From positions 248,001 to 312,000 of the forward strand of contig JAAVTG010000315.1 in assembly GCA_011947345.1 (NCBI GenBank): a stretch of 64,000 bases of DNA, given 5' to 3'. Under the pieces are notes generated by a model. It saw only the letters and a program-made list of their open reading frames with translations. It was not told the DNA's origin and made no database searches. Both the position numbers and the translations under genes were made by a program. How positions within the stretch are numbered: position 1 is the stretch's first letter; every line of letters begins with the position of its first letter. This document shows, piece by piece, positions 1 through 64,000 of this stretch. The DNA is from Phytophthora quininea. Taxonomy: Eukaryota > Oomycota > Peronosporomycetes > Peronosporales > Peronosporaceae.

Positions 1-3000
1 AGGTGCGCCGACGGATGCAACACGCCGTCCTGGTCCAGATCCTCCTCCATCAACACCTTCTGGTCGCTCACCAAAAACCGTTCCGCGAAATCGAGCGGCT
101 GCGAGTTGTCACCACCAGCCTTGCCACCACCGACACCAGCGCCGATACACTCGAGCATCCACGTGGCCGGGTTGTATCCAGGGGTGATCGGCTTCACGTC
201 CGGGAAGGCCTGGAAGTAGTCGATGAGGTTCTGCGAGTCCTTGCCGAGTTCACCAAAGAAGACCATGCGGCCGCCGCGACGCAACAGCAGCAACGAGTCA
301 AACAGGTTGAAGACCTCGGTGCTGGGCTGGTGGATCGTGCAGACGATGGTGCGGCCCGAGTCGGCGATCTTGCGCACGCCGTTCATGATGAGCTTGGCGG
401 AGCGCGCGTCCAGGCCGCTCGTGGGCTCGTCCATGAAGATGATGCTGGGCTGCGCCGCCAGCTCCACGCCGATGGTCACGCGCTTCATCTGCTCGGTGGA
501 CGATCCGCGGATGATCTTGTCGGCGATAGGTCCGAGTTCTAGCAGCTCAATGCATTCCTCGACGGACTCCATCTTCTGAGCGGTGGAGATGCTGGCGTCC
601 TGACGCAGCATGGCCGAGAAGATGAGAGCTTCACGAACCGTGGCCGAGTCGGAGTGGATGTCCATCTGCTCGCAGTATCCCGTGCATCGGCGCACGGCGA
701 GGTCGTTGGCCGGGTGTCCATTGAGCAGGATCTTGCCTCGGATCTTGCCTCCGGTCTTGCGTCCGGCGATGACGTCCATGAGGGTAGTCTTGCCAGCGCC
801 GGAGGACCCCATGAGCGCGGTCATCGTTCCGGGCAGCGCGAATCCAGATACACCCTTGAGTAGGTCAATTTCTTCGCCAGTGGTGCTGCCGGGCAGCGGC
901 ACGGAGTACCATAAGTCTTCAAATGCTAGAGTGACGGGGACGCTGATGCCACGGCCGGTGGGATCAATGGGAACGCTGATGGTGGGGATGCCGCCGATGA
1001 CATCGTCGACTTCGTGGATTTCCACTGCATTCTCCTGATCCTTCGGGGTGTCCGTCATGATCTTGTAGGCCATTTGGTCCTTGGCAGCCTGTTCATCTTG
1101 CTCCACGATAGCGACATTCTCGGGACTTTCATAGCGCTTGTACTCCAGCACGAGGTACGAGGTGAAGACGAAAATAAAGTAGCCCGCAATGAAGTAGATC
1201 CATCCGTACCAGATCCAAGCTGACTCGGTCTGCAAGTTGAAGATGCTGAGGCTGTACTTGCCGACCGTCTGGCCGTACTCGGAGCAGTAGTCGACCCCTT
1301 CGTAGACGCAGACGTCAAACTTCGAGGCCAAGTACTGGTTCACACTCAGCGAACGGATGCACCAAGCAAGTGGATCGATCCAGTAGACCCAAATAAGGTA
1401 GTCCGGAATGTCGTTCTTCGCGATCAAGAAGCCTCCGAACAGCATGAAGAACAGCACAGCTACCATCATGATCGGCTGCGCAATCGTCAGATTGGGCGAC
1501 GTCGCCGACAGGAAGAAGAAGAAGCTCGAGAACCACATCTGGCAGAAGAACAACGTCACCAAGAAGACGATGAAGCGCCCGACATCATCAACGTATCCGC
1601 CAAACCAGTACGTGATGGCACCGAACACAACTGTTTCCAATACGCTCAATGGGATTTGGGCGATGGAGGTGGCCATGACGTACGCACTCGTCCGGAAGAA
1701 GTTGGCTCCGCGCTGCTTGTAGAAAATGGAGCGGGCGTCCATGTACGTCGATACTTGCGAAGCTTGACTCATCGACAAGAACATGGCACACGAGAACAGC
1801 AGACCGAGAATGAGCTGGCTGTTGGAGTCGTCCATCTGCCAAAAGGTTGATCCGTACAGCAGACCCATGACGATCGTCATGACGATGCGTCCAACGATAT
1901 ACGTCGTATCACGGATCGTAAGAGTCACTTGACGACGCAGCACAGTAGACAGGTCCTGCGGGAACGTCTGACGAAATGGCTCCGGGTCGGCGTACACCAT
2001 CGTGTCCTCAATTGGGGCATCGAGGCGCTTCAGCGTGGATTGGAAGAGGCTAGATTCATTGAAACGATCCGCGAACTCAGCAGACTGGTACGGGACACTT
2101 CCGGGACTGCCGACAATGTACACGTCTTGCTTGTTCGTGCCCAGATCCAACAAGAAATCGGCCACATCCTTGCGAGGTGGGCAATGGAATCCCATCTGCT
2201 CAAAGTACGGGACAGCCTCCAGACGAGGACCATGGAACATGATGGTGCCTTCGTTCATGAGCAGCACGTCGTCGAAGAGCTCGAACACTTCCGGGGACGG
2301 CTGCAGCAGCGAAATCACAATGGTCGCGTTGAAGTTGCGGGCAGCGCTCTTCATCGACTTACAGATGTCGAACGTGGCAGCACTGTCGAGTCCAGTGCTG
2401 ATCTCGTCAAGCAATTGCAGACGCTTCATACCGAACATCATCTCGCCGGTGGTGACTCGCTTGCGCTCACCACCCGAGACACCGCGAAGCATGGCGTTAC
2501 CGACGACAGTGTCCTTGCAGTTATCGAGTCCGAGTTTCTTCACGGTCACGTCCGGCGCGAACTTGTGGTGCGCGGTCATCACTTCAAGAGCGTGCGCGTG
2601 TTGCTCCGGCGTGCAGTTCTTGAGGGCTTCAATCACCCAGGGCTCCAGCTCCTTGCCTGCGCAGCACTCGTGGGCAAACTCGAAGGTCTCCTGCACGGTC
2701 AAGCGAGGGTAGTGCTCGTCGATCTGGTTGGCGTACGACACATACCGCGGCAGCACACTCAACAAATCGGCGCGGTCCTTGCCGTTGTAGTCGACTTCGC
2801 CACTCATCGAGATGTTGGTGTCCATGTGGAACCGGTTGGCGAGCACCTTCATCAGCGACGACTTGCCGGAGCCAGGTTGGCCGAGAACCAGCGTGATGCG
2901 ACCCGGTCGGAAGACACCGCTAATGCCGCGCAAGATCTTCTTTTCGACCAGGACGTTGTTGGACTTGCAGCAAGCGTTGCTGACCCCCTGCTTCACCTGA

Positions 3001-3536
3001 TTCCACAGCGTCGGCACTTCGAGGCTTCCGCTCTTGATTTGTGGCACTTGTGCGGACAGCTCCAAGTTGCGGAAGCGCACCTCCATACCGGGGATGGGGT
3101 GGCCCAGTGCGTTCTCGATCACAGTGGACAGCGTCGAGTTCATGGTGAAGACACCGTCGGCCATGAGTGCATCGGCGCTGGTCAGGTCGTCTCGGGTGAG
3201 GTCGCGGGGCTCCGGGAACATACTCTTGGTGCGCGGGAGACGGTCGTACTCGCTGAACGAGCCGTTGGAGCTCATGCGGCGCGAACTGAAGCGCGGCAGA
3301 CGGTAGGTCGAGACTTTGGGCTTCATCTCCGGGACGACATCGCCGACGCTCTGGCTGTCAGTGGCATCGTCGGCGTCGGATTGCGGGTTGGCAGCAGCGG
3401 TGGGCTGCACCGGGGGTTGTCGAGCTGCTCCCCATGAACGAATGGGCTGGAGGAGGCGAATTGAGGAATGAGGAGCTTGCCAAAGTCTGTCAGTGTGAAT
3501 CGTCAAACCAGGTAGTGAACATGCTTGTGGGGTCAT
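1..3536 (-). CDS. PDR-type ABCG transporter, copy 1 (3' end beyond window)
   Basis: Full-size pleiotropic drug resistance transporter of the plasma membrane, expected to export hydrophobic compounds using ATP. The minus-strand frame is open from the upstream region to base 1. It encodes the N-terminal nucleotide-binding domain (Walker A GQPGSGKSS near 2870, signature VSGGERKRV near 2470, LLDEISTGLD near 2390), the first membrane domain (about 1200-1950), and NBD2 (GSSGAGKTT near 800, FMDEPTSGLD near 430). The C-terminal membrane domain lies outside the window. The start is unsure: an ATG at 3326 leaves the conserved STYRLPRF block near the N-terminus, but the frame stays open to an ATG at 3536, and copy 2 has about 50 residues before that block. 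No break is seen. Bases 1-840 are almost identical to 5498-6340 of copy 2, whereas the rest is clearly more diverged. Family assignment is certain; the substrate is unknown. Confidence 0.9.
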   Translation of the reverse strand, partial: MTPQACSLPGLTIHTDRLWQAPHSSIRLLQPIRSWGAARQPPVQPTAAANPQSDADDATDSQSVGDVVPEMKPKVSTYRLPRFSSRRMSSNGSFSEYDRLPRTKSMFPEPRDLTRDDLTSADALMADGVFTMNSTLSTVIENALGHPIPGMEVRFRNLELSAQVPQIKSGSLEVPTLWNQVKQGVSNACCKSNNVLVEKKILRGISGVFRPGRITLVLGQPGSGKSSLMKVLANRFHMDTNISMSGEVDYNGKDRADLLSVLPRYVSYANQIDEHYPRLTVQETFEFAHECCAGKELEPWVIEALKNCTPEQHAHALEVMTAHHKFAPDVTVKKLGLDNCKDTVVGNAMLRGVSGGERKRVTTGEMMFGMKRLQLLDEISTGLDSAATFDICKSMKSAARNFNATIVISLLQPSPEVFELFDDVLLMNEGTIMFHGPRLEAVPYFEQMGFHCPPRKDVADFLLDLGTNKQDVYIVGSPGSVPYQSAEFADRFNESSLFQSTLKRLDAPIEDTMVYADPEPFRQTFPQDLSTVLRRQVTLTIRDTTYIVGRIVMTIVMGLLYGSTFWQMDDSNSQLILGLLFSCAMFLSMSQASQVSTYMDARSIFYKQRGANFFRTSAYVMATSIAQIPLSVLETVVFGAITYWFGGYVDDVGRFIVFLVTLFFCQMWFSSFFFFLSATSPNLTIAQPIMMVAVLFFMLFGGFLIAKNDIPDYLIWVYWIDPLAWCIRSLSVNQYLASKFDVCVYEGVDYCSEYGQTVGKYSLSIFNLQTESAWIWYGWIYFIAGYFIFVFTSYLVLEYKRYESPENVAIVEQDEQAAKDQMAYKIMTDTPKDQENAVEIHEVDDVIGGIPTISVPIDPTGRGISVPVTLAFEDLWYSVPLPGSTTGEEIDLLKGVSGFALPGTMTALMGSSGAGKTTLMDVIAGRKTGGKIRGKILLNGHPANDLAVRRCTGYCEQMDIHSDSATVREALIFSAMLRQDASISTAQKMESVEECIELLELGPIADKIIRGSSTEQMKRVTIGVELAAQPSIIFMDEPTSGLDARSAKLIMNGVRKIADSGRTIVCTIHQPSTEVFNLFDSLLLLRRGGRMVFFGELGKDSQNLIDYFQAFPDVKPITPGYNPATWMLECIGAGVGGGKAGGDNSQPLDFAERFLVSDQKVLMEEDLDQDGVLHPSAH

Positions 3537-4596
3537 GTCTATCGAGCCCGTAATGAGCAAATCGATGACGCCTCGCCGCTTGGTATCCGGCTGGATTGGA
3601 CTGTGCTTTGAGCTCCGTGCGAACCAACGCCATCACTTGAGATCGGCTGCAGACGTGGTGGCTTTCACAGCGTTTAGCATCGCGGCTGGAAGAGAATTGA
3701 CTGCAGAACCGCTCAGCGCTTTCATCAGCAGGGGGTGCAGGGCATCGGAGCCACATTGTCGGCCGATATAGAGCTTGCGGCTGTCCATTTTGCTTACCAC
3801 ACTTGCGCTGCGGGACACGCGGACCGCCATCATCAACAGCACCACCAGCTGCGACGCTCGTTGTGATTGTGCCGAAGAAGCGGATCATGGATGAGCCAGG
3901 CAGCAACAATTGGGGGCATCCTTGCTGGCGCTGCGGTGTAATGGTGGCGAGCAGTTGGAACGCTCGACAGCCGTCGGGCTATTCGGATGCGAAGGCAGCT
4001 TTCAAGTCCCTGCGGTATTTCGTGCTCGAGCAGCCGAAAGCGACCAAAATGGAGGCCGCCGTGTTGATGGCGCCGCTTGGTGTGTCGCTGTGCACTGCCA
4101 TAAACGACTTCGACACGACTACCGGAAGCTGCTTCGGTCGATATATTATATTTGACGCAGAATATCCAGGCGGCAATTCATCGCGAAGACGTCCTTCATC
4201 ATGAGGAGCGTCTTCGCAATGGCGGCTCCATGTCGTCCATACACTGCTGCAACATCAACGTGACCGATTACGGGTCTGCGGGGCATGCACGTACGTGCTG
4301 CCCGAAGCCATGCCATCACCATGGCGGGCTTGCCTGGTCTGGGTTGGATGCCGCTGGAGTGCGGGAACCAGTCACGAGGGAGGCACTTGGATTTTGCTGA
4401 TGGCAAGGCGCTGATGAGTCGAAAGAGCGTTTTCGCTTTGCTGCACGTCGCAAGAAGCTGCCTGACAGTGAATACTTTCTTTTGCGACTTCGGTCGGAAT
4501 GCAGCACGAACATGACGGCACTTTCATGAAAATGCTGTTCTTACGGCTCCTTAACACAAACATGCAGTCGACACACAATCGCTATCCAGCAACCGG
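3537..4596. other. Intergenic spacer between PDR copies 1 and 2
   Basis: About 1.06 kb separates the 5' end of PDR copy 1 from the stop codon of copy 2. Short open frames occur on both strands, but none shows a recognisable domain or composition typical of its neighbours. It should hold the promoter of copy 1 and the 3' UTR of copy 2. I see no other structure. Confidence 0.5.
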
Positions 4597-7500
4597 CTAG
4601 CGCTTGAGGTGGTTGATGTAGCGCAGCGAGAGCAGCGCCAGCACCCGGAAGACCACCACCAAGATAAGCAGGATCATGACGTTCCGCCAAATGTCGCCGT
4701 GCTTCATGTCGAACGTGTCCTCGACGTACTCCTTCAAGGTCAGGTCTCTGAACGTGGGCGGCGCGTCCTTCAGCGTTTTGCAGCTGTCGTGGTCTCCGTT
4801 GGGGTCTGAGCAGTCGGCAAAGACCAACGAGGCGAGGATTGCAACAGTGTACGTGGGCGGCGAGATCCAGTGGACCCACTTGTACCCCGCCGGAATGCTG
4901 CCGGCGGGCGGGTTGAAGCCGGTGAATAACATGAAGATGGAGTTCAAGAGCGCGCCGAGGGCGGTGGCCACCGCGACACTGGGCAGCGCGTACACCAACA
5001 GCTGACCGAGGTACACGAACTGCAGCGTATTCGTGGAGACCACCAACCAGTAGTAGAAGAACGTGGAGTATCCTGTGAAGCCGACGCTCGGATAGAAGAT
5101 GATGCAGAACAGCAGGCACGACAAGAACACGTACGGGATCTCGGCCAGCGTGCCCGCTACGAAATACCACAACGCGTTGTACGTCTCGGATGAGCGCTCG
5201 CGGTAAAAGGCAGTGCGTTCGTCGGCAGCTATTGGCATGACGCTGTTGAAGCCGATGAGACCAAGGAAGATCGAACTCACGAAGATCAGACCCACGCCGG
5301 TATTCGCCCCACTATATGTGGTGTAGTCGGTGCCTTGGTAAATGATGGCGAAGATGACCGCCAACAAGATGCAGATCATCAGACGAGTCAGATTGTACGT
5401 CGGGGTGCGCCAGTACATGCGGAAGAAGCGGAGGCACAGCAGGTAAAACTGCGTGTACGGGTTTGACGCGCGCTTCCGGTCGAACTTCAGCTCCGGCAGG
5501 TGCGCCGACGGATGCAACACGCCGTCCTGGTCCAGATCCTCCTCCATCAACACCTTCTGGTCGCTCACCAAAAACCGTTCCGCGAAATCGAGCGGCTGCG
5601 AGTTGTCACCACCAGCCTTGCCACCACCGACACCAGCGCCGATACACTCGAGCATCCACGTGGCCGGGTTGTATCCAGGGTGATCGGCTTCACGTCCGGG
5701 AAGGCCTGGAAGTAGTCGATGAGGTTCTGCGAGTCCTTGCCGAGTTCACCAAAGAAGACCATGCGGCCGCCGCGACGCAACAGCAGCAACGAGTCAAACA
5801 GGTTGAAGACCTCGGTGCTGGGCTGGTGGATCGTGCAGACGATGGTGCGGCCCGAGTCGGCGATCTTGCGCACGCCGTTCATGATGAGCTTGGCGGAGCG
5901 CGCGTCCAGGCCGCTCGTGGGCTCGTCCATGAAGATGATGCTGGGCTGCGCCGCCAGCTCCACGCCGATGGTCACGCGCTTCATCTGCTCGGTGGACGAT
6001 CCGCGGATGATCTTGTCGGCGATAGGTCCGAGTTCTAGCAGCTCAATGCACTCCTCGACGGACTCCATCTTCTGAGCGGTGGAGATGCTGGCGTCCTGAC
6101 GCAGCATGGCCGAGAAGATGAGAGCCTCGCGAACCGTGGCCGAGTCGGAGTGGATGTCCATCTGCTCGCAGTATCCCGTGCATCGGCGCACGGCGAGGTC
6201 GTTGGCCGGGTGTCCATTGAGCAAGATCTTGCCTCGGATTTTGCCTCCGGTCTTGCGTCCGGCGATGACGTCCATGAGGGTAGTCTTGCCAGCGCCAGAG
6301 GACCCCATGAGCGCGGTCATCGTTCCGGGCAGCGCGAATCCAGATACACCCTTGAGCAGATCAATATCTTCGTTGGTGGTGCTGCCCGGTAGAGGTACCG
6401 AATACCATAAATCCGCGAATGCGAGGGTGACCGGAAGAGAAATGCCACGGCCGGTAGGTTCAACGGGGACGCTGATAGTGGGGACACCGCCCATAATGTC
6501 TTCCACGTCGTGGATCTCAATGACATTGTCGAGATTATCTCTGGGAGTGGGCGGCATTTTGGCATAGACCATTTGGTCCTTGGCAGCCTGCTCGTCCTGC
6601 TCCACAATAGCGACATTCTCGGGGCTCTCATAGCGCTTGTACTCAAGCGCGAAACAGGAGCAGCCGATGAACAAGAAATACCCGGCGACCAAGTATACCC
6701 AGCCATACCAGATCCAAACGGAGTCAGTCTGCAAGTTAAACACCCCGAGGCTATACTCGCCAACGTTTAGCCCGGACTGAGCGCAGTAGTCGATGCCTTG
6801 GTAGACGCACACTTTGAACTTGGACGCGAGATACTGGTTGACACTCAGCGAGCGGATGCACCACGCCATGGGGTCCATCCAGTAAATCCAAATGAGATAG
6901 TCGGGAATATTGTCCTTGGAGATCAAGAAGCCTCCAAACAGCAAGCAGAAGAGAATGGACATCATCAAGACTGGTTGGGCGATGGTCAAATTCGGTGACG
7001 CTGTTGAGAGGAAGAAGAAGAAGCTGGTGAACCACATCTCACACAAGAATAGCGTGACGAGGAAGACGATGAACCGGTCCGCCTCATTCACATATCCACC
7101 AAACCAGTACGTGATAGAACCAAACACAATCGTTTCCAGCATTGCCAATGGGATCTGAGAGACCGAGATGGACAGCACGTACGCGCTCGTTCGGAAGAAG
7201 TTGGCTCCTCGTTGTTTGTAGAATACACGACGGGCCTCCATAAAAACAGGGACTTGCGAAGCTTGACTCAGTGAGAGGAATATAGCGCACGAGAAGAGAA
7301 GACCCAAGATGAGTTGGCTGTTAGCATCATCCATCTGCCAGAACGTAGAGCCATAGAGCAGCCCCATGACGATGTTCATGAACGCGCGACCAATGAGGTA
7401 AGTCACATCGCGCGATGTGAGCGTGATCTGACGGCGCAGTAAGATGACGAAGTCCTCCATAAACGTCTGACGAAATGGTTTGACGTCCGGAATCATTTTG

Positions 7501-8957
7501 TGCTCCTTGGCGGGGACAGCCAAGTACTTTAGGGTAGCCTGGAAGATACTCGACTCACGGAAGCGGTCGGCGAAATCTGCAGACCGATATGGCACACCTC
7601 CTGGACCACCGACAACGTACACGTCCTGCTTGTTCGTGCCGAGATCCAACAGGAAATCGGCCACATCCTTGCGCGGCGGACAGTGGAAACCCATCTTCTC
7701 AAAGTACGGCACCGCGTCGAGTCGATTGCCGTGGAACATGATGCTGCCTTCGTTCATCAGCAGCACGTCGTCGAAGAGCTCGAAGACCTCGGGAGAAGGC
7801 TGCAGCAACGAGACGACAATGGTAGCGTTGAAGTTGCGCGCCGCACTCTTGAGCGACTTGCAAATGTCGAACGTGGCGGCACTGTCGAGCCCAGTGCTGA
7901 TCTCGTCCAATAACTGGAGTCGCTTTCTACCGACGAGCATTTCTCCCGTGGTGACACGTTTGCGTTCTCCACCAGACACACCTCGCAGCATGGCATTCCC
8001 CACGACAGTGTCCTTGCAGTTCTCCAGTCCAAGTTTCTTGACCATCAGATCCGGCGCAAAGTTGTGGTGCGCTGTCACGATCTCCAATGCATATTCGTGT
8101 CGTTCTGGAGTGCAGCGCTGAAGAGCTTCCTTTGCCCAATCCTCGAGATCTTTTCCGACACAGCACTGGTGAGCAAACTCAAACGTCTCCTGCACAGTGA
8201 GAGTCGGGAAGTGCTCGTCAATCTGGTTGGCGTAAGCCACGTATCGCTGCAACACTCTCAGCAGTTCTGCTCGATCCTTGCCGTTGTACTCGATGTCTCC
8301 ACTCAACGTGATGTTCTTGTCCAAATGGAAGCGGTTGGCCAGCACCTTCATAAGCGACGACTTACCTGAGCCGGGCTGCCCAAGCACCAGCGTGATGCGA
8401 CCCGGTCGGAACGCGCCGGTGATACCACGCAGGATCTTCTTCTCAATAGTGAGGTGATCGGACTTGCAGACCCCGCCCAGACCCTGCTGCATCTGCGACC
8501 AAATCGTCGGTACTTCGAGCCCGCCGCTCTTGATAAGAGGCACCTCGGCCGACAGCTCGAGGTTTTGGAAGCGCACCTCCATCCCGGGGATGGCGTGGCC
8601 CAGCGCGTTCTCAATGACGTTGGACAATGTGGAGTTCATGGTGAAGACGCCGTTGGCCATGAGCGAGTCGGCGCTGTTGAGGTCGTCCAGCGTGAGGTTG
8701 CGGGGCTCCGGGAACATGCTCACGGTGCGAGGCAGGCGGTCGTAGTCGCCGAACGAGCCGTTGGCATTTAAGCGGCGAGAGTTGAAGCGAGGCAGGCGGT
8801 ACGTCGACATCTTGGGTGCCAAGGGCTTGTCGGGCACCGCGTCGGAACCGGCATCAGTCGAAGGATCCTCTTGAGCACCCATCGCGTCCGCAGGCAAATT
8901 GCAAAGTGAGGAAGGATTCCCAGTGGTGCCTGTGGTGGTGATGGGAACTTGCTCCAT
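4597..8957 (-). CDS. PDR-type ABCG transporter, copy 2 (one-base frame break)
   Basis: Full-length transporter with N-terminal NBD1 (Walker A at residues 193-200, VSGGERKRV signature), six-helix membrane domain, NBD2 (GSSGAGKTT, DEPTSGLD), second membrane domain, and the usual ending LRYINHLKR. The ATG at 8957 begins MEQVPITTTG; the stop is at 4597. The frame is interrupted near 5679, where copy 1 has four G residues (about 180-183) and this copy has three. Codons 1 to about 1092 therefore lie in one frame and the last 350 in another. With that single base the protein would be about 1453 residues, normal for the family. It may be a sequencing undercall or a young pseudogene. It lies head-to-tail with copy 1 on the minus strand, about 150 bp downstream of the copy-3 relic. 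Confidence 0.9.
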
Positions 8958-9044
8958 AGCACCACTGACTGACCGCTTCCTGCGTAAACGTGCGTATGGA
9001 AAATCTTGATGATCACGACGGTGGAAAGAGTGGTCAGCACGTCG

Positions 9045-9860
9045 TTAAATGACCTTTCGAGACGAAGTGAACTGACGAACATGTGGTGGTGCTGCTCCTG
9101 CAAACGGGGTCCAGTGGTTTATGTAGCGCAGCGCCAGCACTCGGAAGACGACGATCAGCACGATCAGGATGCCGGCGTTCCTCCAGATATCGTCGTGTTT
9201 CATGTCGAAGTTGTTTTCCACGTACTCCTTCAACGTGATATCCCCGACCGATGGCGGTGCGCTCTGCAGTGTCTGGCAACTGTCGTCGCTGGAATCGGAG
9301 CAGTCCGCGAACACCAGCGACACCAGGATTGCAATGCTGTACGTCGGCGGCGAGATCCAGTGCACCCACATGTAGCCCGTCGGGATACTGCCTGTAGGCG
9401 GGTTGAAGCCGGCGAAGAGCATGAAGATGGAACTCAGCAAAGCTCCGAGCGTCGAAGCAACAGCCACACTCGGAAGCGCGTACACCAACAGCTGACCGAG
9501 GTACACGAAGACCAGCGCGTTCATGGAGACCACCAACCAGTAGTAGAAGAACGTAATGTAGCCCGTGAAGCCGACGCTCGGGTAGAAGATGACGCAGAAG
9601 AGCAGACTGGAGAGGAAGACGTACGGGATCTCGGCCAGCGTACCGGCGATGAAGTACCACAGCGCGTTGTACGTCTGCGAGGCACGCTCGCGGTAAAAGG
9701 CAGTGCGTTCGTCGGCGGCAACGGGCATGACGCTGTTGAAGCCGATCAAGCCGAGGAAAATGGTGCTCACGAAGACCAGCCCAATGCCAGAGTTTGCTCC
9801 GCTGTACGTGGTGTAGTCGGTGCCTTGGTAAATGATCGCAAAGACGCAGCCAGGCAGGAC
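9045..9860 (-). pseudogene. C-terminal relic of a third PDR transporter
   Basis: This minus-strand frame encodes only the last part of a PDR transporter. It starts inside membrane domain 2 at the segment matching FAIIYQGTDYTTYSG of copy 2 and covers the extracellular loop and last helices. It reaches LRYINH, after which the usual tail and stop are replaced by an unrelated extension ending at 9045. Everything upstream (both NBDs and membrane domain 1) is missing, and homology ends abruptly near 9850-9870. The open frame then runs about 50 bp into unrelated sequence. It is the upstream end of the tandem array, so the array was probably cut here by a deletion or rearrangement. No function is expected. 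Confidence 0.85.
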
Positions 9861-9929
9861 GCTGATCGTATGTCCGTTTAGAACGACCTGGTGGACCCAC
9901 AACCACAGGAACAATCTGAATTAACTCAA

Positions 9930-10990
9930 CTTCTTTGCTGTTGCGATTCTCCAGCGCGGGGCCTCGACGGCTGTTACGGCAACCAACTTCCCGGTCTGTG
10001 TCCACTCCACAATGTTGCTGAGAATTTGCAAAACAAGCCGCTTGACCCCAAGAAGGCCCCGGCGGACGTGTTGAAAAGGCCCAACCTTGGCGACGATAAC
10101 GTGGCTACACTGAGTAGCAAGAAGCGGGAGACCCTGGCCAAGTCCAGCTCCCGATCAGAAAATCACGCTGGTAGGCGCTCTCGGGAAGCACTATCGAAAT
10201 GACGCAGTGGTGAAGACGATTGTGTCGACTCTCTGGAAGCCAAGCACCGAGGATAAGCCGCTGAGAGTTCATCTGGACGATTGGCTAAAGATGGACGATA
10301 TCTTGGAAGCGATGAAGAGCACTAAGGTGGCATTCTATACCAAGTACGCCACCATTTCAACGAGAAGTTCCCTGATGGTAAAATGTTGTTGATAGGCACC
10401 CTCTCGATACGTTACGAAGACGACGCAGTGGCAAAGGTCATTGTATCTATGATACACGACTCCAAGGTGCCAAATGAAGTGCTGGGAGATTTTATCAGGG
10501 CATAGCTGCACACTGTCAGTGCTTTAAATGCTGAATCTGACCAAATTCGTCTCACATTACAATCACAAGTTCCCCGACGACACGACAGGGTTGATTGACG
10601 TCCTTACTAGGCGATGTGGAGACGGACAGTTAACAAGCTCGCTTGCAATTGGAAGGGTGACATGGGGAGCGAAGGACATAGTGAAGAACCTATGGAATGA
10701 CCAGCAAGCGGCTTGGCTCAGCAGCGGCAATCGGTAGACGATGTGTTCAAGTTTGGCAGCGATCTCTTTTGGCTCGACACGACCCAAAAATTGCAGGCGC
10801 TGGACGACTACATTAAGCTCTACAACCGTGAAAAGGGTGGGAGTGAAACGTTGATTAACTCGAGTTGGCCAACGAGATTGAGACTGCAAAGGCAGGTCAA
10901 AATCCGACGGCGATCAGAATTGACGAAGCGAACAAGAATGCGATTGTCAACAAGATCGGCGGCGGCTTCACCCCTCAAGCTGTAGGCGAC
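9930..10990 (+). pseudogene. Decayed RXLR/LWY-type effector relic
   Basis: Several short plus-strand frames in series match parts of the effector genes at 27 kb and 37 kb. One piece (10207-10390) holds a DDWLKMDDILEAMK block like the DWLHTDDVLEALK block of those genes. It is followed by NEKFPDGK- and YEDDAVAK-like pieces in other frames. A later piece (10528-10900) has NDQQAAWLSSG and SVDDVFKFGSDLFWL, typical of oomycete RXLR effector C-termini. Stops and frame changes are frequent and no signal peptide or RXLR is visible, so this looks like real decay. It lies just upstream of mannosyltransferase copy 1, mirroring the effector next to mannosyltransferase copy 2. Confidence 0.7.
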
Positions 10991-11440
10991 GATGTTTGAC
11001 GACTGGTTCAAGCAGACGCTGCACCGGGTGAATTTTGTCGTTAAGGTGTTCAACGACAACAAGGTTATCCGAGACGTTCATCTCTCACTTTTGTTTTACA
11101 GGAAGAAGATGGAGAAAAGCGAACAGCCCAACCACCGAGGTAAGGTACCGACATACTGGTATAATACCGGTGGCAAAGGAGGTCGTCGTCTTACCGGTAC
11201 ATCGGTTTCATACCGGTTCAGCACCTACATCACAAAGGGCAGATAGAGTGGCTACGGAGCAGGTGCTAAAGTCTATCCCCGCCTTTTCGAAGCCTCAATT
11301 TCCCCAGCGAAGTAAATCCCAGACGTTCTTAGGTCAGATTTGCCATCCTGGCCTGGTTCTCTTGACGTGAGTGGAGTCTAAGCCACGACAAACCACTAAT
11401 AGATTATTTGTCTTACGAATGATGGATTTGTCCGAGTCCA

Positions 11441-11457
11441 TTTCAATCAATTACCTA
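11441..11457 (+). promoter_or_regulatory. Putative oomycete initiator-like element of the mannosyltransferase
   Basis: A pyrimidine-rich CCATTTCAATCAAT block lies just before the ATG at 11460 and is kept unchanged in the second copy (25200-25220 on the minus strand). It loosely resembles the Inr part of the oomycete core promoter. Conservation here may only reflect recent duplication. Confidence 0.25.
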
Positions 11458-11459
11458 CG

Positions 11460-12961
11460 ATGAAGCGCGAGCATGTAGCGTTGGTGTCTGCCTTCTTCCT
11501 GGTATTGTACTGCGTCGGCTCCATCATCGTCTGGTTCAAATGGGAAGCAGTGGAAGGAAGTGTTCGCTCGGCTTCACATTCGGCGAAGCATCTTGGCGGG
11601 ACATTTGCGGATGGCGTGTACCCGCACCACCCGTGGAAGACGGACGAGTTCAAGTGTCTTGGGTGGGTGGAGACTGATGGCGATGGGGACGATACAGGAA
11701 GACGAAGGTTTTGCTGGCAACGCGTTCGCGCGGGTGATGCAGGCTACTGCGAAGTTCTGAACACGACGTCGGGGAAATATTCCACCTCATGCACACGACA
11801 AGTCTCTCGCTGAAGGACGACACTCGATTCACGTGCGAACTGGCCAAGACATTCTCATCCTTTCGGTTCCACGCGTCTGCATATCGTCACGACCCACCGA
11901 TGGTGGTAGACAACCACAACTCTTTCGGTATCACCATGGCTGTCTACGAGCGCGTTCTCCCCAGCGCGTTTGCCAGTATCCGTCGACTGCGAGACATCGG
12001 CTGCACTCTTCCAGTCGAGCTCTGGTTTCGTCACGACGAGCTGGCCCCAGAGAACCCAGTGCTAGTCCGACTAATGAAGAAGTTCGGACCTGTTCATTTA
12101 CGACAGATTTTCGACGAACGCATCCACGGGTTTAACGTCAAGGTGCACGCCGTCTACTACTCGCAGTTCACCAGCGTTTTGCTGCTCGATGCCGACAATT
12201 TTGCGGTACGTGATCCGACGCCGCTGTTCTCTTCGCGGGTGATGAAGAAGTACGGCGCTGTCTTTTGGCCGGATTTCTGGTCTCCCGGGAACTCCATTTT
12301 CAACCTCCACGCACAGAGCTTGGTCTGGGAACTGCTTGGACTCGACTATGTGGATATGGTGGAGCAGGAGAGCGGCCAAGTGCTGGTGAATCGCGCCATG
12401 AGCAGACCCATGCTGGAGAAACTACTGTACTACGCAACCCACAAACCAAATCTCTTCACGAAGCTGCAGTTGGTGTGGGGCGACAAGGACCTCTTCCGCT
12501 TGGCGTGGCTGCAGATGCAGCGTCCATTCTACTTTAACGACGGCCGCGTACCTGGGACGCTTGGAATTGTGAATCGCCGTCGCCACCGCTACTGCGGAAT
12601 GACCATAGTGCAGTACGATCCAAACGGTCGAGAGATTCTCTTCCTGCACCGCAACACGCTCAAACTCAGCGGCCGAGGCGACGACCGTCCGATCTGGCAA
12701 ACGCTGCAGCAGATTCTACCAGCAGAATCGGAAGCAAAAGACAGCAAGATGCTGCCCAAGGTGTTGTCTTTCAATGGCGAGAAACTCTTCAACGAAACCT
12801 CGTGCTTTGGGGTCAAGCGCTATACGTTGAACGCGTACGTGGAGATGACGCCGGTCGATCGCCTTGCGGATTTGGCTGGGCTGGAAGAATCACTGACGAA
12901 GTATGCAAGTGAAGCGTACGACTTGCTCCGTAGAGTCCGAGACGATGATGACATGCAGTAG
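11460..12961 (+). CDS. GT71-like mannosyltransferase, copy 1 (one-base frame break)
   Basis: Type II Golgi membrane protein resembling fungal alpha-mannosyltransferases of the MNN1/MNN2 group (Mannosyl_trans3). These use GDP-mannose to extend glycans of secreted and wall proteins. Residues 7-25 form a signal anchor, and the lumenal domain has the metal-binding DAD motif in LLLDADNFAV. The ATG at 11460 opens a frame that is lost near 11780, after NTTSGK, at a short A run. The remaining 390 residues are open one frame over. The second copy at 23695-25197 is uninterrupted at this point and otherwise almost identical at protein level. The break may be an A-run undercall or a recent mutation. Sugar donor and linkage are inferred from the family only. 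Confidence 0.8.
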
Positions 12962-13056
12962 GGTTCCAAAGTCGATAACTCCATTTCAATCTGCTCTATC
13001 GTGTTGCGTTGCAAAGGTGTGAAACCTCTTGTAGTATTGTAGCCGACATCGGCTAG

Positions 13057-14464
13057 TTACAAAATCTTGGGCAGAATGAGCGACGGCACGCGCTCGCAGT
13101 ATTTCTTCCAGTCTTGGTGGTACTTGTGCGCGCAGCGAGCGTCGTCACGATACGCACGGTCAGTCAGTAGAATAGCCAAGTAAACTGCGTAGAAGTATGG
13201 CGCCGGACTGGAAAGTAGTGCCGGAGCTGTCCAGCAGACCGAGGCTAGCACTTCCGGTACGTAGTGGAAGTGGCGAGATAACCCCCACCAGCCAGACGTC
13301 AGAAGCAGACTCTGCTTCTTCTCACCTGTCTCCGTCACATACTTGGCCACAATAAACTCAGCTGGACGTCCCCATACATTCGTCTTGCCCTGCGTTGCTC
13401 GGAAGTGCTGTCGTTGACGGTCAGCATCGTAGTTGATCCCAACTACAGTAGCACATGTAACCGTACAGTTAGCAAATGAAACGATGGTTACCTTGTCATC
13501 CGGCGACTAGCAAAAGTCAACCAGTTGCAGTTTTGAACGTACCCATGAAAATGCCCGAGAGGAAGATGAAGAGCGCCAACGGAGTGCCCAAGTGGATCGG
13601 ATTCTGCACGAGATACATGGCCGGCGACGTGTAGACGGACGGCACCCACACCAGACAACCCCAGCAGAGATAGTAGCCCGCCCGATCGTGCATGATGTCA
13701 ATAGAGCACATGTATCCAGCCTCCCACCAGAAGAACTTGGCCACGTAGATGAGTTGCAACGCCACACTCACGGCCATCGAGTCGCTCAGATGTCCATAGA
13801 GTTCGAACTGCTTGCACGCGTACGAGAGCACGCCCACAGCCCAGAACATCAGCCCGCAACGGCAGTTGGTGAAGAGCTTGACGTCCCAGCTAAGCACGCG
13901 TGGATACAGCTCCGTGCCCCAGTAAAAGTCGAACACAGGGTTGCCAGATGTCCCGCCATCGCTTGAGGATTGCCACAGGAACGCTCCCTTCACATACAGG
14001 AACAAGCAGAAGAGGAAGCTGAAGACGTTGAGCGCTGAGATGATCTCTGGCATAAAGTCGTAGACGATGCCGCCATTGTACAACTTGAACACAAAAGCAC
14101 CCAGGAGGAACAGCGCCAGACTCAGTGCAAAGCATTGGAAGCCGTTGCTCTTGTACTCAGGCACATTGCCGCCGGGGGTCACAGGTCCGTACGACGTCTT
14201 GCCTGGCACCACGCGCATCAAAACCAACTGCGTGATCATGAAGCTGCCGATGAGTTTCCAGGCGGTGGGGTCCCAGGGTGTAGGCCAAATATCGTACAGC
14301 GACTTGTCTGCAGCGAGGAAGGAGCTCACCGAACCGCCGTGCTCGACGAATACGTGGGTGATGATGGTGGCGGTCACAGGCGTCACCGTCATGAGGAACA
14401 GCGGCCCGAGCGTCTTTCGACCGGGGAATAGTCCCAGGGAGTCCCCCTGCTTGTTCGACCACAT
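13057..14464 (-). CDS. DHCR7: 7-dehydrocholesterol reductase (delta-7 sterol reductase), two exons
   Basis: Membrane enzyme of the ERG4/ERG24 family that reduces the C7-C8 double bond of sterols with NADPH in the ER. Exon 1 is 13543-14464 and exon 2 is 13057-13442. A 100-bp GTACGT...TAG intron (13443-13542) joins them in frame, giving about 435 residues, close to plant DHCR7. Many hydrophobic segments are visible, with the family C-terminus LLTSGWWGLSRHFHY and a basic tail. The frame is open a little further upstream but the first ATG is at 14464. Phytophthora cannot make sterols de novo, yet some species are known to keep this one enzyme, probably to modify host sterols. The Fanzor element ends only about 110 bp upstream and has split its 5' flank. 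Confidence 0.92.
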
Positions 14465-14531
14465 ACCGGAGACTGCGTATCCACTGGCGGGCAAATTGCG
14501 AAGTGTGGTCCTGACTGTATCCAGGGCCAGA

Positions 14532-14550
14532 ATTGTGATGTTTACTTTTG
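14532..14550. repeat. 19-bp direct repeat, left of the Fanzor element
   Basis: The 19 bases attgtgatgtttacttttg at 14532-14550 occur identically at 16869-16887, bracketing the inverted-repeat element. The left copy is 24 bp outside the left terminal repeat and the right copy 7 bp outside the right one. It could be a long target duplication or a repeat made during repair. Confidence 0.7.
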
Positions 14551-14574
14551 CATCGGCAGCCGCTGATTAGCAGG

Positions 14575-14804
14575 CCCGGTCACTGCATTGAAGGGCACTG
14601 CTCCTGACGAAGCTGCATTGAAGGGCACTGCTCCTGACGACCTAAGAGACTATCATTGCGATCTCTACCTCCTACATTGGGATTCTGTCTCCTACACAGG
14701 CCCCGAGGTGGGCCTGTTCGACACCCTGTGGCTTGGCATGGTCCTATCCAGCAGGCCTTCACAGCCACGAAGTTCTGGTTGCCGCTAGTCGTTCGCTCGT
14801 CGGA
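14575..14804. repeat. Left terminal inverted repeat of the Fanzor element
   Basis: About 230 bp that match the reverse complement of 16655-16861, with roughly 90% identity over the core from the tacattggga block to the gctcgtc block. The repeat contains the last codons and stop of the Fanzor relic, so coding sequence and terminal repeat overlap. Confidence 0.85.
14583..14642. repeat. Two tandem copies of a 30-bp unit in the left terminal repeat
   Basis: A 30-bp unit beginning ctgcattgaagggcactg is present twice in direct orientation (14583-14612 and 14613-14642). The right terminal repeat carries a single, diverged version, so the duplication arose on one end only. Confidence 0.85.
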
Positions 14805-16568
14805 AAGCTGGCGGCCTTCCTTGTCCAGCAAGCAGACTCTTCAGAATTGCAAGCATGTTGCGAGCGGCATTGACACCTCGGTTCCAGAAGTTTGCCCGGC
14901 ATGACCTGATTGTGCAGCGCTGGACAGCGTAGCATGGCTTGTGCACCATGCTGCCTTCTTTATCGGGGACGAGTAGTTTCGCCGGCTCCACAAGACCGTG
15001 GCACAGCGAGCACGTCTTGCTAGTCCTGAACTCGTCCAGCGTCACGACCGTGGCCCTCCGCCGCAGCGCTTCTTTAAAGCGCTGTATCGGCACGGGCGGA
15101 TTGCCGCGCAGCCCTCCAGGGTTAGTGAAGGCCCCGTAGCCGACCCACACTCGGAAACTCGAGCGCGGCACGAGGCGGCGTGCCAGTGCATCCAGCGCTT
15201 GCATCTGTCGGCGCGCTCTGAAAAACCTCCAACTACGGAACCCTTCCTCTGCGCTAAAGGCCACCAAGAAGCCACGGTGGCTCAAAAGAATGGCAGGCCC
15301 TGCAGGAACGTGGCGAGGCTGGCTGTTTTGAATGTCGGCATGCTCTCAACGATACGTCGATACCATGGTTCTTTTGCCTTGACGTTTTTCAGCCAGAATT
15401 GAAACTTCGACGTTCCCGAGAGGTGCTGGTACTCGTGGGCGCTGACCGAAAAATATGCTGTTGCGAGCGGTAGTGTCGGTTTTTCGTCGGCGCTGACGCA
15501 GCCCGCGTTCGCGCAACCAGCGACGCCGTCGACGACGCTGTCGAGGCACAACTCTCTCTCGTACTGCAGTGCACAGTGCTCGGAGCCCTGGATCCACTCC
15601 GATCACTATTGACGGCGAATCCCCTTCAGCTGCTTCTTTGGTCATGTCGGTGTCGTCCAGCGTCGGCTCCTTGGGGCGTTGTGGCCGAGAGAGAACTACT
15701 GAAGCTCCATAGCCGTCGGATTTAACAGTTGTCAAAGCGCCTTGTAGCACTAGCGAGCTGTGAGACATCAAAGACCTGAGCTAGCAGGCCAGGTCGGTGG
15801 AAGAAGGCCCTGCTGAGGCCGCCGAGGGGTCCAACCGGACAGTTCAGCACGTTGACACCGGCCCGCTTGAAAATCCGGCTGCAAATGCCGTGAAGAGTAG
15901 AAGGTGTGATGGTTATGTAGCCCGGCGAATAGCTCGTAGTCAATGGCAGCAAGGTGTACAGAGCAGCACCTTTCTGTTCTGGATGGTCGTGTTGGAATGA
16001 CTCCATCCAGGTTAGCATCTCATACGCCTTCTGGATAAAGTGTTTTTCGTTCGCAGCAATTGTCTCTGGATCAGGCGTCAGAACCAGCCACGCACGTAGC
16101 CGATTGATAGCGTCTTCACCTTCGTGTTGTGTGCTGCTTTCGCTGCTAGAAGAACGCAGGCATCCGTTCAGGATTCTCGTTGTCGTGGCATAGGAGAGTT
16201 CGTCGTCGTCTTCTGGAGCAAATCGGAAGCGGATGTACTGGCGCAGTCGATTCTTGAACGTTGTCTTCACCATTGTGCGTGCATTCGTAGCCATGGCGGC
16301 GGCTTCATCTTCCAGGAGATAACTTCTCACTGGCAGATATGACACCAGAGAGGCAATGGCTGTAGAATGCCTGGTCCAGGTCTGGTAGCGGTAGGTTCTC
16401 GCTCAGGCAGCGCAGTAAGTGGAAGTTGGCGAGGTGGGAGCCTTCCAGTCGGATGCCTTGCATTGTCTCCGCCGTCCGAGTGATCTCCTGGACGATCTCG
16501 GGGTACCTGCACACCCTCGAGAGCTTGGACTTGACGGAGGCTCTTGGCTTCTTGCGTCGTCGCGCCAT
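14785..16568 (-). pseudogene. Fanzor (eukaryotic TnpB/OMEGA-type nuclease) relic
   Basis: Fanzors are eukaryotic relatives of TnpB/Cas12: RuvC nucleases guided by an RNA transcribed from their own transposon end. The series begins at the ATG at 16568 (basic start, MARRRKKPRAS). It continues through an N-terminal region with NARTMVKTTFKNRLRQYI (near 16280), a SDGYGASVVL block (near 15720), and the RuvC-I motif VIGVDPGLRALCT (near 15605). A conserved FSVSAHEYQHLSG region lies near 15445. RuvC-II/zinc ribbon motifs LDEFRTSKTCSLCH and CTIRSC (about 15040-14910) follow, then FWNRGVNAARNM (about 14880), ending at 14785. At least four frame changes separate these pieces, and the RuvC-III Asp expected in NRDVNAARN is Gly. 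It is therefore a dead copy. Family membership is well supported by the order and spacing of motifs. Confidence 0.85.
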
Positions 16569-16654
16569 CGATGGAAATCGAAGAATGGCGACAGCGGCTC
16601 ATATAGACTACAACGCGTGGAAATTTCTACTTGTAATCCATTGCAGCACCCTTG

Positions 16655-16861
16655 TCGGACGAGCGAACGACTAGCGGCGACCAGAACTTCGTGGCAGTGA
16701 TGGCCTGCTGGATAGGACCATGCCAAGCCACAGGGTGTCGAACAGGCCCACCTCGGGGCCTGTGTAGGAGACAGAATCCCAATGTAGGAGTTAGAGATTG
16801 CAATGGCGGTCTCTTAGGAGCACAGTTTCGTTAGGAGCAGTGCCCTTCAATGCAGACCGGG
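16655..16861. repeat. Right terminal inverted repeat of the Fanzor element
   Basis: About 207 bp matching the reverse complement of 14575-14804. It lies upstream of the Fanzor start codon (16568), so only the left repeat overlaps coding sequence. Confidence 0.85.
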
Positions 16862-16868
16862 AGACGCG

Positions 16869-16887
16869 ATTGTGATGTTTACTTTTG
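16869..16887. repeat. 19-bp direct repeat, right of the Fanzor element
   Basis: Identical to 14532-14550. On the left this sequence adjoins DHCR7, so the right copy probably marks where the original DHCR7 upstream DNA resumes. Confidence 0.7.
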
Positions 16888-17140
16888 ACTGTCAAGCACG
16901 TGGTTGCGTTGGCACTCGTGTGCGCGTGATCAGTTTTCAATTACTTTAACATTTGCCGTTGTCAACGCAACGCGGCCGGCGCGAAACAACTAACCGATGC
17001 TATGAAAAACGGGGAGTGAAACTCACCCGCAGCATCGCATGGGGGTCCATCGACCCCTGTTTGCCTCATTCTCGGGGTTGTGCTGCTCCTGCCATCGGCA
17101 ATCTCCATCTCCCAAGTGCTAGTGCTGTCGTTGGTTCAGC

Positions 17141-20100
17141 ATGGCCCAGCCGGACTTCACCAGTGCCGATGGGATGCTTGCTGGCGGAACGCTTGCCATG
17201 TACGAAAATGTGGGCTTGACGGTGGAGAAGGCATTGGGGAGACCGATTCCTGAGGTTGAGATCTGCTTTAAAGACCTCCACATCACAGCCAGACTTCCGT
17301 TGGCGAAACCCGGCGCAGAAGGACCGCAAGTCCCCACGATTTGGACGCACGTCAAACAAGGCATCACCAAGTGTTTCTCGCACCAAGACACGGCTGAAAA
17401 AGAGATCCTGCGCGGTATCACTGGTGTGTTTAAGCCCACGCGTATCACGTTGGTGTTAGGCCAGCCTGGGTCAGGCAAGTCGTCGTTGCTCAAGATTCTC
17501 AGCGGTCGATTCCCCATGGACAAGACTATCGCGGTTTCTGGAGACATCACGTACAATGGGCGACCACGAGCAGAATTGCTGTCTCGCTTGCCGCGTTTCG
17601 TCGGATATACCAACCAAAAGGACGACCATTACCCACTGCTCACCGTTAAAGAGACCTTTGACTTTGCCCACGCGTGTTGTGGTGGTGCCGGACTCGAACC
17701 GTGGGTTCTCAAGGCGCTGCACAATTGTTCAGGAGAGCAATATGAGAACGCAGTCAAAGTGATGACAGCTATGCACACATTCGCCGCAGATCTCCGTGTC
17801 AAAACGCTCGGATTGGAGAAATGCAAGGACACTGTCGTGGGCAATGCCATGATTCGAGGAGTATCCGGTGGAGAGCGCAAGCGAGTCACCACCGGCGAAA
17901 TGACTTTCGGACGCAAACGAGCGATGTTGCTGGACGAGATCAGTACCGGACTCGACGCAGCCACAACGTACGACATCGTCAACTCCCTCAAGAGTTTGAC
18001 GCGCCACTTGAAATCGAATATCGTGGTCTCGCTGTTGCAGCCTCCGCCCGAGGTCTTCAACCTGTTCGACGACATCTTGATCCTCAATAGCGGTCGTATC
18101 ATGTACCATGGTCCTCGCGAGCAAGTCCAAGAGTACTTTGAGCTCATGGGGTTCCGCTGTCCTCCACGGAAGGATGTGGCCGACTTTCTTCTGGATTTGG
18201 GGACGGACAAGCAGCACACGTACGTCGATGAGAGCTTGACCGGTGGTAGCATTCCTTTCGAGTCCTCCGACTTCGCTGATCGCTTCCGCCACTCCGATAT
18301 TTACAAAGCGACTCTGAGTTACATGGCTGCCCGCGGAAACAGCTACACCCAAGACTGGGATCCGATGGAGGACCCACGCATCTACCGTCAGTCGTTTCTG
18401 GAGGACCTGAAGACACTTTTCCGCCGGCAGATGAAGCTCAAACTACGCGACCGAACCTTCCTGATCGGTCGTGGCTTTATGGTCTTGATCATGGGGATGC
18501 TGTACGGCTCCACGTTCTGGCAGATGAACGACGCCAACAGTCAGCTCATTCTCGGCTTGCTGTTCTCCTGCACCATGTTCCTCTCGATGGGTCAGGCAGC
18601 ACAACTTCCGACGTTCATGGAGGCTCGCAGCGTCTTCTACAAGCAGCGAGGCGCCAATTTCTTCCGATCGGCGGCGTACGTGCTCTCCTCGTCAATCACC
18701 CAGATCCCGTTCGCCATCATGGAAACGATTCTGTTTGGGTCGATCGTGTACTGGATGGGAGGCTACGTCGCACTCGCCGACCGCTTCGTCTCGTTCCTCG
18801 TCACGCTGTTCCTGTGCCAGATGTGGTTCACCAGCTTCTTCTTCTTCATCTCGTCCGCCGCGCCGAGCATCACGATCGCCCAACCACTCATGATGGTCTC
18901 CATCCTCTTCTTCGTCATGTTCGGCGGCTTCTTGCTCCGAAAGACCGACATCCCCGACTATTTCATCTGGTTTTACTGGATCGACTCGGTCGCGTGGAGT
19001 ATCCGCTCGTTGAGTATCAATCAGTACCTGGCGCCGAAGTTCGACGTCTGCATGTACGGCAAAATCGACTACTGCGCTCGCTTTGGGACGACGTTCGGCA
19101 AGTACAGCTTAAAGTTGTCAGGCCTGCCAACCGAAGCCGCTTGGATCTACTTGGGTTGGCTGTACTTCGTCTGCGGGTACGTTGTGCTGGTCGTCGCTGC
19201 GACGCTCGTGCTCGAATACAAGCGCTACGAAAGCCCCGAAAGCACGACCGTCGTGCAAGCAGACCTCGAAGCTGATACTCCAACAGACCCTGCACAAGCC
19301 TCGAGCAAAGTGGCACCGGAAACTGTCGCCGCCATTCCCGTTCAAACGCCGAGAACGAGAGCGCCTCCTGTCACCTTGGCCTTCCACGATCTCTGGTACT
19401 CGGTGCCGATGCCCGGCGGCAAGAAGGGAGAGGACATCGACCTGCTTCAAGGAGTGTCTGGGTACGCTCGACCAGGAACGATGACCGCTCTCATGGGGTC
19501 CTCCGGCGCTGGCAAAACCACTCTGATGGACGTCATTGCCGGCCGAAAGACTGGCGGTAAAATCCGAGGCAAGATCCTACTCAACGGGTTCCCCGCCAAC
19601 GACCTCGCTGTGCGTCGATGCACGGGGTACTGCGAGCAGATGGACATCCACTCTGAGTCGGCCACCATCCGTGAGGCTCTCGTGTTTTCAGCCATGCTGC
19701 GGCAGAATGCCAGCGTCTCTTTCGAAGAGAAGATGGAGTCCGTGGACGAATGTATCACGCTGCTAGAGCTCGGGTCTATCGCCGACAAGATCATCCGAGG
19801 GTCATCTACCGAGCAGATGAAGCGTCTGACCATCGGCGTGGAGCTCGTCGCGCAGCCCAGCATCATCTTCATGGACGAGCCCACGAGCGGCCTGGACGCG
19901 CGCTCCGCCAAGCTCATCATGAACGGCGTGCGCAAGATCGCCAACTCTGGTCGCACCATCGTCTGCACGATCCACCAGCCCAGCTCCGAGGTCTTCAGCT
20001 TCTTCGATTCGCTGTTGCTGCTCCGTCGTGGCGGTCGAGTCGTTTTCTTCGGCGAACTAGGAGAGGAGTCCAGCAATCTCATCGAGTACTTCCAAGCCGC

Positions 20101-21190
20101 ACCGGGCGTGACTCCGATCGAGCCTGGATACAACCCAGCCACATGGATGCTCGAGTGCATTGGCGCTGGTGTCGGTGGCGGCGCTACCAACGGCATGGAT
20201 TTCGCCGAACACTTTTTGAAGAGCGATCTGAAGGCCCAGATGGACAGGAACTTGGACAAGGACGGCGTTCTGCGGCCTTCGACGAGCTTGCCCGAGCTCA
20301 AATTCTCCAAGCAATTCGCGTCCACACCGCTCACTCAGTTCCAGCTGCTGTGCCGTCGGTTCTTCCACATGTACTGGCGCACGCCCACGTACAACCTCAC
20401 GCGCTTGATGGTCAGCGTCATGTTGGGCGCGATCCTCGGCGTGATCTACCAGGCCACCGACTACACCACTTTCACGGGAGCAAACGCCGGCGTCGGACTC
20501 GTCTTCATCAGCACCGTCTTCCTGGGAATCATCGGCTTCAACAGCGTCATGCCCGTCGCAGCGGAGGAGCGAACTGCCTTCTACCGGGAACGCGCGTCAG
20601 AGACGTACCACGCGCTCTGGTATTTCATCGCCGGCACGCTGGTCGAGATCCCGTACGTCTTGTTCTCGACGCTCTGCTTCTGCATCATCTTCTTCCCGAG
20701 CGTCGGCTTCACGGGCTACATTACGTTCTTCTACTACTGGCTCGTGGTGTCTTTGAACGCGCTGCTGTTCGTGTACTTCGGTCAGCTGCTGGTGTACGCC
20801 TTGCCCAGCGTGGCTGTCGCGTCCATCGCTGGCGCCTTGCTCAGCTCCATCTTCATGCTGTTTTCGGGCTTCAATCCGCCGGCGAACAACATTCCGACGG
20901 GCTACAAGTGGATCTACTACATCTCGCCGCCGACGTACAGCATCGCTTCGCTTGTAGCCATCGTGTTCGCCGATTGCCCCGAAGCTGGTTCCAAAGCCTT
21001 CGGCTGCACGTACATCAGCAATGCGCCGCCCACGATCGGCCACGTCACGCTCAAGCAGTACGTCGAGATGATGTTCAACATGAAGCACGACAACATCCCG
21101 AGGAACGTGCTGATTCTCGGCATCCTCATCGTCGCCTTCCGCCTGCTGGCTCTGCTGTCGCTGCGCTACATCAACCACCTCAAGAGGTGA
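17141..21190 (+). CDS. PDR-type ABCG transporter, copy 4 (intact)
   Basis: Single uninterrupted frame of 1349 residues from the ATG at 17141 to TGA at 21188. NBD1 has Walker A GQPGSGKSS at residues 107-115, signature VSGGERKRVTTGE near 240 and LLDEISTGLD. Membrane domain 1 follows (about residues 430-680), then NBD2 with GSSGAGKTT, a degenerate signature RGSSTEQMKRLTIG, FMDEPTSGLD, and membrane domain 2 ending LRYINHLKR. It lacks the N-terminal 100 residues seen in copy 2, so either the start is truly shorter or an upstream exon is missed. It is an intact paralogue of the minus-strand array at 1-9.9 kb, in the opposite orientation and separated by the effector, mannosyltransferase, DHCR7 and Fanzor region. 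The role is ATP-driven export; the substrate is unknown. Confidence 0.95.
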   Translation: MAQPDFTSADGMLAGGTLAMYENVGLTVEKALGRPIPEVEICFKDLHITARLPLAKPGAEGPQVPTIWTHVKQGITKCFSHQDTAEKEILRGITGVFKPTRITLVLGQPGSGKSSLLKILSGRFPMDKTIAVSGDITYNGRPRAELLSRLPRFVGYTNQKDDHYPLLTVKETFDFAHACCGGAGLEPWVLKALHNCSGEQYENAVKVMTAMHTFAADLRVKTLGLEKCKDTVVGNAMIRGVSGGERKRVTTGEMTFGRKRAMLLDEISTGLDAATTYDIVNSLKSLTRHLKSNIVVSLLQPPPEVFNLFDDILILNSGRIMYHGPREQVQEYFELMGFRCPPRKDVADFLLDLGTDKQHTYVDESLTGGSIPFESSDFADRFRHSDIYKATLSYMAARGNSYTQDWDPMEDPRIYRQSFLEDLKTLFRRQMKLKLRDRTFLIGRGFMVLIMGMLYGSTFWQMNDANSQLILGLLFSCTMFLSMGQAAQLPTFMEARSVFYKQRGANFFRSAAYVLSSSITQIPFAIMETILFGSIVYWMGGYVALADRFVSFLVTLFLCQMWFTSFFFFISSAAPSITIAQPLMMVSILFFVMFGGFLLRKTDIPDYFIWFYWIDSVAWSIRSLSINQYLAPKFDVCMYGKIDYCARFGTTFGKYSLKLSGLPTEAAWIYLGWLYFVCGYVVLVVAATLVLEYKRYESPESTTVVQADLEADTPTDPAQASSKVAPETVAAIPVQTPRTRAPPVTLAFHDLWYSVPMPGGKKGEDIDLLQGVSGYARPGTMTALMGSSGAGKTTLMDVIAGRKTGGKIRGKILLNGFPANDLAVRRCTGYCEQMDIHSESATIREALVFSAMLRQNASVSFEEKMESVDECITLLELGSIADKIIRGSSTEQMKRLTIGVELVAQPSIIFMDEPTSGLDARSAKLIMNGVRKIANSGRTIVCTIHQPSSEVFSFFDSLLLLRRGGRVVFFGELGEESSNLIEYFQAAPGVTPIEPGYNPATWMLECIGAGVGGGATNGMDFAEHFLKSDLKAQMDRNLDKDGVLRPSTSLPELKFSKQFASTPLTQFQLLCRRFFHMYWRTPTYNLTRLMVSVMLGAILGVIYQATDYTTFTGANAGVGLVFISTVFLGIIGFNSVMPVAAEERTAFYRERASETYHALWYFIAGTLVEIPYVLFSTLCFCIIFFPSVGFTGYITFFYYWLVVSLNALLFVYFGQLLVYALPSVAVASIAGALLSSIFMLFSGFNPPANNIPTGYKWIYYISPPTYSIASLVAIVFADCPEAGSKAFGCTYISNAPPTIGHVTLKQYVEMMFNMKHDNIPRNVLILGILIVAFRLLALLSLRYINHLKR

Positions 21191-21527
21191 CGAAGCAGGT
21201 CGGTTGGCACTGCAAAATAGACTCGCTGAATAAATCCACGTTGCCATAGCTCTTGGTATCACCTACCTTTGCTGTTGAATACTTTCAGCAATAGCGCTGT
21301 GTCTTCAATACCTTTTGAGTACAGACAGCAGTGCTACATGGGACGAAAGCGAAACGTCAATAACCATACTTTCCTGAACACTGAACGTAGCACAACTCAC
21401 GCGATGAAGAGCAAAATTCATGCAAGCAAACTCATGCAAGATGCAAAACACACAGTGTGCAAAACAAACAAAAGAGACGCCATATTCGACATGCCAAATA
21501 AATACCTAACACCTGCAGAGTTTGTGC

Positions 21528-22732
21528 TCAGCATCGGAGCCACGGGTGGTCCAATGCCTCGGTGGCGGTCATCCGCCCAGACGGGTTGAGTACCAGCACG
21601 CGCTGCAGGAAGTCGATGGCTTTGGGGCTCACGCCCTGCCAGTACCTTTTCGGGAAGGTGAGTTTGTATAGCGATTGGATCTTCTGGTTGGGTCGCAGCT
21701 GTGTGGTGGCTGCGAACGGTAGGCGTCCACACAGCAGCAAGTACGTCAAGACGCCGAAGGACCACATGTCCACAGCGGTAGCGTACGGCTTCCGGTAGAA
21801 TCTCGGGGCCAAATAGCCGCCCGTGCCCAGGAACGACGTGGAGGTAGCTCCATCCGCGAGCACTTTGGCAAAGCCAAAGTCGATGATCTTGACGTCCAGC
21901 GCGGTGGCCAGATCACGCCGTCTTCGGTGACGTGTGGAGACTGCAAGTAGCATGTTCTCCGGCTTCAAGTCACGGTGCACCACGCCACGTTGGTGCATGT
22001 GCTGGATGGCTGAGAGCACGCAGCGGGCCACATGGGCCGCCTCCTTTCGGAGAAGCGTCCTTTGTTGACAATCGCGTCAAAGAGTTCTCCGCCTTCCAGG
22101 AGCTCCATGATGAGGATCAGAAAGTGGTCGTTTTCAAAAGCTTGTTCGAGCTTGGCGATGTGTGGGTGGTCGAGTTTCTGCAGTACCTCGACCTCCCTCC
22201 TGAGCTGTGCGGCGACCTCCAGTCTCTTCCTCGAGGAGGGAGCCAACTTCCTCTTCTCAATGATTTTGCAGGCGAACCGTCGGCCGTCGGTCGTGCGTTT
22301 GCACTTGTAGCAGGTTGATGTGGTTCCTTTACCGGCGACGCACTCCAGCACGTACTCGGCGGGTAGGAGAGCTCGGAAGCTGGCGGCGTGGCTGGGGCTG
22401 CGTCCCTTTCCAGGGCTGTTGGCATTGGACGGCGAGTCCCCCACGAAGGAGCTGTCCGACATGGTGGCGGCGTCGGACGACACGGAGCTGTGCGTGGGGC
22501 TCTTCCTGGTGCGGCAGCCGAGTTGCCGCAGTCGGACGGCCGTCTGTGCCAGCTCCAGAGCTTGTTTCTTTAGCAGAAGCTCCTTGTCGGTCGTCATACT
22601 GCGGCGGTGGCCGGAGTTCTGTGTCTTGGCGAGTACCCGACTGTGTTCGTAGCGGCGGCGGGCCTCGAGGTGGCGATGGCTGGGGACGTCCACGTCCCCC
22701 GCGAGGCAGCTCTTCATGATGGCGGCGCCCAT
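21528..22732 (-). CDS. CAMK-like Ser/Thr protein kinase (one-base frame break)
   Basis: The kinase domain follows a 120-residue Ser-rich N-terminal region. The first ATG in frame is at 22732 (MGAAIMKS). A glycine-loop-like GKGTTSTCYKCK, the catalytic lysine in FACKII, and the hinge MELLEGGELFD are in the first frame. Near 22042, at an A run, the frame changes. The rest (HRDLKPENMLL, IIDFGFAK, WSFGVLTYLLLCGRLPF, ending HPWLRC at 21528) is in the next frame. The layout matches calcium/calmodulin-type kinases, but no EF-hands or regulatory tail follow. The activation loop reads GTGGYLAPRF where almost all kinases have an APE motif, so the glutamate is Arg here. The substrate is unknown. Confidence 0.8.
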
Positions 22733-22854
22733 CGGTCTCTTATCTGCGGCCTGGCGTTCCTGTTGACAAGTGCGCGCTGCAGAGGGACGACGCGAATCCG
22801 GAGCCGACGCTGTCTGGTTGTGGAGCTCGTTATTACACACTGAGCGGACTTGGG

Positions 22855-23620
22855 TTGCTTTTGGGCCATGAGGTTACGGCGCGCAGACAGGGCAACGTAA
22901 CTGTCAAAAGTCGACGAGACGGCAGCGTGTTTGGCAGACTCTGCCTGGCAGTTGATCCATGCGCTTTTGCAGCTAGACTTGTTGCTTGCACCGGGTGGCT
23001 CAAGCATCTGTACGCGACATCAACTCTGCTTAGTATTTGTCGTGGTGCAGAACGTCAAGAAGCAGAGCTGTCTGCGAAATTGTCTTGGCCGTGCAGGACG
23101 CAGCATGGTGAGTCTTTATGGCTTTGTTCGGCCGCCGTGATGCCATTTGCAACGAAAATGATGCACATCGACGATCGATGCAAAGTACGCAAGTGCTGGT
23201 CTGACTGCCAGCCAAAACAACTCGGCAACACGTAGAATGGTCGACGATAAAGTTTGTCATAAAGCCCTTGGCCGCCACTGCCAGCTTCAAACTGCCCAGC
23301 GTCAAGATCAACAAACGGCAACGTGAACAGGGCGACGAGCTTTGCCAGGCGGCAACAAGGATCTGTGTCGAAACTGTGTGCTGCGGTTCGAGATATCGCG
23401 CGCCACGATTGGGCGAGCAGAAAATCATTCGAACTCGAAACGCTGAGGCTTTGTCTGACTTTTCCGCAACGGCCGGCCGACCTCTACGAGTGCGAAACGA
23501 GTTGCAGGGGCAACCATGGCTTGCACTCGGTCAACACCGGAAGTAGACGACAGTTTTGAAGCTGTTGCTTCCGCTTGCGCTGTCGTGGGCAGCTCGTCGC
23601 AGTAGTTTCGACTGCGTCGC
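22855..23620. other. Intergenic region with no recognised feature
   Basis: Nearly 800 bp between the kinase 5' flank and the 3' end of the inverted duplication. Short frames of up to about 130 codons exist on both strands, but none has a domain or motif I recognise and none looks conserved elsewhere in the window. Confidence 0.5.
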
Positions 23621-23623
23621 GTG

Positions 23624-25282
23624 TACAATACTACAAGGCCTTGCACACCTTCGCAAAGCAACACGATCCATCAACTGAATGGAAAATATCGACTTTACTG
23701 CATGTCATCATCGTCTCGGACTCTACGGAGCAAGTTGTACGCTTCACTTGCATACTTCGTCAGTGATTCTTCCAGCCCAGCCAAATCCGCAAGGCGATCG
23801 ACCGGCGTCATCTCCACGTACGCGTTCAACGTATAGCGCTTGACCCCAAAGCACGAGGTTTCGTTGAAGAGTTTCTCGCCATTGAAAGACAACACCTTGG
23901 GCAGCATCTTGCTGTCTTTTGCTTCCGATTCTGCTGGTAGAATCTGCTGCAGCGTTTGCCAGATCGGACGGTCGTCGCCTCGGCCGCTGAGTTTGAGCGT
24001 GTTGCGGTGCAGGAAGAGAATCTCTCGACCGTTTGGATCGTACTGCACTATGGTCATTCCGCAGTAGCGGTGGCGACGGCGATTCACAATTCCAAGCGTC
24101 CCTGGCACGCGGCCGTCGTTAAAGTAGAATGGACGCTGCATCTGCAGCCACGCCAAGCGGAAGAGGTCCTTGTCGCCCCACACCAACTGCAGCTTCGCGA
24201 AGAGATTTGGTTTGTGGGTTGCGTAGTACAGTAGTTTCTCCAGCATGGGTCTGCTCATGGCACGATTCACCAGCACTTGGCCGCTCTCCTGCTCCACCAT
24301 ATCCACATAGTCGAGTCCAAGCAGTTCCCAGACCAAGCTCTGTGCGTGGAGGTTGAAAATGGAGTTCCCGGGAGACCAGAAATCCGGCCAAAAGACAGCG
24401 CCGTACTTCTTCATCACCCGCGAAGAGAACAGTGGCGTCGGATCACGTACCGCAAAATTGTCGGCATCGAGCAGCAAAACGCTGGTGAACTGCGAGTAGT
24501 AGACGGCGTGCACCTTGACGTTAAACCCGTGGATGCGTTCGTCGAAAATCTGTCGTAAATGAACAGGTCCGAACTTCTTCATTAGTCGGACTAGCACTGG
24601 GTTCTCTGGAGCCAGCTCGTCGTGACGAAACCAGAGCTCGACTGGAAGAGTGCAGCCGATGTCTCGCAGTCGACGGATACTGGTAAACGCGCTGGGGAGA
24701 ACGCGCTCGTAGACAGCCATGGTGATACCGAAAGAGTTGTGGTTGTCTACCACCATCGGTGGGTCGTGACGATATGCAGACGCGTGGAACCGAAAGGATG
24801 AGAATGTCTTGGCCAGTTCGCACGTGAATCGAGTGTCGTCCTTCAGCGAGAGACTTGTCGTGTGCATGAGGTGGAACACCTTCCCCGACGTCGTGTTCAG
24901 AACTTCGCAGTAGCCTGCATCACCCGCGCGAACGCGTTGCCAGCAGAACCTTCGCCTTCCTGTATCGTCCCCATCGCCATCAGTCTCCACCCACCCAAGA
25001 CACTTGAACTCGTCCGTCTTCCACGGGTGGTGCGGGTACACGCCATCCGCAAATGTCCCGCCAAGATGCTTCGCCGAATGTGAAGCCGAGCGAACACTTC
25101 CTTCCACTGCTTCCCATTTGAACCAGACCACGATGGAGCCGACGCAGTACAATACCAGGAAGAAGGCAGACACCAACGCTACATGCTCGCGCTTCATCGT
25201 AGGTAATTGATTGAAATGGACTCGGACAAATCCATCAATTCGACAAATAATCTATCAGTGGTTTGTCAGGCTTAGACTTACG
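23624..25282. repeat. Inverted segmental duplication, right arm
   Basis: Reverse-complement match to 11374-13042, covering mannosyltransferase copy 2 and its immediate flanks. The two arms are 10.6 kb apart, with DHCR7, the Fanzor element, PDR copy 4 and the kinase between them. Confidence 0.9.
23695..25197 (-). CDS. GT71-like mannosyltransferase, copy 2 (intact)
   Basis: An uninterrupted 500-residue frame from the ATG at 25197. Residues 7-25 form an N-terminal signal anchor, followed by a short stem with cysteines (FKCLGWV, RFCWQRV, GYCEVL) and the catalytic domain with DAD at residues 244-246. An acidic tail ends DDDMQ. The type II layout and DXD motif suggest a Golgi glycosyltransferase of the MNN1/MNN2-like mannosyltransferase family, acting on secreted or wall glycoproteins. 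It is the intact member of an inverted pair with 11460-12961. The effector locus at 25395-26131 lies just upstream on the same strand. Family is likely; donor and acceptor are not shown by the sequence. Confidence 0.85.
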   Translation of the reverse strand: MKREHVALVSAFFLVLYCVGSIVVWFKWEAVEGSVRSASHSAKHLGGTFADGVYPHHPWKTDEFKCLGWVETDGDGDDTGRRRFCWQRVRAGDAGYCEVLNTTSGKVFHLMHTTSLSLKDDTRFTCELAKTFSSFRFHASAYRHDPPMVVDNHNSFGITMAVYERVLPSAFTSIRRLRDIGCTLPVELWFRHDELAPENPVLVRLMKKFGPVHLRQIFDERIHGFNVKVHAVYYSQFTSVLLLDADNFAVRDPTPLFSSRVMKKYGAVFWPDFWSPGNSIFNLHAQSLVWELLGLDYVDMVEQESGQVLVNRAMSRPMLEKLLYYATHKPNLFAKLQLVWGDKDLFRLAWLQMQRPFYFNDGRVPGTLGIVNRRRHRYCGMTIVQYDPNGREILFLHRNTLKLSGRGDDRPIWQTLQQILPAESEAKDSKMLPKVLSFNGEKLFNETSCFGVKRYTLNAYVEMTPVDRLADLAGLEESLTKYASEAYNLLRRVRDDDDMQ

Positions 25283-25394
25283 CGTTTTGATAAAAGCAGC
25301 GAAGTGCTGATAAGCCTAGTCTGCTCAAAAATTGTTGCATCAAAAATGTACGCCAGGCCAGGCTCGTGGTCTTCCTCGACAGCACAAGGTCTTG

Positions 25395-26131
25395 TTAACT
25401 CTTGAGCCAAGCTACTTGTAGGTCGGTACACAATTTCTGCACAGTGCCGGTCATGTCCTCTCTGGCTTTTGGACTACTAAACGAGCGCATTAGCTCGTCA
25501 TCTCCGTAGTGAGCCCTGAAAGTTTGCAGAAGCCCCATTTTGTCGTCCGGGAATTTTTCGTTGAAACTCGTAGTGTACTTGATGACAAAGTCCATCTTGG
25601 GGTTCTTGAGCGCCTCCAAGACGTCATCCGTGTGCAACCAGTCGACCACATGGGCTTTTAGTAGTTTGTTCTCTTTGACTGGATTGGATACCGTAGACAC
25701 GAGCGCCTTGGCCACGGCTTCGTCTCCGTATTTCGCCCTCAGAGGGTTCAGCACCGCGAGGTTTTTCTGGGGTGCTTCTCGAGAGTCTTTGAGATTTTCA
25801 AGAGCTTGCTCTCCAGTCTCTTTTCGCGCAATGCAGTCGTGGCTTCGTCCAGCTTTTTCTTCGTCGTCTTCTTGAGCTTCTTTAGGCGCAGTGCAACCAA
25901 AACACCAGCCACATTTTTGTTTGCGTCGGCTGTAGTCTTCTTCACGAGCAAGTTGGTTGGCTTTTTCATTGATATTAGCGAAAACCCGGTCAGCCCTCTC
26001 TCTTCGTGGGTCCGCAGCATCTGGATATGGGAATTAGTTTTCGGATTAATCGCAGTTGAAGTCAACTTGGAAGTCGCAGCATACGTCTATAGAATAGCAA
26101 CAGCCAGCAGCAAGGCAAAGTAAAGTCGCAT
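25395..26131 (-). pseudogene. RXLR-type effector with in-frame stop in the signal peptide
   Basis: Secreted effectors of this class enter host cells and act there; this one shows the same layout as the genes at 27 and 37 kb. The ATG at 26131 begins a hydrophobic signal sequence (MRLYFALLLAVAIL) that is followed at once by TAG. Past it the frame continues with QMLRTHEERGL, in which the first Arg of RXLR is Gln, then a Lys-rich stretch. Near 25750, at a C run, the frame changes and continues to 25395. That part contains YGDEAVAKALVSTV, DWLHTDDVLEALKNPKMDF and a terminal QVAWLKS, a WY/LWY-type C-terminus. The nonsense codon argues for real loss of function; the second break could be a sequencing error. 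Confidence 0.8.
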
Positions 26132-26499
26132 CGACGATTTTTTGCCACTTTCTAGATGTGGAGGATGTCGCCGAGTGATCGATACTTCCTTCTCTACCTG
26201 CACTGTGCTGTAGTCGAAGATTACAACTCCAGAATTATCATAATCAACAGATTGCAAGATTTTTTCGCGACGACAAACAGTTGACGGGCGCTCTGTTTGT
26301 GCCATCGATTTTTGCTACACCAAGAGTGCTTGGTACTGAATCGCGCAAGCTCGACTGGATCGCTATCGATGCAAACGCGTTGAATTAATAGCTTCAAATC
26401 GACCATGTTGAATGGTATCCATCTAAACATAAAGGGCTTTCACGCTAACAGGGTTGAATATTTGCAAAACAAGTAGCTGTGTCATGACTTAGTTGCGCT

Positions 26500-26970
26500 C
26501 CAACGCGACAGACTTGGACACCACCGTTGGATCGATGCCATCCGTATTTGTTTATTCTTTGCGAACGGACTTTGCGGTCTCAAGACCCTTTGCCCACTTG
26601 TTCCTCGCCGTATCCGGGCTGTTAACTGTAGACAGAATAGACTTTGCTATTGCATCGTCTTCAACACGTCGGCCCGAGTTTTCTTGAACCAAACTCTCCC
26701 CAAACTTTGTCGTCGATCAATGCAAACAGCTTCGGCGCGAAATTAAAGTTGTATTTCTTGCGGCAGAAGGAGTGGTCAAAGAACCGCTAGGTGGAGAATA
26801 ACACTTCCGGGTGAAGGACGTCTTCGTCAACAACAGGAACAACTTGCTACATGATTCACAGAGCCATCCAAATACTCGATCAGAACGATGTTAGCCAAGC
26901 ATTTTCAATCATCAATCGGAGCTTCGAGGATGTGCCTTGGCTGATTCTCCAAGAACATTCATATTTCATT
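26500..26970 (-). pseudogene. Fragmentary LWY effector relic
   Basis: On the minus strand a short frame carries DDAIAKSILSTVNSPDTARN, matching the DEAVAKALVSTVSNPVKEN block of the neighbouring effector. It is followed by a Lys-rich end and a stop. Upstream pieces are out of frame and interrupted, and no signal peptide or RXLR is found. It sits between two better-preserved effector genes transcribed in the same direction, suggesting an old tandem duplicate. Confidence 0.55.
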
Positions 26971-27076
26971 CGCACCGATCATACCGTCTTCATTTTCCTC
27001 TTTTCTTGTTTTTCATAAAGAGCGCTTACCCATATCCGTAGCGTCGCAAAACACAAGACCTTGTTCCAAGGTCTCG

Positions 27077-27928
27077 TTACTCCTTGAGCCAAGCGAGTTG
27101 CAGGTCGGTATACAATTTCTGCACCATACCGGTCGTGTCTTCTCTGGCTTTTGCACTTCCAAACGCACGCTGCAGTTTGTCGTCGCCGTAGCGACCTCTC
27201 AGGATGTGAAGCAGGTCCATTTTCTCGTCCGGGAACTTCTCGTTGAAGAGGGTAATGTACTTGTTGACAAAGTCCATCTTGGGGTTCTTGAGCGCTTCCA
27301 AGACGTCGTCCGTATGCAACCAATCGGCTAGATGAGCGTTCAGTATCTTGTTCTCTTTGGTCGGGTCCTTGACCGTCGCCGCCAGCGCCTTGGCCACGAT
27401 ATCGTCTCCGTATTTCGGTATGAGAGGACTCAACGCTGCCATGTTTTCTTGCGGGTTCTTCTCGAGGACCACCGCCTTCTTCACGAGTTTTTCTCCAGCT
27501 TCTTTTCGTGCTGTGCATCCACTTTGTTCCCGACCGAAGTCGTCTTCATATACGCCTTGGCCTCCGCCGTCTTCCTGCGTAATGCTGCCAAGAAAGCGTC
27601 CAACTTTTTCTTTGCGGTGATGGCAATTTTCTTCAGAACCGCCTTGGCCTTGAGCGTCTTTTCGCGCAGCGCAGTCGAAGCAGCAGCCACTTTTTCTTTG
27701 TCTTGTTCGCGAGCGACTTGGCCTTCGCTGTCAGCCCCGAAAATTCTGGTAGCCCTCTCTCCTCTGTGAATGCTTCGTGGGTCCGTAGCAACCGTGTTGG
27801 AGGGACGACATCACTTTGGTTGTCGATATACGGGTTAATTCCAGGAAACTCGATTTCGAAGAGGCCGCCACAGCGAAGCATGTCTGGAGAACAGCAACTA
27901 CCAACAACAAGTTAGAGAAACACCGCAT
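27077..27928 (-). CDS. RXLR-EER effector, LWY type (three one-base frame breaks)
   Basis: Secreted host-targeted effector by architecture. The ATG at 27928 starts a signal peptide (MRCFSNLLLVVAVLQTCFA). The next frame carries RLLRTHEAFTEERGL, a standard RXLR followed by EER. The following two frames carry a Lys/Ala-rich linker and the C-terminal domain with YGDDIVAKALAATV, DWLHTDDVLEALKNPKMDF, FNEKFPDEK, YGDDKLQRAF and LQLAWLKE. The breaks lie near 27850, 27690 and 27485, each in a short T or A run, and no in-frame nonsense codon occurs otherwise. Undercalled homopolymers explain all three, so the gene may be intact in reality. It is very close in sequence to the effector at 36898-37817. The host target is unknown. 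Confidence 0.75.
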
Positions 27929-28192
27929 TGTTCTTGCTCGCGTAACGGTGAATTTCTTACTGAGGTGATACTAAGTAGTATGTATATGTGCTGGCACAGA
28001 AGCACAGTCCAAGCCGGATTGTGCCTGGATAAAAAACAATGAAGTGCTACGAATCGTGCTGATACTGTACGGAATTCTAATAAATTACGGAATCAGATAT
28101 CGTTTAAATAATATCTGATTCCAAACATACTTCGCTCGGCGCCAACCAAAACGCTGCACCATTGCTACATTGGTTGCCGTGCACTTTGAGCT

Positions 28193-30406
28193 ATGGGCGC
28201 GCAGAAGAAGAAGGCCAAGTTCGTGGCCAAGGGCCTGCTGAACCAGAAGATCAAGCAGCGCAATGCCAAGAAGAAATTCCAGGCCATGAAGGACAAGAAG
28301 CGCAACCGCTTCGAGCGCAACAGCGACGCGCCGCGCAGCAAGAAGCCCAAGGGCGTCGAGTCTTCGTCTTCCAGCCAAAAGAACGAGCCAGACATGTTGG
28401 ACGAGATGGACGTGGACGACTTCCTGAATGCAGACTTCCTGGACTCGGACAATGAGGAGGAAGACAACGCAGAGGAGACGCCAGAGGACGAAACCTCCAA
28501 GGACAAGGACGCAGATGATGTGGACGACGGCAGCAGCAGCGAAGAGGAGGACGAGAGTGCTCTGGACCCTCGCTACATGACCGGAATGTCCATCGGAGAC
28601 GACCAAGAGGACAAGGAGGAGGACAACGTCAAGGACGAACCGGAAGATGACGATGAAGAAGAGGAGAAGGACACCACGGGGCGCACCACCGTCACCATGA
28701 ATCTACTGAAGAAGGCAGAGAAGGAGTGCTTCGAAGCCAAGTCGGTGTCTGGGCTGCGTCGACTGCTGAAGATTTTCAGTGACGCGTGTCGGTCGAGTGA
28801 CGCAGCAGACAGCAGCAAGGACGGAGAGATCATGTACGACGTCAGCAGCAGCGCCGTGTACAACCGGCTGATGGTCAACGTGTACCGCGAGACGCACAAG
28901 ACGCTGCAAGAGATTGTGGCGTTGGAGCCCACTGAAGAGGACAGCAAGTTTAAGATTGACGACAAGAAGTGGAAGAAGCACGCGCTCGTGATCCGTCGCT
29001 TCTTCAGCTGCACGTGCTACTTGCTGGAGCAGACGACTGGTGAAGACATCCAGACCTTCGTGTTGCGTGAGTTGGTGCACTACGTGCCGTTCGTGGTGCC
29101 GTGCCCCAAGACGTCGCGGAGACTGCTGAAGGCGCTGCTGAAGCTCTGGGCCAAGTCGCTGAACCCCAACGTTTGCATGTTGTCCTTCGTCCGCATTCGC
29201 GACCTGGCGCTGGCGGTGCCGTTCCCGTTCTTGGAACTCTGCTTGAAGGGCATCTACGTGACCTACATGCGCAACACCAAGTTCACGAACGAGGTGACGC
29301 TGCCGCACCACATTTTGATGGGGAACTGCGTTGTAGAGCTCTTCGGGCTGGACCTAAGCAGCTCGTACCAACACGCATTCGTCTACATCCGCGAGCTGGC
29401 CATCGCCGTGCGTAAGACCATCACGTCGCCGGGCCCGGAGTCGTTCAAGGCTGTGCTGAACTGGCAGTTCTTCAACCAACTGCGCGTGTGGACTGCTGTG
29501 GTGTGCGCCTACCCGGCTGACAACCAGCTTCGTGCTCTTGTGTACCCGCTGAGCCAGCTCCTTCTAGCTGTCGTTCGTCTCTCGAGCACGCTGCGGTTTG
29601 CCCCGCTGCGATTCCACTGCGTGAAGCTGCTGCAACAGCTCGCTTTGGCCACCAACTCGTTCATCCCTACCAGCCCAGCCCTTCTCGAGGTGCTGCAGCT
29701 GGAGCCGTTCAAGTCGTCGTACAAGGGCGCCGGCAAGAAGGGCAAGCCTGCTGCTGGAGCGAAGGCGACTGAAGTCGACCTGGAACTCTGCGTGAAGCTC
29801 TCGAAAACTGCGCTGGACAGCAAGCGCGTGCACGACCAGATCATCGTGCGGTTATTCGAGCTGCTGCAGCGCGAGTGCGACGTGTACAAGTTCCACGTGT
29901 CCTTCCCGGAGTTCGCGGTGCCGCTGCAGCTTTCTCTCAGCAAGTTCACTCAATCTTGTGCCGTTCCCAAGTGGAAGGCTCAGGGCCGTGGCCTTGCCGA
30001 CAGCATTCAGAAGCGCGCCGAGTGGATCCGTACGAAGCGCAATGGACTCGACGTGGCGCCGAAGGACTTGGCCCAACTCGACGATTTCCTGCGTGCCGAG
30101 CGTGAAGCTGCCGTCAAGAAGATCTTCGAGAAGGACGCTAGTGAACTGCAGGAGAAACTCGACGCTTCTGTCGAGGCCAATAAGGACAAGCACGACGAGA
30201 ATGCCGAGCCTGCAGAGGAAGGCAAGAAGGGTAAGAAGAAGAGCAAGAAGCAACGCGCCAAGAAGGTCAAGACCGGCATCCAAGTGGACGAAGAGACCGT
30301 GGCCAAGGTCAAGAAGATGTCGCTCAAGGAGTTCAAGAAGTCGGTGGCAGACGTGGACGCTGCCGACGAGGTCGGCGACTTTAACTTCTCCTCGGACGAG
30401 GAGTAA
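28193..30406 (+). CDS. NOC2: Nucleolar complex protein 2 (Noc2 family)
   Basis: Uninterrupted 737-residue protein. Noc2 works with Noc1 and Noc3 in maturation and nuclear export of pre-60S ribosomal particles. The N-terminus is strongly basic (GAQKKKAKFVAKG), followed by a long acidic Asp/Glu/Ser tract (residues about 60-165). The conserved helical domain has typical segments (YNRLMVNVYRETHKTLQEIV, FVRIRDLALAVPF, LNWQFFNQLRVWTAVV, and PLRFHCVKLLQQL before a FIPTSPALLEVL block). The C-terminus is Lys-rich then acidic (FNFSSDEE), as in nucleolar proteins. The start is the first ATG after an upstream gap. It converges on centrin with only about 54 bp between stop codons. Confidence 0.93.
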   Translation: MGAQKKKAKFVAKGLLNQKIKQRNAKKKFQAMKDKKRNRFERNSDAPRSKKPKGVESSSSSQKNEPDMLDEMDVDDFLNADFLDSDNEEEDNAEETPEDETSKDKDADDVDDGSSSEEEDESALDPRYMTGMSIGDDQEDKEEDNVKDEPEDDDEEEEKDTTGRTTVTMNLLKKAEKECFEAKSVSGLRRLLKIFSDACRSSDAADSSKDGEIMYDVSSSAVYNRLMVNVYRETHKTLQEIVALEPTEEDSKFKIDDKKWKKHALVIRRFFSCTCYLLEQTTGEDIQTFVLRELVHYVPFVVPCPKTSRRLLKALLKLWAKSLNPNVCMLSFVRIRDLALAVPFPFLELCLKGIYVTYMRNTKFTNEVTLPHHILMGNCVVELFGLDLSSSYQHAFVYIRELAIAVRKTITSPGPESFKAVLNWQFFNQLRVWTAVVCAYPADNQLRALVYPLSQLLLAVVRLSSTLRFAPLRFHCVKLLQQLALATNSFIPTSPALLEVLQLEPFKSSYKGAGKKGKPAAGAKATEVDLELCVKLSKTALDSKRVHDQIIVRLFELLQRECDVYKFHVSFPEFAVPLQLSLSKFTQSCAVPKWKAQGRGLADSIQKRAEWIRTKRNGLDVAPKDLAQLDDFLRAEREAAVKKIFEKDASELQEKLDASVEANKDKHDENAEPAEEGKKGKKKSKKQRAKKVKTGIQVDEETVAKVKKMSLKEFKKSVADVDAADEVGDFNFSSDEE

Positions 30407-30459
30407 TAGATCCCATGTGTTTTGCATAAAGATATGTACGCTATCTCTTTGGTAGCTCG

Positions 30460-31460
<1,001 letters not shown>

Positions 31461-31706
31461 AATGAGTAGTAAACTCACCCCGATTTACGACCCTCCCAAG
31501 AGAGCCAGACGCCTGCTGTCCAGAGACCGTGCTCAACGTCGGAGGAACCAACCGCCTTGCATCGCCACACGTCACGCTCGTTGGCCGTGCGTGGCACGCT
31601 ACTCTTTTCGAACAAGGTGATTGTCGCGCCGCCGCTTACTCCAGCACCTCCGCCGCCTCCGACCGCCGCCGTCTTACTCTTCAACTACCCCTCATAGGAC
31701 GTCCCG

Positions 31707-34161
31707 ATGAGCATCAGCGTCAGTCGCGAGTCCATCTCGAAGCTCATGGGCGAGCTGGTGGACACGTTCCCCATGGAGGGGACGGCCGCGCCTCCATCTC
31801 GGACTTTGGCAAGCTGCTCTTCACTGAGGGCCAAAGCAACTCAACCCCGCTAATCCGTCGGCTTCGGCTTCGACTGCTGACAAGACGCCGACGACGGCTC
31901 CTGCAGCCACGACGGTCACCACACAGACCGGCAGTAAACGAGTCTTTACGGAGATCAAGGGCGTGCCAAGACAGAAGCAACATGACGTGAGGGAACAGTA
32001 GTTCATTCAGTGTTACATTGTTGGGGAACGTGTTACTGACTGCCTTTGTTTTCAACGGTTTGTGTAGATTATGAAGACCAAGGACAAAGCGGTTCCCAAG
32101 AGATGGACTCAAGAAGAAGACGACAAGCTACGGGAAGCGGTGGGGCGTCATGGAGAGCGCAATTGGAAGTCGATCGCCGAAGAAGTGCCCGGACGCAACC
32201 ACACGCAGTGTCTGCAGCGGTGGACGAAGGTGTTGGCGCCGGGACTGGTCAAAGGACACTGGCGACCGGACGAGGACGATCTGCTCAAGGAGTTGGTGGC
32301 GGAAGGCCGCAAGAACTGGGGACAAGTGGCCACGCGGATTCCTGGCCGGACGTCCAAGCAGTGTCGCGAACGCTGGTACAATCACCTGGATCCGAGCATT
32401 GTGCGGGGAGAATACACACCTGAAGAGGACCGTATGATCCTGGAAGCGCAGGCCAAGCTGGGCAACCGCTGGTCGGCCATTGCCGCCATGCTACCAGGCA
32501 GAACGGAGGATGCCGTCAAAATCCGATGGAAATCGCTCTGTCGTGTCCGCAAAGGACAAGGCCGTCGTGGCCAGCAAGACAAGAACAAAATGACCTCGAA
32601 GAGCATGATGATGCATGGGCAGATGATGCCACAAGGACCGGGCTTCGACGGTATGGTCAAGAGTGAGGAAGTTGGCGCGTTCTCGATGCACCCGCAGCAT
32701 GGGCAGATGATGCGCCTCCCGAATGGACAAATGATGTCTGCGAACATGCAAGGCGGAGCGATGAACATGATGAGTGGCGGCGGAATGATGTATCCGAGCG
32801 ATATGAGCGGCGGAGGATACGACCCCACCATGGCGCACTACCGGAAGCCTCCCATGCAGCAGCATATCGTGAACAATGGCTATGGCCACCCGCTACCACC
32901 AGCGCCGCCAATGTCTAGTAACACGGCGCAGGATTTCGTCGACCGCCGCAGCAATATGGTCAACGTATCGTCCAACGGAATCCCATTGCCGTCTCAAGCG
33001 GAAGAAGGCTATCGTCCGACCTATTCGGGGCCGAACCAGGGTTACTCTCCGAACATGAACAACAGCATGTATTCTGCGGGATCATCATCGCCTAGTGAAG
33101 GCATGGACAACGGGCAGATGTATGACAATGGCCCTCAGATGAACAACTATCGGTCTGGGGGAGCGCTGTACGGGTCGTCGCAGCAATTGTCGCCTCACCA
33201 ATCACAGCAAATGCCGCACTCTCCACACCCGACGCAGCAGATGATGTCGTACAACTACGCGCTACCTTCGGCACCTACGGGCGAGAGTATGGGTGGAGCG
33301 GCGCCAGCGAGTCACGGCATGAACAACCCTGCCGCCGCGTATGCTCAGCAGCAGCGGCAACACCAGCAACACCAGCAACACCAGCAACCGCAGTACGCAA
33401 ACCACTCGCCGTCGATTCCTCACCACGTCCCTCAGCAGCAGCAGTCTCCGCCGCAGCAAGCTTCAGTTCGACGTCCTCACCATGAGCAGCGACACACAGC
33501 AAGTGAACCTCTATCTCCTCAACAGATGCACCCACACCAGGACAAACAACCGATTGACAGAAATGTTAAAGTCGAAGCGCAGCCCGGTTCGATGCTACGT
33601 GCATCCACGCAAGCGATGCCAAACCCGGCCGCAATGTTCGCTCGTAGTCAGGCAGCCAAGGCTCCCTCACCTTCAGCGTACAACAGCAACCCGGTGATGG
33701 CCTTCATGCAGCAACAACAAAAGCGCAAGGAGCAGCCCGGGGCCAGCAGACAGCCACTGCCTGGCCCCATGAAGCCGTTCAACCCCGCAGCAGCGTTCGC
33801 GCAGCGATTCGCAGCGCAATCTCAGAAGCCGCCGATGCCCAGCAACGGCTCTACCAAGTCCAACGACGACACGGCCGATGAGGACGAGGACGGCGGCAAT
33901 GCTTCAGGTGGCGACAAGACCAACGAGCCGTCGCTCAAGAAGGTCAAGCCGAGACTGAGCATCGACGCTGCTCGGGCGTCAGCGGCCCGGCGACTGCGGA
34001 ACTCTGGCAGCGGCGGCAATTTGGCGCCCCGGGGCAGCTTGGACGTGTTTTTGAACGAGATCGGCGACGTCGGGCGGCTCTCAGACCTCAAGATGGACGA
34101 GTTCCAGACGCTGGACGAACTCTGGCGGGTGTCCGGAGACATGGACCGACTGTCGTTATGA
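31707..34161 (+). CDS. Three-repeat (R1R2R3) MYB transcription factor
   Basis: Nuclear DNA-binding protein. Exon 2 (32068-34161) is one long frame with three MYB repeats at about residues 9-56, 62-108 and 113-158 after MKTKDK. The repeats carry the usual spaced tryptophans, except that the first Trp of repeat 3 is Tyr (EYTPEED). The rest is Met/Gln/Pro/Asn-rich low-complexity sequence, with a structured tail near LDVFLNEIGDVGRLSDLKM. Exon 1 is inferred from the ATG at 31707 (MSISVSRESISKLMGELVD) and joins through an 81-bp intron (31987-32067, GTGAGG...GTAG). Its frame is broken twice, at G and C runs near 31780 and 31847. An upstream GTGATT...CATAG pair (31617-31697) could be a 5' UTR intron. 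Target genes are unknown. Confidence 0.85.
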
Positions 34162-34519
34162 GGCTGTTAACTATCGTCTACACTAGCACAAAATTGATCG
34201 ATACCTTTTGAATGTCCACACTTGTTTTGCTGTCTACACGCAGTGGCCTACATTGATGTTGTGGTAGAAGATCCTCTTGTATTGTGAGACGACACTCTGC
34301 GGCCCTTGATGACAAGTATCGACGGATGAAGACGTACACTTCTCAAACAGCAGCGACTGCATCTTGGTTGGTGTGAATCCCCGTACTCCTTCATAATGGG
34401 GTTCCCGCCGTCCAGCATGTTCCCCAACGAAATTTGACGCAACTTTGCCGTCTCAATCGCTTTCGCCAGCTCGAAATCTGCACCAAAGCCGTTCGAGACG
34501 ACCTTGATCAACGTGTCGC

Positions 34520-34760
34520 TGCCAGCGTTCTCTGGTTGTGGAGCTTAACGTAGTCGTCTAAAGTTTGCAGTTTTTGGCGATGTAAAGCCAAAGTAAATCG
34601 TCGCCAACCTTGAGCAGATTAAAAACCTCATCGACAGACTTGCCACTGCTCAGCCAAGCTGTTTGTTGTTCAGCCCACAGTTTCTTAGCGATACCCTCCG
34701 ACCCTCCTCTCACCCTGGCGCTGGCAAGCGATCGCGCCAAAATTTTTGACAACAGCGGCT
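34520..34760 (-). pseudogene. RXLR effector C-terminal relic
   Basis: The minus strand reads LWAEQQTAWLSSGKSVDEV then FNLLKVGDDLLWL before a stop. It shares the AWLSSG..SVDDVF block with the relics at 10.6 kb and 40.1 kb. No N-terminal half with signal peptide or RXLR is found upstream in any frame. Confidence 0.6.
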
Positions 34761-35735
34761 CCAGTTGACACGGGCTTGATACAGGACGCTAATACGATTT
34801 TGCTGGATGTTCCACTCACCGGCGCGTTATTCGTTGCAAAAAGCAACCGGTAATAGGCCTGGCCGTATCCCCCAAGTGTGAAGCGGACTCCACGTTGTTC
34901 TCCCTTCGCAGGTGAATTATCAATGCCGTTTAATCGAAACGGAGTCAACAAATTTATCTCCCCAGCGCGAATTTGCTGTACTGTATTTCGGACACAAGTT
35001 TATTTATCAAAACCAAACATAGTGTTGATTGTTGCGGGGACGAGTCCGCTCTCTTGTTGCATTCTTCACCAGCCTGCTTTTCTTCCTACTTTTCCCAGCC
35101 GGAAGAGGAGAGAAACACCGGTTGAACTGGTCTTAGTGAGATGTGGTGCGTCGTTCTTTACAGTCAATCCTGACGTAATTGTTCCCTCTCATCCCTGATA
35201 TCCTGGTCTATTTGATGCCAACACGATCCACCGACTCGGTTCCCTAGTCAATGTATACAAAAAGTTGATATCACTGTCTGATCCCATACTTGATGCCGCT
35301 GCGGCACAAAAGTGATAGTTTATATCGAAATTTGTATGGGGTCCTAGAGCAAAAACATGCCGTCTGGAGACAGCGATTTCCATGTGGAAGTTGGGCTGGA
35401 CAAAAATTGCCTGCAAAACTCGCTTTCACTGCGACTGCGACGCTAATAAGCACCCTAATGATGAAAATAAGTCTCTTTCTGGTGTTTTTTGCGATGGTGT
35501 TGCTCCAGCCGAGCAAAATTTCTGGCCTCAGGCAAAAGTGCCATCCTCCTCTATTTGGTATTATTACTATACTTGATAGCAAGGTGAGCAACGGCAACTA
35601 TCAGTTAGGACTGTATTTTGTTCCGACAGACCAGATCACCTCACCCCTGCCTGGCCTGGCCGCACACGAGACGGAAAACTATCGCTGCGCGTATAACGAC
35701 AACGACGATTGCGCACACGATCAGATTATCCAAAG

Positions 35736-35890
35736 TATTGTATTATTCAGTAATACAATACAAATACAATACTTTGAAATACTAATACTAATATTAGCAT
35801 ATTTGTCAAAAGTATTTGTATTAATATTAGTAATACCGATTCAGATTTTTGTATTACATCTACTACTCTTGATAATACTTTGTAAGTCCA
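35736..35890. repeat. AT-rich imperfect inverted repeat
   Basis: The sequence is dominated by AATAC/GTATT motifs that pair with each other: caaagtattgtattatt is mirrored by aatacaatactttg a few dozen bases on. Similar motifs continue to about 35890 and recur near 36540-36640. It could be a small hairpin-forming (MITE-like) repeat or simple low complexity. Confidence 0.5.
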
Positions 35891-36131
35891 ATCCCCGATT
35901 CCTGATTAAGATTTTGCACTTCGCAACTCAACTTCTTGGGGTTCCAAAAGAGACGAGTTTTCGTTGTCTATTCACATTTCATTATTAATTCACCTTTAAA
36001 GTTCCCAACTGATAAAAATTTGTATTGCGCGAGGCCCTGGGCACGGAATTCACTTCGAGGACGGGCGAGTATGAGGTGATTAGCTATAGTATAACTTATT
36101 AGATGCTGCACACCATCTTTGGGCGGCCATC

Positions 36132-36472
36132 CAGTACATTTATACGAGCCATGGCCAGTTCGAGCTCGCGTGAACATGTTCTTACACAACAAACCCTTGA
36201 CAAGGCTCAGTTGCCAAGATTACAGGCTCTATGATCTTTATCCGCGCTCTTCCATTCTTGTAAACGATGCCTGGCTGGTTTGTGTGGGCTGACTGGACCA
36301 ACTCAAATGCGTGGTGTCTTCATGGACCTGGCGCTTGCCACGCTTCTCCCATTTGTACATCGCAGTCGTCAGCACATTTACACGAACCACAGGTAGTCCG
36401 AGCTCGCCTGTACACATTCTTGTGTCACAAACACCTGACAAGTCTTCACTGCTAAAACCACAGGTTCTTGAT
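36132..36472. repeat. Two diverged direct copies of a ~100-bp sequence
   Basis: 36132-36235 and 36370-36472 align in the same orientation with clear shared blocks (CAGtACATTTA.ACGA.CCA, GAGCTCGC.TG.ACA, CTTGACAAG- and CCTGACAAG-like). They are diverged by roughly a third. Origin is unknown. Confidence 0.45.
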
Positions 36473-36897
36473 GCTCGTCTCCGAAACAACTTCTTCAGAC
36501 ATTTCACAGCTCGTTTGCTCAAAGTATCATCGAAGTATTAATACAATTTGACTACTACTACTACAGGGCTCTCAATTTCTCATAAGTATCGTGGTATATT
36601 AATATCAGTAGCAGTATTTGTATCAATAATCCTAATACTCGATTTTTCCCGCTAATCTGGTCATGCAGTCGCGACGATGTCGCCTCTATAGGAAGATTAT
36701 CCGCCGTCAGCTTACAAGGTCCATGCTGTCATCATCGATTCGTGCATGCGGGTTTTCTCGCACTGTTTGAACGTGGGACGTCTCCAGATGCTGATTGGAC
36801 CAGAATTAGCGTTTGATTTGGCCTTGACACGGAACGGTTCGAGTTCGAGTGTCACTGTGATACAGCTTAACAAACTCGCGAGAGTCCAAGGTCCAGG

Positions 36898-37817
36898 ATG
36901 ATACGCCGCTGCTCAATCTGGCTATTGGCCGCTATAGTTCTGCTGGCCTGCGTCGCGGCGACTTCCACTTCCTATTCAGTGATTAACTGCGTTAATCCGT
37001 CACCAAATCACCAGAACAATGCTCCTCCAAGGATGCTGCGGACGATGGAAAGTGTCGACGAAGAGAGAGGCCTACCAGGCCTTTCAGGCCTGACAGAGAA
37101 GGCCAAGTCGTTCGCGAAGAAGACGACCGTCTACACAAAGGAAAAGATGGATGCTGCCGCAGCTACACTGCGCCAAAAGAAGCTCCCGAAGACGACAAGG
37201 AAAAGACTAGAGAAGGTCTCGGCTGTCCTGCGCGAAAAGAAGTTCAAGGCCAAGCAGTTCTTGAAGAAAATCGCCATCGCCGCTAAGAAAAGTTGGACGA
37301 AATCTTGAAAGCATTACGCAAGAAGAAGACGGAGGCCAAGGCGTATATGAAGACGACTTCGGTCGGGAAAAAATGGATGCACAGCACGAAAAGAAGCTGG
37401 AGAAAAACTCGTGAAGAAGGCGGTGGTCCTCGAGAAGAACCCGCAAGAAAACATGGCAGTGTTGGGTCCTCTCATACCGAAGTATGGAGATGATATCGTG
37501 GCCAAGGCGCTGGCGGCGACGGTCAAGGACCCGACCAAAGAGAACAAGATACTGAAAGCGTATTTGTACGATTGGTTGCACACGGACGACGTCTTGGAAG
37601 CGCTCAAGAACCCCAAGATGGACTTTGTCAACAAGTACATTACCCTCTTCAACGAGAAGTTCCCGGACGAAAAATGGACCTGCTTCACATTCTGAGAGTT
37701 CGCTACGGCGACGACGAACTGCAGCGTGCGTTTGGAAGTGCAAAAGCCAGAGAAGACACGACCGGTATGGTGCAGAAATTGTATACCGACCTGCAACTCG
37801 CTTGGCTCAAGGAATAA
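36898..37817 (+). CDS. RXLR-EER effector, LWY type (four one-base frame breaks)
   Basis: Best-preserved effector N-terminus of the window. The ATG at 36898 gives a signal peptide (residues 1-25 or so, MIRRCSIWLLAAIVLLACVA), then RMLR at residues 45-48 and DEER at 54-57, followed by a long Lys-rich helical region. The C-terminal part, in other frames, carries YGDDIVAKALAATV, DWLHTDDVLEALKNPKMDF, FNEKFPDEK, YGDDELQRAF and LQLAWLKE. Breaks near 37290, 37370, 37408 and 37672 all fall in A runs. The near-identical C-terminus to the 27-kb gene, without nonsense substitutions, argues that both are under constraint or were copied recently. By family it is secreted and acts in the host; the target is unknown. 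Confidence 0.75.
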
Positions 37818-37916
37818 CAAGGTTTCCAAGCTTCAAAGCACTTTAAACGCTATTAAACGAAATGTAGCCATTTTGTGGGTGGTGCGTAACAAAAGCAACA
37901 GTCTCCATCTCTTTGC

Positions 37917-39550
37917 ATGTCCCTCTTGCTCGCTCGCTTCGGTCGTCTCCCTAGAGCGATGAGTTCCCCTATCAACAACCGCAGTGTCTCCGCTGCTACA
38001 GTAGACGCCGTCGCAAAGGTGCGTCGTCACCAGAGCCACCTCCCTGGCGCAGACGACGACGAGAGAGGAGGAGTCAAGACGCTGCAGCAGCTCCAACTGC
38101 GGGTGCTGCACAAGAGCGAGCATTTTGTGGTGCTGAATAAGAGTGCCGACGAGCGCATGGACGGAGCTTTCGATGTTACCATCGAGAAGGCAGTACGTTG
38201 CTAGTTACTGAGCTGTTACTTGCTTGTGACCATGTAAAGTGACGAGTGGCTGCTGTTACAGCTAGCAAGAGATTTTCAGATGTACCAAAGTTCCGCTGGA
38301 TACACCAACTTGACTTTGGTAGGGAAATATTGCCGTCATTTTGAGGTTTATTATGTAGAGCTTATTGTTACTGTGTTACAGCTACGTCGGGTGTGTTGGT
38401 GGTCGGAGCAACCAAAGAGTGAGAAGAGTTTAGTTAAATTGTAGCATAGTGATGACACTTATGACGTTGTTGCTGACTGCAGAGCAACAGCAGCAGGATG
38501 TCGCCTCTTCCGGGAGAAGAGAGTGCAGAAGGAATACTTGGCTGTAGTGCGCGGCCATTTACCTTTAACCCAGCAGACAGCGTTGGAGTTGATGGAAAAC
38601 CCGCCAAGGCATGCACATTCTCCAAACTCGGACTGTTGATACAAGATATGGAAGAGATGGAGCGACTCAAGACGCAACAGCGCGGGTCAAAATTGCACCA
38701 GAAGACGCCAGGATACCCTCGTGGAGCTCGACATGGACCAAACATGTTCACGATGGAACAGGCGCAGTTACTGCGTGAGAGCAATGGAACTGACGCTCGC
38801 GAGTTAACACCAACTGAGTTACAGTTTACGAAGTTGACGTGGCACGATCTAACACATGAAGAGAAGGACGCGTATACGCAGAAGGCGAAGGATGACAAAC
38901 AACGGTTTCTACGTGAATTCAACGAGTTCATGGGAAAAGAGAAGGTGAAGCTCGCTCGCAAGCGCAAATATGAGTGTCTTGACCGGGAGGATGTCAAAGA
39001 AAGACCACGAGCCGGTGGCGTACATTTTTGACGCGCCAATCTTCGAGCCGCACCGCAGTACGGGGATCTTCCGGATGCAGTGGGCGAGGAGCAGAATCTT
39101 TCAGCAAAATGTCTACTACGATTGCGTTTGTGCTGGGCCATGCAGATTATCAAGGTGAGCCTGTTACGAAGGTTATATTGCGTCCATTGAATGGACGCCG
39201 ACACCAACTGCGACTGCATCTTGCACACCACGGCTTTCCGATTGCTGGCGACGTCACCTATGGCTCACAAGAGGACGAAGCACCACGAATGATGCTGCAC
39301 GCTTGGAGGATCTGGCTTCGAGGCCGCCCTGAGGACCAGGTTCGTAAAATTGATGGTAATGGGGCAATTGACAAAAGCTGACTGGTGTTGTTTATTCCTT
39401 CAGAAGAAATTCGGTGAGCTTTACTTTGAGAGCCCCGATCCGTTCGAATCCATTGTGCCAAGTGAGCGTGAAGTTTGCACCATCACGTACCATAAGCACA
39501 AGAAAGCTGAAAAACAAGCGGGAACAACTCAGAAAAATGCAGAAGGTTAG
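37917..39550 (+). CDS. RPUSD1-like RNA pseudouridine synthase with internal HMG-box-like segment
   Basis: RluA-family enzyme that isomerises uridine in RNA. Exon 1 (from the ATG at 37917 or 37959) has LHKSEHFVVLNKSADERMDG. A short exon (about 38271-38320) brings the catalytic HQLDF, the RPUSD1 form of HRLD. The next gives TSGVLVVGATKE (about 38385-38418), then LFREKRVQKEYLAVVRGHL near 38500-38560. Instead of continuing, about 130 residues with an HMG-box-like stretch follow (WHDLTHEEKDAYTQKAKDDK, 38850-38900). The synthase resumes with AYIFDAPIFEP, a KMSTT block, and NGRRHQLRLHLAHHGFPIAGD (near 39200). The last exon (39404-39550) follows a 64-bp intron. Frame changes occur near 38627, 39000 and 39070-39105, some in homopolymers. 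The N-terminus (LLLARFGRLPRA) could be a mitochondrial presequence. Confidence 0.8.
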
Positions 39551-39589
39551 AAGTGAATTGTGGAGGTTGACACCGTCATTAAATGATGC

Positions 39590-39773
39590 AGTACGCCGAT
39601 CATGTCCACTGTTGACGGATGCTCAGCTCCCTGTTCCAAGGAGATAACACGATTTTGTCGAGCATTTTGACGCGTACTGTCGTTACCATCCTCACCAGTA
39701 CATCGACGTAGATGTCGAGTACCTGCTTCACGAATGCCTTCACCTGTCCGTGGTCGCCCAAAAGAGGAAGAGC
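39590..39773 (-). pseudogene. Inverted partial copy of the ZMYND12-like gene
   Basis: The minus strand reads GDHGQVKAFVKQVLDIYVDV then sequence matching the last exon of the gene at 40336-41501, including its 3' flank. Bases correspond to about 41283-41490 with some changes and a shortened intron region. Only the 3' end is present and there is no start, so it is a relic of an inverted duplication. Confidence 0.8.
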
Positions 39774-39789
39774 ATATAGGAATTCCTGT

Positions 39790-40135
39790 CGCGGTGTATG
39801 TTCTGGCGGTGTGGTCCTGCTCATGGAATTGACCATTATTAAAGATTTTATAATACAAATAGCCTACGTGTGGTCCGTCATACGCGCTTGTAGAACCTAT
39901 TGTCAAAGCCTGCACCTTCGAGATGGTAGCATTGATGTCCAGCTTCTCGCCAATGGACTTAGATGCCACTTTGCAGTCTCGCAAGATTATTTTGCTACCT
40001 TCTTCTCTGTTGTAGAAATTAGATTAATGTAGTCGCAAAGGAGTAGACCCAGGAGGGATTGTCGCCAACCCTGAGCATCTTGAAAACGTCGTCGACAGAT
40101 TTGCCACTGCTTAGCCAAGCCGCCTGTTGTTACGA
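39790..40135 (-). pseudogene. RXLR effector C-terminal relic
   Basis: Minus-strand pieces in different frames read AWLSSGKSVDDVFKMLRVGD and a following CKVASKSIGEKLDIN block. They match the module seen at 10.6 kb and 34.6 kb. Stops intervene and no signal peptide or RXLR is seen. Confidence 0.55.
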
Positions 40136-40335
40136 TATGCGCTGTTTGCTCTTCGTTTGCAGGCGGGTCAACGCTTCATCTCCGTAACGCGGCCCAAGAC
40201 TATTTTGTCAGCGGGCTTCAACATGGCTTCAACATGGCTTCTTGTTGCTCTGTGCAGCCGCGTCAGCTGGAGTTTCTCGGCGCCACCGAGCGACTTGTCT
40301 TTATCCAAGCACTTCAAACATGAGGAAACAGCAAG

Positions 40336-41501
40336 ATGGCTACGCAAATAGATCGCGTCATCGCGAGTGATCAAGGTGAGAGTACCAGCCCGTGCGACGC
40401 TTGGCCTTCTCTAGCAATGTCTTCTGCTCCGCGGAGTCCTCCGCGTCAAGGAGCTGTCGTGGCCCCGTCCGACACTGTATCGTCGACTCATGAGCAGTGC
40501 GAGCAACTTCGACGCGAAAGCGAGCAGTTGTGTTTCTCACGCCAGCTCAAGCCAGCACACACCAAAGCCGCAGCGGCACTCAAACTGGCTATCGAGGTCT
40601 ATGGCAACCACTCGCTTCGACTTGTGCCGTTCTATTTGGTGCTGGTCGACATCTCGCTTCGAGAGAGGCAGCTCAAGCAAGCAGAGGAGGTGTTATCACT
40701 TGTCAATTGGCTTCTGATCAAAGACCGTAAGGTCGAGACAACAACTTCCGGGATCCTCACGGGGAGTAGTGTGTCCTTGCCAGAACTCCCGGAAGAGATG
40801 AAGAACCTCTTCGTCATCCGCATGAACAAGCTGTACAGCTTGCTGCATCTCGAGTTCGGCGCGTTTTCGGAGGGACTCCAGCGTGCTGCTCACGGCGCTT
40901 ACCACTGCTCGCTGCTCTTCGGACCCGATCACCTCTACACGTCGGAGCTCTACTATTGCCTCGGCTTGATATTCCATCGCATGCAACGAGCTGCGGTGCG
41001 ACAGCAGCAAGAAGCACAGCAACAACAGCGCGACATGCAGCAACGCAGTCAGCAGAACGACAGTGCGTTGGCCATGCTGGACAAGGTCGTGGATATCTGG
41101 TACCGTTTCCTGACCAACCCGCCTGAAGACACGGCCGCATGGATGCTTGAGCACCAGCGTCTGCGCATCCAAGAGGCGAGTGCCATGTTGCAGCAAATAG
41201 TCGGCATCCGCCAGAACTTGCTTGGGCCCAAACACGTCGCGACAGGCGAAGTTCTCTACACGCTTGGGCTGCTCTTCCTCTTCTTGGGCGACCACGGACA
41301 GGCGAAGGCGTTTGTGAAGCAGGCACTCGATATCTACGTCGACGCGCTGGTGAGTAGTCAAACTGGCAATGGAAGTTCGCTTCAAAATTGCTCTAACCAG
41401 CGTGACAAAATCGTGTTATCTCCACGGAACAGGGAGCCGAGCATCCGTCAACAGTGGACGTGATCGGGGTACTGCATCAGCTAGACGAGGCTGGCATTTA
41501 A
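40336..41501 (+). CDS. ZMYND12-like TPR protein (axonemal)
   Basis: Resembles the TPR part of ZMYND12, a ciliary protein linked to inner dynein arms and found in flagellate eukaryotes. Conserved stretches are ALKLAIEVYGNHSLRLVPFY, LKQAEEVLSLVNWLLIKD, EGLQRAAHGAYHCSLLFGPD followed by the LYTSELYYCLGLIFHRM block, and MLDKVVDIWYRFL. A Gln-rich loop (QQQEAQQQQRDMQQRSQQ) interrupts the repeats. The MYND zinc finger is not found; it may be on an upstream exon or absent. A 51-bp intron (41350-41400, GTGAGT...CCAG) precedes a last exon. One frame of that exon stops at 41463, while a one-base shift in an A run near 41408 continues with EQGAEHPSTVDVIGVLHQL to 41501. A piece of this gene is repeated inverted at 39.6 kb. 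Confidence 0.75.
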
Positions 41502-41701
41502 TGGCGGCGTTTAATCCGTCGTGATTACTCGCTCTAGCAGCGTTGTCCTGAGCAGCTCCCTCTAGTTCTTTAGCCTAGATATCATCCATGCTCATTTGCT
41601 AAAATCTACGAGCCAGCAGTAGCATAATGCGAAGCATGTCTGACGTCTTAACCGAGAGGAATAGTGGACTTTCTCGTTCATCTAGAAGCCATTCTAACAG
41701 T

Positions 41702-44623
41702 TTAGCACTCATTTGAGCGATGCGTGATAACACGCTGGATGCTTTGACTGGATCCCAAGTCGAAAAAGGGCTCGATAGTGCGAAATGGCGCCCTTTTCAA
41801 CTCGGAGCTGTGCTGAAGAAATGCTGCGGCGGCCTGCTCTCGATACGCGCAATATTGCGCAGAGTCTTCGCCACATCGCTCTGCTTGAAGTGCTAAGTGG
41901 TTGTAGACTATGGATTGCACGTAGCTAACCTCTTTTAACCTTCGGCCATTTTGTACCGCTGAAAACATTTTCCTGCTAGCATCGAGCAGCTCCATAGCTT
42001 TTGTTGCAGAGATAGCTGGCTCCTTTGTGCCGCTCTTAGCTCGCTTTATGCTTGCAACCATAGTCTTTGCCAGCACTAACAAACAGTCTCCTCGTAAATC
42101 GATGCCGCCATGCTCCATCACCAAGGGCATTTGCTCGTTGATAAGTGAATAGGCGTCTTGCAACTTGCCCATTGCTATATAGATCTCTGCCATAACAACA
42201 TGTGCTTCCGCTAGCAAAAGGTCGTAGTGGTGGCTTCTGCAAATGTCTACACATTTCAGTAATGTGTTCAAAGAGGCAAATGGGGAATGGGGAGCAGTGG
42301 CTTGACAACGAGTTCGGCTAGATGCTATCAGCACCTGGGCAAGCAGATACGATAGTCCAAGCTTGGCGCACGTAGTTTCAAGTCTCTCAAGCAGAGCAAT
42401 ACTGTTTAAAAAATCACCCGATGCAGCAAAAAGCCTTGCTTTCAGCAAGAGCGACTCTAGATACCCAGGGAAGTCCTTGTCTTCCGGAGACAGCATCAAG
42501 ATACCATTGAGATGAACCTCGGCACGACCGAATTCTCCCCTCTGAAGGGCCCAGAAAAACATGTAGTTTAAATTTCTTTGGAAGGACGCCTCGTGAATGA
42601 GATATTGGCGGCTTGGATTATTTACGGTGATGTCAACAAGAAAGCGAAGGCCTCGCTCATAAACATACACCGCAGTATCTTCAGCAGCACTGGATGTCGC
42701 CATTCGACCCACAGTCATTGCAACTTCACAAGAACTAGCCGAATCCTCATAACACATCAGGTGAATGCGGTTGAAAACTTGCTCCAAAGATCGATGACCA
42801 AATAAACCCCACCCAACTGCGGCCGACAACACAATTTTCCCGCTTAGTTTCCAAATTGTATCAAGTATTGCCTCTGTCGATTTCACCCATTCCATCCCAG
42901 TTCCACCGGTTCGATCAAAAGATTCAGCTGCTAAATTCATCTGCGCTTGCAAAGCATTCATTACGCGTGGACCATTTCCAGACAGACTGAACGCAGGTGT
43001 CGAAATTGAAACTATGGACCGCGTGGTTTCTTGGAGCCGCGACCAAATGTGCAGTGGCCGAGGGGCAGGTGCGTGCACTGTAAACACATGCGATAGGTAT
43101 TTTGACGCCCAGCCCGTGGGTTCGGTTCTCCTCGTGTTGCCGCGAGTCAGCTCATTTTCCACATCCGTTAGCGTCGCCAATACTTTTAACGAGGGAAGTC
43201 GCAACTCTTCTGCTCGCTCAAGACAGCTAGTCACTAATTGGAGAACGAACTCTTTCGGTTTTCCAAGCTTCTGATTAATACGAATCAGCCACGCCAACGC
43301 AAATGCCACGCAGATGTGATCGCCGTGATGTTGAGCAACTCGAATTGCTTCTTGTATGCAATCTTGTGCTGCTTCATGGCGATCAAAAACAATCTGTAGT
43401 CCTGCCAGGTTTAAAGCAGCATACTGAATGCCGCTGCCTCGAAAATGCGCCCCCGATAGAGTTGTCGCTCCAGTTGTTCCAGAGCTGTTGCTGGTACCCA
43501 AGCGAGGTTCTTGCCTCGGAGAAAGCACATCGTGATACTGATGCAAGGTGTCTAGTGCACCTTGATAGTCACGGTCCCGTAGGAATGACAAGTACTTCGC
43601 AAACAGCACATTGGGGTTTGTTTCGTCCATCTTCTCGCGAATCTGTCGTAGCTGACCTTCGGGAGACTGGCCTCCTGTTGAATGTTGATTCTGGCTTTGG
43701 CGATTACTTCTCCCACCCTCCATTTCTCGCACCATATCGTTCAATATGTAGTTTAGCTGGTCGTTTGACCACAGAGCTGGGTCATTATTTTCACGAATAG
43801 GCTCCGGAATTGACACGCTTGCTGCCGATTCTCCTCCCGCCACCAGACGTGTTGGTGTCGAGAGACTTAGCTCTGGCAGTTCTGGCTTCATGGGCGTCTC
43901 GGCACTCGATTGAATAGGCGACAGCGAGAATCCGTCCTCTTCCTGTTTGCCTTCCTCCCACAGATGCTGCGAAGACGACCGGGGACTGCCGAGCAGCTCA
44001 AAGCTGCTGTCCTTTCCTCTTGTTCTTGCCTTTTATCCTGTTCAAAGTCCTCTTTAAACTGCTCCAGGTACTGCAAGACATCATCGAACAGCCTGGAGAG
44101 CCCGTCAAACAGCAGTCTATTGACTGCCAGTAGGAAACTGCGCACGAACACGCCTAGCAGACTCGTGCGGGCCAGTGTGGAGCTGGCCGAGTCCACGTCC
44201 GCCTCGTCGTCCTCTCTGGGCGTGGGCAGCGGCGCCACACACTCGGAGATCTGCTCCACGGCGTTGCAGACGGCGTCGGGGCTGTCGATCTGGCTCAGGA
44301 TGCTTACGAGCTGCCACGACAGCTGCTCGTAGTCCTTCTTACTGTCCAGGGTTGCTCCAGGCGCTTCAAAAGACTCTTCAGGCTCGTGAAACCCCTATCT
44401 TGACTGTGCGACTGGAGCGGGTGCTGGATCTCCACACACAGGAAGCCTGCGAGCTGGTTGAGCGTGGACCTGCTGACGCTCGAGGGGCGGGCGCGCTCTT
44501 GCCGTCCACGATAGAGGCCACAGAGTCCTCCCCGCTGCGCTGCACGTCCTGCTGCTGCCGCACGAACTCGGCGATCAGCACGCACACGCTCAGCACGTAG
44601 CTGTTGGCCTTCCACTTGCGCAT
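41702..44623 (-). CDS. APC5: Anaphase-promoting complex subunit 5
   Basis: TPR-containing scaffold subunit of the APC/C ubiquitin ligase, which drives exit from mitosis. The ATG at 44623 begins MRKWKANSYVLSVCVLIAEF. The long C-terminal frame (41702-43891) has the family block YAALNLAGLQIVFDRHEAAQ followed by DCIQEAIRVAQ, and further helical repeats to the end. The N-terminal 230 codons are split by three frame changes near 44485 and 44350 (C runs) and 44005 (an A run). No nonsense substitution is needed to explain them, so sequencing undercalls are likely. It is divergently arranged with SMG1, about 200 bp between start codons. Confidence 0.85.
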
Positions 44624-44824
44624 CTTGGATGCGGAATCGAAGAGTGATGGTCGGATTGATTGAAGTGGTCGTGGATTGGCTGAAAAGAATTGCGATTTTT
44701 GTTTGGTGTGCGTCAGTAGAGCACGGAGGACGCTGAAAGCAGGCCGACTCCCCCTTGGCTCTTGCAGGACGATGAACGAGAGCCCCTGAGGCAACTGCAG
44801 ACGTTCACGAGAGATAGCAGCGGC
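44624..44824. promoter_or_regulatory. Bidirectional promoter region of APC5 and SMG1
   Basis: Only about 200 bp separates the divergent start codons at 44623 (minus) and 44825 (plus), so both promoters must lie here or overlap the 5' UTRs. No specific motif is identified with confidence. Confidence 0.5.
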
Positions 44825-53017
<8,193 letters not shown>

Positions 53018-53200
53018 CATCTTCAAAACACGGAACATCGGAACTTGGCCAAATAACGCTGACAAAAACTACTTCTGTATTTGATGACAAAACAAAAGGA
53101 GCAAGTATCTGCTCCTTTCGTTATCTTAATGCCAAGCTTCCTTCGCATCGCATCGCCCCTCACGTTACTGCTTCTCATTCTGCCAGCATTCTTGTCAGGT

Positions 53201-56200
53201 CTAATGAAACTTGTACTGAATCTTCTTGTGCACCTGCACCAGGAACTCCACATACGATACGTCGTTGCGTGTGCGATCCTCTACAAGAGCACTCATGAAG
53301 CGGTTCGCTCGCCAGTCGTTCTTGGTCAGAATCTCCAGCGGCTGCGAGATCGGGATGGTCGAATTTAAGTACTCGACAATCGAGCGCAGACGCTCACGAG
53401 CGCTCATGCCATCGCCATCTCCCTCAGGAGGCTCATTATCCAGAGTTTCAAACAGATTCAACGTTTGCTCGGCTGTATCCGCATGGTCCACTCCGAATAG
53501 GTCGAGCAACAACTCGGACGAAGCCTTAGGGCCAATGTAAATGTAGCAGCACATTGCCGAATGGAGTAAGAAGATACCGGCCTCGTCCAGCTTCTCCGCG
53601 GTAGGCGGAAGCTGCGGAGGGAGGATAAACTTGCCATCTTCGTCCAATGTAGCGCAATCATCCGCCAAGTCATGGACGCTGTACAGCTTAGGGTAGACAG
53701 CAGATACGCAGAACTCAACCGGAAGACTGTTAAGCAGCCCCATCATCATCACACGCTCATCTGCACGCACATCGATGAAGCCACGCGGAGGGTTCCCCAC
53801 CAGGTTTCCTCTTAATGCACGGCTCTTTAGCGTTGCAAGTGTGTACAGCGGGAGCAACTTGAGCGACTCGGGCAGAATGAGTTGGCCAGAAGATGACGAC
53901 GAAGCGCAGTGTTTCCGGTAGTTAAACAGCACCGTCACGCACTGGTCAACAAGCGACTCCTTGACTGCCATGGGCGTCGCACGCATTAGCTGCTTGTCCA
54001 CAAACTGACGCGCAGCTGAACGCTGCCACACCGAACACGTAGCGTCTAGATCGGCGAAGCGGAAGACGTTCGATAGCAGCGGTTCCACCTGTAAGGCCAA
54101 GTTGTGCACACGTACACAGCGCAAGCCGTCACTGCGTGTGTACAAAAGAGCAGCTTGGATGTACGCGTCCGTGCCTTCAGCTAGTGGCTCATCGTACGCA
54201 AACGTGACACACATGGAGCGATCCTGGTCAATGACGGCGAACTCCATCTCATCCGTCGTGAAAGCATTTCCGCGAGCGTTGAAAAAGTTACCGAACGATT
54301 GGTCCACACGCAGACCGGCACTGCAGCGTACCTTGAGCACAGCTTCGTAGCCGCAATCACGGTCCACAAGCCGTTGCAGCATACTGGTGAGATGGTGGCG
54401 GTTGCTTGACGGCTCCTTTCGAACTGCGGCATGTACTGGACGCGACCGCCTGTCATTTCACACACACGGCCCATATCAGCCAACGAAGCAAAGGTGTTGG
54501 CCACCGAGAAAACGTCAACTGAGATATGGTTTTCAGCACACTGGCGAGCCAGTGCCTCGTACGCGTTGCCATCTTCCGGGGTGTACAAGTCCACCTCCTT
54601 TGTCGTGCCGTACGCGCCGTTCACTTCCTCACGCTTGACTCTACCCACACCCACTCGTGGAGCACCCGCATGAAGCAGAACTACACGGCCTCCCGAGACA
54701 GATAGCGCATCTGCCACACTCCACAGCGCAGCACCGGATACTGCTTGGTTCTTGGTGGTTTTCTCAAAAGTGCGTGTGATAACGTCCGATAACTCCGTGA
54801 TCTTTTCGGATGCAGCGGGGTCATCCATGGACACTAGCCAGCTACTAGGCGGCAATGGCGCCACCGGGTCGTCAATATCGGGGCAGATATTCATCGAGAT
54901 GGAAGACGAACCATTATCCATGCGGTAGTAGTGCACCGCCGTGTCAAACGTCACGATGCCCACTTTTTGCGCTTGTTTTGCGCCATGGACGGAAGAAGAT
55001 ACTGAATTGTCTGCAATGCGCTAGTGGCAAGCCCTGTCTGGAACGAGAAAAGCGATACATCAAGTACGAACACCAGAATTGGCTCCTGCGGGGACGGATC
55101 GTGTAAGCCGCAGGAACAACGTACTCCACGGATCCTCTGGAGAGCTCAGCTCGCTCTTGGATGTCACGGCGCTTGCCATACTGGTCCACACTGCAGTAGT
55201 AGTCGCGAGGCGTCTCGTTGTGGAGCATACAAATGTTGCAGACAAATTTGCGTCCGCCTTGAATAAACTTTGTGAAGGAATTCACATATGCAGCGCATCG
55301 TGTGCAGCGTAGAGGCCCCGTAGGACCAAAGTCCACCAGAGGAATTGGAAGCTCATCTTCTTGGAGGTCTGCCAGTGGGCAGATGACAGCGGCCAGTGGT
55401 AGACCGCAATTTTTCAACAGATCCTTGTTGGCTGGGACGTGATTTAGCGTCGGGCGAATGAAGCGAGGGTTGCAGCAGCCTTCGTCAACACACACGTAGT
55501 CACTGGACGCCGGGGCGGCATGGTCACCGTGTGACCGCGAGCCACGTACTGAATACGCTCCGCTGCTACTACGGGACGAGGAATCTGCGTCGGGTCAATT
55601 CGCTGTTTTGGCTGCTGAGGGGCCTGCTGAGCTTGCTGTTGCGGACCAGGGTATCCTCCTTGTTGCGGTTGTCCGTAGGCTCCAGGGGCTCCGGGCTGTC
55701 CATACGCACCCGGGGCTCCTGATTGTCCATACGCGCCCGGAGCTCCTGGCGGTGGCGGGCCTGAGTATGGTCCAGCATTGCGATTTGGTGCAAGATACGG
55801 CGCTGCTCCCTGCTGCGGAGGCGGTTGCTGTTGCTGAGTCCCAAATTGTGGTGGGGGTGGACCTTGCTGCGGACCACCAAACTGCGGCGGCGGGCCAGGG
55901 CGTCCGCCAGGGGGCTGCATTCCCATACGGCTGGCCTCCCGCAGGAGGAGGTCCTTGTTGAAACTGCTTCGGCGGGCCTTGTGCACCAGGCGGCCCGTTA
56001 TTGTACGATCCTGGAGTAGAAGCCCCTTGCGGTGGTCCCTGACCAGGATACGGGCTGCGTCCCTGTGCAGGCCCAGGAGGTCCGCGATTAACCTGTGGGG
56101 TTCCGTTGTTTCCACCAGACGAAGGCGGGCCGGAGGGTTGCTGTCCTGGACGGAATCCAGCCTGAGGTCCGGGTCCTGGGGGACTAGCTTGTTGTCCCGG

Positions 56201-56731
56201 ATGGTAAGAACCCTGCGACCCTGGTGCCGGTGGCCCTGTCTGCTGAAGTCCTGGTCGGTACGAACCTTGCGAGCCTGGCGCCGGCGGTCCTGGCTGCTGT
56301 CCGGGTCTAAAAGAGCCCTGGGATGCTGGCGCGGGTGGTCCGCCTTGACCAGGAAAACCTGGTCTTCCGCCATAGCCAGAGTGTGGCTGCTGCTGCTGTT
56401 GTTGCTGGCCTGGGAAACCTCGTCCCGGATAGCCTCCTGCACCAATGCATTACTGTTAGAATAAGTTTCCTTTATGAACAAAATATGCTTCTTTGTTACC
56501 TGTAGGCTGGGACATAGGCTGCTGCGGCTGCTGGTTGTACGGCGAGCCTGGGTATCCTGGTGTCAAAAGCAACACGGACAGAGAGTGAGTTCCCAAGTGG
56601 ATCTATCTCCCGGGGGATTTCGCCTGTACCTTGCGCCGAGTTGGGGAAGCCGCCGCCGCTGCGTGGCGCATGCTGCTGCTGGGGCGCGCCCGCGAAGCCG
56701 CGCGGCTGGTAGGGGGCTGCTGCTGCTGCAT
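53201..56731 (-). CDS. SEC24: SEC24-like COPII coat protein
   Basis: Cargo-binding subunit of the COPII coat that forms ER-to-Golgi vesicles with SEC23. The ATG at 56731 (MQQQQPP) starts a long Pro/Gly/Gln-rich N-terminal region with repeated GAPGAYGQ units (55690-55750). Two introns are inferred (about 56558-56630 and 56432-56501). The zinc finger follows (LRCTRCAAYVNSF...FVCNIC, 55210-55310), then the trunk (VGIVTFDTAVHYY near 54950), beta and helical domains. The C-terminal gelsolin-like part ends SYVEFLVQVHKKIQYKFH at 53201. Frames change near 56711, 55935, 55519, 55111, 54965 and 54418, most in C or A runs. With those repaired the length would be normal for the family. Confidence 0.88.
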
Positions 56732-56839
56732 CTCGGCCCGCCCGGAGCGTTCGTTCGAGCTTGAAGGCGATCTGCCGCGTGGCCCCTTAATTTCATTCGC
56801 CGCAGCACTGGATTGGCTAAAATCGAAAATCATTTTAGC

Positions 56840-57436
56840 GAATCAACACAGTGTACAAACACTTTTGACGCTTCTTAAGTCCGTCGTGGAATCTCCACGC
56901 CAGCTCCGTGAATGCTGTCGACGACGAACGGAAAGGCCCACTGACTGGCAGCCAGTGTTTTTGGATCGCTGACGCGCACGGGGCGATGTTAAAATCGGCG
57001 GTCTCGCCTCACCGCGATGGCGATTGCCATGGAAGACCAACCGCAGCTTGTCACAGCTCCTACAGCGCTTGTGCGCATAGCAGCGCTTCTTCCATCGAGC
57101 CCTGAGTAAATGCTCTGACACCGTCCTTGTCAACGCCGGAAGTCGAGACCGCGCCAGGCCTGGCCGAGCAGACCTTGCTTGTGACCGTGCTGCCAGATGT
57201 ATACGTCAAACGAGTGGTGACGTCGGCATGTCGCACGTCTATTCCCTCGCTCCACCATTGGTCAAAACTAATTTAAATTCTCTCATTAGCCAAAACTCCG
57301 AGATGAATGTAAATGATTGCAGCCAAAAGTGACACGCCAGGGGCGCGTCACGCTTCGATTCTCCGCCCGGATTCACAGTGCCGCTTGGGGAAGGCAGGCT
57401 TCATTCTCTAACAGACCGACCAGCGCGCAAGTGACC
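56840..57436. other. Intergenic region between SEC24 and the acyltransferase
   Basis: About 600 bp of divergent promoter space. Short frames on both strands have no recognisable domain. A CTCATTAGCCAAAA stretch near 57282 is faintly like an oomycete initiator, too weak to call. Confidence 0.4.
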
Positions 57437-58972
57437 ATGGACAACAGCGTGCTGACGCGCATGGCCTTGACGGGCCCCACCATGAGCGACGCGCCCATGC
57501 TGCTCATGGCCGTGGTGCTGGTGCTCGCGCTCTCGGGCGTGGCCTCGTACGTGGCGCAGCAGCGGCAGGACGCGCGCGACGGCCAGAAGAAGCGCACGCT
57601 GACCCGCAAGCTCAGCAGCATGGGCATGACGACGCTCGTGACGGAGGTGCCCACGAACCTGTCCATCCCCGTGTCGGTGCTCATGGTGGAGGGACTCATG
57701 ACCAAGAGCGACTACGTGGAGAGGCTGCGTAGTCGTATCCTACACGACGCCTTCTTCCGTCGCTGGCGCAGCGTCGTACGCGGCGATTACACCACGGGCG
57801 TGTACAAGTACGTGGAGATCCCCGACTACGACGTGGCGCGCAACGTGGTGGAGCACACGCTCCAGGACGGAGAGACCACCATGTCGTACGTGGAGGCGGC
57901 GCTGGTCAACTCGTCCATGGACTTTGACCGCCCGCTCTGGGAGATGCACGTGATCCACGACCCCAACGACGCGGAAATCACCAGCGTCGGCTGGAAGGTG
58001 CACCATTGTCTGGGAGATGGTGCCTCGATCGCCACGGCCATGGCCAAGCTCAGCGACCAGAGCGAGATGTTCGACGCCATGCTGGAGAAGCGTCTGCAGG
58101 CCAAGAAGACGGCGCCTAAGACCAAGAAACCGCGTAAGCCCATCTCGGAGGTGGTCAAGAACATCTTGCTGTTCCTGTATGTTGTAGCCTGGTCCGCGTA
58201 CGTGATCACCAAGCACATGACGGCGCTGGTGCTGCGTCGTGAGCCGCAGACTGCGTTCAAGCGGCCTGGAGGCAAGCACAAACGTCTGTCGTACAATATG
58301 TTGTACTCGGTGAAGGATACTAAGGCCGTGGGCAAGCACTTTAAGGCCACAGTCAACGACGTGATGCTGAACGTTGTCGCTGGCGCCATGCGCAAGACGA
58401 TGCTGGACCAAGGAGAGTCGGTTGCCCCAACGCTTGTAGTGCGCTGCGCCATCCCCGTGGACATGCGCTCGACTACGGAAGTTATCCGCCACACGAGCAA
58501 CCGCTTCTCGTCGCTGGTCATTGACCTGCCGCTGGGTGTTGCGGACTCGGCGCAGAGACTCCACAAGGTGACTGCGGCTATGAACGAGGCCAAGAACTCG
58601 CTGGAGAAGTACTTTGTGTACTGGTCGAGCCACCTGATCTCGATGCTGCCAGCGCCTATTATCCGCTTCCTGGTTCACTTTACCACTGCACGTATCTCGG
58701 TGGCTACGACCAACGTCCGTGCCAGCGTGGTGGAGATGGGTGTCTGTGGACACCAGGTCTCGGGATTCTATGGCTTTGTACCCCCACCGCCGTATGTGAA
58801 CCTTGGCGTTGCCATTTTATCTATGGGCGACGAACTCGGCCTCAATGTTCTTGTGGACCCGTGCGTTGGAATCGATGCCAAACAGTTTTTGGAATATGCG
58901 AAGGAAGAGTTCACTGCGCTCCAAGCTTCTGTGGCCAAGATTGGGGAGCAGGAGGCAAAGAAGACAAAGTAG
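57437..58972 (+). CDS. WS/DGAT-type O-acyltransferase
   Basis: 511 residues from the ATG at 57437. The frame is open further upstream, but MDNSVLTRMAL is the best start because a hydrophobic anchor (residues 20-41) follows directly. The active-site HHxxxDG motif is HHCLGDG at residues 189-195, preceded by the usual FDRPLWEMHVI block. A second hydrophobic segment lies near residues 245-265. The C-terminal half carries the conserved NDVMLNVVAGAMR and wax-ester-synthase C-terminal regions. Family members esterify fatty alcohols or diacylglycerol with acyl-CoA, making storage wax esters or triacylglycerol at the ER or lipid droplets. The frame is intact. Substrate preference cannot be read from sequence. 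Confidence 0.9.
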   Translation: MDNSVLTRMALTGPTMSDAPMLLMAVVLVLALSGVASYVAQQRQDARDGQKKRTLTRKLSSMGMTTLVTEVPTNLSIPVSVLMVEGLMTKSDYVERLRSRILHDAFFRRWRSVVRGDYTTGVYKYVEIPDYDVARNVVEHTLQDGETTMSYVEAALVNSSMDFDRPLWEMHVIHDPNDAEITSVGWKVHHCLGDGASIATAMAKLSDQSEMFDAMLEKRLQAKKTAPKTKKPRKPISEVVKNILLFLYVVAWSAYVITKHMTALVLRREPQTAFKRPGGKHKRLSYNMLYSVKDTKAVGKHFKATVNDVMLNVVAGAMRKTMLDQGESVAPTLVVRCAIPVDMRSTTEVIRHTSNRFSSLVIDLPLGVADSAQRLHKVTAAMNEAKNSLEKYFVYWSSHLISMLPAPIIRFLVHFTTARISVATTNVRASVVEMGVCGHQVSGFYGFVPPPPYVNLGVAILSMGDELGLNVLVDPCVGIDAKQFLEYAKEEFTALQASVAKIGEQEAKKTK

Positions 58973-59177
58973 AGGAAGTTATGACTCCCTTCTCTGGTCT
59001 CTTCATGCTGCTGCTGAGCTTATTGCACCTATGACATTTGAATGAAACGTTGTATTCTGCTGTAAAGAGCTGATGTTCTTCATGGTCTGACCTGCTCGCT
59101 ATTCCTGGTTTGGTGTTGCATGCATTGCTGCTTGTATCGATCTTCGGCAGTCAAGAATTCGTCCTGCCAAGACGATT

Positions 59178-60328
59178 ATGGAGGTCGCTCAAGTGCCTGA
59201 AGAAGTGACTTTGGTCGAGCCGGTGGACACGTTCAGTGAGCATGAGGTCGTAGAAATGATTGCAACGATGGCAGGTGGTAGCGTAGCCGAGGATGTCAAG
59301 ATACTGGAGCTCGAGGCGCCGTCCGTTCAAGAAGCTCGTGCTGCTGATGTGTCGACCCCGATCTCAACGATCTCTGACGCAGTGCCAACGACCGAGAATA
59401 CCGATTCGAAAGTCCAGTCTCCACGCGTGGTGGCAGCTGAAGTGGTGACCCCTGCAGGCACGGTGGATGTTGCCCCTCTCGTACAAGAAGAAGGCTCGAA
59501 GACCAGCAGCTTTCCCGCATCGGAGATTGTCCCGTGTCAACCCCTCGAGATCGATTTCAAAGAGGAGATCATTGCTCTACCAGTAGCAAGCGACGTTGTC
59601 ACACCAAAGGAGTCCCCGACGGAGTCAGCGACGCCACTTCCCGCCGAAAGGAAGAAAAGCCGCTCAAATGCGAATCTGCCTCGACGGTCTATGAAAACGT
59701 TGCATCTGATAAACCAGCGCCTCAAACTTCTCATCCTCGTCCTGAGAAGAAGCCAAAGAAGCAGGTATGCACTGCTGCCAAAAGAGCTATATGGTGTCGA
59801 ATACTGCTAACTAAAGATTGCTTGTGCAGAATGAGTCTTTTGCTTCCGAAGAAACGCTGAGCGAAGTGCAAGCATTCCTCACGCTACATGTAAATGGACA
59901 AACTATGCAATCCGTCTTAGCTTGCTGCTTACTTTGCATTTGTCGGTGCACGCAGATTGTCGAGAATCGATGCACGTCACATGCCAAAGAGATTAACGAG
60001 TGTACGTGTAGCTCCTCCGACGTGACCAACAACCCGTACTAACCTTTGCTTTTCCTGCAGTTGTTGCGAACAAACTGAACGACATGCAGCGGAAACGATA
60101 CGTTGCACCCTTGGTGGAGCGAGTCGTCCAGCATTTCGCTGAAGAAGCGGCAGCCAAGGGCGAGGAAGTATCTCTCGACGTGCAGTCGAATATCTGCCTC
60201 ATTGAGCAAATGTTCACCACACTTGGACGACGCTCCCTCTCCAGGACATGTACACGGCGGAAGAAGAAGAGATGCTCGACTTGCTTTTCCACAGCAACAG
60301 CAGCGACAACCTCCCGATCGATACATAA
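59178..60328 (+). CDS. Unknown acidic protein, several exons
   Basis: I do not recognise the family. Exon 1 (59178-59764) encodes an acidic, Val/Thr/Pro-rich, apparently disordered region (MEVAQVPEEVTLVEP). It ends with a Lys/Pro-rich part ahead of a GTATGC donor; one frame change near 59636 lies in a C run. Exon 2 starts at 59830 (NESFASEETLSEVQAFLTLH). Bases 59890-59955 look like another intron (GTAAAT...CGCAG), though they are also open. After a further intron (donor near 60002, acceptor 60060) come FVANKLNDMQRKRYVAPLVE and RVVQHFAEEAAAKGEEVSLD. The last exon, after a probable one-base break near 60225, ends with an acidic helix MYTAEEEEMLDLLFHSNSSD and TAA at 60326-60328. The helical C-terminal third seems the structured part. 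Confidence 0.6.
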
Positions 60329-60493
60329 CGTGGATCATATTCTCTACCCTACAATAGTTAGTGTGCAATGCAAATGGCTTCCTTTGCTCCCAAACTTGCC
60401 CCTTACTCCTCCTGATTGTCGAGGTGGACTATCCGAACAACTTTCCCGATCCCTTTTGCCTGACCATCGCGAAACACGAAGCGCATTCCTTTT

Positions 60494-62077
60494 TCAGAAA
60501 CTCGGGCGCATGATGAAGCGGAAGCGCACTAGTGCTCGGTCCCCCGTGCGAATCACGTCTTGGTTTTCGATCGATATAATCTCCGCCGTCTGACGGACTG
60601 TGCGGCAGTTGATCATCGGCTGATAGCCGACCGTGACGGTCGTCTGGTGGTGCAGTATGACCACTCGGGCCTCGAACACCTTCGACACATAGTCACTCAC
60701 GTTAATTTCCGGGCTCACCAGGATCATTCCTTTGCGGAACGTCGAGCGGTTCATGACGAACTTCTTGTTGATCGAGCGGACGGCAAGAGCTGCGGTTTGT
60801 CCTGGCACAAGTTCCTTCAGTGGCATGTACATGGACTCCATGCTGCGCACCGTCACCTTGTGGAAGTGACCGTTGTAGTCCGGCCCGATTTGTAGGACGT
60901 CATTCACCTTGAAGCTCCCCGTCACCAGTGTCCCTGCCAGGATGAACCCCACGCCCGGGACTTGGTACGTTTCGTCGACAGGCATCTCCACCACGTCGCT
61001 CGCAGCAATCGTCTTTTTGTTTGCCCCTTCGCCCGAACTAATGCTTTCTTCTTGGTTCATAGATTTGGTAGTAGCTAGTGTAGAAGCCGATAGACCTGCC
61101 TTGAACAGGGCCGCCGGCGACGTCTCGCACAGTATTCGGCGTAGATTCTCCAACCCGTCGCCAGTCACATTGGAAATGGGCAGAATCGGCGTCACGCGGT
61201 TTGACGGAATCCCCTTGGCGGCAGTAACAGCCTGCTCCGGCGTCTTCACAAGCATCACCATCTTGCCATCTAAAGAGTAAAACAGCATCAGTCATTATAC
61301 CCACCACCAGACGACCACCACCAACAACGTACAGCGACGAAGGGCCTGTCGTATCGTCGCCAGCGTCTCCTTCGCCACATTCTTCGGCGAAATGTCAATC
61401 TTGGTCAGCGCCACTACAATCGGGATCTCCAACTGACAGTACTCAAGTCAGCAATATTACTCTAAAGAGCGGGATTAAAAACGTCCTCACCGCCACTGCA
61501 ATGGCCAAATGTTCCTTGGTCATTCTTTTAACGCCCATATTGGCGCCAACCACCACCACCACCACATCCGGTTGCATGCCGGTGAGTCCAAACACCGTCG
61601 TCTTCAAATATTTCTCGTGTCCTAGAAAATAACAAAATCAATAATCTATCGCCCTCAAACACTTTTCATCAAAGTCCAACCTGCCAGGTCAATGAGTTGG
61701 ATCCGTTTGTGTGCCGTCTTGGCCAGTTCCACCCACGGGATGAGCTTGCCTGCTCGTTTGGATAAGATCTGCTCCCCATGTTCATCGAAGCCTAAATAGG
61801 CCGTAGCGACGCTGCTAGTTCTACCAGATTCCTGCTCGTGTTTGTGACGGAAGATTGCCTTGCGGGAAGAGCCGCGGCCGTCGTCTAGCTCGCCTTTGAT
61901 CAGTGTACCGATGAGACTCGATTTGCCGCTGTCCACGTTGCCCACAAAGGCCAAGCGGAGCGTGCGCAGGGTGTCGCGACGGTCCTGCTCGTCCAGGAGC
62001 TCGTCCTGATTCGAGACGTGGTCCTGCTGGGGCTCCACTGCCTTCTCTTCGTCCATGGACTTGTGTATTACCTCCAT
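60494..62077 (-). CDS. GTPBP1/GTPBP2-like translational GTPase, four exons
   Basis: EF-Tu-like GTPase of the GTPBP1/2 group, involved in ribosome rescue and RNA surveillance in animals. Exons are 61681-62077, 61491-61621, 61333-61433 and 60494-61269. Introns of about 59, 57 and 63 bp are joined in phase with no break. G1 is GNVDSGKSS (residues 46-53), followed by GELDDGRG, FRHKHEQESGRTSSV, G3 as DLAGHEK spanning the first intron, G4 TKID, and the NVTGDGLENL region. The beta-barrel domains have VPGVGFILAGT, PGQTAALAVR, FRKGMILVSP and RTGDRALVRFRF, and it ends RPSF. The start ATG at 62077 gives MEVIHKSMDE. It converges on the unknown gene at 59178-60328. HBS1 and EF-1alpha are excluded by the SGRTSSV and barrel motifs. 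Confidence 0.93.
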
Positions 62078-62223
62078 TGTTTGAGAATGAGTCCTTTACG
62101 GCTTTTTGAACACAAAGATTTGCAGTTGGGTTGAAGTTATATGCTTTTTAGGGTTGAAAAAATATGTTGTTGCCTTCCACATGGAAAATGAACGTGGAGG
62201 AGGAAGCAGGTAATGGAACACCT

Positions 62224-63194
62224 TCACTCACAGATAGCGTGCGAATCAATGAGAACTGGTCGGGTGAACGGCAGTAGGTTGTCGATCTTCTTCTTGATAT
62301 CGGGAGTGAGCTTGTCCACGCCTTGACGTTCTGCTCCAGTGTGAATTGGAGTCTTTGCACCGATCAAGACCGTCGACACGTTCTCATTGCTGATGCACCA
62401 GACCAGCGCGAGTTCCGCCATCGAGACCCTAAGCTCAGTCGCAATCGGTCGCAAAACCTCTGCTTTCGCCGCTTTCCTTTCAAAATCGGCGGTGTGGGGT
62501 TTCCAACGAGGAGACCGGGCGTTCCAGCGCCGTATTTGCCGGTCAAAAATGCCATATGCAAGCGGCGACCACACTGTCAGCCCTAACTTGTTGGTCGGCA
62601 AACGCGAACTTCACTTTGTTACGCTCCAGCACACTGTACTTGGGTTGTTCTACGATGGGACGTACTAGACTGAGTCGATCCGCGATCTTGCAGGCCTCGC
62701 TGGTGGCAGCTGCAGACCATAGAATAGAAGGCCATCCTTGGTTGATCACGAAGTTCATGGCTCGCACAGTTTCCTCGATCGGCGTGTGCGGATCCGGACG
62801 GTGGTGGCAGAAGATCACGTCGACGTAGTCGAGCTGCAGCCTGGCGAGGGAGGCCTTGGTGCCTTCCACAATATGTTTATGACTCAAACTCTGCAGATTG
62901 GGGTTTGCCTGGTCAAAGTTCTTGGTGCCGAAGAAGATTTTGGTGATGACGACGAGGTCGTCGCGGCTTCAGACGCCGTCGGCGATGCCTCATTGGATCG
63001 CAATACCCATGTTAGTTTCCGCGAGCCCGGCACCATATAGCTCGGCGTTGTCAAAAAGTTAATGCCGTGCTTGAAGGCGGTCTTCATCATCTCGTACCTG
63101 TTCTCGGGGCGTAGTCGTCGCCAACGTCCGTCCAGGATCCGAGACCAAGGTTGGGGACGAGCAAAACGGAATTGCCGAGAAAGCGATAAGTCAT
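62224..63194 (-). pseudogene. Aldo-keto reductase (Kv-beta type) pseudogene
   Basis: Similar to the divergent gene at 63616, but broken. The start MTYRFLGNSVLLVPNLGLGSW (to be read from the ATG at 63194) is followed by a frame change, YEMMKTAFKHGINF, another change in a T run near 63053, and then in-frame TGA codons. One TGA sits where the intact copy has Lys, another where it has Trp. The second half is better preserved: LARLQLDYVDVIFCHHRPD, IVEQPKYSVLERNKV, LTVWSPLAYGI, and an end typical of Kv-beta-like NADPH oxidoreductases (NVSTVLIGAK). The nonsense codons make real inactivation likely. Confidence 0.8.
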
Positions 63195-63615
63195 ACCAGT
63201 AGACGTCGTAGGAAAGCGAGCAGGCCTTGGTCAATCGCAGAATGAATGGAGTGCTGCAATTTTAACATGCTGTCAAGCAGTCCTGAGAGTTTTGTACCGG
63301 CAGGTCTACTGTCCATCTGCTCGTGGCGCCCATAAGCAAGCACAATCACACCGACTGGATAATCTTCGAAATGACTTGAAAAATAAGTTAGTAAACAGAG
63401 ATTAGCTGGCCAGTTGCTGTTGTTTACTTGGTCATGATCCTTGCAACCGCTACTTGTCCAGCTCTACGGTGCTGCGCCCATAATCAACCGGGTCAGGTGA
63501 GTGAAAATGCCGCGTACAAGCGTCGTCATACCCACTCTCGCTTTTCGTAGTCAAATCTCACTTCGCAACTTGCAAGCTACCAATCAAAGCACCTTTCCCA
63601 GGGCACTCCTCGACC

Positions 63616-64000
63616 ATGTCTTCCACCGCGATTCCTTCTACCAAGATGTCGTACCGCTTCCTCGGCAATTCCGGTCTTCTTGTGTCCACGTTGGCGCTCG
63701 GCAGCTGGATGTTCCACAACGAAAAGAGCACGGCCGAGTCGTGGTACGAAATGATGAAAATCGCATTCCAGCACGGCGTCAACTTCTACGACAACGCCGA
63801 TGTGTACGCTGGCGGCAAGTCGGAAGAGTTCATGGGCTTCGCCGTCCAAAAGGCATCACCGACGGCGTCTGGGCCCGTGAAGACCTCGTTATCACCACCA
63901 AGATTTTCATGGGCACCGACGGATTCGTGCACCCAGCCCCGAACGGACAAGGTCTGAGCCGCAAGCACCTAATCGAAGGCACCCGCTCCGCTCTCAAGCG
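63616..64000 (+). CDS. Aldo-keto reductase (Kv-beta type), 5' part; runs off the window
   Basis: The ATG at 63616 begins MSSTAIPSTKMSYRFLGNSG. The fold's first strands and the catalytic Asp/Tyr region follow (GVNFYDNADVYAGGKSEEFM, with NADVY the family motif). Near 63852, at AAAAGG, the frame changes and continues with GVWAREDLVITTKIF and GLSRKHLIEG to the window end. Members reduce aldehydes or ketones with NADPH and include the beta subunits of voltage-gated potassium channels. It is divergent from the pseudogene copy, with about 420 bp between starts. The break is probably a homopolymer undercall. Confidence 0.8.

Follow-up and report, generated by a model that had tools for sequence, protein, structure and literature searches.

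The window analysed here, 64,000 nucleotides of Phytophthora quininea DNA, probably contains a dead and rearranged copy of a small family of Fanzor1-bearing transposable elements that have a precise 3' end and no fixed 5' end, and in this copy a second 3' end is present in inverted orientation. Fanzors are eukaryotic proteins related to the CRISPR-type nucleases. The inverted repeats and Fanzor motifs on which an initial annotation of this DNA was built are real, with coordinates right to ~10 bp; the apparent terminal inverted repeats (TIRs) are, by the same probable reading, a doubled 3' end whose second copy lies inverted upstream of the gene. The unit occupies positions 14583-16855 with its gene on the minus strand, and is neighboured on the left by an ERG4/ERG24-type frame (13517-14566, minus strand; PF01222, 1.4e-40) and on the right by an ABC transporter (17123-21190, plus strand). 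Its features are:

14532-14550, no strand: 19-bp direct repeat, left of the unit
14583-14804, minus strand: left arm, the family 3' end, with the last Fanzor codons, the stop, a non-coding tail and the terminus CAATG-CA; last 30 bp in tandem
14785-15345, minus strand: Fanzor C-terminal piece, 186 aa, with RuvC-II/III and a C4 zinc finger; Gly at the RuvC-III Asp position
15282-15602, minus strand: Fanzor piece SVSAHEYQHL...FLQGL, frame changed again
15346-15780, minus strand: Fanzor piece in a third frame, with SDG (15700-15720) and VIGVDPG (15586-15606)
15722-16402, minus strand: Fanzor middle piece, second frame
16305-16598, minus strand: Fanzor N-terminal piece, ATG at 16568
16619-16650 (with the junction, 16619-16660), minus strand: 5' core common to family copies
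16650-16660, minus strand: junction of the 5' core with the inverted arm, GTCCGACAAGG
16655-16855, plus strand: right arm, an inverted extra 3' end upstream of the gene, present only here and in the duplicate C328x
16869-16887, no strand: 19-bp direct repeat, right of the unit

Two inverted blocks make up the arms, an inner one of 164 nt (95% identity, 14641-14804 and 16655-16818) and an outer one of 33 nt (94% identity, 14583-14615 and 16823-16855), and these are the only inverted pairs of at least 30 nt between 12500 and 19000. The left arm measures ~222 bp and the right arm ~201 bp; in the former the last 30 bp are repeated in tandem (14583-14612 and 14613-14642, identical at 28 of 30 positions) and the terminal hairpin is short of a few bases, while in the latter it is complete (16820-16843). 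The ~200 bp arm is the 3' end of the Fanzor family: it starts at the stop codon and ends sharply with CAATG-CA. The unit would resemble a TIR element because a second such end was joined to it, inverted, upstream of the gene.

The window unit had been taken to enclose one gene with ordered motifs. The motifs are present on the minus strand (VIGVDPG, 15586-15606; DEFRTSKTCSLC, 15001-15036; CTIRSC, 14899-14916; NAARNM, 14854-14871), but are spread over more than one frame: aligned with P0003, a full-length relative, the pieces run f0, f1, f2, f0, f2, i.e. with four frame changes. The Fanzor identity itself has held up. The 186-aa C-terminal piece passes the Pfam cut-off for PF07282 (Cas12f1-like TNB domain) and matches by sequence the Fanzor1 entries of Spizellomyces, Parasitella and Guillardia in the PDB (E 0.0012, 0.0013 and 0.0098, respectively); the Pfam scan of the other three gene pieces gave no match over the cut-off, and none of the four pieces scanned holds a transposase domain, in accord with the initial annotation. 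When an AlphaFold2 model of the 186-aa piece (pLDDT 73) was compared with the PDB by Foldseek, all six matches at E<=0.001 were Fanzor1 (Spizellomyces or Parasitella), with Cas12f next, and the fold search with P0003 returned seven Fanzor1 chains first (E 3e-18 to 3e-16), followed by Cas12 from 2e-5. By Pfam domain, PDB sequence match and predicted fold, the protein pieces of the window are Fanzor1-like. The top sequence and fold matches are the solved structures of SpuFz1, PpFz1 and GtFz1 (8gkh, 9cf0 and 9cer), with ~20% identity over the C-terminal piece; unlike them, the window copy lacks a continuous frame and the third catalytic residue. A protein-database query with the N-terminal half of the sibling C884 passed none of 3729 candidates, and one with the C-terminal piece of the sibling C178, for which candidates were limited to proteins of about 102-325 aa, passed 39 of 279, at 33-61% identity; no close relative of the subfamily was therefore seen in another species in the database.

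Several hallmarks of Fanzor1 can still be read from the pieces. The motif D-X(125,275)-[TS][TS]XX-C4-X(5,50)-RD has been described for Fanzor1 (PMC3627910, in excerpt); the window has the D, a TS ~190 codon lengths on and four Cys, followed by RG in place of the RD that is found in 17 of 18 aligned rows, two siblings included. As read from the alignment, the family has this motif and the window copy has lost it. The traits listed for Fanzor1 in excerpts of PMC10711439 are a DPG signature, a relocated RuvC-II glutamate and a TDG motif in the WED domain. The first two are both present in the window (VIGVDPG and DEFRTSK), and the third is SDG there and mostly TDG or TNG in the relatives. Glu105 of the window piece would correspond to E541 of SpuFz1, on our own reading of the PDB alignment and of the residue numbers in the excerpted text of PMC11423790. 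At the RuvC-III position the window has Gly and the other 17 of the 18 rows have Asp; SpuFz1 D606N stays active, and Gly is not discussed in the excerpted text of the same paper. Four frame changes together with the loss of the RuvC-III Asp indicate that the window gene is dead.

We then placed the unit among its relatives by searching the genome (87.2 Mb in 993 contigs; loci are named by contig). A 231-bp query from the left arm gave 15 matches, i.e. two in the window, two in C328x (C328:48.9-51.6 kb), two on C710 (copies C710a and C710b) and nine single ones, among them C883 and C884, both redundant with the C710b region (99.4-99.6%). The genome thus does contain other copies ending in this 3' sequence, as the initial annotation anticipated, but the element family with ~200 bp TIRs that it proposed does not emerge: among the 15 arms, two enclose one gene only in the window insertion and its duplicate C328x, and elsewhere there is one arm per gene. 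On C710 the two gene-bearing copies lie in inverted orientation with their 3' ends outward. The 5'-region query gave 11 matches against the 15 arms, a slight overabundance of 3' ends. The young part of the family (~1-5% divergence) comprises five long copies, one partial copy and four derivatives of ~0.7 kb, with pairwise differences of 1.2-5.0% among nine of them (C178 was left out owing to an insert). The C178 copy is 97.9-98.6% like the window, and the window, C328x and C178 group together in the tree with a support of 0.98; our conclusions do not use the deeper order of that tree. The ~0.7 kb copies (C328y, at C328:57.7-58.4 kb; C557; C188; C630) have one internal deletion in common, occur with two unrelated 5' flanks (A and B, below), and keep the 5' core without an inverted arm. 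The insert in the C178 copy (L060, C178:8000-17990, at ~5380-7930) is ~2.6 kb long, carries a MULE transposase domain (PF10551) and is bounded by two copies of a 9-bp stretch.

The initial annotation had also envisaged intact relatives. Within the subfamily none was found: compared with P0003, none of the seven long copies is in one frame, neither the young ones (window, C328x, C311, C710b and C178) nor the older C443 and C419, the latter without its 3' part. Frame changes between P0003 residues 453-506 and 560-563 occur in all seven. At residues 453-506 the five young copies have a 1-nt loss in common that is missing in C443 and C419, which are therefore broken differently there; at residues 560-563 the sequence is identical in the window, C328x, C710b, C443 and C419, and C311 differs beside the break. 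A 211-bp deletion is found in four of the five young long copies, the segment being present in C328x, C443 and C419. C328x has its flanks and inverted arm in common with the window, and its retention of the 211 bp would be explained most simply by recombination between family copies. Introns or splicing were considered as the cause of such length differences and rejected: no GT-AG boundary was seen at the 211-bp segment, and a further segment of 169 bp is found only in C328x (L010, C328:46500-55500, at 3690-3858), between imperfect short direct repeats.

Differences by codon position tell of a line that once coded. Between young copies they are spread evenly over the first, second and third positions (5/5/5 for window/C311, 4/7/6 for window/C710b and 8/12/9 for C328x/C710b), whereas the older C443 differs from C710b by 73/61/92 and from C419 by 46/47/47. 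The contrast between C443/C710b and the young pairs argues that the line was once coding and that the young burst occurred without sign of coding, and the common frame breaks together with the absence of codon-position bias suggest that the young copies spread without a protein of their own.

At the ends of the copies, the 3' side is constant and the 5' side is not. The 3' terminus reads ...GGAGCAGTGCCCTTCAATG, then CA in nine of ten distinct flanks (TA in C630) and then unlike sequence, a boundary constant to ~2 nt at ten loci with unlike flanks. The 14-mer TGCCCTTCAATGCA occurs 14 times in the genome (its reversed control, 0 times), namely at 13 family 3' ends, including the tandem copy of the window and the redundant C883 and C884, and in one repeat downstream of C311. 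The hairpin at 16820-16843 stops 9-11 nt short of the right-arm terminus; it also forms in the consensus fold, where it includes one two-sided change. On the 5' side, flank A is found in C178, C311, C557 and partly in C328y, flank B in C188 and C630, another in C710b and yet another in the older C443 and C419, and the window and C328x have the inverted 3' end instead; there are thus at least four kinds of 5' side, and no fixed 5' terminus could be defined. Pieces of the 5' flanks have relatives near the ABC transporter of the window. When flanking direct repeats at nine loci were compared with 300 shuffles, only the window and C328x exceeded chance (reached by 0 of 300), and none of the seven ordinary loci had a target duplication (p 0.09 to 0.99; C710a and C443 are outside the nine loci). 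A search at nine loci for a duplication starting at the 3' end gave nothing convincing. C557 has a 9-mer repeat 1.2 kb away, a length reached in 4% of controls; for its insertion, the sole one tried, no empty site was found, and its 5' flank consists in part of repeated sequence.

The window and C328x go back to one insertion. Window positions 16338-20771 match C328 at 97.5%, which argues that the two are duplicated segments with one common insertion; on the left, the window beyond ~60 bp has no match to C328 in the sequence compared. The perfect direct repeat around the window unit, absent from the initial annotation, corresponds to one of 20 bp on C328; a 13-bp repeat, likewise in the same order, is present there too, and this suggests an original target duplication of ~32 bp. 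A direct repeat around the two-armed unit favours its insertion as a unit, or its formation while inserting. The history of the copies is not simple, since the C328 duplicate keeps the 211 bp that are missing in the other young long copies. C328-like blocks recur four times in the window (11375-13041, 23451-25635, 27067-27317 and 37578-37821), one of them carrying a Mannosyl_trans3 frame (11738-12961), and the region therefore appears to be built of duplications. Elsewhere, C311 (L012) and C630 (L018) have flanks that match at 95-98.6% on both sides of a long and a 0.7 kb Fanzor copy, respectively; the sequence right beside the element differs between them, and a ~54-bp piece of C630 sits further downstream in C311.

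How the copies spread is less certain. As no transposase was found, any movement of the element would have been in trans. A rolling-circle-like movement would fit the constancy of the 3' ends, the variable 5' sides with their additional DNA and the lack of target duplication at seven of seven ordinary loci, and we tentatively favour, at slightly under even chances for the mechanism alone, replication of the family copies in trans by a Helitron-type enzyme. Such an enzyme would act precisely at the hairpin-bearing 3' end and overrun the 5' side to varying extents. The fixed 3' ends, the extra 5' DNA and the missing duplications would follow from this; in the window unit, a second 3' end would have been joined inverted upstream of the gene. 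Helitron proteins are available in trans, with at least 152 matches to Helitron_like_N (PF14214; 150 of 231 candidates scored), some in frames of more than 1000 aa. The nine best matches, spread over eight contigs, score identically, and this suggests that Helitrons have recently been active in this genome. By eye, among the matches listed, one Helitron gene lies within ~6 kb of a Fanzor locus (C598), and rough arithmetic gives two or three such pairs by chance. The canonical Helitron terminus is CTRR, which is absent from the family 3' end, and a genome search with the 14-nt terminus found no autonomous Helitron bearing that end. Against the Helitron-type account stands the 19-20 bp direct repeat at both duplicated loci, as if the unit had been inserted whole.

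That repeat is the strongest argument for a non-autonomous cut-and-paste transposon with ~200 bp TIRs, mobilised by a transposase in trans, of which the single-armed copies would be truncated forms, and the 90-95% identity of the two arms and the inverted pair of gene-bearing copies on C710 point the same way. Other loci, however, carry one of several unrelated flanks, and not an arm, 5' of the gene, the four 0.7 kb derivatives have the 5' core and no inverted arm, and a target duplication of constant length is not seen, the 19-20 bp repeat being confined to the window and C328x and a flanking repeat being found at 0/7 ordinary loci. We know of no cut-and-paste family that combines ~200 bp arms with a duplication of ~19-32 bp, and consider this origin distinctly improbable. 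DNA repair and segmental duplication without any transposition enzyme, fragments having been copied into breaks along with nearby filler DNA, would account for the window and C328x as segmental duplicates, for the flanks of C311 and C630, matching on both sides and differing next to the element, with the displaced ~54-bp piece, and for the kinship of 5' flank pieces to sequence near the window's ABC transporter. Random repair would not yield a 3' boundary constant to ~2 nt at ten unlike loci, and one deletion derivative recurs at four loci, which makes this account unlikely as well. Homing would involve a Fanzor in trans cutting a site that matches the donor's guide, followed by repair that copies the element from one side only, so that the 3' end is fixed and the 5' end ragged. 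The retention of the 3' end by dead copies would be in keeping with it, as would a constant end beside the presumed guide and a variable end opposite, but the ~14-15 nt beyond the 3' end should then match the donor, and the ten distinct flanks share only CA (9/10). Unless copying erases the guide match, these unlike 3' flanks effectively refute homing, to which we attach scarcely any probability.

By analogy, the family 3' end would be expected to be the source of a guide RNA. The guide RNA of SpuFz1 derives from this end of the element and continues for 14-15 nt in flanking DNA (PMC10432273, in excerpt), and the guide RNAs of viral Fanzor1 also extend past the element end (PMC10711439, in excerpt); as in other Fanzors, the 3' end here may encode, or may once have encoded, such a guide (omega) RNA. 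The C178 3' region folds somewhat better than its shuffles (z -2.0, 5 of 200 as good). The consensus fold has a two-sided change in three of 55 pairs and many broken cells, and between 14000 and 17500 nothing in Rfam matched at E<=1. The 3' end was also examined for constraint, as a sign of a working guide RNA, and none was apparent among the young copies, in which it varies more than the body (0.030 versus 0.020 in nine copies, 0.037 versus 0.014 when only the four long copies are compared). Relative to the older C443, it diverges by 11-13%, slightly below the 14-17% of the body. Conservation among the young copies thus lends no support to a working guide RNA. It is highly improbable that the inverted doubled 3' end amounts to two outward guide RNAs, one per flank, usable by a Fanzor from another locus; if it did, the two-guide unit would be a Fanzor element that is palindromic, lacks a protein, tags its own site on either side and is movable as one unit.

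The window element is of a known kind, Fanzor1, with an unusual local structure. Its closest parallel in architecture is found in Chlamydomonas, where Fanzor1 resides in Helitron2 elements that are truncated at the 5' end, carry internal deletions, have captured sequence on the 5' side and keep their 3' ends intact, a pattern likened to the one-ended transposition of IS91 (Bao and Jurka, 2013, PMC3627910, in excerpt). Helitron2 is characterized there by a 5' T, a 5' hairpin and asymmetric terminal inverted repeats. Akin to CRe-1, -2 and -3 of that study, the present family has a Fanzor1 gene without a replicase, a hairpin near the 3' end, intact 3' and variable 5' ends, internal deletions, captured upstream DNA and, at the window locus, direct repeats of similar length; unlike them, it has target duplications at 0/7 ordinary loci (in theirs they are frequent), no defined 5' terminus, 5' hairpin or autonomous partner, and an inverted second 3' end in the window copy. 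The short derivatives recall ghost Spu-1 of Spizellomyces punctatus (Saito et al., 2023, PMC10432273, in excerpt), Fanzor-less derivatives that keep the guide-RNA end region, but those have ~30-nt inverted repeats at both ends, whereas here only the 3' end is constant, the derivatives retain part of the C-terminal coding sequence and the family is known from DNA alone. Inverted repeats around a Fanzor gene are therefore not necessarily transposon ends, and our data suggest, after Chlamydomonas, a second lineage in which Fanzor1 has constant 3' and variable 5' ends, which bears on the enzymes that mobilise it.

Fanzor1 has been known in Phytophthora since 2013 (four in P. sojae, two in P. capsici and one in P. 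ramorum; PMC3627910, in excerpt), and a Fanzor of P. cactorum has been modelled (PMC10711439, in excerpt), so that protein class and organism group are the same here; unlike the present family, the oomycete elements in the excerpted list of PMC3627910 include, in Pythium, Mariner-type ones with TA duplications. In P. quininea at least 119 genomic matches to the C-terminal piece (150 of 160 candidates scored) and at least 75 to P0003 (60 of 278 scored; older and younger fragments together) make such genomes good places to compare living with dead Fanzors. More distant than the window's subfamily are C366, with an open frame of 583 aa that corresponds to P0003 residues 211-742 and its N-terminal part in another frame, C32, with an open frame of 722 aa whose match to P0003 stops at residue 659, and C842, with one of 436 aa. 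The oomycete setting is supported by the 68 database homologues of the C366 Fanzor: every row with an organism name is from Phytophthora, Nothophytophthora, Pythium or Globisporangium, and about nine rows are without one. Four Phytophthora Fanzor-like records (P0007, P0019, P0034 and P0074) bear the label 'DNA phosphorothioation-dependent restriction protein DptG', an apparent misannotation.
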